From Subtercola frigoramans (GTDB lineage Bacteria; Actinomycetota; Actinomycetes; Actinomycetales; Microbacteriaceae): a stretch of 64,000 nt of DNA. Positions 1 to 64,000 of the stretch are shown piece by piece. The DNA is taken from contig NZ_JAFBBU010000001.1 in assembly GCF_016907385.1 (NCBI RefSeq), positions 1,364,001 through 1,428,000 of the forward strand, written 5' to 3'. Numbering within the stretch: the first letter of the stretch is position 1; each line of letters opens with the position of its first letter. The notes beneath the pieces are model-generated. The model was not told the origin of the DNA and did no database searches. It saw only the letters and a program-made list of their open reading frames with translations. The translations under genes and the position numbers were made by a program.

Positions 1-1100
1 GCCGACGGTGTCGACGCGGCGAAGACCACGCTGTGGCCAGCGCTCTCCGGCCCGACATTACCCGCTGCATCCTGCTGCAGTGCAGAGACGGCAGAGCTGC
101 CGACAGGCACGCCCGTCGAGGTGCACGACCAGCTCGTATTCAGGACTGTGGCCGTGCAGGCGGCGAAGGGGCCGGCGAAAACGGTGACCAGTGCACCGCC
201 CTCCCCGGTGCCGGTGAAGGTGGCGTTGTTCGCCTGTACCGTTGCACCCGCGGCCGGAGTCAGTACGACGGGCACAGCGGGAGCATCCGAATCGACCTGC
301 AGGGTGAGCGCGGCACTCGGGTCGGAGTCTGTGCCACTGAACGACGTGGACTGGGTCGCCCGGGCGGTGAGGGTTCCGCTGGGAATGTCGGTACCGAGGT
401 TGCACGACCACCCACCCAGGGCATCGGCGACGTACGAGCAGGAGTACGAGCCAGCTGAGGCGGTCACAGTCGCACCGGGGTAGGCCGTGCCCCTGACGGT
501 ACCGAACCCGGTCGTCTGCGATGTGCCGGAGCCGGACGCGATGGTCGGCGCATTCAGCACGTTCACCGTTACAGCATCGCTGGAGTTGTCGTAACCCGGA
601 ACCAGTTGCACGACGCGAATCGTGATGTTCGGTCCGCTGGGAAGGGTCGGGGCCGCACAGCTCCAGTTGCCGGCGGTCGAGGCAGTGCTGATGCAGAGTG
701 GGTCACTCTGCGTGCTGCTGCTCACCTGGATGCTGCTTCGGGGCTCTGCAGTGCCTTCGATTGTGGTCGGGCCGCCCAGAAGCGCACCCGATCGCGGCGA
801 CGACAGCGCTGGGCTCTGAATGGGCGGTTGGGTCGGGGAGGGTGTCGGCGAGGGGGCCCCTGAGGGCGAGGGAGTCGATGCTGACGTTGGCGAGAAGGAC
901 GAACTCGGAGTGGGGCTCGGTGTCGGGCTGGCCGTCGCCGCCGTCGCGGGTTGCGAGGCCCCGACGATCGTGAATGCAAGCGTGAAGCCGAGCGTGAGAG
1001 TGATGGCGAGAAGCGGTGCTGCGAGCATCTGGACTCGCGAACGAGCGGCCCCCGGTACAACCGGTGCCAGCCCCTCGGTGCTTGATTTCAGAACAGTCAC
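1..1100 (-). CDS. Secreted Ser/Thr/Pro-rich protein with Ig-like repeats (3' end outside window)
   Basis: The frame is open from a GTG preceded by GGAAG (spacing 3 nt) to the window edge, so the C-terminus is missing. The product has a short basic N-terminus, one hydrophobic helix (about residues 25-50) ending near an Ala-rich signal-peptidase-like site, then a low-complexity Thr/Ser/Pro linker. After that come repeated beta-rich modules of roughly 80-90 residues, each with conserved Trp-Ser-Cys, Gly-Asn-Trp and paired Cys positions. This is typical of bacterial Ig-like repeats in actinobacterial cell-surface proteins. No catalytic motif is visible, so an adhesive or structural surface role is inferred. 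It is divergent from the TetR gene and shares its upstream region. Confidence 0.75.
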   Translation of the reverse strand, partial: MTVLKSSTEGLAPVVPGAARSRVQMLAAPLLAITLTLGFTLAFTIVGASQPATAATASPTPSPTPSSSFSPTSASTPSPSGAPSPTPSPTQPPIQSPALSSPRSGALLGGPTTIEGTAEPRSSIQVSSSTQSDPLCISTASTAGNWSCAAPTLPSGPNITIRVVQLVPGYDNSSDAVTVNVLNAPTIASGSGTSQTTGFGTVRGTAYPGATVTASAGSYSCSYVADALGGWSCNLGTDIPSGTLTARATQSTSFSGTDSDPSAALTLQVDSDAPAVPVVLTPAAGATVQANNATFTGTGEGGALVTVFAGPFAACTATVLNTSWSCTSTGVPVGSSAVSALQQDAAGNVGPESAGHSVVFAASTPS

Positions 1101-1251
1101 GTTCTTCCATTTAGCAAGGTAATGCCGTCAATGTCAAAGACCCATGCGGTTGCATCGACTATGGGGCACCCGCTCTGCACGGGGCGACGCTGAACCACGT
1201 CGTGGAACCAACAGTGGACAACACAGTCGCTGTGGGTCATAATCTGTCAAC

Positions 1252-1267
1252 TGGGTCAACTGACCCA
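1252..1267. promoter_or_regulatory. Candidate TetR operator palindrome
   Basis: TGGGTC-N4-GACCCA is a perfect 6-bp inverted repeat, and another TGGGTC half-site lies at 1233-1238. It sits just upstream of the preferred TetR start, in the position expected for autoregulation of the downstream operon. Operator function is inferred. Confidence 0.45.
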
Positions 1268-1291
1268 CTTGCCCGGGGGAGAGGTGATCTG

Positions 1292-1888
1292 GTGGGCCGA
1301 CTTGCTGTGAGTGAACGCCGCGAGCTCCTCCTTGACGCTGCTCTCGCCGTGATCGCCCGGCTCGGGGTCACGGGGGCCACGACCCGCGCCATCGTGGCAG
1401 AGGCCGGAGTATCGCTGGCGAGTTTTCACTACGCCTTCGAATCGCGCGACCAGTTGATCGCGGAGCTGGTCAGCCGCGTCATCCAGGGTGAGGAGGCGGT
1501 TCTGTCTGCTGTTCAGCCTGAGGGTGTCTCGATGAGAGACACGATTCGCCAAGGGCTGATCCAGTACTTCGACGTGGTGAAAGCCGATCCGCTCAGAGAG
1601 AAGGCAATGTTCGAACTCACGCAATACGCCATGCGATCGCCCGAGCTCGAACCGCTCGCACGGGCGCAGTACGACCGGTATTACGCGCTCGCCGAATCGG
1701 CCCTCGATGTGGCCGCTCGCTCCACCGGACTGTCCTGGGCCAGGCCGACTGCCGAACTGGCGACCTTTCTGGTGGTACTCACTGACGGTCTCACCCTCAA
1801 TTGGCTGGTCAACCGCGATGATGCTGCGGCCCTGGCCATCATCGATTTCGCCGCGGATTCACTCGGTGCGTTGGCGGTTGCAGCATGA
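1292..1888 (+). CDS. TetR/AcrR family transcriptional regulator
   Basis: A 198-residue protein with an N-terminal helix-turn-helix (about residues 8-52: first helix, TTRAIVAEAGVS turn region, then the recognition helix with SFHYAFESRDQL). An all-helical ligand-binding domain follows, normal in size for the family. I chose the GTG at 1292 because GGAGAGG lies 8 nt upstream and because it places the palindrome at 1252-1267 outside the gene. A longer form from GTG 1202 is possible. Its stop overlaps the next start by 4 nt (ATGA), so it is the first gene of a coupled operon and probably its local repressor. The ligand is unknown, perhaps a sugar or sugar acid judging from the neighbours. Confidence 0.85.
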   Translation: MGRLAVSERRELLLDAALAVIARLGVTGATTRAIVAEAGVSLASFHYAFESRDQLIAELVSRVIQGEEAVLSAVQPEGVSMRDTIRQGLIQYFDVVKADPLREKAMFELTQYAMRSPELEPLARAQYDRYYALAESALDVAARSTGLSWARPTAELATFLVVLTDGLTLNWLVNRDDAAALAIIDFAADSLGALAVAA

Positions 1889-3177
1889 GCGAGGGTTCAC
1901 AGACTCCCGACTCAGTCTTCAGCGACGCCACCATAACCGGGCTCTTCACCGAACCGACCAGACGGGTCGGCGGCGGGTGGATCGCCCTGTTCGCAGCAGC
2001 CTGGCTCGGCATCTGGATGGCGCAGCTCACGCCGATCCAGCTTCTGCTGCCGCTTCAGGTGGAGAACCAGCTGCACACCTCGTACTGGGTCGACAGCGTC
2101 GTGGCGTTCGGCATCATTTCCGGCATCGCCGGAGTCGCAGCACTCCTGGTCTTCCCCCTGACCGGCGCCCTCTCTGACCGAACCTCGTCCCGGTTCGGCC
2201 GCCGCCGCCCGTGGATCGCCGGCGGCACCGTGTTGTTCGCCGCGTCGCTCGTGCTCCTCGGACTCCAGGAGTCGCTGCTGGGTATCGGAGTCTTCTGGAC
2301 GCTCGCCATCATCGGCTTCTGCGTGCTGACCGCCTCTCTCACGGCGACGATCTCCGACCAGGTGCCGATCAACCAGCGCGGCTACGTCTCAGGCTGGCTC
2401 TCTGCACCCCAAGCGATCGGCATCATCCTCGGGCTGGTGCTCGTCACGACACTCTTCGTCTCGCAGTTCTCCGGGTACCTGGCCGTGGCCGTGGCGCTGG
2501 TGCTGCTCGTGCTCCCGTTCTGTCTCTGGATGCCCGATGCCGTGTTGCCGCGTGCCGATCGAGCCCGCGTCACCGCCCGTGAGTTCGTCGACGGCTTCTG
2601 GATCAGCCCGAAACGGTTCCCCGACTTCGGCTGGACGCTGCTCAGCCGCATCCTGGTCAACTTCGGCAACGCTCTGGGCACCACTCTGCTGCTGTACTTT
2701 CTGATGTTCGGCCTGAACGACGGTTCTGCCCAGGATGATCTCGTCGTACTCACTCTCATCTACATGGTGTTCGTGATTCTTGCAGCCCTGGGCGCGGGAG
2801 CCCTCTCCGACCGGCTAGAGAACCGGCGCGGCTTCGTCTTCGTCGCCTCCGCGGTACAGGGAGTCGCTGCCCTCATCCTCGCTTTTGTGCCCTCGCTGCC
2901 GGCGGCCATGGTGGCAGCAGGGATGCTCGGCCTGGGCTACGGCTGCTTCCTCGCCGTCGACCAGGCCCTCGCCACCCAGGTTCTGCCCGACCCCGTGACC
3001 CGCGGCAAAGACCTCGGAATCATGAACATCGCCACCGCTGTGCCCCAGGCGCTTTCGCCTCTGCTGGGTGCCGGGGTCGTCGCTCTCTTCGGCGGTTTCG
3101 CCGCACTGTTCGTTCTCTCCGCCCTGTTCGCCTTCGCCGGTGCTCTTGCCGTCGCCCGAGTGAAATCGGTTCGCTGA
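1885..3177 (+). CDS. MFS transporter, sugar/cation-symporter type
   Basis: A 430-residue integral membrane protein with about 12 hydrophobic segments. The loop between helices 2 and 3 carries the major-facilitator signature SDRTSSRFGRRRPW, a form typical of the sucrose/glycoside-proton symporter branch (SLC45/GPH-like) rather than drug exporters. It overlaps the TetR gene by 4 nt and the following deaminase by 1 nt. With a glycosidase and an FAD sugar-lactone-type oxidase in the same operon, import of a sugar or glycoside is the likely role. The substrate cannot be read from sequence. Confidence 0.85.
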   Translation: MSEGSQTPDSVFSDATITGLFTEPTRRVGGGWIALFAAAWLGIWMAQLTPIQLLLPLQVENQLHTSYWVDSVVAFGIISGIAGVAALLVFPLTGALSDRTSSRFGRRRPWIAGGTVLFAASLVLLGLQESLLGIGVFWTLAIIGFCVLTASLTATISDQVPINQRGYVSGWLSAPQAIGIILGLVLVTTLFVSQFSGYLAVAVALVLLVLPFCLWMPDAVLPRADRARVTAREFVDGFWISPKRFPDFGWTLLSRILVNFGNALGTTLLLYFLMFGLNDGSAQDDLVVLTLIYMVFVILAALGAGALSDRLENRRGFVFVASAVQGVAALILAFVPSLPAAMVAAGMLGLGYGCFLAVDQALATQVLPDPVTRGKDLGIMNIATAVPQALSPLLGAGVVALFGGFAALFVLSALFAFAGALAVARVKSVR

Positions 3178-4445
3178 TGCCCCTCTCCCTTGTCCGGTCT
3201 GGTGACCAGCCCTGGCTCGAACCCGCGAAGTACTGGGGCGGGCTCAGCGCGGCCACGGCTCACCTCGACACTCCGCTGGCCGCCCTCAGCCTTGCTGCGC
3301 TCTCGTACAACGCCTTCTCCATGCTCGACCGCGCGAACGGCAAACCCATCCGCGTCGCCAGCAAGTCCGTCCGGGTACGTGAGGTGCTCGACGCGGTGCT
3401 CGCGCTGCCCGGCTATTCCGGCGTTCTGGCCTACACCTTGCCCGAAGCACTGTGGCTGGCCGAGACGATCGACGACGTCGTCGTCGGGTATCCGAGCGTC
3501 GACCGTGCCGCCATCGCGCAGTTGGCGGCGGATGATCGGCTGGCCTCCCGCGTCACGCTGATGATCGACGACGTGGCGCAGCTCGATCTGGTCGACAGCG
3601 TTGTGCCGCCGACGGGCAGGGCGAGCATCCGGGTCTGTATCGAACTCGACACCTCGTTCGTCACCAGGGCACTGGGACACATCGGCGTGTGGCGCTCGCC
3701 GGTCTTCACCGTGGGCCAGGCCCGGGTGCTCGCGCAGGCGATCGCCGCGAGGCCGGGTTTCACGCTGGTGGGCCTGATGGGGTACGAGGCGCAGATCGCG
3801 GGCGTCGGCAACCGCCCGCGCGGCAACCCGGCCCGGGCCAGGGTGCTCGACTGGATGCAGCACCGATCGATCGCGGAACTTGCCGACAGGCGGGGCGCGG
3901 TCGTCGAGGCGGTGCGTGAGGTCGCCGACCTCGAATTCGTGAACGGCGGGGGAACGGGGTCGCTCGAGAGCACATCCGTCGACGAATCGGTCACCGAGAT
4001 CGCCGCCGGCAGCGGGTTGTTCGGTGGGCACCTGTTCGACACCTACTCGCGGTTCCGGCCGGCTCCGGCCGCGGCCTTTGCGCTGTCGGTCGTGCGCAAG
4101 CCGACCCCGGCGATGGCGACACTCCTGGGTGGCGGCTGGATCGCCTCCGGACCTTCGCAGCCCGATCGCCTGCCCGAGATCGCGTGGCCGCTGGGCCTCG
4201 AAATGCAGGCCCGCGAGATGGCCGGGGAGGTGCAGACGCCGCTCTCCGGTGCCGCCGCGGAGGCGCTTCAGATCGGCGATCGTGTGTGGTTGCGGCACAC
4301 CAAATCAGGGGAGCTCTCAGAGCACGTCAACTCCTTTGCCCTGGTCGACGACACGCGTACCGATGGAGAGGGTCGCGCCGGCGAACACAGCCAGGTTGTC
4401 GCCGAGTTGCCGAGCTATCGCGGCGAGGGGAAGGCCTTCCTGTGA
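3177..4445 (+). CDS. PLP-dependent amino acid deaminase/aldolase (D-threonine aldolase / D-serine deaminase-like)
   Basis: A 422-residue fold-III PLP enzyme. The N-terminal alanine-racemase-like barrel has the motif PIRVASKSVR near residue 60, whose Lys is the expected PLP Schiff-base residue. The C-terminal domain resembles the D-serine dehydratase-like domain (GGGWIASGPSQPDRLPE region, and a late H/S-rich metal-site segment). Family members split or dehydrate beta-hydroxy D-amino acids. Its ATG shares one base with the MFS stop and its TGA overlaps the next GTG, so translation is coupled on both sides. Why such an enzyme sits between a sugar transporter and an oxidase is unclear. It may act on a retro-aldol substrate specific to this operon. 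Confidence 0.75.
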   Translation: MPLSLVRSGDQPWLEPAKYWGGLSAATAHLDTPLAALSLAALSYNAFSMLDRANGKPIRVASKSVRVREVLDAVLALPGYSGVLAYTLPEALWLAETIDDVVVGYPSVDRAAIAQLAADDRLASRVTLMIDDVAQLDLVDSVVPPTGRASIRVCIELDTSFVTRALGHIGVWRSPVFTVGQARVLAQAIAARPGFTLVGLMGYEAQIAGVGNRPRGNPARARVLDWMQHRSIAELADRRGAVVEAVREVADLEFVNGGGTGSLESTSVDESVTEIAAGSGLFGGHLFDTYSRFRPAPAAAFALSVVRKPTPAMATLLGGGWIASGPSQPDRLPEIAWPLGLEMQAREMAGEVQTPLSGAAAEALQIGDRVWLRHTKSGELSEHVNSFALVDDTRTDGEGRAGEHSQVVAELPSYRGEGKAFL

Positions 4446-5755
4446 GTGCCACGGGCGCGAAGTGGCGCAACTGGGGCCGAACCGAGCAGGTCACCCCGCT
4501 GCGGGTGGAGCGACCGGCCAGCGTGGGCGCGGTCCAGCGCGCAGTCATCGCGTCTGGGCGCTCCGGCCTCACGATCAAGCCCGTTGGGGCCGGCCACAGC
4601 TTCACCGGTATCGCTGTCGCCCCCGGCGTTCAACTCGACCTCTCGGCGATTTCGGGGCTGGTCTCCATCGATACGGCACGACTGCGTGTGACTCTCGGCG
4701 CGGGTACGAACCTTCACCGGATCCCGGCGCTGCTGCAGCCGTTCGGCCTGGCGATGACCAACCTGGGCGACATCGACCGGCAGACGATCAGCGGGGCCAT
4801 CTCGACCGGAACCCACGGCACGGGCGCGCGGTTCGGCGGTATTGCCACCCAGGTCGTGGGTGCGGCGCTGGTCATCGGGGACGGCTCGCTGCTCGTCGTG
4901 AACGAGACAGAGAACGCCGAGCTCCTGCCCGCTGTGGCACTCGGGCTCGGCAGCCTGGGTGTGCTTGTCGAGGTGACGCTCCAGTGTGTGCCGGCGTTCG
5001 TGCTGCACGCGGTCGAGAAGGCCGAACCGCTCGCCGACGTGCTCGACTCGCTGGCTGCTCGTGTCGCCGCCACCGACCACTTCGAGTTCTACTGGTTCCC
5101 GCACACGAGCACGGCCCTCACGAAGACGAACACGCGGTTGCCCGGGTCAGCCGAGCGGCGCCCGCTGCCGCCGCTCAAACGGCTTCTCGACGACGAACTG
5201 GTCGCCAACCAGGTGTTCCGGGCAACGTGCACGGCCGGAACCCGGTTTCCCGCGGTCATCCCGAGGGTCAATCGTCTCGCCGAGAAGCTGACGGGCACAC
5301 GCGAATTCACCGATCATTCGGCGCGGGTCTTCGCCACCCGACGGACGGTTCGCTTCGTCGAGATGGAGTACGCGATCCCTGCCGCGGATGTACCCGCCGC
5401 CCTGCGCGAGATCGACGAGCTCATCGAACGGCGCGGCTGGCGCATCTCGTTTCCCGTCGAAGTGCGCTTCGCTGCCAGTGATGACCTGTGGCTGTCGACC
5501 GCATCGGGCCGCGACACGGGGTACATTGCAGTGCACCGTTTCTATCGCGACAACCCCGCGGAGTACTTTCGGGCAGTCGAGGAGATCATGATGGCGCACA
5601 GCGGCCGGCCGCACTGGGGCAAAGTGCACTACCGTGATGCTGCCTCGTTGGGCGAGGTCTACCCGCACTTCGGGCAGTTCTGCGCCCTGCGTGACCAGCT
5701 CGATCCCGAACGGCTCTTCACGAACACCTACCTCGATCGTGTGCTGGGCGCGTGA
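4442..5755 (+). CDS. D-arabinono-1,4-lactone oxidase family FAD-linked oxidoreductase
   Basis: A 437-residue protein of the vanillyl-alcohol-oxidase superfamily. The N-terminal PCMH-type FAD domain shows VGAGHSFTGIAV (about residues 47-58), where the His is the usual covalent-flavin position. The GAISTGTHGTG loop follows, and the C-terminal ALO domain ends with the diagnostic HWGK motif and the F-TN-YLD terminus. Relatives oxidise sugar lactones or polyols with O2, giving H2O2. The GTG start overlaps the previous stop, and the TGA overlaps the next GTG. It is clearly distinct from the alditol oxidase at 19470-20738. Confidence 0.85.
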   Translation: MSATGAKWRNWGRTEQVTPLRVERPASVGAVQRAVIASGRSGLTIKPVGAGHSFTGIAVAPGVQLDLSAISGLVSIDTARLRVTLGAGTNLHRIPALLQPFGLAMTNLGDIDRQTISGAISTGTHGTGARFGGIATQVVGAALVIGDGSLLVVNETENAELLPAVALGLGSLGVLVEVTLQCVPAFVLHAVEKAEPLADVLDSLAARVAATDHFEFYWFPHTSTALTKTNTRLPGSAERRPLPPLKRLLDDELVANQVFRATCTAGTRFPAVIPRVNRLAEKLTGTREFTDHSARVFATRRTVRFVEMEYAIPAADVPAALREIDELIERRGWRISFPVEVRFAASDDLWLSTASGRDTGYIAVHRFYRDNPAEYFRAVEEIMMAHSGRPHWGKVHYRDAASLGEVYPHFGQFCALRDQLDPERLFTNTYLDRVLGA

Positions 5756-7362
5756 GCGGCACCGATGCGGGTTCAGCAGGTGCCGCAGGTCCAGGCGGGT
5801 CAGGTTCAGGTGGGTCAGGTACAGGGCGCCCGGATGCCCGGCAGGGCGATCCCCGCCGAACCCGTGACCGCGCCGCGGGCCTGAACGGCCGTGTCTCAAG
5901 CGGCCGTTCCTCCCAGAGCCGCACCCGTGATCTCGACCAGTCGAGCGCCGAAGCCGAATCGTTCGCCGGCCTGCTCCCTCCCCGCTTCGTCGTGGGTGTC
6001 GCGACGAGCGCCTTCCAGATCGAGGGGGCCGTGCATGAGGGTGGGCGTGAGCTCTCGGTGTGGGACGACTTCACCGCCCAGCCCGGTCGTATCCTGGGTG
6101 GTGCGAATGCCGACGTGGCAGCAGACCACTACGGCAGGCTGAGCGAAGATGTCGCCCTGATGGCCGATCTCGGCATCGACTCCTACCGCTTCTCGTTCGG
6201 CTGGCCGAGGCTTCAGCCCCGCGGCTCCGGCTCCCTGAACCGCGAGGGTGTCGCGTTCTACGACCGCCTGCTCGACGAACTGCTCGCGGCCGGCATCAGC
6301 CCGATGGCGACCCTGTTCCACTGGGACACGCCGGTGGAACTGCGTGGCAGCTGGTTGAACCGCGACACGGCGCACCGCTTCGGCGACTATGCCTACGAGG
6401 TCGGCGAGGTCTTCGGCGACCGCATTGCCAACTGGGTCACGATCAACGAACCGGCGACCGTGATGTTGAACGGCTACGCCCTCGGCATCCACGCCCCCGG
6501 AACCACGTTGCTCTTCGACGCGGTGGCCGCCGGGCACAACCAGCTGCTGGGTCACGGTCTCGCCGTCCAGGCGCTGCGTGCTGCCGGCGTCTCGGGCGGA
6601 ATCGGCATCTCGAACGTCTACTCGCCGGTGCAGCCGGTGACCAGTTCTGACGATGACGTCGCCTTCGCCGGACTGTTCGACGTGCTGCACAACCACATGT
6701 TCGGGGACGCCGTGCTTCGCGGTACGTACCCGGTGGTGGCCGACGAGTTCGCCCGGCTGCTGCGGCCGCTGGTCGAGGCCGACGAAGCAGATCTGGCGAT
6801 CATCCACCAGCCGCTCGATTTCTACGGGGTCAACTACTACTTCCCGACCCGCATCGCCTCGGGGCCGGGGGGCGTTGGGTCGCCTGACGGAGATGCCTCG
6901 GCGATGACCTCGCTGCCCTTTCACCTGGGAGCCTGGCCGGAGTTCGAGTCAACCGGGTTCAGGTGGCCGAATGCTCCCGAGTTCCTCGCTGTCGCGCTGG
7001 CAGAACTGGCCGAACGCTATGGCGACACCCTGCCCCCGGTGTTCATCACCGAAGGCGGCATGAGCTCCCGCGATGCGGTGGTACTGGACGCCCGAACCGG
7101 CGTCGCCCAGATCGCCGACCACGCCCGCATCGACTACCTCTCGAACCACATCGCCTCTGCGCTCGCGGCGACCTCGGTCGGAGGTTCGGCAGAGGGCGTG
7201 GAACTGCGCGGATACTACGTGTGGTCGCTGCTGGACAATTTCGAGTGGGCGGCGGGGTTCAGCCAGCGATTCGGTCTTGTTCACGTCGACTTCACGACCC
7301 TCGACCGCACTCCGAAGAGTTCATTCGGATGGCTTCGGTCAGTATTGGAGTCACGCTTGTAG
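5752..7362 (+). CDS. Glycoside hydrolase family 1 (beta-glucosidase-like) with Gly/Ser-rich N-terminal extension
   Basis: A 536-residue protein. After a 65-70-residue Gly/Ser/Arg-rich low-complexity leader comes a normal GH1 barrel beginning PPRFVVGVATSAFQIEGA. The acid/base Glu is in TINEPATVM (about residue 232). The nucleophile region reads FITEGGMSS (about residue 433), where most family members have TENG. The barrel ends with YYVWSLLDNFEWAAG, the aglycone/glycone loop. Retaining hydrolysis of a beta-glycoside in the cytoplasm is expected. It is the last gene of the coupled operon (4-nt GTGA overlap). The N-terminal tail has no signal peptide and its role is unknown; a later start near residue 60 is possible. 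Confidence 0.88.
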   Translation: MSGTDAGSAGAAGPGGSGSGGSGTGRPDARQGDPRRTRDRAAGLNGRVSSGRSSQSRTRDLDQSSAEAESFAGLLPPRFVVGVATSAFQIEGAVHEGGRELSVWDDFTAQPGRILGGANADVAADHYGRLSEDVALMADLGIDSYRFSFGWPRLQPRGSGSLNREGVAFYDRLLDELLAAGISPMATLFHWDTPVELRGSWLNRDTAHRFGDYAYEVGEVFGDRIANWVTINEPATVMLNGYALGIHAPGTTLLFDAVAAGHNQLLGHGLAVQALRAAGVSGGIGISNVYSPVQPVTSSDDDVAFAGLFDVLHNHMFGDAVLRGTYPVVADEFARLLRPLVEADEADLAIIHQPLDFYGVNYYFPTRIASGPGGVGSPDGDASAMTSLPFHLGAWPEFESTGFRWPNAPEFLAVALAELAERYGDTLPPVFITEGGMSSRDAVVLDARTGVAQIADHARIDYLSNHIASALAATSVGGSAEGVELRGYYVWSLLDNFEWAAGFSQRFGLVHVDFTTLDRTPKSSFGWLRSVLESRL

Positions 7363-7424
7363 CCCAGCCTGCCCGCACGCTGGGAGCTTGCCACGTTTCG
7401 GCTGGATGATTCACGCCCAGAAGT

Positions 7425-7430
7425 TATAGT
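7425..7430 (+). promoter_or_regulatory. -10 element (TATAGT) of leaderless lemA
   Basis: TATAGT is followed by exactly 6 nt and then the lemA ATG, which leaves no room for a ribosome binding site. Confidence 0.6.
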
Positions 7431-7436
7431 GGTGGC

Positions 7437-8003
7437 ATGGGATGGCTAATTGCACTGATCGTTGTCGTGGTACTTGTCGTCATCATCGGCATCTACCTCT
7501 GGGCGACATACAACTCGCTGGTCACGCTGAACGTTCGCGTCGACGAGGCGTGGAGCGACATCACCGTGCAGCTCAAGCGCAGGGCCGACCTGCTGCCGAA
7601 CCTCATCGAGACGGTGAAGGGCTACGCAGCGCATGAAAAGGGTGTGTTCGAGGCCGTCACCAAGGCTCGGGCAGAGACGCTCAGTGCGCAGGGGCCGGCA
7701 GAGGCCTCCGTTGCCGAGAACCACATGCAGACCGCCCTCAAGAGCATCTTCGCCGTGGCTGAGGCTTACCCACAGCTCCAGGCCAGCCAGAACTTCCTCC
7801 AGCTGCAGGCCGAACTGGTCGACACTGAAGACAAGGTGCAGGCTTCGCGTCGCTTTTACAACGGCGGGGTTCGCGAGCTGAACACCAAGATCAAGGTGTT
7901 CCCCAACAACGTCTTCGCCAAGCGCCTCGGCTTCACCGCCCGCGACTTCTTTGAGGTGGCCGACCTGGCCGCCATCGCAGAGCCGCCGCGCGTGCAGTTC
8001 TGA
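7437..8003 (+). CDS. lemA: LemA family protein
   Basis: A 188-residue protein with one N-terminal transmembrane helix (residues 2-24, very Val/Ile-rich). The typical helical-bundle domain follows, with YNSLVTLNVRVDEAWSDI, LKRRADLLPNLIETVKGY and a terminal FEVADLAAIAEPP-type motif. LemA proteins are membrane-anchored and of poorly defined biochemical role, often encoded beside HtpX-type proteases as here. The ATG has no Shine-Dalgarno sequence and sits 6 nt after TATAGT, so the mRNA is probably leaderless. Confidence 0.93.
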   Translation: MGWLIALIVVVVLVVIIGIYLWATYNSLVTLNVRVDEAWSDITVQLKRRADLLPNLIETVKGYAAHEKGVFEAVTKARAETLSAQGPAEASVAENHMQTALKSIFAVAEAYPQLQASQNFLQLQAELVDTEDKVQASRRFYNGGVRELNTKIKVFPNNVFAKRLGFTARDFFEVADLAAIAEPPRVQF

Positions 8004-8078
8004 CGACCCCCCGCTCGCCGGGCGGCCTGAACGCAACAACCCCGAGCACAAACTGATCAAGCACTGAGGCGATAACGC

Positions 8079-8951
8079 ATGTACAAGGCGATAGCGCAGA
8101 ACAAGCGCAATACCGTCATCATCCTGGTGCTGTTCGTTCTCATCATCGGTGGTCTCGGATACCTGGCTGGCGCGCTCTATCGGAGTGTGAGCCTCACGGT
8201 GTTCATCCTGGTCGGCGCAATCGTGTTCGCGGTCATCCAGTACTTCTTCGCGGCCTCCCAGGCGGTGATCTCCAGCGGTGCCATCGAGATCCAGAAGTCA
8301 GACAACCCGAGGCTCTGGCGCACGGTCGAGAACATCGCCATCACCACGGGCATGCAGATGCCGAAGGTGTACATCATCAACGACCCGGCGCCGAATGCGT
8401 TTGCGACGGGTCGCGACCCGAAGCACTCTGTCGTCGCCGTGACCACGGGCCTCCTTGACATCATGACCGACTCCGAACTCGAAGGGGTCATGGCCCACGA
8501 GATGGGTCACGTGCAGAACTACGACATCCGCGTCTCGCTGATCGTCTACGGCCTAGTGGTGGCCGTCGGAATCATTGCCGACATGTTCTTGCGCATGGCA
8601 TTTTTCGGGCGCAACAACAACGGGAACAACCCGCTGATCCTGGTGCTCGGGCTCGTCGCCGCCATCATCGCTCCGATCATCGCCACCGTCGTGCAGCTTG
8701 CCGTATCTCGCCAGAGGGAGTACCTCGCTGACGCAACCAGTGCGATGACCACCCGCCACCCCGAGGCACTCGCCAGTGCTCTCGCCAAGCTCGAGGCCTA
8801 TGGCAGGCCCATGCAGAAGCAGTCGACCAGCATGGCGCACATGTGGATCGCTGACCCGCTGAAACCCGGTTTCATGGCGAAGCTGTTCGCAACGCACCCG
8901 CCCATCCCCGAGCGCATCGAACGCCTGCAGAAAATGGGCGGCTCGTTCTGA
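8079..8951 (+). CDS. htpX: M48 family membrane zinc metalloprotease HtpX
   Basis: A 290-residue inner-membrane protease. Two N-terminal transmembrane segments (about residues 11-60) come first, then the zinc motif HEMGH near residue 140, two more hydrophobic segments, and the third ligand in REYLADA. It degrades damaged membrane proteins, with the active site on the cytoplasmic face. GAGGCG lies upstream of the ATG. It is 75 nt downstream of lemA in the same direction, and the two are probably co-transcribed. Confidence 0.93.
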   Translation: MYKAIAQNKRNTVIILVLFVLIIGGLGYLAGALYRSVSLTVFILVGAIVFAVIQYFFAASQAVISSGAIEIQKSDNPRLWRTVENIAITTGMQMPKVYIINDPAPNAFATGRDPKHSVVAVTTGLLDIMTDSELEGVMAHEMGHVQNYDIRVSLIVYGLVVAVGIIADMFLRMAFFGRNNNGNNPLILVLGLVAAIIAPIIATVVQLAVSRQREYLADATSAMTTRHPEALASALAKLEAYGRPMQKQSTSMAHMWIADPLKPGFMAKLFATHPPIPERIERLQKMGGSF

Positions 8952-9061
8952 GCAAATGGCCGCTTCGCGGCTCGCGGCTGTGCCGCTCTCCATAAATCCC
9001 GTGGGACTGATTCACGGGCGGCGTGAATCTGGTGGCGAGGCTGTCTGGCTGCCTGCGTGAT

Positions 9062-10285
9062 TCAGGATTGACGGAGCTCGGCGGCGACGGTGGCGGTGAG
9101 GGCGGCAGCGAAGTTTCCGCGCGGAGCGACCGTGATGTCTGGGAGGCCCTGCCAGCGGGCCGTCTCGCGCAGTGTCGCTGCGATGCGCGCGGGCGCGTCG
9201 GCGGGCGGGTGCGGTTCTGCCCAGGCAGCCTGCACGCGGAGCACACCGGCCTGGCGGTCGTTCTTGAGGTCGAGCCTGCCCACGATGCGGTCGTCGAGCA
9301 CGATCGGCATAACGTAGTAACCGAAGACCCGTTTCGGTTCGGGGGTGTAGATCTCGATGCGGTAGTGAAAGTCGAAGAGCCGCTCGGCGCGGGGGCGAAA
9401 CCACACGACGGGGTCGAAGGGGGTGAGGAGGGCAGCCGCGGTGATGCGCCGGGGGAGGCGCGCGTCGCGGTGGAGCCAGGCCGGTTTGCCCCAGCCGTCG
9501 ACCGAGACCGGTAGGAGCTCGCCGGAGTCTTCGAGCCCGCGGATGGCGGGCAGGGCATCCGCCGTCTTCAACCGGAAGTAGTCGGCGAGGTCGGCCAGGG
9601 TGCCGATGCCGTGTGCCCTGGCCGAGAGGGAGACCAGTTCGCGGATCGCGTCGGGCCGGCTGATTTCAGCGTCTCGGATCTCGAGGGGCAGCACCTGTTC
9701 TGGCAACCCGTAGTTGCGCTCGAAGCGGGTCCTCCCTGCAGCGACCACGTCGCCCCAGCGGAACAGGGTTTCAAGCCCCACCTTCACATCGGACCAGCCC
9801 CACCAGGGGCCGTTGCGGCGGTTGGACTCGTGCTCGATCGCGCTTGCCGGCTGGGGGCCCTTCTCGGCGAGCTCGGCCAGGAGCCAGGAGATCATCTTCG
9901 GGTTCGCATTCGCCCACGAGTCGGCGTCTGCGATGCTCTTTGCGCGAAAGTCGTGCATGCGCCAGGTCAGCAGCGGCAGCGTCGTGACGGGGATGAACGA
10001 CGCCTCGTGGGCCCAGTACTCGATCATTCGCGGGCCGGAGGTCAGGCGGTCGAGCTCGGTCTTGTCGTAGACCCCGAGTCTGGAGAAGGCGGGCAGGTAG
10101 TGACTTCGCTCGAAGACGTTCACGGAGTCGATCTGCAGGAGGCCGAGTTTCGAGACCAGCGGGGCCAACCGGCGAAGGCCTGGCGCAGTGGCCGGCACGC
10201 TGTTCGCTGCCCGAACGGGCTCACCGAACCCCTGGGCCGCGAGGGCGATACGCCGCGCGAGGGGCGCTGAGACTGTCGTTACCAC
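9062..10285 (-). CDS. YcaQ/AlkX-type winged-helix DNA glycosylase
   Basis: A 407-residue protein of the HTH_42 family, which unhooks DNA interstrand crosslinks and excises bulky alkylated bases. Tandem winged-helix regions are followed by a beta-rich C-terminal domain. The catalytic Q-x-D motif is visible as LLQIDSVNVFERSHY about 45 residues in; QxD marks the AlkX/YcaQ branch as opposed to the QxQ AlkZ branch. The C-terminal half holds the FDPVVWFRPRAERLFDF and YYVMPIVLDDRIVGRLDLK blocks characteristic of the family. The GTG is 6 nt from a TAGGCT hexamer, so it is probably leaderless. It converges with htpX. Confidence 0.88.
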   Translation of the reverse strand: MVTTVSAPLARRIALAAQGFGEPVRAANSVPATAPGLRRLAPLVSKLGLLQIDSVNVFERSHYLPAFSRLGVYDKTELDRLTSGPRMIEYWAHEASFIPVTTLPLLTWRMHDFRAKSIADADSWANANPKMISWLLAELAEKGPQPASAIEHESNRRNGPWWGWSDVKVGLETLFRWGDVVAAGRTRFERNYGLPEQVLPLEIRDAEISRPDAIRELVSLSARAHGIGTLADLADYFRLKTADALPAIRGLEDSGELLPVSVDGWGKPAWLHRDARLPRRITAAALLTPFDPVVWFRPRAERLFDFHYRIEIYTPEPKRVFGYYVMPIVLDDRIVGRLDLKNDRQAGVLRVQAAWAEPHPPADAPARIAATLRETARWQGLPDITVAPRGNFAAALTATVAAELRQS

Positions 10286-10291
10286 TCTGCG

Positions 10292-10297
10292 AGCCTA
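10292..10297 (-). promoter_or_regulatory. -10 element (TAGGCT) of the leaderless glycosylase gene
   Basis: Read on the minus strand, TAGGCT is followed by 6 nt and the GTG start. Confidence 0.45.
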
Positions 10298-10365
10298 GCC
10301 GCCACCCCTGACGCCGCAGCGGGGCCTGTGGGGTGGTGCCACGGGGAGAGTGCAGTGCCGCTGTC

Positions 10366-10371
10366 TAGAAT
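10366..10371 (+). promoter_or_regulatory. -10 element (TAGAAT) of leaderless AI-2E family gene
   Basis: TAGAAT is followed by 6 nt and then ATG 10378. No ribosome binding site is present. Confidence 0.55.
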
Positions 10372-10377
10372 GAAGGC

Positions 10378-11592
10378 ATGTCTAACTCTGGCGATCTGCG
10401 GCCTCGTTCTGGTTTCTTCGTGAGAAGGAGATCGTCGGTGCGGCGCACGGGTCAGAGCTCCGAATCGTCACTGGCACCGCTGGCACAGGTGGCCACGTCT
10501 GTCGCCTCAACCAGCGGATCGGTTCCGCCCGGAATGCAGATCGCGGGCGCCTGGGCGTGGCGGATTCTCGTCATCGCCGGTGCTCTCGCTGTGCTTCTGT
10601 ACGTTGTCGCGCAGTTCAGTCTGGTGGTCATCCCGTTGCTGGTTGCGGTCATCCTCTCGGCGCTATTGGTGCCGTTCAAGAACTTTCTCGTGCGGCACGG
10701 GTGGCCCAAGTGGCTCGCCATCGTCGTGCCGCTGCTCACGGTGTTCATCGTTATCGGAGCGCTTGCGTTTCTAGTGGCCACGCAGATCTCTTCCGGGTAC
10801 GGTGATCTCAAGACGCAGAGCACGGCGTCGTACGATGCGTTCCTCGACTGGCTGAAGCACGGACCGTTGCAGCTCTCTGACGACCAGATCAGTGGTTACG
10901 TCGGCCAGGCCTGGGCTGCGCTGCAAGCAGACAGCTCTGCCCTCGTCAGTGGGGCACTGAGTCTCGGAACGACTGTCGGCCACGTGCTGACCGGAGTACT
11001 GCTGGTGTTGTTCTCGACGATCTTCATTCTCATCGACGGCGCCGGCATCTGGAACTGGCTCGTCAGGGTCTTTCCGAAGCGGGCCAGGGCCGCGGTCGAC
11101 GGCGCCGGCAAGTCGGGCTGGAACACCCTCCGGAGCTTCATCAGGGTGCAGATCCTCGTGGCATTCGTCGATGCCGTCGGCATCGGTCTCGGCGCGCTGA
11201 TCCTCCAGGTTCCTTTGGCCATCCCCATCGCCGTCCTGGTCTTCCTCGGTTCGTTCATTCCTGTGGTCGGTGCGGTGCTGACGGGGGCCCTGGCCGTGTT
11301 CATCGCCCTCATCTACAACGGCTGGGTCGTGGCTCTCATCATGCTGGGCGTGTTGCTGCTGGTGCAGCAGATCGAGGGACACGTGCTCCAGCCGCTCGTC
11401 ATGGGCACCGCGGTCAAGGTCCACCCGCTGGCCGTCGTGCTCGCGGTCGCCGGGGGAAGTATTATCGCTGGTATCCCCGGTGCCTTCTTTGCTGTGCCGT
11501 TCATCGCCGTTCTGAACGTGATGATCAAGTACATAGCAAGCGGCCTCTGGCGAGAAAAACCCGAACCGAGAGAACCGATACCCGATGCCTGA
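10378..11592 (+). CDS. AI-2E family transporter
   Basis: A 404-residue membrane protein. A basic cytoplasmic N-terminus of about 55 residues precedes paired hydrophobic helices, a soluble alpha-helical middle loop, and the C-terminal helices with the family block VGAVLTGALAVFIALIYNGW and QQIEGHVLQPLVMG. Family members include TqsA and YdiK, trimeric exporters of small signals or solutes; the true substrate is unknown for most. It overlaps ilvA by 8 nt, so the two are translated from one message. Confidence 0.9.
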   Translation: MSNSGDLRPRSGFFVRRRSSVRRTGQSSESSLAPLAQVATSVASTSGSVPPGMQIAGAWAWRILVIAGALAVLLYVVAQFSLVVIPLLVAVILSALLVPFKNFLVRHGWPKWLAIVVPLLTVFIVIGALAFLVATQISSGYGDLKTQSTASYDAFLDWLKHGPLQLSDDQISGYVGQAWAALQADSSALVSGALSLGTTVGHVLTGVLLVLFSTIFILIDGAGIWNWLVRVFPKRARAAVDGAGKSGWNTLRSFIRVQILVAFVDAVGIGLGALILQVPLAIPIAVLVFLGSFIPVVGAVLTGALAVFIALIYNGWVVALIMLGVLLLVQQIEGHVLQPLVMGTAVKVHPLAVVLAVAGGSIIAGIPGAFFAVPFIAVLNVMIKYIASGLWREKPEPREPIPDA

Positions 11593-12838
11593 AACCACAG
11601 CCCCGGCAGTTCGAGCCATACCTCCCCTGGCCGACATCGAGGCTGCGCGTACCGTGGTGGCCCGAGTGGCCCAACCCACCCCGATGGAGACGTCGCGGTT
11701 CCTGGCCGAGGTGCTCGGCTCCGATGTTCTTCTGAAGCTCGAGAACCTGCAGCGCACGGGCTCGTACAAGATCCGTGGTGCGTACTACCGGATGTCTCGC
11801 CTGAGCGACGAGGAGAAGTCCAGGGGAGTGGTCGCTGCCTCCGCCGGGAACCACGCCCAGGGTGTTGCCTTCGCGGCGAGAGAGCTGGGTATCAAGGCGA
11901 CGATCTTCATGCCGCTCGGCGTCGCTCTGCCGAAGCTCCAGGCAACGCGCGACTACGGGGCCGACGTGCTGCTGCGCGGCTCGACCGTGGAGGAGCCACT
12001 GCAGGCGGCGGCCGAGTATGCCGCGGCGACAGGGGCCGTGCTGATACCTCCGTTCGATCATCCGGATGTCATCACAGGTCAGGGCACCCTCGGGCTCGAG
12101 ATCTTCGACCAGGCACCCGACCTCGACACGATCATCGTGCCGATCGGTGGTGGTGGGCTGATCTCCGGTGTCGCCAGCGCGCTCAAGCAGCGTGCGGCAC
12201 TCGAGGGTCGCAGCATCCGGGTGATCGGTGTGCAGGCGGCGAATGCTGCCGCGTACCCCGTCTCGTTGGCCAATGGCGTCGTGACCGAGATCCGCACCTC
12301 GGCGACGATCGCCGACGGGATCGCCGTCGCCAAGCCGGGCCTTCTGAACTTCGAGATCATCCGTGAGCTCGTCGACGAGGTCGTCACCGTGAGCGAGGCC
12401 GACATTGCCAGGGCCATTCTTGTTCTGCTCGAGCGCGCGAAGCTTGTGGTGGAGCCGGCCGGTGCGGTGGGCGTAGCTGCCATACTCGCCGGGGAGGTCA
12501 CCGGCACGGGCAAGACGGTCGTCATTCTGTCGGGTGGGAACATCGACCCCTTGCTCATGCAGAGGGTCATCAGTCATGGCCTGGCCGCGTCGGACCGGTA
12601 CCTCAAGCTGAAGATCATGCTGCCTGACCGCCCGGGTCAACTCGCCCGCACGGCCGAGATCGTCGCCGAAGCGAATGCGAACGTCATCGAGGTCTTGCAC
12701 ACCAGGCACGGCCGCGGGCTGCAGCTCAGCCAGGTCGAACTCGAACTCAGCGTCGAGACGCGTGGCCCCGAGCATCGGGCCCAGGTCGTGCAGAAGCTCC
12801 GCGACGCGGGCTACGACCCGCGCCTCGACACGGACTGA
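11585..12838 (+). CDS. ilvA: Threonine ammonia-lyase with ACT domain
   Basis: A 417-residue fold-II PLP enzyme converting threonine to 2-oxobutanoate and ammonia, the entry to isoleucine synthesis or threonine catabolism. The PLP lysine lies in GSYKIRGAY (about residue 62) and the phosphate-binding loop is VPIGGGGLISG. A single C-terminal ACT-like domain (about residues 340-417, starting LKIMLPDRPGQLA) makes it the short form, as in many actinobacteria. The ATG lies inside the end of the AI-2E gene. Confidence 0.93.
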   Translation: MPETTAPAVRAIPPLADIEAARTVVARVAQPTPMETSRFLAEVLGSDVLLKLENLQRTGSYKIRGAYYRMSRLSDEEKSRGVVAASAGNHAQGVAFAARELGIKATIFMPLGVALPKLQATRDYGADVLLRGSTVEEPLQAAAEYAAATGAVLIPPFDHPDVITGQGTLGLEIFDQAPDLDTIIVPIGGGGLISGVASALKQRAALEGRSIRVIGVQAANAAAYPVSLANGVVTEIRTSATIADGIAVAKPGLLNFEIIRELVDEVVTVSEADIARAILVLLERAKLVVEPAGAVGVAAILAGEVTGTGKTVVILSGGNIDPLLMQRVISHGLAASDRYLKLKIMLPDRPGQLARTAEIVAEANANVIEVLHTRHGRGLQLSQVELELSVETRGPEHRAQVVQKLRDAGYDPRLDTD

Positions 12839-12854
12839 CCCGCCACGGCTCACC

Positions 12855-12942
12855 GCTGGTTGAGTAGGCCCGCGGAGGGGGCCGTATCGAAACCGGTCTG
12901 CGTGGGGGTTTCGATACGCCCCTGCGGAGCTAGTCAACCAGC
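12855..12942. repeat. Long imperfect palindrome between ilvA and greA
   Basis: The left arm begins GCTGGTTGAGTAG and ends GTATCGAAACC. The right arm begins GGTTTCGATACG and ends TAGTCAACCAGC. The arms are about 36-40 nt and pair over nearly their whole length around a 12-nt loop. It lies between convergent genes and could act as a bidirectional terminator. From memory this palindrome type is dispersed through Microbacteriaceae genomes, so it is probably a repetitive extragenic element. Confidence 0.7.
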
Positions 12943-12966
12943 GTTGCGAGCGTGGTCGGAGTTGGT

Positions 12967-13455
12967 TCAGCCGGTGTAGTTCTCGACCGCAGTGACCTTC
13001 ACGGTGATGGCACGGCCGTTCGGGGCCTCGTACGTCGTGGAATCGCCGACAGCGAGGCCCATGATCGCGGTGCCGAGCGGGCTCTTCTCCGAGTAGACGT
13101 CGAGGTCTGACTGGCCGGCGATCTCGCGGCTGCCGAGCAGGAACACGCTCTCGTCGCCGGCGATGATCGCGGTGATGACGGTACCGGGCACGACGACGCC
13201 GTGGCTCTCCGGCGCTGCGCTCACCTGAGCGGTCTTCAGCAGGTTCGTCAGAAAGCGGATTCGCGCCTCCTGCTTGCCCTGCTCGTCTTTCGCGGCGTGG
13301 TAGCCGCTGTTCTCCTTCAGGTCGCCCTCTTCGCGGGCGGACTGGATCTTGTCGGTGATCTCCTGGCGACCCGTCGTCGAGGCGTATTCGAGCTCGTTCG
13401 CAAGACGGTCGTAGGCTTCCTGCGTGAGCCAGCTGACCTGGGTCTCATCGGCCAT
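12967..13455 (-). CDS. greA: Transcription elongation factor GreA
   Basis: A 162-residue protein. The N-terminal coiled coil has the acidic tip motif REEGDLKENSGYHAAK, which reaches through the RNA polymerase secondary channel to stimulate cleavage of backtracked RNA. The C-terminal domain is FKBP-like and ends with PNGRAITVKVTAVENY. GGGAG lies upstream of the ATG. The neighbours DUF4307 and mca match the mycobacterial order Rv1080c-Rv1082. Confidence 0.95.
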   Translation of the reverse strand: MADETQVSWLTQEAYDRLANELEYASTTGRQEITDKIQSAREEGDLKENSGYHAAKDEQGKQEARIRFLTNLLKTAQVSAAPESHGVVVPGTVITAIIAGDESVFLLGSREIAGQSDLDVYSEKSPLGTAIMGLAVGDSTTYEAPNGRAITVKVTAVENYTG

Positions 13456-13594
13456 GGGAACTCCCTTGTTTGGGGCGTGGCTTCGACCGTGGTTCCGTCT
13501 GTGGTTCCCGGTCAGAAGCGTGGATTCGACGTTTCGTGTTGTGGTGCTTCGAGCAGGCCGGGCCTCGTCATCGTGCCCGGGTGAAGAGAAGATT

Positions 13595-14194
13595 CTATGT
13601 CAGCCAACAACTGTCGACCAAACCGGTGACTGCGCCCTCGGTGGTCAATACAGTAGTGGTGATCTGCTCGTCGCGTTGCTTCGACGCGGGCACATCGACG
13701 AGTTTCCACCCGACGACCGCGTGTGCCTCATTCTGGGCCTCGACGGCGCAGGTCACCGCCGCACCCGGATCGCGCCCGACGACGAACGTCACGTCGACGC
13801 GCCGATCATCCACGACGGTGTGCGCCTTGTCCTGTGTGTTCACTGTGGATCGCGCTCCATCGAGCCCGGCCCAGACCACCCAGGAGCCGATCACCACCAC
13901 CACGGCTGCCCCGAAGGCGAGGGCGATGATCCGGCCCGTGCGTCTCGCCGTCGGCGTGCTCCCGTAGCGTTCTGCGCGGGTGTCCGACGCGGGCGCGCGC
14001 GTCGACGACGGGGCCAGGGCTTCTGATGAGGCGGCAAATGGCCCGTCTTCGCTCAGTTCGTCTTCGCTCACCGGTGTATCGGGGTCTTCCTGTTCGAAAC
14101 GGGGAGCTGCGAACGAACGATTAGTCTGGGTCAGTGCAGAACTTCTGCGCTCCGACCGAATCCAGCCCAACCCATTTCGCGCAACCTCTATCAC
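13595..14194 (-). CDS. DUF4307 domain-containing membrane protein
   Basis: The C-terminal 115 residues are clear. A Thr/Arg-rich stretch precedes one transmembrane helix (IIALAFGAAVVVVIGSWVVW), then an extracytoplasmic beta-rich domain with two Cys (VTCAVEAQNEAHAVVGWK and VDSCWLT), as in DUF4307 proteins next to greA and mca in actinobacteria. The start is uncertain. GTG 14194 is the first in-frame candidate that does not run into mca, and no good ATG or ribosome binding site follows. The acidic N-terminal stretch looks disordered. The function is unknown. Confidence 0.7.
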   Translation of the reverse strand: MIEVARNGLGWIRSERRSSALTQTNRSFAAPRFEQEDPDTPVSEDELSEDGPFAASSEALAPSSTRAPASDTRAERYGSTPTARRTGRIIALAFGAAVVVVIGSWVVWAGLDGARSTVNTQDKAHTVVDDRRVDVTFVVGRDPGAAVTCAVEAQNEAHAVVGWKLVDVPASKQRDEQITTTVLTTEGAVTGLVDSCWLT

Positions 14195-14228
14195 TAGGGT
14201 AGTTCGCTCAGCTGAGGAGTTGAAACAC

Positions 14229-15119
14229 GTGGCCCTTCGCCTCATGGCCGTGCACGCCCATCCCGATGACGAATCGAGCAAGGGTGCGGCAACGTATGCC
14301 TACTACCTGAACCGCGGCGCCGAGGTCATGGTGGTCAGCTGCACGAGCGGCGAGCGCGGCAGCATTCTCAACGAGCAGCTCGAGGCACGCTCGTGGGCCG
14401 AACGCGACATCGCTGGCCTTCGCCGCCACGAGATGCAGGCCGCACAGGCCGCGATCGGGTTCCAGCACCGCTGGCTCGGTTACGCCGACTCCGGCCTCCC
14501 CGACGAGGGCGACCCACTGCCCGCGAACGCCTTTGCGGCAATCGACGTCGAGATCAGCGTTCTTCCGCTGGTGAAGCTCATCCGCGAGTTCCGGCCGCAC
14601 GTTCTGCTGACGTATGACGAGAACGGCGGGTATCCGCACCCCGACCACATCCGATGCCACGAGGTGTCGATGCGGGCTTACCGGGTCGCGGCCGATGGCT
14701 CACAGCATCCGGAGCTGGGCGCACCCTGGCAGGTCTCGAAGCTCTACTATGACCGCATCTTCAGCTACCAGCGCATGCAATCGATCCACACCCTGCTTGT
14801 CGAGACCGACCCCGAGAGCCCCCTGCTCGAGTCCTTCACGCAGATGAGGCGATGGATGACCGAGAGCCCGTACCTCGCAACCACCAGGGTGCCCGCGGGT
14901 GAGTACTTCGAGGTTCGCGACGAGGCCCTGCTGGCCCACGCGAGCCAGGTGCCGCCCGACAGTGCTTTCTTCTTCTGGCCGATCGACCTGCAGCAGAAGG
15001 CCTGGCCCACCGAGGACTACCAGCTGGTCGACTCGAAGGTGGCCGTGCCCGCGGGTGCGGAGGAGTACGAGTCCGACCTCTTCGCCGGGATCGTCGAAAC
15101 GGGTGGGGCTTCCGAGTGA
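14229..15119 (+). CDS. mca: Mycothiol S-conjugate amidase
   Basis: A 296-residue zinc amidase of the LmbE/PIG-L family. It cleaves mycothiol S-conjugates to release a mercapturic acid for export, i.e. detoxification of alkylating agents and antibiotics. The zinc ligands are visible in HAHPDDES near the N-terminus and in YPHPDHIRCH; the GERGS loop is also typical. GAGGAG 10 nt upstream supports GTG 14229, which removes an implausible N-terminal extension. Mca rather than MshB is indicated by length and by synteny with Rv1082. It implies mycothiol is the main thiol in this organism. Confidence 0.93.
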   Translation: MALRLMAVHAHPDDESSKGAATYAYYLNRGAEVMVVSCTSGERGSILNEQLEARSWAERDIAGLRRHEMQAAQAAIGFQHRWLGYADSGLPDEGDPLPANAFAAIDVEISVLPLVKLIREFRPHVLLTYDENGGYPHPDHIRCHEVSMRAYRVAADGSQHPELGAPWQVSKLYYDRIFSYQRMQSIHTLLVETDPESPLLESFTQMRRWMTESPYLATTRVPAGEYFEVRDEALLAHASQVPPDSAFFFWPIDLQQKAWPTEDYQLVDSKVAVPAGAEEYESDLFAGIVETGGASE

Positions 15120-15433
15120 CGCACATCGGTCTCGCGCTGCTGGGGTTTCTGGCAGACGACAGCACGCCCTCGCCCAGCCCCACGTTCAACCCCGACACGG
15201 TGACGCCCGGCACGATCGGGTTCGTGATCACCCTTTTCGTGGCGGTCGGCGCCGTACTTCTCATCATCGACATGGTCCGGCGCATCCGGCGCGTCAATCT
15301 CAAACAGCAGGTGAAGGAGAAGCTCGACGCCGAAGAGGCGGCCGCAGCCGCAGGAGCCCAGCGCAAGGGCAAGGGCGGTGGCAGGAACGGCAGCACGGGC
15401 GGTGGCTCCCTGCCCGGCCCGAAGAAGGGTTAG
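15116..15433 (+). CDS. Small membrane protein downstream of mca
   Basis: A 105-residue protein with a short N-terminal segment, one transmembrane helix (IGFVITLFVAVGAVLLIIDMV), then a basic, coiled, Gly/Lys-rich cytoplasmic tail. The GTG start overlaps the mca stop by 4 nt, so the two are translationally coupled. It occupies the place of Rv1083 in M. tuberculosis. The function is unknown; it may anchor or modulate Mca. Confidence 0.8.
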   Translation: MTHIGLALLGFLADDSTPSPSPTFNPDTVTPGTIGFVITLFVAVGAVLLIIDMVRRIRRVNLKQQVKEKLDAEEAAAAAGAQRKGKGGGRNGSTGGGSLPGPKKG

Positions 15434-15445
15434 ACCCGTCTGACT

Positions 15446-15489
15446 CTGGCTCTCAGGGTTCTAGGCTCTGGCTTTCAGGGTTCTAGGCG
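15446..15489. repeat. 22-bp tandem duplication
   Basis: Two near-identical copies, each starting CTGGCT and containing CAGGGTTCTAGG. The second runs over the stop codon of the hemolysin III gene, in the space between two convergent genes. Confidence 0.6.
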
Positions 15490-16280
15490 TTGTACGGCGG
15501 GTTCACCGCGATGAGCAGGATGGCCACCCAGTGGCAGGCGAACGCGACCAGTGTCAGCGCGTGGAAGATCTCGTGGAAACCGAAGACTCCCGGCACCGGG
15601 TTGGGGCGCTTGAATCCGTAGATCACGGCGCCGATGGTGTAGCTCAGGCCGCCGACCAGCACGAGGATCATCGTCGCAGGGTTGGCGGCATAGATCTGGC
15701 CGGTGAAGAACAGGGCAGAGCCCCCCATGAGCACGTACAGCGGCGTGTAGAGCCAGCGCGGGGCGTCGATCCAGAACACGCGGAACCCGATGCCCAGCAC
15801 GGCCGCCACCCAGATCAGCACGAGTAGCAGCGTGCCCTGGGCCGTCGGGAGAGCGAGTGCCGCGATCGGCGTGTAGGTGCCGGCGATCAACAGGAAGATG
15901 TTCGCGTGGTCGATCCTCTTGAGAATCCGTTTGGTCTTCAGCTTCCAGTTGAACCGGTGGTAGAGGGCGGAGTTGCCGAAGAGCAGCAGGCTGGTGAGAG
16001 CGAAGACCGCGCTGCTGGTCTTCGCTGCCGAGCCCTGGGCCACGGTGACGAGCACAATGCCTGCCGCGATGGCGAGCGGGAAGGTGACGGCGTGGATCCA
16101 GCCCCGCCATGTCGGCTTCACCTCTGCATCGCTCGGTTGCGCAGATCCGGTGACGATGGTGGGCGCGTCGGCATCGGGATGATCGGCATCGGCTGCCTCG
16201 AGCAACGGGAGGTGGGGGATGGGAGCGCCCGGATCTTCAGCTTCGAGGTCGGCGAGCGGAGCATCCGGTTGATCTGGCAT
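15483..16280 (-). CDS. Hemolysin III / PAQR-family membrane protein
   Basis: A 265-residue protein. A 55-residue acidic, Asp/Ala/Pro-rich cytoplasmic N-terminus precedes seven hydrophobic helices. Family motifs are present: FGNSALYHRF, RIDHANIFLLIAGTYTP and HEIFHALTLVAFACHW, whose His residues form the predicted metal site. Despite the name, most members are YqfA-like membrane homeostasis proteins rather than toxins. It corresponds in position to Rv1085c. The ATG is 6 nt from TAGTCT on the minus strand, suggesting a leaderless message. Confidence 0.9.
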   Translation of the reverse strand: MPDQPDAPLADLEAEDPGAPIPHLPLLEAADADHPDADAPTIVTGSAQPSDAEVKPTWRGWIHAVTFPLAIAAGIVLVTVAQGSAAKTSSAVFALTSLLLFGNSALYHRFNWKLKTKRILKRIDHANIFLLIAGTYTPIAALALPTAQGTLLLVLIWVAAVLGIGFRVFWIDAPRWLYTPLYVLMGGSALFFTGQIYAANPATMILVLVGGLSYTIGAVIYGFKRPNPVPGVFGFHEIFHALTLVAFACHWVAILLIAVNPPYNA

Positions 16281-16286
16281 ACAGCC

Positions 16287-16292
16287 AGACTA
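16287..16292 (-). promoter_or_regulatory. -10 element (TAGTCT) of hemolysin III gene
   Basis: On the minus strand TAGTCT is followed by 6 nt and the ATG. It is divergent from the uppS promoter 46 nt away. Confidence 0.45.
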
Positions 16293-16338
16293 TCGGGGTG
16301 CCCTGAGGGCCCCGCTGGGAGTTTGTCTCCGCTGACGG

Positions 16339-16344
16339 TAGCGT
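16339..16344 (+). promoter_or_regulatory. -10 element (TAGCGT) of leaderless prenyl synthase gene
   Basis: TAGCGT is followed by 6 nt and GTG 16351, with no ribosome binding site. Confidence 0.5.
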
Positions 16345-16350
16345 AGCCTC

Positions 16351-17136
16351 GTGCGAAACAGGCAGAACTCCCCGGGTCGTGGGCTGCTCTACGGGCTCTA
16401 CCAGAAGCGGCTTCGACGCGAACTCGACGAGGGAGAACTACCGCACCACGTCGCCATGATCATCGATGGCAACCGGCGGTGGGCCAAGCAGAATTTTCTC
16501 GCCACGGCCGCGCATGGGCATCGGGCAGGGGCAGCGAAGGTCGTCGAGTTCCTGGAATGGTGTGACGACCTCGGTATCTCGGTTGCCACGCTGTACCTGC
16601 TTTCGACCGACAATCTGAAGAGTCGCAGCGAAGAGGAACTCAGCGAGTTGATCGAGATCATCGCGCAACTCGCGGATGAGCTGTCGGACTACCGTGACTG
16701 GCGGATCAAGCATGTCGGCAGCAACGACGGGCTGCCAGGGAGGCTCGTCGAGGCGCTCGAGAACGCCGAAACGCAGAGCTCGGGCAACACGGGGCTGCAC
16801 GTGAATCTCGCAGTGGGGTACGGGGGGCGCACGGAGATAGCGGATGCGATGCTCAGCATCATCCGAGCTCACCAGGAGGCCGGTGACAGCCTCGACGACC
16901 TGGCGGCGAACCTCGACGAAGACCTCATCGGTGCGCACCTGTACACGAGCGGCCAGCCGGACCCCGACCTGGTCATCCGAACCTCGGGCGAGCAGAGACT
17001 CAGCGACTTCATGCTCTGGCAGAGTGCACACAGCGAGTTCTACTTCATGGAGGCGTTGGGTCCCGACATCCGCCAGGTGGACTTCCTGCGGGCGCTGCGC
17101 GACTACTCGAGACGGCATCGGCGTTTCGGCGGCTGA
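16351..17136 (+). CDS. uppS: Cis-prenyl (isoprenyl) transferase, probable short-chain Z-farnesyl diphosphate synthase
   Basis: A 261-residue UppS-family enzyme. The catalytic Asp loop is MIIDGNRRWAKQ, and the C-terminal signature is DLVIRTSGEQRLSDFMLWQ with the RxxxE metal-site region. The family condenses isopentenyl diphosphate in cis. Because it sits beside hemolysin III and upstream of phoH2, it matches the M. tuberculosis Rv1086 locus, whose product makes short-chain Z,E-farnesyl diphosphate, rather than the long-chain Rv2361c. Chain length here is inferred from synteny only. GTG is used without a ribosome binding site. Confidence 0.9.
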   Translation: MRNRQNSPGRGLLYGLYQKRLRRELDEGELPHHVAMIIDGNRRWAKQNFLATAAHGHRAGAAKVVEFLEWCDDLGISVATLYLLSTDNLKSRSEEELSELIEIIAQLADELSDYRDWRIKHVGSNDGLPGRLVEALENAETQSSGNTGLHVNLAVGYGGRTEIADAMLSIIRAHQEAGDSLDDLAANLDEDLIGAHLYTSGQPDPDLVIRTSGEQRLSDFMLWQSAHSEFYFMEALGPDIRQVDFLRALRDYSRRHRRFGG

Positions 17137-17234
17137 GCTGGACTCATCCTGTCGTTCTCCCTGTAACAGAACGTTAATCTTCGAAGATGCGTGTCGTAAC
17201 CGGGCATCGGCGCCAGGGTCGTAGCGTGTAGTCA

Positions 17235-17320
17235 TCAGGTATGGCACCTGATCGAAGCGGCCACATAAGTACGTTTCGATACCAGCCGGGTCTTGAAAGA
17301 GACCAGGGGGCCGCTTCGCC
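17235..17320 (+). promoter_or_regulatory. Structured leader region upstream of phoH2
   Basis: Three nested inverted repeats lie in 86 nt: TCAGGT-N5-ACCTGA (17235-17251); CGAAGCGGCC (17253-17262) pairing perfectly with GGCCGCTTCG (17309-17318); and inside that, GGTCT-N6-AGACC (17289-17304). The phoH2 ribosome binding site follows about 40 nt later. The first palindrome could be a protein operator, and the other two could form an RNA stem. No known riboswitch class was recognised. Confidence 0.45.
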
Positions 17321-17366
17321 GGAAGAGATCCGGGCGCGAGCTTCGCCGCCCGGGGTTGGAGTACTT

Positions 17367-18707
17367 GTGCCCGATCAGAAAACTCAAACGTCCACCTCGA
17401 CCCGCACTGCCCAGACCGAGCGTACCTACGTGTTAGATACCTCGGTCTTGTTGTCTGACCCGAAGGCCATCTTCCGGTTCGCCGAGCATCCGGTCGTGTT
17501 GCCTGTGGTGGTCATCTCCGAGCTCGAGTCGAAACGAAACGACCCGGAGATCGGATATTTCGCGCGCCAGGCCCTGCGCAATCTCGATGAGCTGAGGGTG
17601 CTCCATGAGCGACTCGACTTTCCGATCGCCGTGGGCGATGCCGGGGGCAGCCTGCGTGTCGAGCTGAATCACTCCAACATGTCGGTGCTGCCGTCCGGCC
17701 TCCAGTTGCAGGACAACGACTCGCGGATTCTCGCTGTTGCGCTCAACCTGTCGAACGACGGGCTCGACGTGACTGTCGTGTCGAAAGATCTGCCGCTGAG
17801 GGTCAAGGCCGCCTCGATTGGGCTTGCGGCCGAGGAGTACCGTGCAGAGCTGGCCGTCGACTCCGGCTGGACCGGGCTCGACGACATCACGCTCAGTGCA
17901 GCAGACATGTCCAAGCTCTACGAGAACGAGCGTATGGAGACCCCGCTCGTCGAGAAGATGCCGATCAACACCGGGCTGGTCATCCATTCAGACCGGGGCT
18001 CTGCCCTCGGGCGGGTGACCGGCAAGCACAGCTTCCAGCTGGTTCGAGGCGATCGTGATGTCTTCGGCCTGCACGGGCGATCGGCCGAGCAGCGCGTTGC
18101 CATCGACATGCTGCTCGACCCTGAGGTCGGGATCATCTCACTGGGAGGCAGAGCCGGTACGGGGAAGTCCGCTCTCGCCCTGTGTGCGGGTCTTGAAGCG
18201 GTACTGGAGAAGCAACAGCACCGCAAGATCATGGTGTTCAGGCCGCTGTACGCAGTCGGCGGCCAGGAACTCGGCTTTCTGCCAGGCGACGCCTCCGAGA
18301 AGATGAACCCGTGGGCGCAGGCGGTGTTCGACACGCTCGGTTCACTCGTGTCGCAGAACGTGCTCGATGAGGTGGTCGAGCGCGGCATTCTCGAGGTGCT
18401 GCCGCTGACGCACATCCGTGGCCGGTCGCTTCACGATGCCTTCGTGATCGTCGACGAGGCTCAGTCGCTCGAACGCAACGTGCTGCTCACTGTTCTCTCG
18501 CGTATCGGATCGAATTCGCGGGTCGTGCTCACCCACGATGTCGCCCAGCGGGACAACCTGCGTGTCGGGCGGCATGACGGGGTCGCTTCGGTGATCGAGA
18601 CGCTGAAGGGGCACCCACTCTTCGGGCACATCACACTGACGCGGTCGGAGCGATCGGCGATCGCGGCCTTGGTCACCGAGATGCTGGAGTCGAACGAACT
18701 CGCCTGA
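17367..18707 (+). CDS. phoH2: PhoH family protein with N-terminal PIN domain (PhoH2 type)
   Basis: A 446-residue fusion. The N-terminal PIN ribonuclease domain ([13 protein letters not shown], then acidic residues in ISELESKR and DNDSRILAV) is joined to a C-terminal PhoH ATPase with Walker [11 protein letters not shown] (about residue 261) and Walker B FVIVDEAQ. Mycobacterial PhoH2 is an ATP-dependent RNA helicase/RNase, in some species paired with an upstream antitoxin PhoAT. The GTG at 17367 has GGAG at good spacing and begins directly before the PIN domain. An upstream in-frame ATG at 17241 would add 42 residues of poor quality that cover the structured leader. Confidence 0.9.
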
Positions 18708-18713
18708 CAGGCG

Positions 18714-18749
18714 TGCCAGACGCGCTGGGTCATGCCGGCGCGTCTGGCA
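18714..18749 (+). terminator. Intrinsic-type terminator after phoH2
   Basis: A perfect 12-bp stem, TGCCAGACGCGC with GCGCGTCTGGCA, and a 12-nt loop, begins 6 nt past the phoH2 stop and is followed by a T/G-rich tail. Confidence 0.7.
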
Positions 18750-18952
18750 TGTTTGGCGCGTTTGGCGCGTTTCATGAATTGCACGAGCCTGGCGCGTCTG
18801 GACGGTTCAGGCGGTCTGGCTGGGTCTGAAGGTGCAGCCGGTCTGGCTGGGCCTGATCCGACTCTCGCGCTTTAGATCTGGTCTGAGGGATGCCACAGCG
18901 CCGCGGGTCAGTGGGCTGTGGATAACTTCCGGTCGGCACCCTGAGTACGGCG

Positions 18953-18958
18953 TACCGT
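18953..18958 (+). promoter_or_regulatory. -10 element (TACCGT) of prepilin peptidase remnant
   Basis: TACCGT is followed by 6 nt and ATG 18965, so the promoter of the decayed gene appears intact. Confidence 0.4.
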
Positions 18959-18964
18959 ACCGGC

Positions 18965-19456
18965 ATGATCGTTTTCGGTGTTGTGTCAGGGTGGGCGATG
19001 ATCGCCTACCTAGTCGTGGTGAGCGTGCCCCTGGTCGTGTCAGACTGTCGCTGGCGTCGACTGCCGAATGTCTTCGTGATGCCGGGCTATCTCGTTCTGG
19101 CCGTCGCTCTCGTGGGCCGTACACAGTCGCAGCCGCCCTGAGGGCCTGTTACGACGTGCTGTGGGGCGCTGGCGCTCTTTCTGGTGCTGCGGATGATCGG
19201 CGTCATCGGCATGGGCGATGTGAAGCTGTCAGGGCTGCTCGCCGGCGCACTGGCACTATTGCCGCCCGGGCGGGTACCCGCTTCTCTCCTGCTCGCCGCT
19301 TGTGTTGCCTGCGCCGTGGCTGGTGGTGGAGCGATCGTTTCGATGCGGGTGTCATCTCGGCGTACGCTGCCGTTCGGCCCAGCACTTCTAACGGGGTTCT
19401 GGGTCGCCGTGGTTCAGTTCGCCGTGATTCAGTCCGCCGTGGTTCAGGGGGCCTGA
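18965..19456 (+). pseudogene. Prepilin peptidase (A24 / CpaA-TadV type), interrupted by an in-frame stop
   Basis: The reading frame from ATG 18965 encodes membrane helices and the first aspartate motif SDCRWRRLPN, then meets TGA at 19139. The same frame resumes with ALALFLVLRMIGVIGMGDVKLSG, containing the second catalytic Asp (GMGDVKL), and runs to 19456. Between the two, a second frame reads through sensibly (PYTVAAALRACYDVL), so a +1 and a compensating shift would restore one continuous protein of normal length (about 160 residues). Either the gene has decayed, or two base errors lie near 19110-19165. The enzyme would process type IV prepilin leaders, but no pilin or pil/tad gene is in the window. 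Confidence 0.7.
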
Positions 19457-19469
19457 GGGTCAGCGTGAT

Positions 19470-20738
19470 TCAGAACCCGAAGACGCGCTCGCGCAGAAAA
19501 TCGGTGCGGAACTTCTGGTTGGGGTCGACACGGTCTGCCAGGGACACGAAGTCTGGCAGGTGCGCGTAGAGCGGAGCGATGCTGTTTGCCTGGGCAGTGA
19601 AGACCTTGCCCCAGTGCGGCCGGGCGTCGAAGGGAGCCAAGGCTCGTTCGAGGTCGACCAGGAGGTCCTCGACCTCTGTTTGCAGGGGTTTCCACGTGAA
19701 ATGCAGTGCGACGCTCTCCCTGTCGCCGGCACTGCTCAGCCAGAACGTGTCGGCTGCGACCGTGCGGATCTCCGAGATCTGCAGCACGGGGTCAATCCGG
19801 TCGCCCAAGGCCCGAAGGGCCTCGAAGGCCTCGACGGCGTGTCGGCGCTCGACCAGGAACTCCGACTGGAGTTCGTCGCCGTTGCTCGGGGTGAAGTCGA
19901 GCCGGAAATGCGGCAACCGGTCGACCCAGGGACCGGGGATTCCCTGCTGTTCGGTGCAGGCAGCGGCCGACACACCCGGAAGCGGGTGCAAGCGGGTCCT
20001 GGCCGGTGTCGCGCCGAAGAACGTTTCGGTCGTCTGCGCAACGGTATTGATGTCGGCGCGTCGACCGACCCTGCTCTTGAGCCAGGCCTGGTCGACGGTG
20101 TCGGCCGACCATCGGGTGAAGAGGCTCACGCTGTAGGCCGACCGTGTGACGTCGTCGAAATTCTCGAGGAGAACCGGCCACGGCAACCGCTCGAACACAC
20201 TCGTGGCGACATCGAAGGTGGGCACAATCGCCAGTGAGACCTCTGTGACCACGCCGAGGGCGCCCAGCGCCACGGCATAGCCGTCGAAGTCCTCGTCTCC
20301 CGGTGCCACCTCGACAAGCGATCCGTCGGCCTGAACGAGCTGCATGGACCTGACGCCCGCCGAGAGGTTCTGGTTGAGGTCTCCCGAGCCATGGGTTGCC
20401 GTCGCGATGGCCCCGGCCACGGAGATGTGGGGGAGGGAAGCGAGGTTGGCGAGCGCATACCCCTGTTGCTGCAGGTACTGCCCGACAACCCCGTACTTCA
20501 CACCGCCGCCGACCCGCACGGTCATCGTCTCTGAGTCGATGTCGATCGGGCGCTCGAGACGGTCCAGTGAGACGAGCTCGCCGGCGGTGTCGGCGATCCT
20601 GTTGAAGGAATGCCGGGAACCGAGCGCACTGAGGGTCGTCGCTCGCCCGACGACCTCCTGCAGTTCATCGAGCGAGCGAGGTCGACGAAGCTTGCCGGCA
20701 CGGTACGTGACGTTGCCCGCCCAGTTCTTCTCGCTCAC
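19470..20738 (-). CDS. Alditol oxidase (FAD-dependent polyol oxidase, AldO type)
   Basis: A 422-residue VAO-superfamily oxidase that closely resembles Streptomyces AldO. It opens NWAGNVTYRA and has GSRHSFN, in which the His is the covalent FAD attachment site. ASLPHISVAGAIATATHGSG, CTEQQGIPGPW, SEIRTVAAD and ARPHWGKVF follow. AldO oxidises the terminal hydroxyl of sugar alcohols such as xylitol and sorbitol to aldoses with release of H2O2. These diagnostic motifs make alditol oxidase a better name than lactone oxidase. It is convergent with the prepilin peptidase remnant, and its terminal codons lie close to that gene. Confidence 0.87.
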   Translation of the reverse strand: MSEKNWAGNVTYRAGKLRRPRSLDELQEVVGRATTLSALGSRHSFNRIADTAGELVSLDRLERPIDIDSETMTVRVGGGVKYGVVGQYLQQQGYALANLASLPHISVAGAIATATHGSGDLNQNLSAGVRSMQLVQADGSLVEVAPGDEDFDGYAVALGALGVVTEVSLAIVPTFDVATSVFERLPWPVLLENFDDVTRSAYSVSLFTRWSADTVDQAWLKSRVGRRADINTVAQTTETFFGATPARTRLHPLPGVSAAACTEQQGIPGPWVDRLPHFRLDFTPSNGDELQSEFLVERRHAVEAFEALRALGDRIDPVLQISEIRTVAADTFWLSSAGDRESVALHFTWKPLQTEVEDLLVDLERALAPFDARPHWGKVFTAQANSIAPLYAHLPDFVSLADRVDPNQKFRTDFLRERVFGF

Positions 20739-20845
20739 TTCGTTTCGCTCACTTCGTCCTGCTCACCTTGTTCTGCTCAGCGCTTCTCGCTCGCTGAATC
20801 CCGTCCGCCGCTGCGGTCCGTCTGCCGCTGGTTGACGATCTCTCG

Positions 20846-22261
20846 TCAGCGAGCCTCCGGCGGCCGTGTCATCGACAGGACATCGAGGGCGGAGTCGAGT
20901 TGTTCCAGGGTGACCTCTCCCCGCTCGACGAACCCCAGGTCGATGACGGCGTCACGCACCGTGAGCCCCTGTGCGACCGAGTGCTTGGCGATCTTGGCCG
21001 CCGCCTCGTAGCCGATGATGCGATTGAGCGGTGTGACGATCGACGGAGACGATTCGGCGAGCGCGCGCGCCCTCTCGAGGTTGGCCTGCAGCCCGTCGAC
21101 AGTCTTGTCGGCGAGAAGGGTGGACGAGCTCGACAGCAGTCTGATCGACTCGAGCAACGCCGTTCCCATCACCGGGATAGCGACGTTGAGCTCGAATGCA
21201 CCCGAAGCTCCTGACCAGGCGATGGAGGCGTCGTTGCCGATGACACGCGAGCACACCATCAGAACGGCTTCGGGGATGACCGGATTGACCTTGCCCGGCA
21301 TGATCGAGGAACCGGGCTGGAGGTCGGGAATGTGGAGCTCGCCCAGGCCGGTGTTCGGGCCGGAGCCCATCCAGCGCAGGTCGTTGCAGATCTTCGTCAG
21401 GCTGACCGCAAGAACTCGGAGGGCTCCGGATGCTTCAACCAGGGAGTCTCGCGCGCCCTGCGCCTCGAAGTGGTTGCGGGCTTCCGTGATCGGCAGCCCG
21501 GTCTCGTCGGCGAGAAGGCGGATGACCAGTTGTGGAAAACCCGCTGGAGTGTTGATTCCGGTTCCGACGGCGGTGCCGCCCAGGGGAACCTCCGCGACGT
21601 GCTTCAAGGTGCCTTCCACCCGTTCGATCCCGAGTCGGATCTGCGCAGCGTATCCGCCGAACTCCTGGCCCAGGGTGACCGGGGTCGCGTCCATGAGGTG
21701 GGTGCGCCCGGCTTTGACCGCGGTGGCCCACAGTGCAGCCTTGACCTCGAGCGACTCGGCCAGGTGGTGCAGCGAAGGAATCAGGTCGTGGATGAGCGCG
21801 GCAGTCACTGCCACGTGCACGGAGGTCGGGAAGACGTCGTTGGACGACTGGGACGCGTTGACGTGGTCGTTCGGGTGAACCTTCGAACCCAGGCGGGTCG
21901 TCGCGAGCGTTGCGAGCACCTCGTTCATGTTCATGTTCGTCGACGTGCCGCTACCGGTCTGGTAGATGTCGATCGGGAACTGCTCGGCATAACCGCCGGA
22001 GACGACGTCGTCGGCTGCCGCCGCGATTGCCCCCGCGATGGCCACGTCGAGCACGCCGAGTTCGGCATTCGCCAGGGCGGCGGCCTTCTTGATGCGCGCC
22101 AGTGCCGCGATCTGGGCCGGTTCGAGCACGCTGCCCGAAACCGGGAAGTTCTCGACGGCTCGCTGGGTCTGCGCGCCGTAGAGGGCGGCTGCGGGAACCC
22201 GCACCTCGCCCATCGTGTCGTGCTCGATCCGGAACTGAGCGTTCTCAGTGTTCTCCACCAC
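20846..22261 (-). CDS. fumC: Class II fumarate hydratase
   Basis: A 471-residue fumarase of the aspartase/fumarase superfamily, interconverting fumarate and malate in the TCA cycle without an iron-sulfur cluster. Signatures present include [30 protein letters not shown] (catalytic His region), [16 protein letters not shown] and the SS loop [16 protein letters not shown] lies about 8 nt before GTG 22261. The in-frame extension upstream is Arg/His-rich and overlaps the carbonic anhydrase gene, so I exclude it. It follows carbonic anhydrase in the same direction. Confidence 0.94.
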
Positions 22262-22355
22262 TTCGTGGTCTTCCTTTCGTCGTTCCGCCGGCGCTACTGC
22301 GCGGCGGTGGTGTGTTCGGTGTGTTCGGTAGGTCTCTTGGTTGGCGGTGCGTCGG

Positions 22356-23030
22356 TCAGAAGACCGACCCGATGACGAGGTCGGGAACCGCGCGCCCTTC
22401 GGCAAGCCGGTAGTTGGCCCCGACGATCGCCAACCGCCCCGCAGCGATGGCGTCAGAGATCATCTCCGATGTCTCGAGAAGTTCGGCCACGGTGTCGCGC
22501 AAGTGGTACTTTCCCACCTCATGGGCATCGACGTCTGCCAGGGACAGGGGGGCGTCACCCGGATGATCGGCAGCTGCCTTCGAGGCGACGAGCCGCACCG
22601 CGGGCACGATCTTGTCGATCAGGTTGGCGATGTGCGGCGGCAGAGGAGGAGTCTCCGGGTCCTGCGAGGCGATGGCGGCGAGCACTGCACCGCATTCGTC
22701 GTGGCCGAGAACAACGATGAGCTGCACCCCGAGCACTCCGACGGCGTACTCGAGGCTCCCGACGACGGAGTCGGAGATCACCTGGCCCGCGTTGCGAACC
22801 ACGAACAGGTCGCCGAGCCCCTTGTCGAAGATGATCTCAGCGGCCAGCCTGGAGTCGCTGCACCCGAAGAGCGCCGCTCGCGGCGTCTGTGCTGCGGCGA
22901 TCTGGTTGCGCCGGTCGACATCCTGCCGTGGATGCTCGGGCTCACCGGAGACGAACCGTTCATTGCCCTCGACCATCTCGGCCCAGACCTGGGACGGCGT
23001 CGAGGTGGTGTTCGGGTCGAAGATGCTCAC
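22356..23030 (-). CDS. Beta-class carbonic anhydrase
   Basis: A 224-residue enzyme interconverting CO2 and bicarbonate. The zinc ligands are visible as CSDSR (about residue 57) with the Asp-Arg dyad and as GHDECGA further on (His and Cys). It is the usual length for bacterial beta-carbonic anhydrases. The ATG overlaps the DUF4245 stop by 4 nt, so these two are coupled. Bicarbonate supply for carboxylases is the likely role. Confidence 0.93.
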
Positions 23031-23755
23031 TTGGCCGTCACCGCCGTCGTGGATTGAATCGTTTCAGGCTGCACTCTGACATTGGAGCTGATCGAAGCTG
23101 CCACCTGGGCGATCTCGGAATCGCTGGCATCTCCGAAGACGAGGTACGTCGTTGCTCCGGATTGGGTCGTCAGTGCGTATTTCACGTTTCCCACGTCTTT
23201 CGCTGTCTTTCTGTTGTCGTAGACCGTCCATTGGATGCCGTCGATGGTCGTCGTCGATGAAGCCGCGGAGTCCTTCACCTGGTCGGCGAACCACCCGTCT
23301 GTGGCGTTGACGCCCTGGGTGAGGCCGACGTAGTTGTTGGCCGGAGTGATGAGCCCCACGTACCAGGAGACGACATTGTCGGTGCCTGTGCGGATCTCTG
23401 CGGCGTTGGAAGTCCATGTCGCCGGCACGTCAGGAACCGCAACCGGAACCGGGAAGGCCGCCTGCGCGCTCGAAGCGACCGAGCGGAAGTCGACCGAGGG
23501 GAGGTGTGACGAGTCGTCTCGCGGCACGAGCAACACGATCACGATCACGAGGCCCACACAGACCAGGATCGACAACCACAGGTTGTTGATGGTCTTGTTC
23601 GCCCGGTACTTGCGCGACTGTTCGGCCTTTCGGGCCTGCGTCTCTTCGAGGGTCTCCGGTCGGCCCAATTCGGCGACGACGCGCGGTGGTTTCTGCCCGC
23701 GCGGGGTCTTGCCGTGCGCGGAATTGCCGCGCGGGGGAATCGCCTCAGACGTCAC
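23027..23755 (-). CDS. DUF4245 domain-containing membrane protein
   Basis: A 242-residue protein. A basic cytoplasmic N-terminus of about 60 residues precedes one transmembrane helix (NNLWLSILVCVGLVIVIVLL), then an extracytoplasmic domain with PATWTSN, WYVGLITP and TYLVFGDAS, typical of the actinobacterial DUF4245 family. GTG 23755 was chosen because the longer in-frame extension would run into xseB. It lies between xseB and carbonic anhydrase in one operon-like run. The function is unknown. Confidence 0.82.
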   Translation of the reverse strand: MTSEAIPPRGNSAHGKTPRGQKPPRVVAELGRPETLEETQARKAEQSRKYRANKTINNLWLSILVCVGLVIVIVLLVPRDDSSHLPSVDFRSVASSAQAAFPVPVAVPDVPATWTSNAAEIRTGTDNVVSWYVGLITPANNYVGLTQGVNATDGWFADQVKDSAASSTTTIDGIQWTVYDNRKTAKDVGNVKYALTTQSGATTYLVFGDASDSEIAQVAASISSNVRVQPETIQSTTAVTAK

Positions 23756-23766
23756 TCCGACTGCAC

Positions 23767-24051
23767 CTACTCCGCGGCCCTGGCGGATTCGCCCTGTGCC
23801 TGCTGGTTCTGTGCGGCCCGCGCCCGATCCAGTCGGGTCTTTGCCCCGATCAGCCACTCCTCGCAGCGGGCAGCGAGCGCTTCGCCGCGTTCCCAGAGCT
23901 CGAGCGACTGCTCGAGGGTGGCCGCGCCGCGCTCGAGTTCGTTGACGACTTGGACCAGTTCGTCGCGCGCCTGCTCGTAGCTGAGCCCTGCCACGCCGTT
24001 CCCAGCGCCTGCTTCTGTCGGCGAGGAACCGGTTGCTGGTGACTGTGCCAT
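23767..24051 (-). CDS. xseB: Exodeoxyribonuclease VII small subunit
   Basis: A 94-residue helical protein with the family core [18 protein letters not shown] and [22 protein letters not shown]. It binds XseA to form the single-strand-specific exonuclease VII. The ATG at 24051 is preceded by TAAGAT at 7 nt, so it may also have its own leaderless transcript. The Ala/Gln-rich C-terminal tail is variable in the family. It lies 10 nt downstream of xseA. Confidence 0.92.
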
Positions 24052-24061
24052 GAGCCCAATC

Positions 24062-25309
24062 TTACCGGCGAGTGCCGGGGGCCGACGGACCCTCGGAGCG
24101 GGCTGTGAGTACATCGGCAGACAGGGTGATTGTGAGGGACGAGCCCCGCGGGGCATCCGTCGCTCGTCTGACAACTCCGCCGTTCTCGGACTGCACGATG
24201 GCATAACCACGGTCGAGCGTGCTCTGCGGCGAGAGCGTTCGAAGCCGGGAGCTGAGCTCGCTCGTAGTCGTGCTGGCTCTCTCGAGAGTGCGGTTCAGCA
24301 GTTCGACCCCTCGAGCGACATACCGGGTGAGGTCTTCGCTTCGGGAGTCGATGATCCACGAGGTATTCGTGAGAACCGGTCGCGAGCGCACCTGTTCGAT
24401 CCGGTCGATCTCCGACCGCACGAAGGCCGTCACGCGCAGGCTCAGTCGGGCTCGGGCCTGCTCGACCTTGTTCAGCTCTTCTGAGACGTCGGGCACGACG
24501 CGTTTCGCGGCGTCGGTGGGTGTGGATGCCCGCAGGTCGGCGATCTCGTCGAGGAGTGGCCGGTCAGCCTCATGCCCGATCGCGCTGACGATCGGTGTGG
24601 AACACGCGGCCGCGGCCCTCAACACGCCCTCGTCGCTGAACCCGAGAAGGTTCTGGAAGTCGCCGCCGCCCCTGGCCACGATGATGACGTCGACGTCGGT
24701 GTCTGCGTCGAGCTCGAGCAGCGCAGCGGTGACCTCGCGCGGCACCCGGTCTCCCTGGACTGCCGCGTGGACGACCTTGAATGCGACCGACGGCCACCGC
24801 AGCTGGGCGTTGCGCAGCACGTCTTTCTCGGCGTCGCTGTCTTTACCGGTGATGAGGCCGATGCAACCGGGCAGGAAGGGCAGGCGTTTCTTTCGTGACG
24901 CATCGAAGAGACCCTCTGAAGCCAGCTGGCGGCGCAGGCGTTCGAGGCGTTCGAGCAGGTCGCCGAGGCCGACGTGCCGCATCTCGAAGACCTGCATCGA
25001 GAGAGTGCCGCCCTTCAGCCAGTAGTTCGGCTTGACGAGCGCGATGACGCGGTCACCCTGCTTCAGATCGGCCGGGATCTTGCCCCGCACAGACGACCAG
25101 ATGGTGAAGCCGATCGTCGCGTCTTCGCTCGTGTCTTTGAGTTTGCCGTAGACGTTGCCGCCGCTGACCCCCCACTGCGTGATCTCGCCCTCCACCCATG
25201 CTGTGCCGAGACGATCGATGTAGCCCTTGATCTTGCTGGAGAAGAGTGCAACCGGCCACGGGTTCTCAAACGTGGGTGCGGAGCCCTGGGCTGCAGCGGT
25301 ATCGGTCAT
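24062..25309 (-). CDS. xseA: Exodeoxyribonuclease VII large subunit
   Basis: A 415-residue catalytic subunit. The N-terminal OB-fold ([22 protein letters not shown]) is followed by the catalytic domain with [38 protein letters not shown] and [27 protein letters not shown], then a coiled-coil tail. It degrades single-stranded DNA in both directions to oligonucleotides. GGAGGT lies 7 nt before the ATG. It is divergent from ispH, and the two starts are only 30 nt apart. Confidence 0.94.
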
Positions 25310-25327
25310 GGGCGCACCTCCGGCACG

Positions 25328-25333
25328 TAGAAT
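25328..25333 (+). promoter_or_regulatory. -10 element (TAGAAT) of leaderless ispH
   Basis: TAGAAT is followed by 6 nt and GTG 25340. It lies inside the 30-nt gap to xseA, so the two divergent promoters must overlap. Confidence 0.5.
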
Positions 25334-25339
25334 CGTCAG

Positions 25340-26401
25340 GTGAGCAACACAACCGTCAGCCTGCCGATGCCGAGAATTCCCGGCGTTCGCAACAGGCTAA
25401 AGGATACCCCCGTCAACGGCCAGAAGAAGGTGCTGCTCGCTGCCCCGCGCGGGTACTGTGCAGGAGTAGACAGGGCCGTGGTCGCCGTCGAGAAGGCGTT
25501 GGAACGGTACGGCGCACCCGTCTACGTGCGCAAGCAGATCGTGCACAATGTGCATGTCGTCTCCACCCTCGAGAAACTCGGTGCCATCTTCGTCGAGGAG
25601 GTCGACGAAGTGCCACCCGGGTCTCATGTGGTCTTCAGTGCGCACGGAGTGTCGCCTGCCGTCGTCCAGGGTGCCGCAGATCGCAATCTGCTCGCCATCG
25701 ACGCGACCTGCCCCCTTGTCACCAAGGTGCATCGTGAGGCTGTGCGGTTCGCCAGGGACGACTTCGAGATCCTGCTCATCGGGCACGCGGGCCACGAAGA
25801 GGTCGAGGGTACCGCCGGTGAAGCCCCTGAGCACACGACCCTCGTCGGCAGCCCGGATGAGGCAGACACGATCGTGGTACGTGACCCCGACAGGGTGGTG
25901 TGGCTCTCCCAGACCACGCTTTCGGTCGACGAGACCATGGAGACCGTGAGACGGCTCCGTGCGCGCTTCCCGAACCTCCAGGATCCGCCGTCGGATGACA
26001 TCTGCTACGCCACCCAGAACCGCCAGGTGGCCATCAAGAAGGTCGCCAAAGACAGCGACCTGGTCATCGTTGTGGGTTCGGCGAATTCGTCGAACTCCGT
26101 GCGGCTCGTTGAGGTTGCGCTGGAGTACGGGGCAAGGGCTGCCTACCGGGTGGACTACGCGCACGAAGTGAAGCAGGAGTGGCTCGACGGTGTCAACACG
26201 GTCGGGGTGACATCAGGAGCATCCGTGCCTGAAGTGCTCGTGCAGGAGCTTCTCGACGACCTCGCCGGTGCTGGTTATGGCGAGATCGAGACCGTGCAGA
26301 CGGCCGAGGAAGACCTGATCTTCTCGCTGCCGAAAGAACTGCGACACGATTCCGCAGGCAAGACGGATGATCGTGCGCTCGGTGGCCGAAACCGCAGCTG
26401 A
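25340..26401 (+). CDS. ispH: 4-hydroxy-3-methylbut-2-enyl diphosphate reductase
   Basis: A 353-residue iron-sulfur enzyme, the last step of the MEP pathway, giving IPP and DMAPP. The three cluster cysteines are visible in [24 protein letters not shown] and [11 protein letters not shown], and the proton-relay motif [12 protein letters not shown] follows the expected spacing. The N-terminal 25 residues before [12 protein letters not shown] are an actinobacterial-style extension. The GTG start has no ribosome binding site and follows TAGAAT by 6 nt. Confidence 0.95.
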
Positions 26402-26502
26402 TCCGGGGCCAGTCGCCCAGACGCGCCAGCGAAACCGCAGCTGAGGCATCAGGCAGTCAGCCGACGTACGATGGCTGGCAACAACCGGGGAGGGGTGATC
26501 GC

Positions 26503-27273
26503 GTGCCAGTGGAGTCACGACCAGCCGCGCTCGAACTGCGTGGGCTCAGTAGATCGTTCGGCGACAAGCTCGCTGTCGACAACCTGAGCCTGACTGTTCC
26601 GGTCGGTTCGTTCTACGGTCTCGTCGGGCCCAACGGTGCGGGCAAGACGACGTCGCTGTCGATGGCCACCGGCCTCCTGCGACCCGATGCAGGGAAGGCC
26701 ATTGTTCTCGGCGTCGACATGTGGCAGAAACCGCTCGAGGCGAAACACCTGATCGGCAACCTCTCCGACGGCGTGAAACTCTTCGACAGGCTCACCGGCG
26801 AACAGCTGGTCACCTACAACGGGCTGCTCTTCGGCATGACGCGGGAGACTGTTGCCGAGCGGGTCGGGGACCTGTTGCGAATTCTCGACCTCGAAGGCGC
26901 GGCGGGCACACCGGTCGTGGACTATTCGGCTGGAATGACGAAGAAGATCGCCCTGGCCTGTGCGCTCGTGCACGCGCCGCGACTGCTGGTGCTCGATGAA
27001 CCGTTCGAATCGGTCGACCCGGTGTCTGCCGCGAACATCCGTGACATTCTCACCGACTACGTCGCCGGTGGCGGAACGGTGATCGTCTCGAGCCACGTCA
27101 TGGACCTGGTGCAACGCATGTGCGACCACGTCGCCGTGATCCAGGCGGGCCGGGTTCTCGCTTCGGGCACCGTCGACGATGTCCGCGGCGACTCGTCGCT
27201 CGAAGACCGTTTTGTCGAACTCGTCGGCGGTCGCAACCACACCGAAGGCCCCGAGTGGTTGCGACACTCCTGA
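26503..27273 (+). CDS. ABC transporter ATP-binding protein
   Basis: A 256-residue ATPase with Walker A GPNGAGKTTS (about residue 45) and Walker B LLVLDEPFESVDP, and the switch His in IVSSHVMD. The signature motif reads YSAGMTKK instead of LSGGQ. It is paired with the membrane gene that begins inside its 3' end, so the two form an exporter of the ABC-2 class. GGGGAGGGG precedes the GTG start, and a TACGAT hexamer lies at about 26466. The substrate is unknown. Confidence 0.88.
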   Translation: MPVESRPAALELRGLSRSFGDKLAVDNLSLTVPVGSFYGLVGPNGAGKTTSLSMATGLLRPDAGKAIVLGVDMWQKPLEAKHLIGNLSDGVKLFDRLTGEQLVTYNGLLFGMTRETVAERVGDLLRILDLEGAAGTPVVDYSAGMTKKIALACALVHAPRLLVLDEPFESVDPVSAANIRDILTDYVAGGGTVIVSSHVMDLVQRMCDHVAVIQAGRVLASGTVDDVRGDSSLEDRFVELVGGRNHTEGPEWLRHS

Positions 27274-28832
27274 GGTTGAGGTTCCGCGTTCTCGCGAACA
27301 CCCTCAAACGCAGCACCTGGCAACTGGTTGCCGTCATCATCGGCGCCATCTACGGGCTGGGTGTGCTCGCCTTCGTCGTCTTCGGCCTGGTCGCGCTGGC
27401 CTTCGCGCCCGTCGAACTCGCTTCGACGATCATCGTGCTGGCTGGCTCTGCGCTCGTGCTCGGCTGGATTGCTGTGCCGCTCGTCGCCGTCGGCGTCGAC
27501 CAGACCCTCGAACCGGCCAAGCTGGCCCAGTACCCGATACCGAGGCGCACACTGCTCATCGGGCTGGCTCTGGCCGGTGTGCTCGGGGTTCCCGGAATCA
27601 TCACGTCGATCGCCGCGCTCGCGACGACGGCCACGTGGTTCAGGTCACCGCTCGCTGCCGTGGCAGCCGTGGTTTGCGCGGTGATCGCCGTACTCACCTG
27701 CGTCGTCGGGTCACGCATGGTGACGGCCCTCAGCGTCAGTCTCGCATCCAAGCGACGATTCAGGGAGATCTCGGGCATCCTGGTCTTCATTCCGCTGATT
27801 CTGCTCGGGCCGATCAGCTTCGGCATTGCGCGGGGTGTGGCAAAGTCGACGGATGCACTGCCTGGCCTTGCCCGGATCCTGGGCTGGACGCCCCTCGGCG
27901 CGGCCTGGTCGGTTCCCGCCGACGTTGCCGTCGGTGACTTCGGCGTCGCCGCGGTCAAGTTCCTGATCGCACTCGCCACGCTCGCCGCCCTGGCGCTCAT
28001 CTGGTCGAGAAGCCTGGCCACCGCGCTGGAGACACCGCCGGTGAGTTCGGGCAAGCGGGTAGCGCGGGGCAAGATCGGCTTCTTCGGTCTTCTGCCCGCC
28101 ACGCCGGCGGGTGCCGTCGCTGCCCGCTCCCTCAGCTACTGGGTGCGCGACCCGCGGTACGCGCGCCAGCTGATCGTCGTGCCCCTTATTCCCGTGCTGC
28201 TGTACTTCTACTCGAACAACATGGGGTCGTTCGTTCTTTTCAATGCAACGGGGCCGATTGTCGCCTTCCTGCTGTCACTGGCAACCTACGCCGACCTGTC
28301 GTACGACGGCACCGCCTTTTCAACCCACGTCGCCGACGGCGTCAGAGGGGTGGATGATCGGCTCGGCCGTGCCGTAGCGCTCGCGATCGTCTCTGTTCCC
28401 TTCGTCGTCGTGCTCACCGTCGGTTCGGTGGCGATCACTAACTCGTGGCCGCTGTTGCCGGCGCTCGCTGGAATGGCGCTGGGCGCCGTCTTCTCGGGGA
28501 TCGGGCTCACGGCGGTGACGAGCGCGCGGATCATCATCCCGGTGCCGGCATCGGGTGACAACCCCTTCAAATCGGCTCCCGGTGCCGGATTCACAACGGC
28601 ACTCAGTTCGTTTGCGACCTGGGGAATCCTCCTGTTGCTCACCATTCCCGAGGCAGCGCTCGGCGTCTCGTCGATCGTCTTCGGGTCTGCCCTGCTGGGC
28701 TGGCTCGCCCTGCTGGTCGGAATCTGTCTGGGGCTGGCACTCGCGGTCATCGGAATTCGTGTCGGCGGCGCGATCGTCGACCGGTCCGCTCCGGAGATCC
28801 TCAGCAGGCTCAAGGCCCTTCGCGGCGCGTGA
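27255..28832 (+). CDS. ABC transporter permease
   Basis: A 525-residue integral membrane protein with about 12 hydrophobic segments in two halves, no nucleotide-binding motif, and a soluble stretch near the middle. The GTG start lies inside the ATPase gene (19-nt overlap in another frame), which ties its translation to the ATPase. Long ABC-2-type permeases of this kind commonly pair with one ATPase gene. The transported molecule cannot be inferred. Confidence 0.82.
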   Translation: MVATLLRLRFRVLANTLKRSTWQLVAVIIGAIYGLGVLAFVVFGLVALAFAPVELASTIIVLAGSALVLGWIAVPLVAVGVDQTLEPAKLAQYPIPRRTLLIGLALAGVLGVPGIITSIAALATTATWFRSPLAAVAAVVCAVIAVLTCVVGSRMVTALSVSLASKRRFREISGILVFIPLILLGPISFGIARGVAKSTDALPGLARILGWTPLGAAWSVPADVAVGDFGVAAVKFLIALATLAALALIWSRSLATALETPPVSSGKRVARGKIGFFGLLPATPAGAVAARSLSYWVRDPRYARQLIVVPLIPVLLYFYSNNMGSFVLFNATGPIVAFLLSLATYADLSYDGTAFSTHVADGVRGVDDRLGRAVALAIVSVPFVVVLTVGSVAITNSWPLLPALAGMALGAVFSGIGLTAVTSARIIIPVPASGDNPFKSAPGAGFTTALSSFATWGILLLLTIPEAALGVSSIVFGSALLGWLALLVGICLGLALAVIGIRVGGAIVDRSAPEILSRLKALRGA

Positions 28833-28903
28833 GACGAACAGCCCGACCTGGCTGATCGATCACTCGCCGAGGTGGTGGCACCAGATGATCGGGACTCTTC
28901 AGT

Positions 28904-29509
28904 TCACCGTGCCGTGATCTGCTGCACGAACGAGGGATCGTTGAAGAACGCGAAGGTGATAGCTCCAACCCACAGGGCGAACGTCACCACGCCGACAAGG
29001 ATCGGCACGGGAAACGCGAGCTTTCGCCGAGAAAGGCGCCGAACAGAGACCACGATCGAAACGAGCTGCAGAACGATCGTCACCACACCAGCGACGATGC
29101 CCATCGTGTTTGCGGCGGCTGACGGCGCAAAAGCGGTGTAGCCCTGTGCTGTGGCCGCCTGGATCAGCACGGTGTTGAAATCGAAGAGCGCGGGAATCAT
29201 GCTCGCCGAGAAGAGCAGCCCGAAGAACAACAGCAGGCTGGTCACCGAAAGATCAACGGCGCGTATCGGTCGTGGTGCTCCAGCGGGTGCAGACGTTGCG
29301 CCGTAGGGATCGCGAGATCCCGACGGAACAGGGGGCGGTGCGTGCGGACCGGGCTGAGCGTGCCGGGAGTCGGCCCCGCCGTCGGAAGACGTGGGTCCCT
29401 GACTGGAATCCGACCCCGGTGGTGGCGCGGGAGGTTGCCAGCTCCAGCCTTCTGGAGCCAGCTCGCCGTACTTCGGCTTGGGCCTCTCGTCTACCACGTC
29501 ACTCGCCAC
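28904..29509 (-). CDS. DUF6264-like membrane protein
   Basis: A 201-residue protein. The N-terminal 80 residues are Pro/Gly/Ser-rich and open with the motif RPKPKYGELAPEGWSWQPP, which I associate with the Microbacteriaceae DUF6264 family. Four hydrophobic helices follow, separated by short loops. It is downstream of fba on the same strand, 35 nt away in gene order. No catalytic residues are evident and the function is unknown. The GTG start is weakly supported. Confidence 0.7.
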   Translation of the reverse strand: MASDVVDERPKPKYGELAPEGWSWQPPAPPPGSDSSQGPTSSDGGADSRHAQPGPHAPPPVPSGSRDPYGATSAPAGAPRPIRAVDLSVTSLLLFFGLLFSASMIPALFDFNTVLIQAATAQGYTAFAPSAAANTMGIVAGVVTIVLQLVSIVVSVRRLSRRKLAFPVPILVGVVTFALWVGAITFAFFNDPSFVQQITAR

Positions 29510-29544
29510 TCTGGCTTCGCCCGGTGCCCGGCCCTGCGATCACG

Positions 29545-30597
<1,053 letters not shown>

Positions 30598-30747
30598 GAG
30601 TCTCCTTCGGGCAGATGTCGGTTTCCAGCATAGCGAGGCAGACCGGCGACCCGCGTGCGGGGGTGCCCCACCGGTACTGTAAGAGACAGCAGACCGGCGC
30701 CCGCTCTGAGTGCGCCACAGCCCTCCACTGAAGAAGAAGGACTCATC

Positions 30748-31734
30748 GTGACCACCGAAGCACCCTCTCTCTACCTCGAACACCCCGACCGTAACCTCGC
30801 ACTCGAACTCGTCCGTGCGACAGAGGCCGCTGCGATTCGCGCCTGGCCCTACATCGGCAAGGGCGACAAGCTGGCTGCCGATGGCGCTGCGGTGGATGCT
30901 ATGCGGCTCCTGCTCGGAACGGTGAACTTCGACGGGGTCGTCGTCATCGGTGAGGGCGAGAAAGACAAGGCGCCGATGCTGTTCAACGGCGAGCACGTCG
31001 GCAACGGGCGCGGCCCGGCCTGTGACATCGCTGTCGACCCGATCGACGGCACGAGCCTCACGGCTGCAGGGCGCCCGAATGCGATCTCGGTGATGGCGGT
31101 CGCCGATCGCGGCACCATGCTCGATGCGTCGACCGTCTTCTACATGGACAAGATCGTCACTGGCCCGGAGGGTGTCGGCGTCATCGACATTCGCAAGCCC
31201 ATCGGTGAGAACATCCGTGCTCTTGCGAAAGCGAAGGGCAAGGACGTCTCTGAGATGAAGATCGCTGTGCTCGACCGCCCTCGTCACGCGCAGTTGATCG
31301 AGGAGATTCGGGCGGCTGGTGCAGGCACGCGTCTGATGCTCGATGGCGACGTGGCGGGTGGCATCAACGCGGCCCGCTACGAGACCCGCACCGACATGTG
31401 CGTCGGCATCGGCGGCAGCCCCGAAGGTATTGTGACGGCCTGTGCGATCAAGGCCCTGGGCGGGTTCATCCAGGGGATTCTCAAGCCGGGCTCCGACGAG
31501 GAACGCCAGCGCGGCATCGATGCCGGGCTCAAGATGGACCACGTGTACGAAGCCGACGAGCTCGTCTCCAGTGACAACACCTTCTTCGTCGCCACGGGTG
31601 TCACCGATGGCGGACTGGTGAAGGGTGTGCGTCGCCTGGGCCCGATCATCCGCACCGAGAGCATCGTTCTGCGCTCGCACTCGGGAACCATCCGTCGCAT
31701 CACGGCGGACCACCTAGTGGACAAGTGGCTCTGA
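30748..31734 (+). CDS. glpX: Class II fructose-1,6-bisphosphatase
   Basis: A 328-residue enzyme of gluconeogenesis hydrolysing fructose 1,6-bisphosphate. Metal-binding motifs are VVIGEGEKDKAPML and VDPIDGTSLTAAGRPNAIS, with GIGGSPEGIVTACAIKALGG further on. AAGGA lies 6 nt before GTG 30748. Placement opposite fba suggests shared control of the FBP node. GlpX is commonly the main FBPase in actinobacteria. Confidence 0.95.
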   Translation: MTTEAPSLYLEHPDRNLALELVRATEAAAIRAWPYIGKGDKLAADGAAVDAMRLLLGTVNFDGVVVIGEGEKDKAPMLFNGEHVGNGRGPACDIAVDPIDGTSLTAAGRPNAISVMAVADRGTMLDASTVFYMDKIVTGPEGVGVIDIRKPIGENIRALAKAKGKDVSEMKIAVLDRPRHAQLIEEIRAAGAGTRLMLDGDVAGGINAARYETRTDMCVGIGGSPEGIVTACAIKALGGFIQGILKPGSDEERQRGIDAGLKMDHVYEADELVSSDNTFFVATGVTDGGLVKGVRRLGPIIRTESIVLRSHSGTIRRITADHLVDKWL

Positions 31735-31745
31735 GCGCCAGGACT

Positions 31746-33296
31746 CTAGATGAGGCGGGGCTGCTCTGACATGTCGCCGACGCTGCCGAGGTCGTCTTCG
31801 AGTTCGAGCTGGGCGACCAGCTCCGGCGCGGTGAGGCTGCGGGCATTCTCTTCGACAGGTTCGAGCGGCTTCAGCACGATCGATTCGTCGAGCGAGCTGA
31901 GTTTGCGGGCCGTGGAGTAGACGTTGCGCTCGAACGAACCGATGAACGCGTTGTAGTGCTTCACGGTTCGATCGAGGGTGCTTCCCAGCTTGTCGATGTG
32001 GGTGGCCGTGACGGCCAGGCGCGAGTAGAGCTCCTTGCTCAGGTCGAACAGGGTCTTCGCCTCATGTGTGAGCACATCTTGCTGCCAGCTGAAGGCCACC
32101 GTCTTCAGAAGCGACCACAGGGTGACCGGTGACACCAGTGCCACCCGCTTGCTGAACGCGAAGTCCATGATGCTGGGGTCGGCCTCCATGGCGGTGGAGA
32201 TGAGCGACTCGCTGGGGATGAACGCCACCACCAGCTCGGGAGAAGCGTCGAGGCCAGCCCAATAGCCTTTTGTGCCGAGTGTGGTGATGTGGTCGCGCAC
32301 CGCCTTGACGTGCGCTTTCAGGAGTTCAGTGCGGCGTGCGCCCTCGGCGCCGGTCGCCGTTGCAGGAATCTGGCTCGCCTCGAGGTAGGCGTTGAACGGC
32401 ACCTTGGCGTCGACAGCGATGTTCTTCCCGCCGGGCAGGTGTACCACCATGTCGGGTCGACCCGCGCCGTTGTCGCTCGTAAGACTCGATTGTGTCTCGA
32501 AGTCGACCCGGTCGAGCAGGCCCGCTGCCTCGACGACGTTGCGCAACTGTGTCTCGCCCCAGACACCTCGGGTGCTGTTCGAACGGAGCGCAGAGGCGAG
32601 GGACTCAGCCGTGTTGCGGAGACGCTCCTCAGACTCCGTGGCAGACTTCAGCTGCTGGCTCAGTTCGCCGTGCTGCTGCCGGCGCTGTTCTTCGAGCTCT
32701 GTGACCTTCGCCTGAACGAGCCGCAGGCTCTCCTGCACAGGGCTCAGTGCGACCAGCACCTTGCCGTCGGCCTTGACCCGTTCGGCTTCGGCCTGCTGCA
32801 CATCGTGAAGCCGTGCCTGGAATTCGGTGAGCCTCTCCTCCTGCTGGAGGATCTGCTCGCGGTACTGTGCGTCCTGCGTGGAGAGCTGCTCGCGGAACAG
32901 GGCCTCCTGCTGACGGAGCCGCTCGGCGAACTGCTCGCGGGTCGAGAGCAGCGTGTTCTCGTGCTGCTCGCGGGCCTGCACGAGCTGGCCGTCGCTCTGT
33001 TCGCGCATCTCGATCACCCGGGCTCGCGCCTCGAGAAGCTGCGCGTCTGTCTGGGCCCGCGCCTCGACCAGCTGTTCGCGGGCAGCGCCGATCTGCTCAC
33101 GCAGGGCGGCAGCGGTTGCCTCTGCGGCAGCGCTGCGGCTCTTGAGGTCGGCCAGTTCGGCGAAGCGGGCCTCCGCACCGGCGGCGTCGCCGCCTCCTGA
33201 CGCGGCATCGCGACGCGATCGCAGCAGCCAGCCGACGAGCGAACCGAGCGCGAGGCCGACCACCAGACCGATGATGAGGGTGACGATGATCTCCAT
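31746..33296 (-). CDS. rmuC: DNA recombination protein RmuC
   Basis: A 516-residue protein. One N-terminal membrane helix (residues 2-24) precedes a long Glu/Gln/Ala-rich coiled coil (about residues 45-220) and the RmuC nuclease-like domain with NSTRGVWGETQLRNVVE, DMVVHLPGGKNIAVDAKVPFNAY and VVAFIPSESLI. RmuC limits inversion at short inverted repeats. The ATG at 33296 starts directly before the membrane helix. It converges with glpX, with only 11 nt between the stops. Confidence 0.92.
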   Translation of the reverse strand: MEIIVTLIIGLVVGLALGSLVGWLLRSRRDAASGGGDAAGAEARFAELADLKSRSAAAEATAAALREQIGAAREQLVEARAQTDAQLLEARARVIEMREQSDGQLVQAREQHENTLLSTREQFAERLRQQEALFREQLSTQDAQYREQILQQEERLTEFQARLHDVQQAEAERVKADGKVLVALSPVQESLRLVQAKVTELEEQRRQQHGELSQQLKSATESEERLRNTAESLASALRSNSTRGVWGETQLRNVVEAAGLLDRVDFETQSSLTSDNGAGRPDMVVHLPGGKNIAVDAKVPFNAYLEASQIPATATGAEGARRTELLKAHVKAVRDHITTLGTKGYWAGLDASPELVVAFIPSESLISTAMEADPSIMDFAFSKRVALVSPVTLWSLLKTVAFSWQQDVLTHEAKTLFDLSKELYSRLAVTATHIDKLGSTLDRTVKHYNAFIGSFERNVYSTARKLSSLDESIVLKPLEPVEENARSLTAPELVAQLELEDDLGSVGDMSEQPRLI

Positions 33297-33519
33297 GCGC
33301 CCCAGTCTCGCAGGGGGGCCCGACACTGGCGTGATTCGGGCTCGGCCTGCCGCGATCATCCATTGGAAATGTTCACGCAATAGGGTTGGTGAACGAATTG
33401 TTCACCGCCCAGCCTGTGATCGTGTGTGCGATGCCGCACAGACACTCACGACTCATCCGTACCGCTTCACATCTCCGAACTGCTTCTCTCCGCACCGCTT
33501 CAACCAGGAATCAGGAACC

Positions 33520-35028
33520 ATGTCAGACGTCACTTCACCCCTGCCCGTCGTCAACCACTGGATCGACGGCCAGGAGCACGTCAGCAACAGTGGCCGCACC
33601 GCACCCGTCTTCGACCCGGCGAAGGGCGTGCAGACCAAGAGCGTCGCCCTCGCCGATGCCTCAGAGATCGCCGCCGCCATCGCCTCGGCCAAAGCCGCCT
33701 TTCCGGCCTGGCGCGACACCTCGATGGCCAAGCGCCAGCAGATCCTCTTCACCTTTCGCGAGTTGCTGGCGGCACGGCGCGGCGAGCTGGCCGAAATCCT
33801 CACCGAGGAGCACGGAAAGGTGCTGAGCGACGCTGCTGGCGAGATCACCCGCGGCCTCGAGGTCGTCGAATTCGCGACGGGGTTCCCGCATCTCATCAAG
33901 GGCGAGTACTCCGAGAACGTGAGTACCGGTGTCGATGTGTATTCGACGCGCCAGCCCCTCGGTGTTGTCGGGGTCATCAGTCCCTTCAACTTTCCGGCGA
34001 TGGTGCCGCTGTGGTTCTTCCCGATCGCCATCGCTGCCGGCAACACCGTCGTGCTGAAGCCGAGTGAGAAAGACCCGTCGTCGGCGAACTGGCTCGCAGC
34101 ACTCTTCGCCGAAGCCGGCCTTCCCGACGGTGTGCTGAACGTCTTGCACGGTGACAAGGAGGCAGTGGATGGCCTGCTCACGAGCCCCGATGTGAAGTCG
34201 ATCTCGTTCGTGGGTTCGACGCCGATCGCCCAGTACGTGTACGAGACGGCGACGAAGCACGGCAAGCGGGTGCAGGCCCTGGGAGGCGCGAAGAACCACA
34301 TGCTCGTGCTGCCCGACGCCGACCTCGACCTGGCAGCCGACGCGGCCGTGAATGCTGGGTTCGGCTCGGCCGGAGAGCGCTGCATGGCGATCTCCGTCGT
34401 CGTTGCTGTCGAGCCTGTGGCCGACCAGCTCATCTCGAAGATCGTCTCCCGCGTTGCTGGCCTCACGGTGGGCGACGGCCGACGCTCGTGCGACATGGGG
34501 CCGCTTGTCACTGAGGTGCACCGTGACAAGGTCGCCTCCTACATCGACATCGCCACAGAAGACGGCGCCACGGTTGTCGTCGACGGTCGCGGCATCGACG
34601 TCGATGGTGATGCGGACGGCTTCTGGCTCGGCCCGACGCTGATCGACAACGTCTCGACGTCGTCGCGTGTCTACACAGACGAGATCTTCGGCCCGGTGCT
34701 GTCGATCGTTCGCGTGCCCTCCTACGACGCGGGCCTCGAGCTCATCAACGCCTCGCGTTATGGCAACGGCACGGCGATCTTCACCAACGACGGGGGAGCG
34801 GCACGTCGCTTCCAGAACGAGGTCGAAGTCGGCATGATCGGTATCAACGTGCCTATCCCGGTGCCCGTGGCCTACTACTCGTTCGGCGGCTTCAAGGACT
34901 CCATCTTCGGCGACAGCAAGGCGTACGGCCCCGACGGGTTCCACTTCTTCACGCGCCAGAAGGCCATTACCTCGCGCTGGCTCGACCCCAGCCACGGCGG
35001 CATCAACCTCGGTTTTCCGCAGAACTGA
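33520..35028 (+). CDS. mmsA: CoA-acylating methylmalonate-semialdehyde dehydrogenase
   Basis: A 502-residue aldehyde dehydrogenase. The N-terminus NHWIDGQEH and the terminal RQKAITSRW are typical of MmsA/IolA. The cofactor site includes ISPFNFPAMVPLWFFPIAIA, the catalytic Cys is in GSAGERCMAIS, and the Glu position is altered as in CoA-acylating members (ALGGAKNHMLVLPDAD). It converts methylmalonate or malonate semialdehyde to propionyl- or acetyl-CoA in valine and inositol catabolism. AGGAA is upstream of the ATG. Confidence 0.93.
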   Translation: MSDVTSPLPVVNHWIDGQEHVSNSGRTAPVFDPAKGVQTKSVALADASEIAAAIASAKAAFPAWRDTSMAKRQQILFTFRELLAARRGELAEILTEEHGKVLSDAAGEITRGLEVVEFATGFPHLIKGEYSENVSTGVDVYSTRQPLGVVGVISPFNFPAMVPLWFFPIAIAAGNTVVLKPSEKDPSSANWLAALFAEAGLPDGVLNVLHGDKEAVDGLLTSPDVKSISFVGSTPIAQYVYETATKHGKRVQALGGAKNHMLVLPDADLDLAADAAVNAGFGSAGERCMAISVVVAVEPVADQLISKIVSRVAGLTVGDGRRSCDMGPLVTEVHRDKVASYIDIATEDGATVVVDGRGIDVDGDADGFWLGPTLIDNVSTSSRVYTDEIFGPVLSIVRVPSYDAGLELINASRYGNGTAIFTNDGGAARRFQNEVEVGMIGINVPIPVPVAYYSFGGFKDSIFGDSKAYGPDGFHFFTRQKAITSRWLDPSHGGINLGFPQN

Positions 35029-35075
35029 CCCCCGGGCATCCATCGCCTCGGTTCGTGAGGCCCGTGCGTCGAAGC

Positions 35076-35114
35076 GAGGCCGGTCTACCTGGCTCTTCTC
35101 GGCGCACCGGCCTC
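35076..35114. terminator. Candidate hairpin after mmsA
   Basis: GAGGCCGGT and ACCGGCCTC form a perfect 9-bp stem around a 21-nt loop, between mmsA and ychF. No T-run follows. Confidence 0.45.
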
Positions 35115-35144
35115 ACGTGGCAGACCCGGGTACGATAGACCCCC

Positions 35145-36221
35145 GTGGCTCTAACTATCGCAATCGTCGGGCTGCCCAATGTGGGCAAGTCCACCCTGTT
35201 CAATGCACTCACCAAGAACCAGGTGCTGGCGGCGAACTACCCGTTCGCAACCATCGAGCCGAACGTGGGTGTGGTGAACCTGCCGGATGCCCGGCTCGCC
35301 GAGCTCGCGAAGATCTACGGCAGCGAGAAGCTGCTGCCAGCGCCGGTGTCGTTCGTCGACATCGCCGGCATCGTCAAGGGCGCAAGCGTCGGGGAGGGCC
35401 TCGGCAACAAGTTCCTCGCGAACATCCGCGAGGCCGACGCGATCGCGCAGGTCGTGCGCGGGTTCATCGACCCCGACGTGGTGCACGTCGACGGCAAGGT
35501 CGACGCCGCGAGCGACCTCGAGACGATCAACACCGAGCTCATTCTGGCCGACATGCAGACCCTCGAGAAGGCGCTCGCCCGGTACGAGAAAGAGGTCAAG
35601 ACGAAGCGCATCGAGCCGATCGTGCTGCAGACTGCGCAGGCCGCACATGCGATTCTCGACTCCGGCAAGCCGCTGTCCAGCGACTCGAAGATCGACCTCG
35701 AGCCCATCCGAGAGCTCGGCCTTCTCACCGCCAAGCCGTTCATCTACGTGTTCAACATCGACGAGTCGGTGCTCGCCGACCAGGCCAGGCTCGCCGAGCT
35801 CGCCGCTTTGGTTGCTCCCGCAAAGGCGATCTTCCTCGACGCGAAACTCGAATCTGAGCTCATCGACCTCGAGCCCGAAGACGCCGCTGAGCTCCTCGCG
35901 TCGACCGGCCAGGAGGAGAGCGGCCTCGACCAGCTCGCCCGCATTGGCTTCGATACCCTGGGCCTTCAGACCTACCTGACGGCGGGCCCGAAAGAGACCC
36001 GTGCCTGGACCATCGGCAAGGGCTGGACGGCCCCGCAGGCCGCCGGAGTCATCCACACCGACTTCCAGAAGGGCTTCATCAAGGCCGAGATCGTCTCGTT
36101 CGACGACCTGGTCGAGGCTGGCACCATGGCAGAGGCCAAGGCCCGCGGCAAGGTGCGCATCGAGGGCAAAGAATACGTGATGCACGATGGCGACGTGGTG
36201 GAGTTCCGCTTCAACGTCTAG
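35145..36221 (+). CDS. ychF: Redox-regulated ATPase/GTPase YchF (OLA1 family)
   Basis: A 358-residue P-loop protein. The G1 motif is GLPNVGKST, followed by [27 protein letters not shown] (G3 region) and FNIDES (in place of NKxD, hence ATP preference). A coiled-coil insert and the TGS domain with [14 protein letters not shown] at the extreme C-terminus complete it. It acts in ribosome-associated stress control. GTG follows TACGAT by 8 nt. Its last eight codons are the integration site of the downstream island: the present stop TAG belongs to the element, and the probable original end (GTA TGA) is at 44038-44043. Confidence 0.95.
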
Positions 36222-36222
36222 C
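36194..36222 (+). repeat. Attachment site copy 1 (left junction of island)
   Basis: The last codons of ychF contain GGAGTTCCGCTTCAAC, which recurs at 39848 (one mismatch), 43203 and 44021. Upstream of CAACGT it matches the host-side copy at 44017 over 24 nt. Downstream (CTAGC) it matches the element copy at 39848. It is therefore a hybrid junction. Confidence 0.85.
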
Positions 36223-36268
36223 TGGCTCCTCTAGCCCTTTATCTACGCGGATAGTGCATTTTCATTCC

Positions 36269-36445
36269 TCACACATTCTCAGCAGGATCGAAAACCTGCG
36301 CCATTAGCCCTTCAGCCGCGGCCCTGGTGCGGTCCTCAGCCTCGGGCCACAGGTGCGTGTAGGTGTTCAGTTTGACGGTGGGGGTGCTGTGCCCGAGCGT
36401 GTGCTGCACCGTCGAGATGTCGCAGCCGGCCGCGATCGTGCTCAC
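36269..36445 (-). pseudogene. Tyrosine recombinase (phage integrase) C-terminal remnant
   Basis: About 57 codons remain, reading minus strand, ending in TGA. They contain AAGCDISTVQHTLGHSTPT and VKLNTYTHLWPEAEDRTR, i.e. the box II LGH and the region of the catalytic Tyr (NTYTH) of XerC/D-type integrases. Upstream, the frame breaks at about 36445 with a stop, and nothing integrase-like continues. It lies 47 bp inside the left att copy, the usual place for an integrase gene of an element that targets a gene 3' end. Confidence 0.85.
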
Positions 36446-36622
36446 CTACGCCCAGGACGTCGCCGTGCACCGAGCGTCAGCGATCGGCAACGGCTACGGC
36501 CCACCAGCAGGCCCGCGAGGTCGTCGGCCTACAGGCCGCTACATAGGCCACTCTGCAGCTCCGCAACGGCGGCATCGACGAAAAATCATTGTCGCTCGTT
36601 CGACGAGGCTGCTTCAGTGCTC

Positions 36623-36793
36623 ATGCGAGGCGCTCAGGCGTTCGGCATCACCGCGAACACTACCGCGGCCGACATCATCAACCTCGACGACCTCGAGGCG
36701 CACACCATCTGGCGCGAGATCCGCCAGAAGATCAGCGTCCTCGAATCAGTCGCGACCGTCCGCATCAACCTCAGCGGGCTTCTGAACGACTGA
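36623..36793 (+). CDS. Hypothetical fragment
   Basis: A 56-codon open frame with reasonable composition (TAADIINLDDLEAHTIWREI, then a hydrophobic/charged helix). No ribosome binding site is clear, and the sequence just upstream is a different frame. It may be the 3' end of a larger, disrupted gene of the island. It is followed 6 nt later by another small frame. The function is unknown. Confidence 0.3.
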   Translation: MRGAQAFGITANTTAADIINLDDLEAHTIWREIRQKISVLESVATVRINLSGLLND

Positions 36794-36799
36794 CCGACC

Positions 36800-37063
36800 A
36801 TGCTCGAGTCGCTCAGCGCTCGCGGTCAGGATCCCACCTTCAACCCGAACATCATCTTCGACTACACGATCTGCTTCGCAGCAGCAGGCAACTGCGGATT
36901 CGACGGTCGGTTCCACCTCGGCCGCCAACCTGCAGCGGGCATCGGCTGGCTCATTGTGGCATCCACCGGGCTCCGCCTCAACACACCCGCAGAGGTACGT
37001 GACCTGCTCGCAGGGCGACCCGTGCCGCCCGTCGTACCGCTCTACCTGGCCATGCCACAGTAG
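36800..37063 (+). CDS. Hypothetical protein
   Basis: An 87-residue protein without a recognisable domain. Features are NIIFDYTICFAAAGNCGFDGRF (two Cys), GIGWLIVASTGLRL and a Pro-rich end. It starts 6 nt after the preceding frame and is followed by a strong hairpin at 37087-37123, which supports it as a transcribed 3' end. No ribosome binding site is obvious. Confidence 0.4.
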   Translation: MLESLSARGQDPTFNPNIIFDYTICFAAAGNCGFDGRFHLGRQPAAGIGWLIVASTGLRLNTPAEVRDLLAGRPVPPVVPLYLAMPQ

Positions 37064-37086
37064 ATTCACTGCTGCCCCACAGTCGT

Positions 37087-37123
37087 GCCCCCAGTACCCG
37101 CCATGACGGGCTGCTGGGGGCAT
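37087..37123. terminator. Bidirectional terminator hairpin in the island
   Basis: TGCCCCCAG pairs with CTGGGGGCA (9 bp, perfect), with CCCG/CGGG pairing inside the loop and a T-rich stretch after it. It separates a plus-strand frame from the convergent gene ending at 37156. Confidence 0.65.
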
Positions 37124-37155
37124 TCTTCGTCTGTCTTATGCCGTCTGAGATAAGC

Positions 37156-37550
37156 TCACGCGGGAGGCAACAAGGTGACCGCGATATCACCGCTGTAGTC
37201 GACCCCATCGACGGTGCAGAAGCCCGTGAGCCGTCCGCCTGGCTTTATGTGCAGCGAGGCGTCCCGAAAGAACACGGTCACGTTGCCCGGGCAGGCCTCT
37301 ATCTTCTCCGCACCCCGATAGTTCGCCTGCCCCCTCGGATCCCACACCTGCAGAGCCGGCTCATCTGAGACACCGAATCGAACAGCGAACTCCTTGCTGA
37401 TGCCATCGAGCGGGCCGCGCACCGCAACACCGTAGCGGTAACCGATCCACTCGATGGCATCGAAGGACCCCCCAGGAGGAAAGTCACCTTCACACCGTCG
37501 TCTACGACCTGCACGATTATCGAGTCGATCAGAGGGATGCCCATGGCCAT
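37156..37550 (-). pseudogene. Hypothetical protein interrupted by a one-base shift in a G6 run
   Basis: From ATG 37550 the frame encodes GIPLIDSIIVQVVDDGVKVTF up to a run of six G (minus strand, about 37467-37472). One more G would join it to the second frame, GSFDAIEWIGYRYGVAVRGPLDG, which runs to the stop at 37156. The joined product is about 131 residues, beta-rich and soluble (WDPRGQANYRGAEKIEACPGN, VTVFFRDASLHIKPGGR). The indel could be a real mutation, a slippery site or a sequencing error. The family is unknown. Confidence 0.55.
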
Positions 37551-37738
37551 GACGACGTTGTATTCCTTCGGGCAAACAGGCCCCGGGGGTGACCCCCCAA
37601 ACCGCATTGACTGCCAAGCCCGCCGGTGGGTGGCAGTTTTCTCTCTCTGTGCGAATTCGCGCTCACGCCAAATCGAAATGACGCTGATTCGCACTGCGAA
37701 TTGCTGCTCGTCGGCTTCGTGCCCGGTGGCGGTTCGGG

Positions 37739-38008
37739 CTATTTGCCCGTGACGATCGCGATGATTGCGACGACCAGCGCGATGATCGAGGTGCCGGAGC
37801 TGATCCAGGTGAGTCGGTAGCTGCGCCTTGCCAATCGGTGGCTCTCGGCGGCGAGCAGAGTATTCGCTGCCGTAGCGCGCTCACGTGATCGACGCTCGAG
37901 CTCGTCAGCCCAGAAAGAAACACCCGGACTCGTGCTCGGTGCGATGCTGTTGTAGAGGGCGATCACTTCGTCGTCACTCATCGCGCGGATCTGTTCTAGT
38001 GACTGCAT
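37739..38008 (-). CDS. Small membrane protein of the island
   Basis: An 89-residue protein. A charged, helical N-terminal half (SLEQIRAMSDDEVIALYNSI, DELERRSRERATAANTLLAAE) is followed by a single C-terminal transmembrane helix (GTSIIALVVAIIAIVTGK). ATG 38008 is 7 nt from TACGAT on the minus strand, so it may be leaderless. No relatives are recognised. It could be a tail-anchored partner of a neighbour. Confidence 0.6.
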   Translation of the reverse strand: MQSLEQIRAMSDDEVIALYNSIAPSTSPGVSFWADELERRSRERATAANTLLAAESHRLARRSYRLTWISSGTSIIALVVAIIAIVTGK

Positions 38009-38059
38009 GACTCGAATCGTACCGACACTGGCACCCACCCTGGCCCCACCGTGACCTGA

Positions 38060-38947
38060 TTATTGTGATCTTCTCGGTGAGGAAGGCGGTCGCTGCTGCG
38101 CTCTCGTGATCGTGTCGAGCGTGCGTGCATGTTGTGCCACCCAAGGGTCATGGAGCGCCGGTGAACATCCGTAGTAGACGCAGAGCTCGTCGATGATCGT
38201 GAGCGTCATGGAGAAGACCCCTTCGGCGTACTCGCGAGCGTCCCGATCTGATAGGACTATCTCAAGCGTGCCGCCAGTTTCGGTTTTAGTGCTGGTAAGC
38301 ATCTGGCCGATACCGAACGACTGAGCATGCGCGATGGCCGAGAGTCTGGAGTAGACCTGCACACCGTCGGGGCCGAGCAGAGAGCCGTACTCCTGCGCGA
38401 TCAGTGTCGGCTTATAGTCGGCTCGTTTACCCCGCTCCGTGAGGCTCTGAATGTACCTTCCGACCATCGCGGCAATGGATTCCCCGGTGGCTAGCTTTCC
38501 GTTCACGTAGAACTGTGCGCCGTCATAGTGCCTCATATGGATTTCTATCTCGCTCAGGGTCATGGAGGCCCAGCGCAGTACCAGCTCGGTTTCATTTGCG
38601 GCAGTGAGCATCCAGTGGGCCCGCGCGAATGACTCGAGGGCGCCGCGCTGCACGGTCGCTAATGCCAGTGAGCCAATATCGTCATGCAAGGCGTGAGCGA
38701 AAACGTCTGCGTGGTCGAGACCTGCCACGATGGCCATAATGGCCGAGTATTGCGCTTCTCGGACCGGCGCGGAGCCCGCCCACTGTCCGGCGAGAGAAGA
38801 CTGTGCGCCGAGTTGCTTCTCGGCCTCAGTGCCGGGCGAGGGTGGGGCTAAAAGGATGTCCTTGCACAGCGCGAAGCTTGCCTCAACGAAGTCGATCAAA
38901 CTCGATCCGACCTCGCGGGCTGGATACTTGTTGGCTGGCCCTGTCAC
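38060..38947 (-). CDS. Hypothetical helical protein
   Basis: A 295-residue, almost all-alpha protein with no motif I can name. It has a stretch of His/Asp-containing helices (GLDHADVFAHALHDDIGSLALA, RAHWMLTAANETELVLRWASM, EIEIHMRHYDGAQFYVNGK) and AIAHAQSFGIGQM. GTG 38947 is preferred because TATGAT lies exactly 6 nt upstream, matching the leaderless pattern of this genome; a TTG 15 nt further upstream is less likely. It is part of a minus-strand run of three unknown genes in the first island segment. Confidence 0.65.
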   Translation of the reverse strand: MTGPANKYPAREVGSSLIDFVEASFALCKDILLAPPSPGTEAEKQLGAQSSLAGQWAGSAPVREAQYSAIMAIVAGLDHADVFAHALHDDIGSLALATVQRGALESFARAHWMLTAANETELVLRWASMTLSEIEIHMRHYDGAQFYVNGKLATGESIAAMVGRYIQSLTERGKRADYKPTLIAQEYGSLLGPDGVQVYSRLSAIAHAQSFGIGQMLTSTKTETGGTLEIVLSDRDAREYAEGVFSMTLTIIDELCVYYGCSPALHDPWVAQHARTLDTITRAQQRPPSSPRRSQ

Positions 38948-38954
38948 GAGGCGA

Positions 38955-39248
38955 TCATACAAACAACGACCAGATACTCGCGGCGGCCGCTAGTCCGATT
39001 CCGCCGCCGATCAAGACGAGATCTCTTTTCGCAGCGAAGGGTCGCTCCACCACCGCTCTATGTTGTGATTGGGCGAGGACGTTGAATTGCCCGATCGTCA
39101 TCGCGTTGTGCTCACCGGATTTTGGTGCTGCTGCGTCATACTCTTTGCGCTGTGCCATCGCCGAGCGGTAAAGCCCTACTAGGCCGATTAGCGGTAGCAG
39201 TGCTGAAGCAAGCGTCAGCAGAATAAGCAGAGTGCGTTGTGGGTCCAT
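38955..39248 (-). CDS. Hypothetical two-helix membrane protein
   Basis: A 97-residue protein with an N-terminal transmembrane helix (LLILLTLASALLPLIGLVGLY), a hydrophilic loop (EYDAAAPKSGEHNAMTIGQF, then RPFAAKRD) and a C-terminal helix (LVLIGGGIGLAAAASIWSLF). ATG 39248 is 6 nt from TACTGT on the minus strand. Its stop overlaps the -10 hexamer of the next gene, so the two are adjacent but separately transcribed units, or one run. Confidence 0.6.
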   Translation of the reverse strand: MDPQRTLLILLTLASALLPLIGLVGLYRSAMAQRKEYDAAAPKSGEHNAMTIGQFNVLAQSQHRAVVERPFAAKRDLVLIGGGIGLAAAASIWSLFV

Positions 39249-39480
39249 GCTCTGACAGTAGAGGCGAAAAGGAACCATCCCGTTCGCGGCCGGCAGTCAC
39301 CGACCACGAGCCCGCCGATGAGTGCAGGGGCTGCCTTCTCGCGCAGGCTCGGTTCGGATGCCTGTGTGGCTGCTGCTACGGCCGGATGAAGCAGATGATT
39401 CTGAGCGGGAGCGTGTAGTAAGAACCTGGACCGTATTTCGCTGTCTTTGTGTAGAGTCGTTTCAGAGAGCGAGGTTCCCT

Positions 39481-39725
39481 GTGGAAGATGATAAGTACCT
39501 CAACATGCGTGCAGCGCAAGCACGGGTGAACCGTTCACGCATGCGGTCCACCGGCGGCTGAAGCAGGGCATGCCGGGCATCCCCGACGACGGGGCCCGCT
39601 ACATCCTCCTGTCGGATCTTCTTTCCCAGTTCAGGGCTAAGAACGTCAATGCTAGACGCAACCGTTTCGCACTGCGGGAGAAGATCAATGCTTCGCACGA
39701 GGGTAGATTGCCGTCGAATAGTTGA
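39481..39725 (+). pseudogene. Possible frameshifted excisionase-like helix-turn-helix protein
   Basis: From GTG 39481 (GAGCGAGG upstream) the frame reads VEDDKYLNMRAAQARVNRSRM and then stops. A second frame continues RRLKQGMPGIPDDGARYILL and SDLLSQFRAKNVNARRNRFA to TGA 39725. Together they resemble a short MerR-like DNA-binding domain with recognition helix and wing, as in phage excisionases. The assignment is weak, and only the join of the two frames makes it plausible. Confidence 0.35.
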
Positions 39726-39847
39726 TTCGTCAGAAATTCGTCAGTACGCCCGCATTAGACCAGCAATGGCAATGACTGGTAGTGCGACAGTTCCGCGAAA
39801 TCTAGGCAATGTCAGGCATTGCCAGCTACGGCCTTAGATGCCTACAA

Positions 39848-39929
39848 AGTTCAGCTTCAACGTCTAGCCGCCTCGCTCCGCGGTCGTGCCGGGTGCGAAG
39901 CGCGCATGCCTCGAGGTGAAAGTCATTTA
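39848..39929 (+). repeat. Attachment site copy 2 with element-specific right arm
   Basis: The first 21 nt match the ychF end at 36202-36222 with one mismatch. The full 82 nt align without gaps to 43208-43289 at about 73% identity, well beyond the ychF-derived core. It is therefore a diverged copy of an element end rather than a chance ychF match. Confidence 0.75.
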
Positions 39930-40207
39930 TCGTGTTCGGGAGTGAACTCCGCGACGACGGGGTACGTCGCGGACAGGTTGTCGTCGTTTCGTCGGTCCTT
40001 CGCGAGTCGCCAACGGGGGTATTCAGTCACCAGGTCGAACTTGCGACTATCGCCGTTGGCTGGATTCAGCCTGTGGAGAGCTTTCAGAACTGTGGTCTTG
40101 CCAGACTCGTTCTTGCCGACCAAGACCGTCACATCCTCCTCGATCTCAACGCGCTGAGCTTCGACAAAGTTGCGGAAATTCTTAACGGTGACGGCAACGA
40201 GCTTCAC
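39923..40207 (-). pseudogene. OLD/RecF-like AAA ATPase, N-terminal 94 residues only
   Basis: The remnant opens VAVTVKNFRNFVEAQRVEI and has Walker A VLVGKNESGKTTVLKAL, the classic start of OLD-family or AAA-15/21 ATPases linked to a TOPRIM nuclease in phage defence. Full-length relatives have several hundred more residues. Here the frame stops inside the conserved arm of att copy 2, so recombination at the att site probably removed the remainder. AAGGAG lies 7 nt before the GTG. Confidence 0.8.
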
Positions 40208-40427
40208 GGCGATCTCCTTCGGGCATGTAATGAATCAGCTTATGGCCGACATACGACAAACCCACAGGAAGCAAGGGCGCGCCCCCGGCTCGATGAGCCC
40301 AACTCGCGCCTTGTTGGTAGGCACCGGTGATCCTGATTCCGACCCTACGCTTGCGTGCTGAGCGGGCACACGTGAGCGATCGTCTATTCTGATGCGAGGG
40401 CGAAGGGCGCCCGGGAGTGAGGGATTC

Positions 40428-40610
40428 GTGGACTGGTTCTTTGACGGGCTGGGCACCATGATCATCGGCTTGCTTCTCGGGGGTACTGCGGGCAGCACCG
40501 TCACGTGGCGCATCATGTCTAAGCGTTCAACGGTGAAGCAGAAGCAGCACGCTGGCAACAGTGCAACGCAGGTGCAGGTCGGGCGCGATGCAAAAGGGAA
40601 CACGAGATGA
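40428..40610 (+). CDS. Small membrane protein, first gene of a coupled unknown pair
   Basis: A 60-residue protein with one transmembrane helix (MIIGLLLGGTAGSTVTWRIM), then a basic stretch (SKRSTVKQKQHA) and a tail GNSATQVQVGRDAKGN. The tail pattern resembles the Q-V-Q-I/V-x-G-D element at the N-terminus of the next protein. GTG 40428 has GGAGTGAGGGA upstream, and a TATTCT -10 lies about 40 nt before. Its TGA overlaps the next ATG by 4 nt. An ATG 36 nt upstream would start almost on the -10 element and is less likely. Confidence 0.65.
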   Translation: MDWFFDGLGTMIIGLLLGGTAGSTVTWRIMSKRSTVKQKQHAGNSATQVQVGRDAKGNTR

Positions 40611-41674
40611 CGGCTGAGCAAAGCCAGAAGGGCGGACAGGGCTCTAAACAGGTTCAGATCGCAGGCGACTACATAGTCAACGTGGGTATCACCGAGGAGC
40701 GCGCGCAAGAGATTTCTATCGCCACGGCTCGACGTGTCGTCGAGGAGTTCGCGGTCGAGTCGCACCAAATACTGGAAGCTCGGGTTGAAGAACTTGACCA
40801 ACGCGTCATCAAGAACCTATCCAATGCTGACGCGCTCGATTCATTCGCGGACCCCGCCTTTATCCGCTCGTACCGAAAGGCCCAGGAAGGTGCGGCATCC
40901 AGCGAGCGCCCGTCTGACTATGACATGCTGGCGGCGTTGCTAACCGATCGAGCAAAGAACCCGCGCGAGCGCCCACGCATCGTTGGGATCGACGGCGCAA
41001 TCGACATTGTCGATCGCGTGGACGCCGAGGCCCTCCGGGCTCTAACCGTTTGCAATGCGGTCGCGCAGTGGACGCCTACGGGGTCCGTGGTCGGTCAGGG
41101 CCTCCAGCTCCTCGACTCGATCTTCGCGTCGCTCATCGATGGACCCCTGCCCGAAGGTACAGATTGGCTTGACCATCTGGACGCGCTGAACGCCGTCCGC
41201 CGCAACACCCTTGGAGGAATGAAAACGATGGAGCAGTTCTACGGCGAGCAACTCGTTGGCTACATTGCTCCGGGTGTCACTGCCGAGGCGATACCCCAGT
41301 TCGTCGGCGCTGAGCTAGCTGAGGAACCTTGGCCAGTGTTGGTCGTGCCTCACGAGTTGAAGCAGGGGTACTTCCGAACCGGAGTTACGAGCGTCGTTGA
41401 GCTCGAGAAGGTGCTTCGCGCCGCTGGCAAGCCGGACGCATATGTGCAGACGGTGATGAGTCGAGCGGCGTCGGAATTTGGTTTGGGTCAGCAGGACGAC
41501 GCGGCGCGAGCAGAACTGATGACTCGAATTCGTGCGTTATCGAATTTTGGCCTTGTCGCTGATTGGTGGGATCGGAACGCTGAAAATGGGTACTACATCA
41601 CACCCATTGGAAGATCACTTGCCCGAGCGAATGCATTCCGCCTCGACACCGGAAACCGGCTCCCACGCGAGTAG
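40607..41674 (+). CDS. LPO_1073/Vpar_1526-like family protein, second gene of the coupled pair
   Basis: A 355-residue soluble protein of unknown biochemical role. The N-terminus has the short beta motif SKQVQIAGDYIVNVGI, then a helical region beginning EERAQEISIATARRVVEEF and running to about residue 75. The rest is mixed alpha/beta (YDMLAALLTDRAKNPRERPR, then VGIDGAIDIVD) with a C-terminal winged-helix-like end (LSNFGLVADWWDRNAENGYY, then ITPIGRSLARA). The architecture matches what I remember as the LPO_1073/Vpar_1526 family of mobile elements; that recall is unverified. It is translationally coupled to the small membrane protein and sits between two att copies. Confidence 0.65.
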   Translation: MTAEQSQKGGQGSKQVQIAGDYIVNVGITEERAQEISIATARRVVEEFAVESHQILEARVEELDQRVIKNLSNADALDSFADPAFIRSYRKAQEGAASSERPSDYDMLAALLTDRAKNPRERPRIVGIDGAIDIVDRVDAEALRALTVCNAVAQWTPTGSVVGQGLQLLDSIFASLIDGPLPEGTDWLDHLDALNAVRRNTLGGMKTMEQFYGEQLVGYIAPGVTAEAIPQFVGAELAEEPWPVLVVPHELKQGYFRTGVTSVVELEKVLRAAGKPDAYVQTVMSRAASEFGLGQQDDAARAELMTRIRALSNFGLVADWWDRNAENGYYITPIGRSLARANAFRLDTGNRLPRE

Positions 41675-41688
41675 CGTTGATCGAGGTC

Positions 41689-41853
41689 ATGGTTCACGGG
41701 CGAGTGCTCGTCCCCGCTGGGGCTAGTCGGCGCTGCGCAGCAACGGTCCACCATGCATTCCATGCCGCTCACACTAGCCGCGTGCCTGCCAGCCTAGTTA
41801 GCACCGAAGAGGTCGCGACGAAGATTGCAGACACAGTTGTCGTGCACGACTAA
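41689..41853 (+). CDS. Very small hypothetical frame
   Basis: A 54-codon frame with weak GAGG just before ATG. It overlaps the 3' end of the serine recombinase gene tail to tail by 4 nt. It has no known motif and may be a 3' remnant or chance. Confidence 0.2.
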   Translation: MVHGRVLVPAGASRRCAATVHHAFHAAHTSRVPASLVSTEEVATKIADTVVVHD

Positions 41854-43178
41854 CCCTTCCAGGTAACGGACACCGTATCGGGGTCGAACGTCTTCCTGCC
41901 CCGTGGTGCGCGTAGTAGACAGACAGTCATCAGGGTCTCAATAAGTGCTCGCTGCCGATCGAGGTTCAGCGCGCCCAAGCCAGCCCACTGCTCGTCCTCG
42001 CTCAGTAGGGCCACGGGGCTGTCAGCAGCTTGCAGCAGGCGGTCGATCTCTGCCAGGCGCGCGTTCAATCGGTCGCCGGCTTCCTTCACATCAGCGCGAG
42101 ACAGAGTGCCGTCGGCCACGAGGCCAGCTAGGTCAGCCTTGCGCTGGGCGAGCGTGGCGTGCTCGTTTCGCAGCGGGTCGGTCTCGACATCCGGTGTGAG
42201 CGCGGCAAGCGCATCCGGCTGAGTTAGGCGGGCTTCCGCTAACCGGAGCACAAACTCATCCACGGGGGTCATCGTCCGCACCATGCTGCACACCTGGCAC
42301 CAGTACCGCCCGCCCGAGCCAGCCGTGCGCACAGTCGGGTGGTCACCGCATTCACCGCAACGGAAGAGCGACGTGCCCAGGTGCTTGCGTGCCGTGGAGC
42401 CGGTGCGGTTTGACTTGCGAGCTGGGTCCGCCAGACGGCGCGCAACGCTGTCGAACAACTCTTCCGACACGATTGGCTTCCAATCACCTTTGCCCACGAC
42501 TTCACCCTTGTACACGCGCCGCCCTGCGTAACGTGGATTGGTCAGGATCGTGCGCACGGATGAGGGCGTCATGTGTGCCGACAGCGAGGGCGTCGGGGTC
42601 CCGTGGTCTCGCGCCAACGTGCGCAGCGTCAACCCCGTGGAGAACCCATCGAAAAGCGACCGGACGAGACGCGTCTCGTGCGGGATGACGGAGCCATTAG
42701 TCGTGTAACCGGTCAGGCGTACACCCTTGGGGACTCCACCCTTGGCGGCGCGCTGAGTGTTGGCGCGGGTCTGGCGCTCGCCCTTGCGTCGGACCTCGAA
42801 CCTGGCGATGCCTGCGAGCATCGTTGCGCGGAACTCGCCGTCAGCGGTGGACAGGTCAATCTCGCCATCGACCGTGACTACTTGCAGCCCGGCGTCGATT
42901 AGCGTGTTCAGGTCGCGCGTCGAGCGGAGCAGGCGGTCGAGGTCCACCCCGATCACCACGTCGATCAGCCCGCCTCTGGCGTCTCCAAGCATGCGATCCC
43001 AGGCTGTCCCAGCGCCGCGTGCCTTGGAAGCGCTCACACCGTCATCGACGTAGGTCCCGGCCACCGTCCACCCCCGGTGGTCCGCCAGCTGCCGAGTACG
43101 CTCAAGCTGACGGTCAGGGCCGTCACCTGTCTGATCGGACTTAGATTGACGCAGGTACACGGCGGCACGTTTGGTCAC
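41850..43178 (-). CDS. Large serine recombinase (resolvase/invertase domain, integrase type)
   Basis: A 442-residue protein. The N-terminal resolvase domain has the catalytic Ser in AVYLRQSKSD (residue 12) and the motif GVDLDRLLRSTRDL. It is followed by a recombinase domain (GYTTNGSVIPHETRLVRSLF, NPRYAGRRVYKG), a zinc ribbon with two Cys pairs (FRCGECGD, YWCQVCSM) and a C-terminal coiled coil (RNEHATLAQRKADLAGLV). This is the layout of phage-type serine integrases. It lies 20 bp from att copy 3, the usual integrase-att arrangement. The GTG start has only a weak ribosome binding site. It appears intact. Confidence 0.92.
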   Translation of the reverse strand: MTKRAAVYLRQSKSDQTGDGPDRQLERTRQLADHRGWTVAGTYVDDGVSASKARGAGTAWDRMLGDARGGLIDVVIGVDLDRLLRSTRDLNTLIDAGLQVVTVDGEIDLSTADGEFRATMLAGIARFEVRRKGERQTRANTQRAAKGGVPKGVRLTGYTTNGSVIPHETRLVRSLFDGFSTGLTLRTLARDHGTPTPSLSAHMTPSSVRTILTNPRYAGRRVYKGEVVGKGDWKPIVSEELFDSVARRLADPARKSNRTGSTARKHLGTSLFRCGECGDHPTVRTAGSGGRYWCQVCSMVRTMTPVDEFVLRLAEARLTQPDALAALTPDVETDPLRNEHATLAQRKADLAGLVADGTLSRADVKEAGDRLNARLAEIDRLLQAADSPVALLSEDEQWAGLGALNLDRQRALIETLMTVCLLRAPRGRKTFDPDTVSVTWKG

Positions 43179-43198
43179 AAATGCCTAACTTTGGCGTA

Positions 43199-43289
43199 AC
43201 GAGGTGGAGTTCCGCTTCAACTTGTAGCCATCTCGGCCCGCAGTTGTTCCGGGCCCGAAGCACCGATGGTTTGACGCGAGAGCCATTTA
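43199..43289 (+). repeat. Attachment site copy 3
   Basis: It contains GGTGGAGTTCCGCTTCAAC, identical to the ychF end, then diverges at two positions before TAGC and continues with the arm shared with copy 2. It lies directly upstream of the serine recombinase start. Confidence 0.8.
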
Positions 43290-43323
43290 TTTCAGATTCA
43301 CCGGACATATGGGACTCAATTGG

Positions 43324-43329
43324 TAAGCT
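43324..43329 (+). promoter_or_regulatory. -10 element (TAAGCT) of the AbrB-type antitoxin gene
   Basis: TAAGCT is followed by 6 nt and then ATG 43336, with no ribosome binding site. Confidence 0.45.
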
Positions 43330-43335
43330 ATTCCC

Positions 43336-43575
43336 ATGGAAGCGACGATTGATTCTGGCGGCAGACTCCTTCTACCGAAGAGCCTTCGTGATGCCTTGGG
43401 TCTTGGCCCGGGTTCGAAAGTAGACGTGTCGCCCTATGGTGGAGGGCTGCAGGTGACGCCGGGCGGGCGGACTGCGCGGTTGGAGCGGGGTGAAGACGGG
43501 CGTCTGGTGGCCAGTTCAGAGACCTCTGTTTCAGACGATGTTCTTTTCGCACTGATCGATTCCGGGCGAAGGTGA
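43336..43575 (+). CDS. vapB: AbrB/MazE-type antitoxin of a VapBC pair
   Basis: A 79-residue protein. The N-terminal swapped-hairpin DNA-binding domain reads EATIDSGGRLLLPKSLRDAL then GLGPGSKVDVSPYGGGLQV, the AbrB fold. The C-terminal tail, which would wrap the toxin, includes VASSETSVSDDVLFALIDSG. It overlaps the PIN gene by 4 nt (GTGA). The antitoxin would both neutralise the RNase and repress its own promoter. The pair fills the third island segment. Confidence 0.88.
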   Translation: MEATIDSGGRLLLPKSLRDALGLGPGSKVDVSPYGGGLQVTPGGRTARLERGEDGRLVASSETSVSDDVLFALIDSGRR

Positions 43576-44009
43576 ATCCACAGCCACGTTACGCGCTTGA
43601 CACAAGTGTCTCTGTGCCGCTCCTGGTGAAGGCACACGACGCTCACGACGTCGTCTCTGCATGGGCCGCTGGCCGAGTGCTTGGACTCAGCGGACACGCC
43701 CTCGTCGAGACCTACTCGGTTCTGACTCGCCTCCCGGGAGATTCGCGGGTCGATCCCGCTGACGCCGTTCTGCTCATCGACGACAACTTTCCCGAGCATT
43801 TCGTGCTCTCCGCAGAAGCCACGAGCACGTCCCATCGCGAACTCGCGCGGAACGGCGTTTCGGGTGGAGCAACGTACGACGGTCTCGTTGCGCTGGCGGC
43901 CCGGGAGCATGAAGCGGTGCTTGTGACGCGCGATGCGCGGGCCAGACAGACCTACGAGGCCCTGGGCGTGAAGGTGGAGATCATCGCCGTCCCGAGCGTG
44001 TCACGGTGA
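43572..44009 (+). CDS. vapC: PIN-domain toxin (VapC family ribonuclease)
   Basis: A 145-residue PIN domain. The acidic metal-binding residues are seen in YALDTSVSVPLL, HALVETYSVLTRLP and GATYDGLVALAA, with RDARARQTYEALG near the end. VapC toxins cleave tRNA or rRNA loops when freed from antitoxin. The GTG start overlaps the antitoxin stop. It ends 7 bp before att copy 4, so the toxin-antitoxin module is framed on both sides by att repeats and may stabilise the island. Confidence 0.9.
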   Translation: MNPQPRYALDTSVSVPLLVKAHDAHDVVSAWAAGRVLGLSGHALVETYSVLTRLPGDSRVDPADAVLLIDDNFPEHFVLSAEATSTSHRELARNGVSGGATYDGLVALAAREHEAVLVTRDARARQTYEALGVKVEIIAVPSVSR

Positions 44010-44016
44010 GTCGGAA

Positions 44017-44040
44017 CGTGGTGGAGTTCCGCTTCAACGT
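44017..44040 (+). repeat. Attachment site copy 4 (right junction, restores original ychF end)
   Basis: 24 nt are identical to ychF 36194-36217. In the ychF frame the next codons are GTA TGA, which would end the protein as FRFNV, the same residues as now. The TGA overlaps the ATG of the next gene. This marks the original chromosomal sequence on the right side. Confidence 0.85.
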
Positions 44041-44274
44041 ATGAACACCGGCGACGGCGTGCCGGGCCGCGCGAAGGCTTTCGTATGGGATCCCCTCTGG
44101 ACACCGGTCAGCTGGGCTTCGGCCGTGGTGGTTGTTTTTTCCATCATCGCAATATGCGCATTGGGTCGATTCTGGGTTTGGTTGGGATGTGCGTTGATCG
44201 TCCTCGACGTGGCTGCGGTGACACTCCTGGTCATGCGAGAGATGAGGCTCCGAAGGGCGCATGATCGAGAATGA
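44041..44274 (+). CDS. Small two-helix membrane protein, original downstream neighbour of ychF
   Basis: A 77-residue protein with a short polar start, two transmembrane helices (PVSWASAVVVVFSIIAICAL, then FWVWLGCALIVLDVAAVTLL) and a basic C-terminus (REMRLRRAHDRE). Its ATG begins at the last base of att copy 4 and, in the uninterrupted chromosome, would overlap the ychF stop as ATGA. The island has therefore cut it off from ychF translation. No ribosome binding site remains other than what ychF-derived sequence supplies (GTGGAG 10 nt upstream). The function is unknown. Confidence 0.75.
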   Translation: MNTGDGVPGRAKAFVWDPLWTPVSWASAVVVVFSIIAICALGRFWVWLGCALIVLDVAAVTLLVMREMRLRRAHDRE

Positions 44275-44366
44275 CCCGGTCGAGGTCCATGTCGCGATCT
44301 GAATTGATGTCCGTCACGGATGACGTTCTCGCCATCCCCGTCTTCGCGATTTCTCGCAAGTGCTAT

Positions 44367-44411
44367 TTCTTCTCTGAGTAGAAGAATCGCGTTTCTTCTA
44401 TGCGGCAGAAG
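44367..44411. promoter_or_regulatory. Tandem palindromic operator candidates upstream of aceA
   Basis: TTCTTCT-N6-AGAAGAA (44367-44386) is followed by a second copy, TTCTTCT-N7-AGAAG (44393-44411), 26 bp on. They lie 116-160 bp before the isocitrate lyase start. Two evenly spaced inverted repeats of the same sequence suggest cooperative binding of a dimeric regulator of the glyoxylate shunt. The regulator is not identified. Confidence 0.55.
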
Positions 44412-44526
44412 TACCGCGAAACTTCAACCCTGAATTCTCCTGATGGGTGGGTGTTCTTTGCCCAGAGTGGTCATATGCGCTGAAGCCACTACACAGCGCA
44501 GCCCCACTCATAACGAAGGACGAAAC

Positions 44527-46119
44527 ATGACCGCCTACCAGGACGACATCGAAGCGATCGAAGCGCTGAAGCAGGAAGCCGGCAGCAGCTGGGATGCCAT
44601 CAGCCCCGAGTCGGTCGCCCGCATGCGCTCACAGAACCGCTTCCGCACGGGCCTCCAGATCGCCCAGTACACCGCGGACATCATGCGCAAGGACATGGCG
44701 GAGTACGACGCTGATTCGTCTGTCTACACCCAGTCGCTCGGCGTCTGGCACGGCTTCATCGGCCAGCAGAAGCTCATCTCGATCAAGAAGCACCTCAAGA
44801 CCACCAACAAGCGTTACCTCTACCTGTCGGGCTGGATGGTTGCTGCGCTGCGTTCGGAATTCGGGCCTCTCCCTGACCAGTCCATGCATGAGAAGACGGC
44901 CGTCCCGGCGCTCATCGAGGAGCTCTACACGTTCCTTCGCCAGGCCGACGCCCGTGAGCTCGACCTGCTTTTCACGAGACTGGATGCCGCCCGCGCCGCG
45001 GGCGACGAGACCTCGAGCGAGCTCATCCAGGCGCAGATCGACAACTACGAGACCCACGTCGTGCCGATCATCGCCGACATCGACGCTGGCTTCGGTAACC
45101 CGGAGGCCACGTACCTGCTGGCCAAGAAGATGATCGAGGCAGGCGCCTGCGCCCTCCAGATAGAGAACCAGGTCTCCGACGAGAAGCAGTGTGGTCACCA
45201 GGACGGCAAGGTCACGGTTCCCCACGAGGACTTCATCGCCAAGATCAACGCGGTGCGTTACGCGTTCCTCGAACTCGGCATCGACAACGGCGTGATCGTC
45301 TCGCGCACCGACTCGCTCGGCGCCGGCCTCACGCAGAAGCTCGCTGTGAGCCGCACGCCCGGCGACCTCGGCGACCAGTACAATTCGTTCCTCGACGTTG
45401 AGGAGATCCCCGAGGCGGGGCTCAGCGATGGCGACGTCGTCATCAAGCGTGACGGCAAGCTCGTGCGCCCGAAACGACTGCCCAGCAACCTCTTCCAGTT
45501 CAGAGAGGGAACCGGTGAGGAGCGTTGCGTGCTCGACAGCATCACCTCGCTGCAGAACGGTGCCGACCTGCTGTGGATCGAGACGGAGAAGCCGCACATC
45601 GCTCAGATCGCCGGAATGATGAACGAGGTTCGCAAGGTCATCCCGAACGCCAAGCTGGTCTACAACAACAGCCCGTCTTTCAACTGGACCACCAGCTTCC
45701 GCCAGCAGGCCTATGACGCCTTCGTCGAAGAGGGCAAAGACGTCTCGGCGTACGACCGCAGCAAGCTCATGGGCGTCGAGTACGACGACACCGAACTGGC
45801 GCTGGTTGCCGATGAGAGCATCCGCACCTTCCAGCGCGACAGCTCGGCACAGGCCGGTATCTTCCACCACCTGATCACGCTGCCCACGTACCACACGGCT
45901 GCGCTGTCGACGGATGACCTGGCCAAGGGCTACTTCGCCGACCAGGGCATGCTCGCCTACGTCAAGGGCGTGCAGCGCCGCGAGATCCGTGAGGGAATCG
46001 CCACAGTGAAGCACCAGAACATGGCCGGATCCGACATCGGTGACAACCACAAGGAGTACTTCGCCGGCGATTCGGCCCTCAAGGCCGGCGGCGAGAACAA
46101 CACGATGAACCAGTTCTAG
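44527..46119 (+). CDS. aceA: Isocitrate lyase
   Basis: A 530-residue enzyme cleaving isocitrate to glyoxylate and succinate, first step of the glyoxylate shunt for growth on acetate or fatty acids. The active-site Cys lies in SDEKQCGHQDGKVTVPHEDF, the long-isoform version of the KKCGH motif as in Pseudomonas AceA. VPIIADIDAGFGNPEATYLL and VSRTDSLGAGLTQKL supply metal and substrate residues. The length fits the 530-residue subclass rather than the 430-residue E. coli form. GAAGGACGAAAC precedes the ATG. No malate synthase gene is in the window. Confidence 0.95.
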   Translation: MTAYQDDIEAIEALKQEAGSSWDAISPESVARMRSQNRFRTGLQIAQYTADIMRKDMAEYDADSSVYTQSLGVWHGFIGQQKLISIKKHLKTTNKRYLYLSGWMVAALRSEFGPLPDQSMHEKTAVPALIEELYTFLRQADARELDLLFTRLDAARAAGDETSSELIQAQIDNYETHVVPIIADIDAGFGNPEATYLLAKKMIEAGACALQIENQVSDEKQCGHQDGKVTVPHEDFIAKINAVRYAFLELGIDNGVIVSRTDSLGAGLTQKLAVSRTPGDLGDQYNSFLDVEEIPEAGLSDGDVVIKRDGKLVRPKRLPSNLFQFREGTGEERCVLDSITSLQNGADLLWIETEKPHIAQIAGMMNEVRKVIPNAKLVYNNSPSFNWTTSFRQQAYDAFVEEGKDVSAYDRSKLMGVEYDDTELALVADESIRTFQRDSSAQAGIFHHLITLPTYHTAALSTDDLAKGYFADQGMLAYVKGVQRREIREGIATVKHQNMAGSDIGDNHKEYFAGDSALKAGGENNTMNQF

Positions 46120-46138
46120 GGCTCGTTCTTCCGCACCA

Positions 46139-46173
46139 AACGATGCCGGTCTCCGAGGGAGGCCGGCATCGTT
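46139..46173 (+). terminator. Terminator after aceA
   Basis: AACGATGCCGG pairs perfectly with CCGGCATCGTT (11 bp) around a GGAG/CTCC-containing loop, 20 nt past the aceA stop. Confidence 0.75.
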
Positions 46174-46338
46174 GCGTCTTCGCCGCGATCGCGCGCAGCC
46201 CTTTCCGGACTCAGGTACGTGCGCTCACTCGATATTCGAGGGAATCACGAAATCGCACCCGTGGCAGAGTCGAGTTTCACTGAGGGACCCAGTGCGGCAG
46301 GGTAGTCTCAAGCGTTCTGCTTTACGAAAGGATGATCA

Positions 46339-46800
46339 ATGACGACTCTGCCCACTGCCTCTGCTCTTCGCCGCGTCGGAGGTCTTGCCCTCGTTGCGGG
46401 TTCGGTGTTCGTTTCCGTCGGCGCGAGTGCCTGGCTCACCGTCTCCAAGCAGCTCAGCGATGAGAAGATCACGGTTCCCGGCAACGCACCCAGGTTCAAG
46501 GGCAAACCGGTGAAGGGCCCGGCAACCGCCTACGTCGAGGCGCTCGTCATCAAGAGCAACGCCGAGCGTGGTGCAGGCGGGCGCACTTTCGCCGACATCA
46601 GTGAGGCCTTGCGGGGCGTCGAGGCCGGCAGTGCCGAGGAGACCGAGCTGCGCAAACAGAGTTCGTCGCTGTCGACGGGGGCAGCACTTCGTACATCGCT
46701 GATGACTTCGGTGCTCGCCTTCGGCGTGAGCGCCTTTGCCGTCGGTCTCGGTGCGTTCTTTCTCATCGTGGGTTCGCAGCTGGGTCGAGTCCGCCGGTAA
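46339..46800 (+). CDS. Actinobacterial membrane protein (often misnamed LigA)
   Basis: A 153-residue protein with two transmembrane helices (about residues 13-34 and 118-145). The exposed loop has the conserved patch DEKITVPGNAPRFKGKPVKG then PATAYVEALVIKSNA. I associate this pattern with a widespread actinobacterial family that databases sometimes label 'aromatic ring-opening dioxygenase LigA', a name the sequence does not support since no dioxygenase motif exists. AAAGGA is upstream of the ATG. The function is unknown. Confidence 0.75.
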   Translation: MTTLPTASALRRVGGLALVAGSVFVSVGASAWLTVSKQLSDEKITVPGNAPRFKGKPVKGPATAYVEALVIKSNAERGAGGRTFADISEALRGVEAGSAEETELRKQSSSLSTGAALRTSLMTSVLAFGVSAFAVGLGAFFLIVGSQLGRVRR

Positions 46801-46940
46801 CGTGGCTTGACCCTCGCTCTGGCTGACCAGGCATCTCTGGCTCAGCGAGCATCTGTGGCTCAGCGGAGCAGCTTTGGAGAAGCGACGGTGGTCGCGATCG
46901 CGCTACCGTGGGGTGCCAGCGTTGCACACCAGGAGGAACC

Positions 46941-47405
46941 ATGCCGTACGTCGTCGATTTCCAGAATGTCTCAACCGTCGGGCTGGAGACGTCTCCGTTC
47001 GCCGACACCCTTGCGGGCCTGCGCGCTAACGAGGCACGGTACTTCAAGAACAAGTACGACCACGTGTTCGAGGTCACCTCGGTTGATGACGATCCTGCGA
47101 CGCTCGAGTGGGTGACGGGCATCCTGAACGACGAGCGTGACATCGTCATCGGTTCTCGCCCACTCGAGGTGACTTCCTTCGAAGTGGAGGGCATTCGCAT
47201 GGCGTACGTCTTCTACGAATCCGGCTTGTCGATAAACGTGATGTACAGCGTCGAAGACGGGGGCAAGCGAGCGGTCGGCTTCAAGCTCTCCGACGGCATG
47301 GAGATCCCTGAAGAGCTGGAATCGCGGTTCAAGTTCGCCCGCCAGAAGTCGAAATTAGCGGGAACGATTCGCGGCTCGTACTTCGTGATCAAGGGCGAGC
47401 ACTGA
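46941..47405 (+). CDS. Hypothetical protein (beta-rich, soluble)
   Basis: A 154-residue protein with a perfect AGGAGG 5 nt before ATG. It opens MPYVVDFQNVSTVGLETSPF and continues ANEARYFKNKYDHVFEVTSV, ERDIVIGSRPLEVTSFEV and IRMAYVFYESGLSINVMYSV. There are no transmembrane or catalytic motifs. The C-terminal part is Lys/Arg-rich. I do not recognise the family. The strong ribosome binding site suggests high expression. Confidence 0.7.
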   Translation: MPYVVDFQNVSTVGLETSPFADTLAGLRANEARYFKNKYDHVFEVTSVDDDPATLEWVTGILNDERDIVIGSRPLEVTSFEVEGIRMAYVFYESGLSINVMYSVEDGGKRAVGFKLSDGMEIPEELESRFKFARQKSKLAGTIRGSYFVIKGEH

Positions 47406-47438
47406 GACGTCTGTCTGCCGGGGGTCACGCCTCTGACC

Positions 47439-47548
47439 CAGCGAACCTGCGAGTTTGAATCAGCGAATCAACGAGTTGGGGTCAGCGAATCTGCGAGTTA
47501 GTGGCAGCGAACCTGCGAGTTAGAGGCAGCGAAACTGCGGGATAAGCT
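47439..47548. repeat. Five tandem 22-bp repeats
   Basis: Units start at 47439, 47461, 47483, 47505 and 47527, consensus CAGCGAACCTGCGAGTT plus 5 variable bases, diverging toward the last copy. They end 45 bp before the truncated DUF4143 gene. Confidence 0.8.
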
Positions 47549-47593
47549 GCAGAAATTCGACGGAACACACAACCGGAGCGGCTTCGTTCAGTC

Positions 47594-48184
47594 TTGCGGC
47601 TCATAGCGGCAAACCAGGCGGGCGAACTCGTGAAGGCGCGCATTGCGACGCAGGCTAACATCCCACCTTCGACGATCAGCGGGTACTTCGATCTCGTCGA
47701 AGCCCTGTTTCTGGTGGAGACTCTGCCGCCCTGGACCCCGAACCTCACAAAGCGAGAAGTCGGCCGTGCGAAGGCGTTCATCTCCGATTCGGCCTTGGCG
47801 CTCCGGCTCGGACGGCTATCGGAGTCCCAGCTGTCATCAGTGGTTGGTGGGGATCAGCTTGGTGGTCTGATCGAAGCGTTCGCGGTTAGCGAACTCATCA
47901 AGCAGTCCGGGTGGAGCGATGAGGAGTTCGAACTCTTTCACTATCGAGACCGAAATGGTTTGGAGGTTGACGCCATCATCGAATTCGCCCATGGCACGAT
48001 TTTTGGCATTGAGGTCAAGGCGTCGAAGACGTTCAAATCTGATCACTTCGCAGGGCTTCAGGCCCTTGCCGCCAAAGCAGGCTCCAGATTCATCGGGGGT
48101 GTCGTTCTCAACACGGCAGACCAGGGGTGTCAGTACGCCCCGGGCCTCTACGGCCTCCCGATATCTGCCCTCTGGGAGCTCTAG
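47594..48184 (+). pseudogene. DUF4143 ATP-binding protein, C-terminal part only
   Basis: 196 residues match the C-terminal half of AAA-14/DUF4143 proteins. A winged-helix segment (ANIPPSTISGYFDLVEALFL then VETLPPW) is followed by a nuclease-like fold with HYRDRNGLEVDAIIE and IFGIEVKASKTFKSDHFAGL. Full proteins are about 400 residues with an N-terminal Walker ATPase that is absent here. Upstream lies the tandem repeat array, so the 5' half has been lost. The TTG at 47594 is only the first available start codon. Confidence 0.7.
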
Positions 48185-48540
48185 CTGGCCTTTTCGGCGA
48201 CCGCGCTGTTGATGGATTCGGCGAGCCGCGCGCGCTCCTTGCGGATCCAGCTGCCCCCGGCATAGTTCTCGAGGAAGGTCTCCGCGAATTCGGCGGGGTC
48301 GTCCCCGACGAGCGTGCGAATGGGCGTTCCGTCGGCAACGGCCTGCTCGAAGAGTTCGGCCAGATCATCGAGCATCGCGATGAGCGCCTTGCCGTCATCG
48401 CTCGGACCCATGTACATCAGGTATCGCTCGAGCGCCTTGGCAGCTTCGCGATACCCGGCAGGAAGCCGCTTCACGCGTGCCTTGTATTCCAGATAGCTCT
48501 TCTTGTCGCCGAGGTCGCCGATGAGTTTGTCGATCCACAT
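48181..48540 (-). CDS. DUF1048 domain-containing protein
   Basis: A 119-residue helical protein (WIDKLIGDLGDKKSYLEYKA, then YREAAKALERYLMYMG and LIAMLDDLAELFEQAV). DUF1048 genes usually sit beside a PadR regulator and a daunorubicin-type ABC exporter. Here the exporter genes are wrecked just upstream (48543-48872), leaving this gene intact as the last member. It ends 4 nt inside the DUF4143 remnant on the other strand. Confidence 0.85.
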   Translation of the reverse strand: MWIDKLIGDLGDKKSYLEYKARVKRLPAGYREAAKALERYLMYMGPSDDGKALIAMLDDLAELFEQAVADGTPIRTLVGDDPAEFAETFLENYAGGSWIRKERARLAESINSAVAEKAS

Positions 48541-48542
48541 GG

Positions 48543-48587
48543 TCAGTTGCCTAGGGCACCGGTGTCGCCGAGAATGTGTGTGGTCAT
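48543..48587 (-). pseudogene. ABC-2 permease, first 14 codons only
   Basis: MTTHILGDTGALGN then TGA. The Met-Thr-Thr-His start and its place between an ATPase remnant and DUF1048 fit the N-terminus of a Drr-type permease, with everything else deleted. The evidence is positional. Confidence 0.35.
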
Positions 48588-48592
48588 CGGGT

Positions 48593-48872
48593 TTACCTTC
48601 CTTCGGGGGCGTGTGAACCGTCTGCGTGCTGGTCGTTCTGTGCGCCCCCGGCCTCGGCCGTCTCCCCGACGAGTGCGAGAAACACCTCTTCGAGGGACGG
48701 CTGCTTCTCGACGTATTCGACTGTCGAGGCGGGCAGCAGCGCCCTGAGTTCGGCGAGAGTGCAGCGCGAAGATGCTCCCGGAGGCCACGTCGAAGTCGAC
48801 GCCGCGCAGAACCTGCAGGTCCCCGAAGGATTTCTCGATGCCCTTCACGCTGATGGCCGGTGCTGTTGGCAT
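48593..48872 (-). pseudogene. Daunorubicin-type ABC ATPase with large internal deletion
   Basis: The N-terminus is clear (AISVKGIEKSFGDLQVLRGV, then DFDVASGSIFAL), ending just before where Walker A should be. The sequence then jumps, out of frame, to a typical C-terminus (LAELRALLPASTVEYVEKQP, SLEEVFLALVGET) that ends at TAA 48593. About 200 codons with Walker A, signature and Walker B are missing, so the gene cannot work. Confidence 0.8.
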
Positions 48873-48944
48873 GTGTCTTCCTCTCGTTCTGCTCTTGATT
48901 TCTGACGATGCTGGTGCACCACCGTCTCCTACTCAGCGATGCTG

Positions 48945-48985
48945 ACTACCAGTAAAAAGTATCACTAGGTACCGGTAGTTGGCAA
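48945..48985 (-). promoter_or_regulatory. Promoter/operator of the decayed ABC-DUF1048 operon
   Basis: On the minus strand, TTGCCA (48985-48980) and GATACT (48963-48958) are 16 nt apart. Inverted arms ACTACCAGTA (48945-48954) and TACCGGTAGT (48970-48979) bracket the -10. The layout suits a PadR-like or other dimeric repressor, but no regulator gene is adjacent. Confidence 0.5.
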
Positions 48986-49085
48986 TACTAGGTAGCAGAA
49001 ATTCCGCACCGATCATCCCGGAGCCTCGGGAGTGTCGGCACAAAAGGGGACTGCGCCGAAGCGGGCGCCGGGGCACGATGGACGG

Positions 49086-49607
49086 ATGCCGATCATCCTG
49101 AGCAGAGCGCACCTCGCCCGGAGTGCGCGTGCATCGCTGCTGGCCGTACTCGTACTGGCCTCGGCTGCCGGATGCTCGGCGAGCCTTGATCTCTCACCCC
49201 CCGATGCCACGCTCCCCACCCGCGTGCCCGTCACCGTCTATACGCCGCCGTGGACTCCCACCCCCACCCCCACACCGCCGCCACCGCCCCCGCCGCCGCC
49301 CCTGACTGCGCCGAATGCGATGGGCGGCCAGACAGACGGCGGCAACACCGCCTACACGCCGGTGGTCGACGACACAGGCCCACAGGAGTTCGCCAAGGGC
49401 CGGGCGACGAAGGTGAATGACTACGAGTATCGCTACGTCGTCGCTACCTACGACCAGGTGCTGGCGATCGCGTCGCGGTTCTACCTGCAGACCAATGACG
49501 TGGTCAGAGTGAACTTCCCGTGCTCAGACCCGCTGAACGTGCAGCCGGGCGATGTGCTCGACATCCGTTGGCCGGTCGATTCCGAGCAGGTCGGCACAGG
49601 CTGCTGA
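49086..49607 (+). CDS. Secreted lipoprotein with proline-rich linker and LysM-like C-terminus
   Basis: A 173-residue protein. A signal peptide with lipobox LASAAGC (Cys about residue 35) is followed by a Thr/Pro linker with a nine-proline run (about residues 60-75). The C-terminal domain YVVATYDQVLAIASRFYLQ, NDVVRVN and LNVQPGDVLDIRWP resembles LysM but is poorly conserved. A weak CACGAT hexamer lies 6 nt upstream of the ATG. Cell-wall attachment is the likely role. Confidence 0.7.
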   Translation: MPIILSRAHLARSARASLLAVLVLASAAGCSASLDLSPPDATLPTRVPVTVYTPPWTPTPTPTPPPPPPPPPLTAPNAMGGQTDGGNTAYTPVVDDTGPQEFAKGRATKVNDYEYRYVVATYDQVLAIASRFYLQTNDVVRVNFPCSDPLNVQPGDVLDIRWPVDSEQVGTGC

Positions 49608-49724
49608 ACTGCGAAGCGACGCACGATGGTGTGAGCGCGGCGGCGTGGGCACGCGAACCAGAGCGCATCCGCGTATCCTGACGGAGGCCGTTTTCGCGCC
49701 GCACACCCCACAGATCGGCGGCCC

Positions 49725-51320
49725 ATGAGTCTCGTACGGCTGAACGACGTCAGCGTGAGCTTCGAGCGCACACCCGTGCTCCGCGAGGCATTCTTCCGCC
49801 TCGAACCGCGCGACAGGGTCGGGATGATCGGGCGCAACGGTTCGGGTAAGTCGACGCTCCTCAAGCTCATCCTCGAGCAGGTGTCTCCTGACTCCGGTAC
49901 CGTCACGCTGGAACCGGGCCTGAGACTCGGTTACTTCTCCCAGTTCTCGGAACTCGATGGCGAGCAGTCGATCACGGAGGTTCTCGAGGGCCTCTTCACG
50001 GGCATCCATGACATCGAGGCGGAGCTTGCCGATATCGATGCCGCAGTCGCACTCGACTCGTCGGCGAGCCCGGCGCTCGACGCGCTCATCGAACGCCAGG
50101 CAGCGCTCTTCGAGGAGATGGAGCGACTGGATGGCTGGGACTACCAGCGACACATCGACACGGCTCTCTCGACGCTGGGTTTCGATGAGGCGCACCGAAG
50201 CTGCCCCATCGACGACCTCTCTGGCGGCTGGCGCAACCGGGCTGCGCTGGCGAAGATCGTGCTCGAGAAGCCCGACGTGCTGCTGCTCGACGAGCCCACG
50301 AACTTTCTCGACGTGGCCGGGGTTGAGTGGCTCGAAAGTTGGTTCCGCGACTTCCGCGGCGCGGCCATCGTCGTCTCGCACGATCGAACGTTCCTCGACT
50401 CGGTCGTCACCCGCATCATCGAGCTTGAGAACTTCCACCTGCACGAGTACCCGGGCAACTTCGACGAGTACGTCATCCAGAAGCAATTCAGGCTGAAGAC
50501 TCTCGAGCAGCAGTTCGTGCACGAGTCGGAACTGCTCGCATTCGAGTCAGAGGGTATCTCCGACCGGCGGGAGGCCGCGAAGAACGCCAGCCGCAGCCTC
50601 GGCAAGCAGCTCTCGACCATCAAGAAGGCCCGTACGCCCCGGCCCGTCGACCAGATTATCACCGAGATCTACGGCGGTCTGCACGTGAAAGACGTGCTGT
50701 GCCGGGTCGAGTCGCTCAACAAGTCCTACGGCGACAAGGTGCTCTTCGACGGCCTCACGCTCGAGATCCGCCGCGGCAACCGCATCGTCGTGCTGGGCTC
50801 CAACGGCAGCGGCAAGAGTACCCTGCTGCGCGTGCTCATCGGCGAAGAGCGTGCCGATGCGGGAACGGTCGACTGGCCCAAGGGCGTGGCCGTCGTCTCT
50901 TACAACCGGATGCTCGCCGAACTCGACGACACCGACACCGTCACCCATGCAGTCAATGCATTGCCCGACAGCCTCGCGCTCACCGCCACGCGAAAGTCGG
51001 TCGGCCGCTTCCTGTCGATGTTCCAGTTCTCGGAGGCCGACCTCAAGCAGCGCATCGGAAGCCTCTCCGGTGGCCAGCGCGCCCGAGTCGCCATGGCCCA
51101 GTGCCTTCTCTCGGGTGCATCAGTTCTGCTGCTCGACGAGCCGACGAACCACCTCGACCTCGCAAGCACCCAGGTGATGGAGCGCGCGATCCAGCACTTT
51201 CCGGGCGCCGTCGTCGTGGTCAGCCACGACCGGTTCTTCACCGAGAAGATCGCGAACCGCTACCTGGTGTTCGGGTCTGACGCGGCTGCTCCGGGCGAGA
51301 TCGACCTGCGCGTAGCGTGA
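49725..51320 (+). CDS. ABC-F family ATP-binding protein
   Basis: A 531-residue protein with two ABC domains and no membrane part. The first Walker A is IGRNGSGKSTLL with signature LSGGWRNR; the second is LGSNGSGKSTLL with LSGGQRARVAMAQ. Both Walker B motifs end LDEPTN. Between them lies a charged linker (EGISDRREAAKNASRSLGKQ) of the ABC-F type that reaches into the ribosome. Such proteins act on translation or give ribosome-targeting antibiotic resistance. The subfamily cannot be fixed by eye. Confidence 0.92.
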   Translation: MSLVRLNDVSVSFERTPVLREAFFRLEPRDRVGMIGRNGSGKSTLLKLILEQVSPDSGTVTLEPGLRLGYFSQFSELDGEQSITEVLEGLFTGIHDIEAELADIDAAVALDSSASPALDALIERQAALFEEMERLDGWDYQRHIDTALSTLGFDEAHRSCPIDDLSGGWRNRAALAKIVLEKPDVLLLDEPTNFLDVAGVEWLESWFRDFRGAAIVVSHDRTFLDSVVTRIIELENFHLHEYPGNFDEYVIQKQFRLKTLEQQFVHESELLAFESEGISDRREAAKNASRSLGKQLSTIKKARTPRPVDQIITEIYGGLHVKDVLCRVESLNKSYGDKVLFDGLTLEIRRGNRIVVLGSNGSGKSTLLRVLIGEERADAGTVDWPKGVAVVSYNRMLAELDDTDTVTHAVNALPDSLALTATRKSVGRFLSMFQFSEADLKQRIGSLSGGQRARVAMAQCLLSGASVLLLDEPTNHLDLASTQVMERAIQHFPGAVVVVSHDRFFTEKIANRYLVFGSDAAAPGEIDLRVA

Positions 51321-51372
51321 CCATCGACGACACGGCCGAGTCGAGCGCGTGACTGTTGTCGGGGGTCTGGCG

Positions 51373-51378
51373 TAGCGT
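51373..51378 (+). promoter_or_regulatory. -10 element (TAGCGT) of leaderless VOC gene
   Basis: TAGCGT is followed by 6 nt and then ATG 51385. Confidence 0.5.
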
Positions 51379-51384
51379 TTTCCC

Positions 51385-51747
51385 ATGACACTTTCATGGG
51401 AAGAACTGATCGTCGACTGCCGAGACTTTTCGTCGCTGTCGAAGTGGTGGGCTGAAGCGCTGGGCTGGGAGGTCGTCGATGAAGACGAAGACGGGGTCGA
51501 GCTGCAGAACCCCGACGGTTCGAAGCCGACGCTGCTGTTCCTGAACGTTCCCGAGCAGAAGTCGGTCAAGAACCGCCTGCACCTCGACTTCGTGCCCGAC
51601 GACCAGGCTGCAGAGGTCGGGCGTCTCGTCGGGCTGGGCGCAACCCGGCTCGACATCGGCCAGGGTGAGCAAAGCTGGGTCGTTCTCGCCGACCCGGAGG
51701 GCAACGAATTCTGCGTCCTCTCCGCCCGTCTAACGACCGCTCGTTAG
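51385..51747 (+). CDS. VOC family (glyoxalase-like) protein
   Basis: A 120-residue single-domain protein with the beta-alpha-beta-beta-beta VOC fold: ELIVDCRDFSSLSKWWAEAL, KNRLHLDFVPDD (metal-site His) and WVVLADPEGNEFCVL (terminal Glu). Members bind or modify small molecules, and the substrate is unknown. Its last five codons and stop lie inside the first unit of the 15-bp tandem repeat, so repeat expansion has not changed the protein length. The start is leaderless. Confidence 0.85.
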   Translation: MTLSWEELIVDCRDFSSLSKWWAEALGWEVVDEDEDGVELQNPDGSKPTLLFLNVPEQKSVKNRLHLDFVPDDQAAEVGRLVGLGATRLDIGQGEQSWVVLADPEGNEFCVLSARLTTAR

Positions 51748-51846
51748 ACGACCGCTCGTTAGACGACCGCTCGTTAGACGACCGCCAGTGAGACGACCGC
51801 CCGTTAGATGACCGCCCGTTAGATGACCGCGCGTTAGAAGACCGCG
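51733..51846. repeat. Seven and a half tandem 15-bp repeats
   Basis: Consensus ACGACCGCTCGTTAG at 51733, 51748, 51763, 51778, 51793, 51808 and 51823, with a partial eighth unit. The first three are identical and later ones vary by 1-4 bases. Each unit has an in-frame TAG relative to the VOC gene. Confidence 0.85.
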
Positions 51847-51900
51847 TACGCATAGAATTCGGCATCATTTGGTTGCATAATTGATGCAGGAGGCCGACTC

Positions 51901-52095
51901 ATGAGAACGACAATCACGCTCGACGATGATCTGCTAGACAGGGCCAGACGATTGACCGGTACGACGGAGAAGTCCCTGCTCGTGCGGGAGGGGCTTGAAG
52001 CGCTCATCGAGCGCGAGAGTGCGCGCAGGCTGGCGCTTCTCGGGGGCAGCGACCCCGAGGCGACTCCGGGACGGCGTGACCGGTCCGCTCCCTGA
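51901..52095 (+). CDS. vapB: VapB-type ribbon-helix-helix antitoxin
   Basis: A 64-residue protein that starts MRTTITLDDDLLDRARRLTG, the beta strand and first helix of a ribbon-helix-helix domain. EKSLLVREGLEALIERES follows as the second helix, with a short tail that would bind the toxin. CAGGAGGCC is upstream. It is 12 nt from the PIN gene, and the pair is a typical VapBC module. It is of a different antitoxin class from the AbrB type at 43336. Confidence 0.88.
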   Translation: MRTTITLDDDLLDRARRLTGTTEKSLLVREGLEALIERESARRLALLGGSDPEATPGRRDRSAP

Positions 52096-52107
52096 AGTCG
52101 TCTCGTC

Positions 52108-52473
52108 GTGATTCTCGTAGACACCTCCATCTGGATCGACCATCTGCATCGCCCGCAGGAACAGCTTCTGCATCTGTTGCGTCGCACTGCCGTTGTGCAG
52201 CACCCAATGATTGTCGGTGAGCTTGCTCTGGGTACGATTCGCAATCGAGATACCTTCCTGGGCTTGCTCCGGAATCTTCCGCTGAGTGCGTGCGCTGAGC
52301 ACGATGAGGTCCTTGACTTTGTGGAGAGATTCTCCCTGCACGGCAAGGGGTTGAGTCTGGTCGACGTGCATCTGCTTGCCTCTGTCGCCCTGACTCCGGG
52401 AGCCTCGCTGTGGACGCGGGACAAGCGTCTGAACCGGGCCGCAGAGGAGCTCCGGGTCGATTTCAGGGAGTGA
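52108..52473 (+). CDS. vapC: PIN-domain toxin VapC
   Basis: A 121-residue PIN RNase. Acidic residues are visible in ILVDTSIWIDHL (first Asp), PMIVGELALGTI (Glu), LSLVDVHLLASV (Asp) and LWTRDKRL (Asp). The size and order are those of classic VapC. The GTG start follows the antitoxin by 12 nt. It probably cleaves tRNA when the antitoxin is degraded. Confidence 0.9.
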   Translation: MILVDTSIWIDHLHRPQEQLLHLLRRTAVVQHPMIVGELALGTIRNRDTFLGLLRNLPLSACAEHDEVLDFVERFSLHGKGLSLVDVHLLASVALTPGASLWTRDKRLNRAAEELRVDFRE

Positions 52474-52503
52474 TTCCAGCACCATCAGCGGCCAGCAGTA
52501 CCG

Positions 52504-53100
52504 CTAGCGGGGCCGCACCAGCTGCGCGGCGGCGCGTTCGACGTCGGCGCGGCGTGCCGCGGGGTCGTCGCCTCCGTCTGTGATGGCGTGGATCTCGGCC
52601 GGGGCCATCAGCCACGAGGTGGCGGTGCTCAGCAGCAGCCCGAGCAGGATGGCCGGGTTCCAGTCGGGGTCGGCGAGCCCCAGCGCCTGTGCTTGACGGA
52701 TCACGTCGAGCTTGTGCTGGTAGGTCTCCGTGCGACGGGCCGAGACGTCGTCAGGGTGCCCGGAGTCGTGGATCCACGCCCACACGGCGACGCGCTGCGA
52801 ACGCGGATGCTCGGCGAAATAGTCGTGCAAACGAACGGTGTAGCCCACGAGGTCGGTGTCGATCGGAACGACGGTCGACAGGTCATCCAGAGCCTGCTGC
52901 ATGACCTGGTCGAACAGCTGGTCCTTGTCGCCGAACCAGGCGTAGATGCGTTCCTTGCTGGCGCGCGCGAGCTCGGCGATCCGGTTGATTCGGGCGCCGG
53001 CGACGCCGTACTCCGTGAACTCCGCAGCAGCGGCGAGAAGAACACGCTCTCGGGTGTCGCGACCACGAAGCTGTTCACGGCGTGTTGAGAGTTCGCTCAT
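52504..53100 (-). CDS. TetR/AcrR family transcriptional regulator
   Basis: A 198-residue protein with the N-terminal helix-turn-helix TRERVLLAAAAEFTEYGVAG then ARINRIAELARASKERIYAW. The ligand-binding half has RLHDYFAEHPRSQRVAVWAW, common in regulators of reductase operons. It is divergent from the DJ-1/oxidoreductase operon. A palindrome (53144-53185) that covers the operon promoter is the likely operator, so it should repress those genes and itself until an electrophile or quinone binds. Confidence 0.9.
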   Translation of the reverse strand: MSELSTRREQLRGRDTRERVLLAAAAEFTEYGVAGARINRIAELARASKERIYAWFGDKDQLFDQVMQQALDDLSTVVPIDTDLVGYTVRLHDYFAEHPRSQRVAVWAWIHDSGHPDDVSARRTETYQHKLDVIRQAQALGLADPDWNPAILLGLLLSTATSWLMAPAEIHAITDGGDDPAARRADVERAAAQLVRPR

Positions 53101-53143
53101 CGGGGTGCCCGCGCCTCCGTGTAATCGGTGTGAATCGAACTAT

Positions 53144-53185
53144 TTGGTTTGACAAGATCTTAGCTCTCTTCTAAAATCAAACCAA
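53144..53185 (+). promoter_or_regulatory. Promoter with overlapping TetR operator
   Basis: TTGACA (53149-53154) and TAAAAT (53172-53177) are separated by exactly 17 nt, the best sigma-70-type promoter in the window. The perfect 9-bp inverted repeat TTGGTTTGA / TCAAACCAA (53144-53152 and 53177-53185) covers both boxes, so a bound repressor would block polymerase. Confidence 0.75.
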
Positions 53186-53239
53186 GTGGTTCGTTTATTT
53201 CGACGGCCACGCATTCGTGATCAAGCTGGAGGCACCTTC

Positions 53240-53944
53240 ATGACTTCTGTACTCATCGTTCTCTCTGCGTCCGATCACTGGACGCTTTCAACCGGCGACA
53301 AATACCCCACAGGTGTCTGGGCCGAAGAACTGGTTGAGCCCCACAGGCTCTTCACTGAAGCCCGTTACGACATCACCATTGCCACCCCGGGCGGCGTCGC
53401 CCCCACGTTCGACCAGAACAGCCTGAGCGTGCGCGGCGTGGGCAGCGAGGAGCGGGTGACTGAACTTCAGGCGTACCTCGACTCGATCTCCACCGAGCTG
53501 AAGTCGCCGGTGCCGCTCACCGACGTCACCGTGGCTGACTTCGACGTCGTGTTCTACCCCGGCGGCCACGGCCCGATGGAAGATCTCTCTGTTGATGCCG
53601 ATTCCGGTCGCATCCTGACGGAGGCGCTGGCGTCCGGTCGCCCCCTCGGTGTGCTCTGCCACGCACCTGCCGCCCTGTTCGCGGCAGTCGCGGCCGATGG
53701 CTCGTGGCCCTTCACGGGCTACCGGATGACCGGCTTCTCTGACGCCGAAGAAGAACTGAACGGCCTGGCAGAGGTGGCCCCGTGGCTCGTCGAGACCAGG
53801 CTCGTGTCGAACGGGGCGATCTACTCGAAGGCAGCGGAACCGTTCGGCTCGCACGTCGTCGTCGACCGCAATCTCTACACCGGGCAGAATCCCGCGTCGT
53901 CTGCTGCAGCAGCAGAGCAGATCATCGCGGCACTCGGAAAATAA
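53240..53944 (+). CDS. DJ-1/PfpI family protein (Hsp31-like type 1 glutamine amidotransferase fold)
   Basis: A 234-residue protein. The nucleophile elbow is GVLCHAPAALF (catalytic Cys with following His), and DVVFYPGGHGPMEDL and GVWAEELVEPH (acidic partner) are present as in Hsp31/glyoxalase III-type members. These proteins act as glyoxalases, deglycases or chaperones in carbonyl stress. GGAGGC precedes the ATG. It is the first gene of the TetR-controlled operon. Confidence 0.88.
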   Translation: MTSVLIVLSASDHWTLSTGDKYPTGVWAEELVEPHRLFTEARYDITIATPGGVAPTFDQNSLSVRGVGSEERVTELQAYLDSISTELKSPVPLTDVTVADFDVVFYPGGHGPMEDLSVDADSGRILTEALASGRPLGVLCHAPAALFAAVAADGSWPFTGYRMTGFSDAEEELNGLAEVAPWLVETRLVSNGAIYSKAAEPFGSHVVVDRNLYTGQNPASSAAAAEQIIAALGK

Positions 53945-53985
53945 CGACCATCCCGTCGATCCCCATCACGTCAAGGAGCCTTCGC

Positions 53986-55014
53986 ATGTCTTATGAAACC
54001 AGTACCTCTCCAGCCCACAGCACACAGTGGAACCTGGTTTCCCGCCCGAGCGGCGAGCCCACCTCTGCAAACGTCGAGAAAGTGACGATCGAGTTGCCCG
54101 CGTTGGCAGAGGGCGAGGTTCGCGTCGCAAACAAGTTCCTCTCGGTCGACCCCTACATGCGGGGCCGCATGAACGAAGGCCGCTCCTACGTGCCGCCGTT
54201 TCCGCTCGGCGAAGCGATGACGGGTGCCGCTGTGGGCCACGTCGTCGAATCGCGCACCGAGGCCCTCGCGGTCGGCGACACAGTGCAACACCAGTTCGGC
54301 TGGCGCGACGTGGCCCAGGGCCCGGCGTCGGCATTTCGCCCGGCACCGCGCATTCCCGGCGTGCCGCTTTCGCTCTACCTGAGTGTTCTCGGGATCACGG
54401 GCATCACGGCGTGGGTCGGTCTCACGCAGATTGCGAAGATCCGTGAGGGCGACGTCGTCTTCGTCTCGGGGGCGGCCGGCGGGGTCGGCACGATGGTCGG
54501 GCAGATCGCCCGACTGAAGGGTGCCTCTCGCGTCATCGGCAGCGCGGGCTCCCCGGAGAAGGTGGCTCTGCTCACCGAGAAGTACGGGTTCGATGCAGCG
54601 TTCAACTACAAGGACGGCGACGTCATCGGCCAGCTGGAGAAGGCCGCCCCCGACGGTGTCGACGTGTATTTCGACAACGTGGGTGGCGAGCACCTCGAGG
54701 CGGCCCTGAATTCGATGAACGACGGCGGTCGCATTGCCGTGTGCGGCGCGATCTCCGCCTACAACTCCTCCGGTGAGGAGAAGGGTGTGCGGTTCCTGGG
54801 CAACATCGTGACCCGAGGGCTGACCATCACGGGCTTCACCATGACGAACTACGGTCACTTCGCCCCGCAATTCGCTGTCGACATGACGACGTGGCTCACC
54901 GAGGGCAGGATCGTCTTCGACGAGACGATCGTCAATGGCATCGATCACGCCTTCGACGCCTTCACCGGAATGATGCGCGGCGACAACATCGGCAAGATGA
55001 TCGTGAAGGTCTAG
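53986..55014 (+). CDS. NADP-dependent oxidoreductase (MDR family, CurA/quinone reductase-like)
   Basis: A 342-residue zinc-independent medium-chain reductase. FLSVDPYMRGRMNEGRSYVP is the CurA/leukotriene B4 dehydrogenase signature. The Rossmann motif is VSGAAGGVGTMVGQIA, followed by VDVYFDNVGGEHLEAAL. These enzymes reduce alkenals and quinone-like electrophiles. AAGGAG is upstream of ATG 53986. It follows the DJ-1 gene by 41 nt, and together they suggest defence against reactive carbonyl compounds. Confidence 0.9.
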   Translation: MSYETSTSPAHSTQWNLVSRPSGEPTSANVEKVTIELPALAEGEVRVANKFLSVDPYMRGRMNEGRSYVPPFPLGEAMTGAAVGHVVESRTEALAVGDTVQHQFGWRDVAQGPASAFRPAPRIPGVPLSLYLSVLGITGITAWVGLTQIAKIREGDVVFVSGAAGGVGTMVGQIARLKGASRVIGSAGSPEKVALLTEKYGFDAAFNYKDGDVIGQLEKAAPDGVDVYFDNVGGEHLEAALNSMNDGGRIAVCGAISAYNSSGEEKGVRFLGNIVTRGLTITGFTMTNYGHFAPQFAVDMTTWLTEGRIVFDETIVNGIDHAFDAFTGMMRGDNIGKMIVKV

Positions 55015-55122
55015 GGCGGCGCGTCACTCCAGCCTGTGGCGCGCTCGGACGGTCACGCGCGTCGTAGCCGCCAGTCACCTGAGCATCTGGGGCAGCGCGT
55101 TCGGCCCAAGCGGAGCGACGGT

Positions 55123-55128
55123 TATCGT
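55123..55128 (+). promoter_or_regulatory. -10 element (TATCGT) of leaderless copC-like gene
   Basis: TATCGT is followed by 6 nt and then GTG 55135. Confidence 0.5.
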
Positions 55129-55134
55129 TGGGGA

Positions 55135-55944
55135 GTGCGAACTTCTTCCCCTGCTTCCCGGCGTCGGCTCGCACTCGGATTCCTGACCGGTCTCGTTTTC
55201 GCCGCTGTCGCCATCGGAGCAGGCTCCGCGCCGCTGGCCCTGGCCCACGATGTTCTCGAGACGTCGTCCCCCTCCGCGGGAGAGATCGTCTCGAAGCACC
55301 TCGACACCGTTGTGCTGACCTTCAGTGACGAGCTTCTCACCCTCGACTCGTCGCTCGGTGGTTTCGCGGTGCAGGTGACCGATGCCGACGGCGACCACCA
55401 CGAATCCGGCTGTGTGGTCGTTGCCGGCAGCGTTGTGTCGACGGGCGTTGCCCTCGGCGAAGCGGGGGAGTACACGGTTGCGTGGCAGGTGGCGTCCTCT
55501 GACGGGCATCCGGTCTCTGGGTCGTACACCTTCACCTGGCAGCCCAGCAGCGTCACCGTAGCGGCGCCAGGATTCCCGTCAGCGCCCGAGTGCGATGACG
55601 CGTGGTCGGGTGAGCCCTCGACGACCGAACCCACTCTCGCCCAGGCGGCTACACCGGAACCAATGTCATCGCAGTCACCGGCATCCTCCGGCTCCGGTTC
55701 GACTGATTCACCTGCAGCCACTCCAGAGCCGACCATGACCGTTCTCGGCGTCGCCCAGGCGGACTCGAGCAGTCAGTCGAATGTTGCGCTGCCACTGGCG
55801 ATCGTGCTGGGTATCGGTGGCCTCAGCGCGCTCTCGGCGGTTCTCGTGTTCGCCATGCGTCGACGCCGAGTCGATGCCGGAGTTGACGCTCCCGGCGACA
55901 CGCGAGGCGATACGACACACGGCAACGGCGACAACAGGTCGTAG
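55135..55944 (+). CDS. CopC-domain copper-binding membrane protein
   Basis: A 269-residue protein. A basic N-terminus and signal helix end at APLALA followed by His (HDVLETSSP), so the mature N-terminal His can bind Cu(II) as in CopC. The CopC beta-sandwich continues to about residue 140 with DGHPVSGSYTFTW (second His). A Ser/Pro/Thr linker, one C-terminal transmembrane helix (LPLAIVLGIGGLSALSAVLV) and a charged tail complete it. No CopD fusion is present. Copper binding outside the membrane is inferred. Confidence 0.88.
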   Translation: MRTSSPASRRRLALGFLTGLVFAAVAIGAGSAPLALAHDVLETSSPSAGEIVSKHLDTVVLTFSDELLTLDSSLGGFAVQVTDADGDHHESGCVVVAGSVVSTGVALGEAGEYTVAWQVASSDGHPVSGSYTFTWQPSSVTVAAPGFPSAPECDDAWSGEPSTTEPTLAQAATPEPMSSQSPASSGSGSTDSPAATPEPTMTVLGVAQADSSSQSNVALPLAIVLGIGGLSALSAVLVFAMRRRRVDAGVDAPGDTRGDTTHGNGDNRS

Positions 55945-56055
55945 GTTCTCCTCGCGGCTGGCCGCTAAACTGGCCGCAGCACCATTTGTCGTCGAGGCGT
56001 TGTCTCAATATTTCGCATCTGAATGCTTCACAACTGAATACTGCCGGCCATTAGG

Positions 56056-56300
56056 TCGACGCGGGAGAGCCGGGCACCAGTCGTGCCGGGCACCGAAGGA
56101 GCAATTCTCTCCGATAATCTCTCAGGTCCGTGTACCGCGTCGAACTGGCCACTCTGAAAAGAAGCTCTCACCCTGTTGCGGCTCCGCTGTTGAAAACGCA
56201 GCACCTCAAACGGCGCGGGAGCTCGCCCACGGTGAAAATCAGCTCCCTCCTTACCCAGGGCACTGGTGAAACTCTCAGGCACCATGACAGAGGGGGAGTG
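56056..56300 (+). promoter_or_regulatory. Tandem glycine riboswitch
   Basis: Two glycine aptamers in series. The first runs from about 56060 (GCGGGAGAGCC) through CACCGAAGGAGCAA to ATCTCTCAGG. The second runs from about 56210 (GGGAGCTCG) through GGTGAAAATCAGCTCCC to GGTGAAACTCTCAGG and ACCATGACAGAGGGGGA. Both have the conserved CTCTCAGG core and cooperative spacing. It lies about 85 nt before gcvT, so glycine should turn on the cleavage operon. Confidence 0.92.
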
Positions 56301-56386
56301 TCTGCGGGGTTCATCCGAGCCCCGTGACCTCTTTGCCTGAGCGCGCAGAAGCGTCGCAGGCGCACAGGAAATGAACAGGAGAACTC

Positions 56387-57613
56387 ATGACCGAAGCCCC
56401 CGTTGGTGTCGAAAATCCCGCTCGTGACGAAGGCCCTGCTCGTGACGAAGGCCCCGAGCCCGTCTTCTCGCCGCTCAATGCCGTTCACCTCGCTGCCGGT
56501 GCCTCGTTCACCGACTTCGCCGGCTGGCAGATGCCGGTGCGCTACACCAGCGACCTCGCCGAACACCGTGCCGTGAGAACCGCAGCGGGCATCTTCGATC
56601 TCTCGCACATGGCAGAGATCAGTGTCGCCGGGCCCGATGCTGCAGCTTTTCTCGACTTCGCTCTCGCCGGGTTGCTCTCAGCGACCGCTGTCGGGCAGGC
56701 GAAGTACAGCCTGCTGCTCGATCACGACGGCGGGATCATAGACGATGTCGTCGCCTACCGCACGGGCGAAACGGAATTCCTCGTGGTCGCCAACGCCGGC
56801 AACCACGCTGTTGCGGTCGGCGCCCTGCTCAAACGAGCCGCGGGCTTCGATGTCCTGGTCAGCGACGTGAGCGACCAACTTGCGCTCATCGCCGTGCAGG
56901 GCCCTGCCGCGCGCGAGATCGTGAAGGCCACGGCGGGCATCGAATTCGATGCAGACACGGTGGATGATCATCCGCTCGATTCCCTGAAGTACTACTGGTG
57001 TCGCCCAGCCCGCTACGCGAACAAGCCGCTGCTCGTCGCACGAACCGGTTACACCGGCGAAGACGGGTTCGAACTCTACGTCGACGTGGCCAGCGCCGAA
57101 GCGCTCTGGAACGCCGTCGTAGAGGCGGGCGTGCCCCTCGGCCTCGTGCCCGCCGGGCTTGCCGCTCGCGACACCCTGCGCCTGGAGGCGGGCATGCCGC
57201 TCTACGGTCACGAACTGGGCCGGGCAACCAGGCCAGCGCAGGCCGGCCTGGGGCGCGTGGTCAACTTCGCCAAAGAGGACTTCGTCGGCCGTGCAGCTCT
57301 CGAAGCGATCAGTGAGTCCGCCGACCAGGGAGCCGGCGAGATGGATCCTGCTCGAGTCCTGGTCGGCCTCCGGGGTGCTGGCAAGCGCGCCGCCCGCGCC
57401 GACTATGAACTCTTCGAAACAACGGAATCGACCACTCCCATCGGTGTGATCACGAGCGGTGTGCTCTCGCCCACGCTCGGGTTTCCCGTTGCCATGGCCT
57501 ACCTCGACCCGCAGTTCTCTGCGCAGGGCACTGAGCTCTCGGTCGATGTGCGAGGCACCCGATTGCCGCTCACCGTAACCGCTCTGCCCTTCTACCGCCG
57601 AAAGAGAGACTGA
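56387..57613 (+). CDS. gcvT: Glycine cleavage system T protein (aminomethyltransferase)
   Basis: A 408-residue THF-dependent subunit that takes the methylene group from the H protein lipoyl arm. Motifs include [46 protein letters not shown] and [12 protein letters not shown], with [10 protein letters not shown] near the end. The N-terminus has a short duplicated stretch ([12 protein letters not shown]). AGGAG precedes the ATG. It is the first gene of gcvTHP under the glycine riboswitch. Confidence 0.95.
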
Positions 57614-57615
57614 TC

Positions 57616-58020
57616 ATGACCGACTACTCGGACCTCAAATTCACCGCCGAGCACGAATGGGTGCGTCTGGATGCTGCGGCAGACGGCGTCTCAACCAGAG
57701 CCACCATCGGCATCACCGCGTACGCGGCCGAGAAGCTCGGCGATGTCGTGTACGTCGACCTGCCCGACGAGGGTTCTGCCATCGCCGATGGAGCTGTCGT
57801 CGGCGAGATCGAGTCGACCAAGTCGGTCGGGGAGCTCTTCGCCCCCCTGACGGGTGTGGTGCTGGAGAAGAACTCCGCCGTGGAGGAATCTCCGGAGCTC
57901 GTGAACAGTGACCCCTTCGGAGAGGGCTGGCTGATCCGGGTGGAGTTCACCGAACTGCCTGAGCTGCTGAGCTACGCCGACTACCAGGCACTGACCGGCG
58001 ACGATGGAGCCTCTGCCTGA
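57616..58020 (+). CDS. gcvH: Glycine cleavage system H protein
   Basis: A 134-residue lipoyl carrier. The lipoylated Lys lies in [15 protein letters not shown] (about residue 74), with [11 protein letters not shown] at the start and [15 protein letters not shown] near the end. It shuttles the aminomethyl group between P, T and L proteins. It starts 2 nt after gcvT and its stop shares one base with the gcvP start. Confidence 0.96.
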
Positions 58021-60896
58021 TGAGCCTTCCTTTTCTCGATCGCCACATCGGTACGACCGCTTCGGCCCAGGCGCACATGCTCGACCTGCTCGGGTATGAG
58101 TCAGTCACCCGCCTGGTCGAAGCCGCAGTGCCGACGTCGATCCACGCGGCTGATGTGGGCGAACAGTCGGTCATCCCTTTGCCCGCGTCTGAACGTGAGA
58201 CGATCGCCGAACTTCGCGCACTTGCCTCGCTGAACACCGTCAACCGATCGATGATCGGGCTCGGGTATTACGACACGATCACTCCGGCCGTGATCAAGCG
58301 CAATGTCTTTGAGAACCCGAGCTGGTACACCGCCTACACGCCGTACCAGCCTGAGATCTCGCAGGGTCGGCTCGAAGCGCTCATCAACTTCCAGACGGTG
58401 GTCTCCGAACTCACCGGGCTCCAGACCTCCAACGCCTCGATGCTCGACGAAGGCACGGCCGTGGTCGAGAGCATGCTCCTCGCGCGCCGCGCCAGCAAGT
58501 CGACATCGCGGGTCTTCATCGTCGATGCAGACTCGTTTCCGCAGACCAAGGCGTTGCTGGCGTCGCGGGCCGATGCCGTGGGTATCGAACTCGTCGAGAT
58601 CGAATTGGCGACGGCAGAGCCATCCGGGCTGCCAGAGGCGTTCGGGCTCTTCGTGCAGTACCCGGGTGCCTCCGGTCGCATCTTCAACCCTGCCGCGCTC
58701 ATCGAACACGCTCACACAGGTGGTGCTCTTGCGGTGGTCGCCGCCGACCTGCTCGCCCTGACACTGCTGGCCTCGCCGGGTGAGCTCGGAGCCGATGTCG
58801 CCATCGGAACGAGCCAGCGTTTCGGTGTGCCGATGGGTTTCGGCGGTCCACATGCCGGCTACATGGCGGTTCGCAAGGGCCTGGAGCGCCAGCTGCCCGG
58901 CCGATTGGTCGGCGTCAGCGTCGACGCAGACGGAAATCGCGCCTACCGGCTCAGCCTCCAGGCGAGGGAGCAGCACATCCGCCGGGAGAAGGCGACGTCG
59001 AACATCTGCACAGCCCAGGTGCTGCTCGCCGTGATGGCGGGGATGTACGCGGTCTACCACGGCCCCGACGGGCTCCGCGCGATCGCAACCGAGGTGAACG
59101 ATTCGGCGCGAAGCCTCGCGACCCGATTGCGCGCAGCAGGCTACGAACTCCTTCACGACGACTTCTTCGACACGATTCGTGTCAGGGTCGCCGGGCGGGC
59201 ACACGCGATCGCGGCGACCGCGCACCAGCAGGGTTACCTGTTCGACGTCGTTGACGACGACACTCTGGGACTGTCGGTCGATGAGACCACTTCGCGGGTC
59301 GATCTGAAGGCCGTTTCGAGAATCTTCGATGCCGTTCCCCGCGGCCACGCCGAGTACACCGAGGTTGTGCCGAGTCTCCCCGCCGAACTCGAACGGACCA
59401 GCGATTTTCTCACGCACCCGGTCTTCAACTCGCATCGCTCGGAGACCAGCATGATGCGATACCTGAAGAGACTCGCCGACGATGACTACGCGCTCGACAG
59501 GGGGATGATCCCGCTCGGGTCGTGCACCATGAAGCTCAACGCCGTCACCGAGATGGAGGCCGTCAGCTGGCCAGAGTTCGCAGGGCTCCACCCGTTTGCT
59601 CCCCGAGCAGATGCCGAAGGATATCTCTCGCTCATCGACCAGCTCGAATCATGGCTGACCGAGGTGACGGGGTACGACTCGGTCTCGTTGCAGCCCAATG
59701 CCGGCAGCCAGGGCGAGCTTGCGGGACTGCTGGCTATCCGCGGTTATCACCGCTCGCGGGGTGACCTCGGTCGAACGATATGCCTCATTCCTTCGAGCGC
59801 CCACGGCACAAATGCGGCCTCTGCGGTACTCGCGGGAATGTCAGTCGTCGTCGTGGCCTGTGACGAGCTCGGCAACGTCGATCTCGACGATCTGCGCGCG
59901 AAGATCGCCAGTCATGCGGACACTCTTGCGGCCCTGATGATCACCTATCCCTCGACGCATGGTGTCTACGAACACGATGTCGTGGACATATGCCGCTCGG
60001 TGCATGAAGCCGGCGGCCAGGTCTACGTCGACGGTGCAAATCTCAATGCCGTTCTCGGATTCGCTCGCTTCGGCGAGTTCGGCGGAGATGTGTCGCACTT
60101 GAATCTGCACAAGACCTTCTGCATCCCCCACGGAGGAGGAGGGCCGGGTGTGGGGCCGGTGGCTGCGAAAGCGCACCTCGCACCGTTCCTACCCGGCCAC
60201 GCCTTCGCCCAGAAGAACGAGCATCCCACGGCGGGCGGCGGCGTCGTCGAACACGGGGGCGGGGCGGTCTCGGCTGCGCCGTACGGCAGTTCGAGCATCC
60301 TGCCGATCAGCTGGGCCTACGTGCGGATGATGGGTTCAGACGGCCTGAAGAAGGCGACCGAGGCTGCGGTTCTCGCGGCCAACTACGTGGCGGCCAGGCT
60401 GCGTGATCACTTTCCGGTGCTCTACGCCGGGGAGAACGGTCTGGTCGCCCACGAGTGCATTCTCGACTTGAGGCCCCTTCGCGACGCCACCGGGATCACC
60501 GTCGACGATGTGGCCAAGAGGCTCATCGACTACGGGTTCCACGCGCCGACGATGAGTTTTCCCGTCGCCGGAACGCTCATGGTCGAACCGACCGAGAGCG
60601 AGGACCTGCCGGAGATCGACCGTTTCATCGACGCCATGATCGCCATCAAGGCCGAAGCCGACGCCGTGGCTGCAGGGGAGTGGACAGTCGACGACAACCC
60701 GCTGGTGCACGCTCCGCACACCGCGGCAGCCATCGCGACGGGCGAGTGGGCGCACGCCTATTCGCGTGAACGAGCTGTATTCCCGGTTTCAGGCCAGGCC
60801 AGGCACAAATACTGGCCACCGGTGCGCCGCATCGACCAGGCGTACGGCGACCGCAACCTGTTCTGTGCGTGCCCGCCGCCTGAAGCATTCGAGTAG
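58020..60896 (+). CDS. gcvP: Glycine dehydrogenase (decarboxylating), P protein
   Basis: A 958-residue fused P protein (both halves in one chain). The N-terminal half starts [17 protein letters not shown] and has [16 protein letters not shown]. The PLP lysine in the second half lies in [20 protein letters not shown]. It decarboxylates glycine and loads the H protein. The ATG overlaps the gcvH stop by one base. The L protein and lipoate genes are not in the window. Confidence 0.96.
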
Positions 60897-60954
60897 GCGG
60901 GTGTCGGCTCGGTAGCAGGGTCCTGTGCTCGAAAGCGAGTCAGGCTCACTACAG

Positions 60955-60960
60955 TACGAT
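60955..60960 (+). promoter_or_regulatory. -10 element (TACGAT) of leaderless pentapeptide-repeat gene
   Basis: TACGAT is followed by 6 nt and then ATG 60967. Confidence 0.5.
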
Positions 60961-60966
60961 CGAAAG

Positions 60967-61761
60967 ATGAATGGTTCGACTCGCTCAGCCTGGGCGATCG
61001 GGGTGCTGGCCCTGGTCGCCTTTGCGGTGTGCGGTTTCTCGGTATTCGCCGTGCCGGCTGTCAGCGCCCAGGCGTTCACCAGCGGCTCCTGCGTCATCAA
61101 CCGCAGCGTCGACGGCCCGGTTGCTGGCGGCAGCAGGTGTGCGGGCGCTGACTTGAGCGGCGAGCATCTGGCGCAGTCCGATTTCGACGGCGCCGATCTC
61201 ACGGGTGCGAACCTGAAGAGTGCCGACGTGCAGGCTTCCACATTCTCTGGTGCGACCCTCACCGGCTCGGATTTCACCGGTGCAAGGGTGGTCGGTGCGG
61301 ACTTCACCGGCGCCGGCATCGTGCCCGGTCATCTCGACGTCGATGCCACGGGCAGCACCGGGGCGGCCGCGTCGTTCGAACCGGCCCTTCCCACGGGTCT
61401 CTCTCTCGTCGGCTGCGGAATCGCCGGGGAGCCGGTGGCGTCTGGTGCGGTGTTTCCCCTCGGCACGACAGGGGTGCTCTGCTCGTTCGCCACCTCGCGA
61501 GCGAACGAAGTCGCAACGGCGGTGATCACCATCACCGTGGCGTCGCCGCACACCAGCGCACCGCCCGTTCCCGTCTTCACCGAGACGGCTTCGGCAGCTC
61601 CTGCCGCACCGTCGACCCGCGGGATCAGCGGTGACACGATGACGTTGCTGCTGGTGGGAGCGGCGGTGGTGGTCGGGCTCGGCATCGTGGGGTTGATCAT
61701 CCGCGCGGTACTGGCTCGCCGTGCGCCCCGCAGGCGCCCACCCACTCGAGGCGTCTATTGA
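60967..61761 (+). CDS. Secreted pentapeptide-repeat membrane protein
   Basis: A 264-residue protein with a signal-type helix (residues 8-35) and about 15 tandem A(D/N)LxG/xxFxG pentapeptides (about residues 60-117, e.g. GADLTGANL, SGATLTGSDFTGARVVGADF). A beta-rich segment with two Cys and an Ala/Pro linker follow, then a C-terminal transmembrane helix with Arg-rich tail. The repeats form a right-handed beta helix, and the orientation suggests display on the cell surface. The function is unknown. Confidence 0.82.
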   Translation: MNGSTRSAWAIGVLALVAFAVCGFSVFAVPAVSAQAFTSGSCVINRSVDGPVAGGSRCAGADLSGEHLAQSDFDGADLTGANLKSADVQASTFSGATLTGSDFTGARVVGADFTGAGIVPGHLDVDATGSTGAAASFEPALPTGLSLVGCGIAGEPVASGAVFPLGTTGVLCSFATSRANEVATAVITITVASPHTSAPPVPVFTETASAAPAAPSTRGISGDTMTLLLVGAAVVVGLGIVGLIIRAVLARRAPRRRPPTRGVY

Positions 61762-61764
61762 CAC

Positions 61765-61795
61765 GTCACTGACCCGTCACTGACCCGTCAGTGAC
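61765..61795. terminator. Bidirectional terminator hairpin
   Basis: GTCACTGA-CCCG-TCAGTGAC (61776-61795) is a perfect 8-bp stem between convergent genes. A second copy of the left arm (61765-61772) could pair instead. Confidence 0.55.
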
Positions 61796-61820
61796 CCGCC
61801 GGTGGCGCGCAGTGACGCGA

Positions 61821-62627
61821 CTACTTCGTGATGCCGAACAGACCGGGAAAAGTCGACACGGCCCAGGCGTAGCCGACGAATGACGCGATGTCGAGAATCC
61901 AATGGGTGATCACCAAGGGCACCGTTCGGCCCCAGCGCGTGTAGAACCAGCCGAAGACGACGCCCATCACGACGTTGCCGATGAACGGCCCGATGCCCTG
62001 GTAGAGGTGGTAGCTGCCGCGAAGGGCTGCCGAGACCAGGATGATCGGCCAGGTGCCCCAGCCGATTCTGCGGAGTCTCTCGTAGAGAAAGCCGACGACG
62101 ATCAGCTCTTCGGTGAGCGCTGCGCGCAGCGCCGACAACACGAGAACGGGAACGGTCCACCAGTAGTCACTCAGGGCATCCGGTTTCACATCGACCGTTA
62201 TTCCGATCGCCCGGCCGAGGAAGTAGAAGGCGAGGCCCGGCACCGCGATCAGGAGGAGCAGGAACAGTGCTCGCCCGCTGTCTCTGAGTGGTTCGCTCCG
62301 CGTGAATCCGAGGCGGATGAACGGGTTGACGGCGGATTGCCGCAGCAGATAGAAGGCGAGCAGAACAGGAACGATTGCAAACGCTATTCCGACAAGCTGG
62401 TAGGCCAGGTCGAACCCCGAACGGTCGTTGAGGCTGTTGTTGATCGTTGCGGTCTGGGAGCCGAGCGGGGTCGACCGAGTTGACAGGTCGATGATCTGGA
62501 TTATCGAGTAAACGGCTGAGGAACCGAGAGAAACGCCCAGTACCAGGGCGATCTCCCACCACCACCTGGCGCGACCGGAGAGAGGCTCTTCGTCGGCCGA
62601 TTGGGCGGGTGAAGGGGCTTGATTCAT
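61821..62627 (-). CDS. CPBP family intramembrane metalloprotease
   Basis: A 268-residue membrane protein with about 8 hydrophobic helices. The C-terminal Abi/CPBP domain has the double-Glu motif TEELIVVGFLYERLRR, the second motif RGSYHLYQG (His), and a late His in LVITHWILDIASF, the putative metal site. Members process membrane proteins or give bacteriocin self-immunity. ATG follows a polar N-terminus. It converges with the pentapeptide gene. Confidence 0.9.
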   Translation of the reverse strand: MNQAPSPAQSADEEPLSGRARWWWEIALVLGVSLGSSAVYSIIQIIDLSTRSTPLGSQTATINNSLNDRSGFDLAYQLVGIAFAIVPVLLAFYLLRQSAVNPFIRLGFTRSEPLRDSGRALFLLLLIAVPGLAFYFLGRAIGITVDVKPDALSDYWWTVPVLVLSALRAALTEELIVVGFLYERLRRIGWGTWPIILVSAALRGSYHLYQGIGPFIGNVVMGVVFGWFYTRWGRTVPLVITHWILDIASFVGYAWAVSTFPGLFGITK

Positions 62628-62902
62628 GCCGCCGCTTTCTTGCGTTGAAACCTATGAATTCGCAGAGATTGTGCAAAGAGCACAACAATCCGGTGATTTT
62701 AGTTTCTAGTATGTAACTTTTTTCACACGCATTTGGTTCTTCGCTCTACCCCTTTTAGGGTACTCGGTAGTCATCGAGCGCGCCGATCACCTCAGCGTGC
62801 CCGATTTGCGAGGCTTTCACACGCGTCGTGAGCGACACATTCGATTCGAGACTTCGGCCACGAGCCGAGGTTCGAAATTCCCAGTTTGCACAGGAGGAAA
62901 CC
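62628..62902. other. Intergenic region upstream of oppA-like gene
   Basis: This 275-nt AT-richer gap contains the perfect palindrome TTGTGC-AAAGA-GCACAA (62669-62685), a T/A-rich stretch with TAGTAT and TATGTAAC (about 62710), a CCCCTTTTAGGG inverted repeat at about 62751, and AGGAGG before the TTG start. It probably holds the promoters for both divergent genes. No ORF is supported. Confidence 0.4.
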
Positions 62903-64000
62903 TTGAGAATCAGTCGTATTGGAGTGGGCGTCGTCGCTCTGGCAGCAGCCAGCGCGCTCGTGCTCACCGGATGCGCAAGCGGGGGCAGCAGCACGCCCAC
63001 CGCGAGTGCCAACACGTCAGCGATCATCACCACGAACGGCTCAGAGCCGCAGAACCCGCTGATCCCGACCAACACCAACGAGACCGGTGGCGGCAAGATC
63101 ACGGACAACATCTTCGCTGGACTCGTCTACTACGACGAGAAGGGCGCTCCGCAGAACGATGTCGCCGATTCCATCACGACGACCGACTCCACCACCTTCA
63201 CGATCAAGCTCAAGCCGAACGAGAAGTTCACGAACGGTGAGGCCGTCACATCTGACTCCTTCATCAATGCCTGGCAGTACGGCGCGCTCCTCAGCAACGC
63301 GCAGCTGAACAGCTACTTCTTCGAAGACATCGAGGGCTTCAGCTACGACGCAGACTCACCCCTCACCGGTCTGAAGAAGATCGACGACACCTCCTTCACG
63401 GTCACCCTGACCGCGCCTCACTCGGACTTCCCGCTCCGCCTCGGCTACACGGCGTTCATGCCGCTGCCGAGCGTTGCGTTCACCGATCTGAAGGCATTCG
63501 GCGAGAACCCGATCGGAAACGGCCCGTACAAGCTGGCTTCGACCGGCGCCTGGCAGCACAACGTCAAGATCGACCTCGTGTCGAACCCTGACTACACGGG
63601 TGGCCGCAAGCCGCTGAACGGTGGCCTGACCATCACGTTCTACCCGACTGCTGACGCGGCGTACGCCGACCTGCAGGCGAACAACGTCGACGTGATCGAC
63701 CAGATCCCCGACAGCGCGTACGCCACCTACAAGACCGACCTCGGTGACCGTGCGGTCAACCAGCCGGCCGCGATCTTCCAGTCCTTCACCATTCCGGATC
63801 GCCTGGCTCACTTCAGCGGCCAGGAAGGCCAGCTTCGTCGCCAGGCGATCTCAGAGGCGATCGACCGCGCGACCATCACCAAGGTGATCTTCGAAGACAC
63901 CCGCACGCCGGCCAGTGACTTCACGTCGCCGGTCATCGACGGATGGTCGGACTCGATCTCGGGCTCAGACGTTCTGAAGTACAACGTCGACGACGCCAAG
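62903..64000 (+). CDS. Oligopeptide ABC transporter substrate-binding lipoprotein (3' end outside window)
   Basis: The first 366 codons of an SBP_bac_5 protein. The signal peptide has lipobox LVLTGCAS (Cys about residue 24). SEPQNPLIPTNTNETGGGKI, IFAGLVYYDEKGAP, KFTNGEAVTSDSFINAWQY and NPIGNGPYKL are typical of OppA/DppA. It captures peptides outside the membrane for an ABC importer whose other genes should lie downstream. The TTG start is supported by a perfect AGGAGG and by the signal peptide. Confidence 0.9.
   Translation, partial: MRISRIGVGVVALAAASALVLTGCASGGSSTPTASANTSAIITTNGSEPQNPLIPTNTNETGGGKITDNIFAGLVYYDEKGAPQNDVADSITTTDSTTFTIKLKPNEKFTNGEAVTSDSFINAWQYGALLSNAQLNSYFFEDIEGFSYDADSPLTGLKKIDDTSFTVTLTAPHSDFPLRLGYTAFMPLPSVAFTDLKAFGENPIGNGPYKLASTGAWQHNVKIDLVSNPDYTGGRKPLNGGLTITFYPTADAAYADLQANNVDVIDQIPDSAYATYKTDLGDRAVNQPAAIFQSFTIPDRLAHFSGQEGQLRRQAISEAIDRATITKVIFEDTRTPASDFTSPVIDGWSDSISGSDVLKYNVDDAK

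Follow-up and report, generated by a model that had tools for sequence, protein, structure and literature searches.

The 3' end of ychF is an insertion hotspot with tandem arrays and two recombinase classes in Microbacteriaceae

The window analyzed here, a 64,000-nt stretch of the Subtercola frigoramans genome, carries inserted DNA directly behind ychF, and the end of this gene is repeated farther downstream. How did this DNA enter the gene end, by how many events, and is the same site used in other genomes? The preliminary description proposed one 7.8-kb island (36194..44043). Comparison with the closest relative and a survey of the family showed that the insertion is composite, and that the ychF 3' end in Microbacteriaceae is an insertion hotspot with tandem arrays and two recombinase classes.

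Composite insertion in the window

The features of the locus are listed in Table 1. An insertion into the 3' end of ychF that leaves the reading frame intact was confirmed. The repeat of the gene end is exact, as first described, but its length is 25 nt rather than 24 nt (36193-36217 and 44016-44040); the window has two exact copies, and none was found on its opposite strand. The copy at 43199 matches the ychF end at 90%. The copy at 39848 matches at 67% over 30 nt from 39839, with 20/21 nt identical within 39848-39868; the identical stretch falls in the 3' half of the gene end, and the same holds for G164 and G286.

Table 1. Features of the ychF locus in the window.
Feature	Position	Strand	Basis or remark
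ychF, insertion target	35145..36221	+	Pfam YchF-GTPase_C and MMR_HSR1
Left junction, ychF-end copy 1	36193..36222	+	repeat and G004 comparison
Element E1, decayed tyrosine-integrase element with uncharacterised ORFs	36222..39847		bounded by copies at 36193 and 39848
Tyrosine integrase, 58-aa C-terminal remnant	36272..36445	-	translation; relatives directly 3' of ychF in G164, G248, G286, G323
ychF-end copy 2, probable right junction of E1	39848..39868	+	
Element E2, with large serine recombinase; left limit inferred	39869..43198		
OLD/AAA_15-type ATPase, truncated N-terminus	39923..40207	-	Pfam AAA_15 3.6e-14, 48/374 profile positions; PADLOC AriA/GajA N-terminus
355-aa LPO_1073/Vpar_1526 family protein, cargo	40607..41674	+	NCBIfam NF045477, 60 bits (cut-off 45)
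Large serine recombinase, 442 aa, intact ORF	41850..43178	-	Pfam Resolvase and Recombinase; PHROG 95 integrase; homologues at ychF
ychF-end copy 3, right junction of recent insertion	43199..43228	+	collinearity break against G004
VapB/MazE-type antitoxin	43336..43575	+	Pfam MazE_antitoxin
VapC-type PIN toxin	43572..44009	+	Pfam PIN; homologues beside ychF in G002, G004, G008
ychF-end copy 4, junction common to window and G004	44016..44040	+	
77-aa membrane gene	44041..44274	+	present in 2/12 genus genomes, G000 and G004
Two genes (46339-46800, 46908-47405)	46339..47405	+	follow ychF in most of the genus regions read

The closest relative, G004, has a YchF that is 100% identical in amino acid sequence. 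It is collinear with the window over 34333-36222 and continues directly with 43199-46170, the identity being about 94.6%. What G004 lacks is an insertion of 7,006 bp (36193-43198), and the island-free site is exact at the base. The last 817 bp, which contain the VapBC pair and end with the 44016 copy, also occur in G004. Instead of one island, there is a recent 7.0-kb insertion, composed of a decayed tyrosine-integrase element and an element with an intact large serine recombinase, followed by a VapBC segment common to both genomes. A single event that placed a 7.8-kb island between ychF and the 44041 gene would account for the exact repeat at both outer ends, but it is highly improbable: G004 has the right-hand part with its copy and lacks the left part, and two more ychF-end copies (39848 and 43199) lie inside. 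G004 refutes this reading, except in the case that a deletion between two copies removed precisely these 7,006 bp from it.

The VapBC segment may be ancestral, because G002 and G008 have VapBC after ychF without the right-hand copy. In the ychF frame, the 44016 copy is followed by GTA TGA, which overlaps the start ATG of the 77-aa gene, as described before, and from this copy it may fairly be supposed that the two genes were once adjacent. The pair had been taken as the ancestral order; this arrangement was found in 0/12 genus genomes, and the 77-aa gene stands behind VapBC in both G000 and G004. The DNA after the 43199 copy was compared with 299 family genomes, and gave good matches in G000 and G004 and matches of 24-37 nt in two others; it could be either an element end or the native ychF trailer. 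PADLOC identified the truncated ATPase and a marginal PDC-S52 match in the window cargo, and nothing else.

Recombinases at the ychF end

Large serine recombinases are characterized by an active-site YxRxS motif and zinc-ribbon cysteines. The window enzyme contains both the Resolvase and Recombinase domains, and Y8, R10, S12, C274, C277, and C294 are invariant in four sequences. Its start faces the 43199 copy across a gap of 20 bp; the gap between recombinase gene and ychF-end copy is about 15-60 bp at other loci. Full-length relatives with at least 46% identity (tblastn) were found at ychF in G067, G109, G289 (the same record as L128), Microbacterium hominis (L126), Curtobacterium (L127), and Cellulomonas uda (L186). 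A relative in G015 (48% identity, 44% by tblastn) lies away from ychF, as do relatives that match at 47-51% over the N-terminal part only. Evidence for an identity limit of the recombinase-ychF link is thin.

The best of 14 viral-contig loci (L206, 62%) equals the Curtobacterium locus in identity and coverage; its sequence begins at the recombinase, and the ychF side is outside the record. Phage and plasmid origins were rejected on similarity: the best phage and plasmid matches among those listed were 34.5% and 31%, respectively. YchF itself gave low-identity or metagenomic matches when compared with phages.

The left end of E2 has no CACAG-type arm of the FRHS insertions. Its right arm scores 1.9 on the cassette-arm model, a value reached by 1.5% of random 14-mers; native ychF arms have a median of 7.4 and a maximum of 8.6. 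Recombinase-side arms exceed the native range in G289 (15.8), G067 (11.1), and slightly in G357 (9.1), but not in G109 (7.8).

Tyrosine integrases share a catalytic C-terminal LGH...Y motif. This motif was found next to attL, within a remnant in the window and within a 383-aa ORF in G164. Protein searches placed relatives of the 36272 remnant directly behind ychF in 5/25 loci, the window included; open frames around the integrase match are just 87 to 126 aa in G286, G248, and G323. A regular-expression search of 86 ychF regions found no tyrosine integrases; since the protein search gave five loci, the pattern was too strict, and therefore the recombinase-free state of the small segments described below is provisional. 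Both the serine and the tyrosine type have relatives at the ychF 3' end in other genera. This points to a single codon-level target that both classes adopted convergently.

Survey of the family

Same-strand ychF-end copies were counted in 27/85 Microbacteriaceae regions, with at least two copies in 8 of those 27. The DNA that follows ychF in 86 genomes, 804 kb in total, was scanned for an 18-nt core; 13 of these genomes either entered through the junction-pattern or recombinase search or were the window and G004. The core occurs 15, 21, 34, and 44 times on the ychF strand at up to 0, 1, 2, and 3 mismatches, and 0, 0, 1, and 4 times on the opposite strand, respectively; the reversed pattern gave 0. 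This enrichment over both controls argues that the copies are not due to chance. An exact 18-nt copy is absent from 72/86 regions. The strict junction pattern was found in 13/398 family genomes (reversed-pattern control, 0); it lies downstream of ychF on the same strand in 12 of the 13, and on another contig in G098.

The stop is the second codon after the core in 32/36 copies, and the last residue (V or N) is coded as in the genome's own YchF in 25/28 testable copies, as expected of displaced ychF ends. Position -6 left of the core is G in 85/86 native ychF genes, A in 22/31 arms of cassettes without an adjacent serine recombinase, and A in 4/5 arms next to serine recombinases. Some insertions rewrote the last residues of YchF (FRHS, FRFSK). 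Copies that share the last residue of the host would also arise if the ychF end had been multiplied by homologous recombination or tandem duplication instead of site-specific recombination, and a few copies have a native-like GGCGACGTG arm (such as the second copy of G289 and the copy of G288). However, most copies have a non-ychF arm common across genera, and serine recombinase genes lie 20 to about 60 bp from the copy; this origin is very unlikely.

Segments bounded by the copies have a median length of 1.5 kb, and recombinases were seen in few of them by a crude motif scan. In seven bounded segments examined, a defence or toxin-antitoxin module is present: AbiD, AbiL-like, Septu-like, TIR, HepT, PD-(D/E)XK, and VapBC. 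Mechanical ORF calling was used for the foreign cassettes; of 32 located ORFs, 20 were submitted to Pfam and 10 of those to PADLOC, all hand-picked. The small recombinase-free segments might be relics of larger integrase-bearing elements, deleted down to a cargo gene. The 36272 remnant and the short frames mentioned above show that integrases have decayed at this site, and the segment lengths are graded from 0.6 to 24 kb. This origin is somewhat less likely than not, as 29/36 segments are no longer than 3 kb, several have the module close to both ends (e.g. AbiD within 1.1 kb in G157), and the tandem arrays of G097, G115, G117, and G314 would each need a repeated identical outcome.

Empty sites were sought in congeners for 11 arrays; one (G115) is exact or nearly so, and two (G314 and G410) are approximate. 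In congener G373, the flank of the two-cassette 3.7-kb array of G115 starts right at the ychF stop; in G419, G272, and G228 it starts no more than 3 bp away from the stop, and its first ~23 nt are missing. The G018 array gave one 51-bp flank match. For G157, 7/8 congeners have the flank at a distance of 2.4-8.7 kb from ychF, and the eighth has a partial match. No matching flank was found in congeners for the arrays of G231, G017, G117, G289, G067, and G109.

Proposed explanation and implications

The ychF 3' end is quite probably an attachment site used repeatedly by several mobile-element families in Microbacteriaceae. This reading is based on the copies, the island-free G004 site, the recombinase genes, and the like arrangement in other genera. 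An element would recombine within the last ychF codons; the ychF side would gain the left end of the element, again encoding the YchF C-terminus and a stop, and the displaced chromosomal 3' end would remain at the far end as a direct repeat. Successive insertions would then produce arrays. The joining was presumably carried out by the serine and tyrosine recombinases found there. Judged from the sequence, the VapBC segment (to 44040) may be the oldest in the window, followed by the serine-recombinase element (39869-43198), and then by the now-decayed tyrosine-integrase element (36222-39847).

The small recombinase-free cassettes may have been moved in trans by ychF-specific serine recombinases. 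Tentatively, and with somewhat less than even confidence, the ychF 3' end might anchor a cassette system: minimal mobile units 0.6-3 kb in length, each usually made up of one defence or toxin-antitoxin module and a ychF-end site, would be mobilised in trans by serine recombinases of larger cousins there and stacked integron-like, with the YchF C-terminus rewritten or restored each time. Movement of single-module defence cassettes by trans-supplied recombinases is now directly testable at ychF. The segments are small and bounded on both sides, and several carry a single module, some of them unnamed; the ychF 3' end is a predictable place to seek new anti-phage systems. With the recombinases found there, it could also become a new target for genome integration in Actinobacteria.

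Comparison with known systems

The preliminary description regarded ychF as an unfamiliar target, and no precedent for its 3' end as an integration site was found in the literature searched either. Integrons are defined by an IntI integrase with attI and folded attC sites. Small tandem cassettes pile up behind one fixed site in integrons, and the same is seen at ychF; however, the ychF target is a coding 3' end, and the recombinases found nearby are serine or phage-type tyrosine enzymes. Some large serine integrases of actinophages insert into the 3' ends of genes, as Bxb1 does in groEL1. The ychF enzymes resemble them in the Resolvase and Recombinase domains and in an integrase gene beside the attachment site, whereas the similarity to phage enzymes is limited, as noted above. 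Pneumococcal prophages also have an attachment site near ychF; it is intergenic and upstream of the gene (PMC10383233, PMC8637289), rather than at the 3' end as found here.

The staphylococcal and enterococcal cassette chromosome (SCC/ECC) elements, as described in two reports, use a large serine recombinase at the rlmH 3' end, with direct repeats of ~18-50 bp at both ends, composite islands, and recombinase-free pseudo-SCC forms (PMC6222049, PMC10581047). The ychF insertions share with them the serine recombinase, the 3' end of a conserved gene, and end repeats with the target gene kept; tandem copies were found in 8 genomes here, and recombinase-free forms by the crude motif scan only. However, the target is ychF instead of rlmH, and the hosts are actinobacterial. 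The NCBIfam scores of the recombinase are far below the Ccr cut-offs: CcrB 64.5 bits (900), CcrC 50.6 (900), and CcrA 30 (700). The SCC/ECC elements described there are 18-32 kb (PMC6222049, PMC10581047), in contrast to the much shorter median segment at ychF. Moreover, the ychF end also serves a family of tyrosine integrases.

The ychF end and its copies in the window

The preliminary description proposed a single island of about 7.8 kb (36194..44043) in the 3' end of ychF, between this gene and a 77-aa membrane gene. The perfect repeat on which it was based, placed at 44017-44040, was confirmed: ychF positions 36193-36217 (25 nt) recur at 44016-44040, with no other exact copy within the window. 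A repeat finder gave four ychF-end copies, of which the three downstream ones each end in a stop codon in the ychF frame (see table). The 66 nt following the 39848 copy and the 66 nt following the 43199 copy resemble each other (score 28; at most 13 in 1000 shuffles).

Features of the window at ychF and between the ychF-end copies
Feature	Position	Strand	Remarks
ychF	35145-36221	+	Pfam YchF-GTPase_C
ychF-end copy	36193		
Tyrosine integrase, C-terminal remnant	36272-36445	-	58 aa
ychF-end copy	39839		67% over 30 nt; ...FSFNV-stop
Large serine recombinase	41850-43178	-	442 aa, intact
ychF-end copy	43199		90%; ...FRFNL-stop
ychF-end copy	44016		87% over 30 nt; ...FRFNV-stop
Truncated AAA ATPase			between ychF-end copies
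LPO_1073-family protein			355 aa; between ychF-end copies
VapBC-type pair			between ychF-end copies
Unnamed ORFs			between ychF-end copies

Twelve genomes of the genus were compared, including that of the window. The closest relative (G004) has an identical YchF and an exact island-free site: its DNA follows window positions 34333-36222 and continues without a gap at 43199-46170 (~94.6% identity). Judged by this comparison alone, what was inserted in the window lineage only is 7,006 bp long and ends at the 43199 copy. G004 also carries VapBC and, 817 bp further on, the 44016 copy. Since both are present there without the 7,006 bp, the outer repeat covers two layers instead of one island. The 77-aa gene (44041) was found only in the window genome and G004, behind VapBC in both; direct adjacency of ychF and this gene, as the preliminary description expected, was therefore not seen among the 12 genomes. 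A gene of the 46339 type directly follows ychF in G009, and isocitrate lyase lies between them in G005 and G001. In G002 and G008, VapBC follows ychF, with no right-hand ychF-end copy. In G005 (L043), a VapBC pair lies about 2.4-3.1 kb past the ychF end, between 46339-type and 46908-type genes; its VapC is apparently frameshifted (two overlapping tblastn pieces). G012 has extra ychF-like pieces (61-82% identity; C1 start and C2) besides the full gene.

Serine recombinases at ychF

Relatives of the serine recombinase (E 1e-40 or better) occur in 39 of 398 family genomes, the window's included. Of the regions around the best ten foreign relatives, three have a ychF-end copy immediately beyond the start of the recombinase gene: those of G067 (74%) and G109 (76%), the two best matches, and that of G289 (50%). 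Their ychF genes lie on the same strand, 12.7, 7.7 and 24.2 kb away, respectively. In the other seven regions, no copy was found even with 3 mismatches allowed; in G015 (48%), ychF is on another contig. A wider check covered 94 loci: 80 kept of 87 from a named scan, and 14 on viral contigs. At four of these, the distance from the recombinase to ychF or a ychF-end copy is about 60 bp or less: Microbacterium hominis NBRC 15708, Curtobacterium sp. ZW137, Frigoribacterium sp. PhB116 (= G289) and Cellulomonas uda NBRC 3747. These four are the best full-length named tblastn matches (46-71%); partial matches of 47-51% to the N-terminal part lie away from ychF. The viral locus L206 (62%) begins at the recombinase and counts neither for nor against a link to ychF. 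At L129 (44%) and L149 (38%), a core copy stands well away from the recombinase. The L149 copy, near 20670 in Tessaracoccus massiliensis, outside Microbacteriaceae, has an AACGTC arm; a distant serine recombinase is 9 kb away. In M. hominis (L126) and Curtobacterium ZW137 (L127), the recombinase is at the opposite element end, at most about 25 bp behind ychF, and a right ychF-end copy was not found within 10 kb at 2 mismatches.

Except in the window, the ychF-linked serine-recombinase insertions give YchF the ending FRHS, not FRFN(V/N), encoded by the arm YCACAGYTA; the left arm of the window element is not of this type. G122 also ends in FRHS, by different codons, with no recombinase detected.

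Tyrosine integrases and further element families

Relatives of the tyrosine-integrase remnant (1e-8) were found in 24 of 398 genomes, the window's included, and 5 of 25 such loci lie directly behind ychF (window, G164, G248, G286 and G323). In G164, a 383-aa integrase ORF is followed by phage-like ORFs, one of which (844 aa) is tape-measure-like by eye. The far copies in G164, G286 and the window (39848) resemble the ychF end mainly in its 3' part (GTTCCGCTTCAAC...); what FRHS-type junctions have in common is the 5' part (GTGGAGTTCCG). From these matches, it appears that each recombinase class cuts a different part of these ychF codons.

In G357 (L295), the ychF-end copy adjoins a further recombinase (282 aa, Resolvase domain), which is next to a GmrSD restriction enzyme. 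Its YchF has a longer tail after EFR, with similar tails in G361 (L252), G229 (L292) and G247 (L302); these tails (e.g. IGSTSAGAK) were apparently written by inserted elements. In G011 (L041) and G232 (L285), from different genera, YchF ends in FRFSK and is followed by at least 150 bp of DNA that is nearly identical between the two, which is a sign of transfer and indicates another element family at this site. Similar DNA also directly follows the ychF-type end in three genera (L121 in G102, L047 in G018, L125 in G098), running into a HigB-like toxin gene in G018.

Frequency and arrays of ychF-end copies

A strict junction pattern was found in 13 of 398 family genomes (reversed-pattern control, 0), and 12 of the 13 matches lie on the ychF strand, 0.6 to 24 kb downstream. 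The 18-nt core (up to 2 mismatches, within 10 kb of ychF; 86 genomes) occurs 34 times on the ychF strand versus once on the opposite strand. Read at any distance, 36 copies were counted in 27 of 85 genomes (G004 being omitted as a duplicate of the window), with at least two copies in 8. Their median spacing is 1.5 kb (29 of 36 at most 3 kb). A copy lies within 10 kb in 15 of the 73 genomes that had not been picked for copies; this is no unbiased rate because many of the 73 are congeners of chosen genomes. The junctions are precise and keep the frame. The ychF stop position is retained in 32 of 36 copies, and in 25 of 28 testable ones the last residue encoded is that of the host's own YchF. For the array of G115 (Salinibacterium sp. 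SWN167), the corresponding site is empty in G373, and also in G419, G272 and G228, where some 20 nt are missing. Elements have accreted at ychF. Serine and tyrosine recombinases may insert them, and every insertion would displace the previous ychF end downstream.

The arm left of the core is unlike that of ychF: at position -6, junctions that have no serine recombinase next to them carry A in 22 of 31 cases, and native ychF ends carry G in 85 of 86. A model built from these 31 arms scored junctions beside serine recombinases at 15.8 (G289), 11.1 (G067), 9.1 (G357), 7.8 (G109) and 1.9 (window), values reached by 5e-6 to 1.5e-2 of random 14-mers. Since native arms score up to 8.6 (median 7.4), the model clearly separates only G289 and G067. 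The tyrosine-type junctions (G164, G286, window 39848) scored -7.7 to -17.9.

Cargo

Twenty proteins near junctions were chosen by hand, with a bias to long ORFs. Pfam families were assigned to 17 and none to 3. Thirteen belong to types often encountered in defence or toxin-antitoxin systems (Abi_2, two AAA_21, HNH, PDDEXK, TIR, MNT/HTH, HepT, GmrSD, N6 methylase, HTH, HipA and HigB); the others are Resolvase (2) and the enzymes GNAT and CMD (2). PADLOC identified AbiD in G157, AbiLi in G017, PtuA with its partner (PDC-M01A and B) in G410, type IIG restriction-modification in G247 and a partial PDC-S26 in G115. Modules enclosed in bounded segments in which no recombinase was detected are those of G157, G017, G410, G018 (TIR), G123 (HepT/MNT) and G115, and VapBC in the window and G004. 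This count leaves out G018 HigB, which is past the last copy; G229, which has no ychF-end copy; and G247, whose only copy has 2 mismatches and lacks the shared arm. Such small cassettes might be moved by recombinases from other elements; alternatively, they might be relics of deletion. Behind ychF of G097 (L118, 0-4.1 kb), a three-cassette array carries ordinary-looking metabolic genes, not defence: a CMD family protein (Pfam) and, by eye, cupin-like and RpiB-like ones.

Comparison with known systems

A search of openly licensed PubMed Central papers turned up, on integration, only pneumococcal prophages beside ychF (for example PMC10383233 and PMC8637289), and prior mention elsewhere is possible. 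Other papers treat ychF as a marker gene for trees, or list YchF among the genes of a staphylococcal region called as prophage. On genomic islands with integrases and attachment sites in Microbacteriaceae, no paper was found there. The ychF elements follow the same logic as the SCC/ECC elements, which insert at rlmH, as PMC6222049 and PMC10581047 describe them. However, the target is ychF, not rlmH, and the serine recombinase is below the Ccr cut-offs. The ychF system is therefore not a member of SCC, though its working would be similar.
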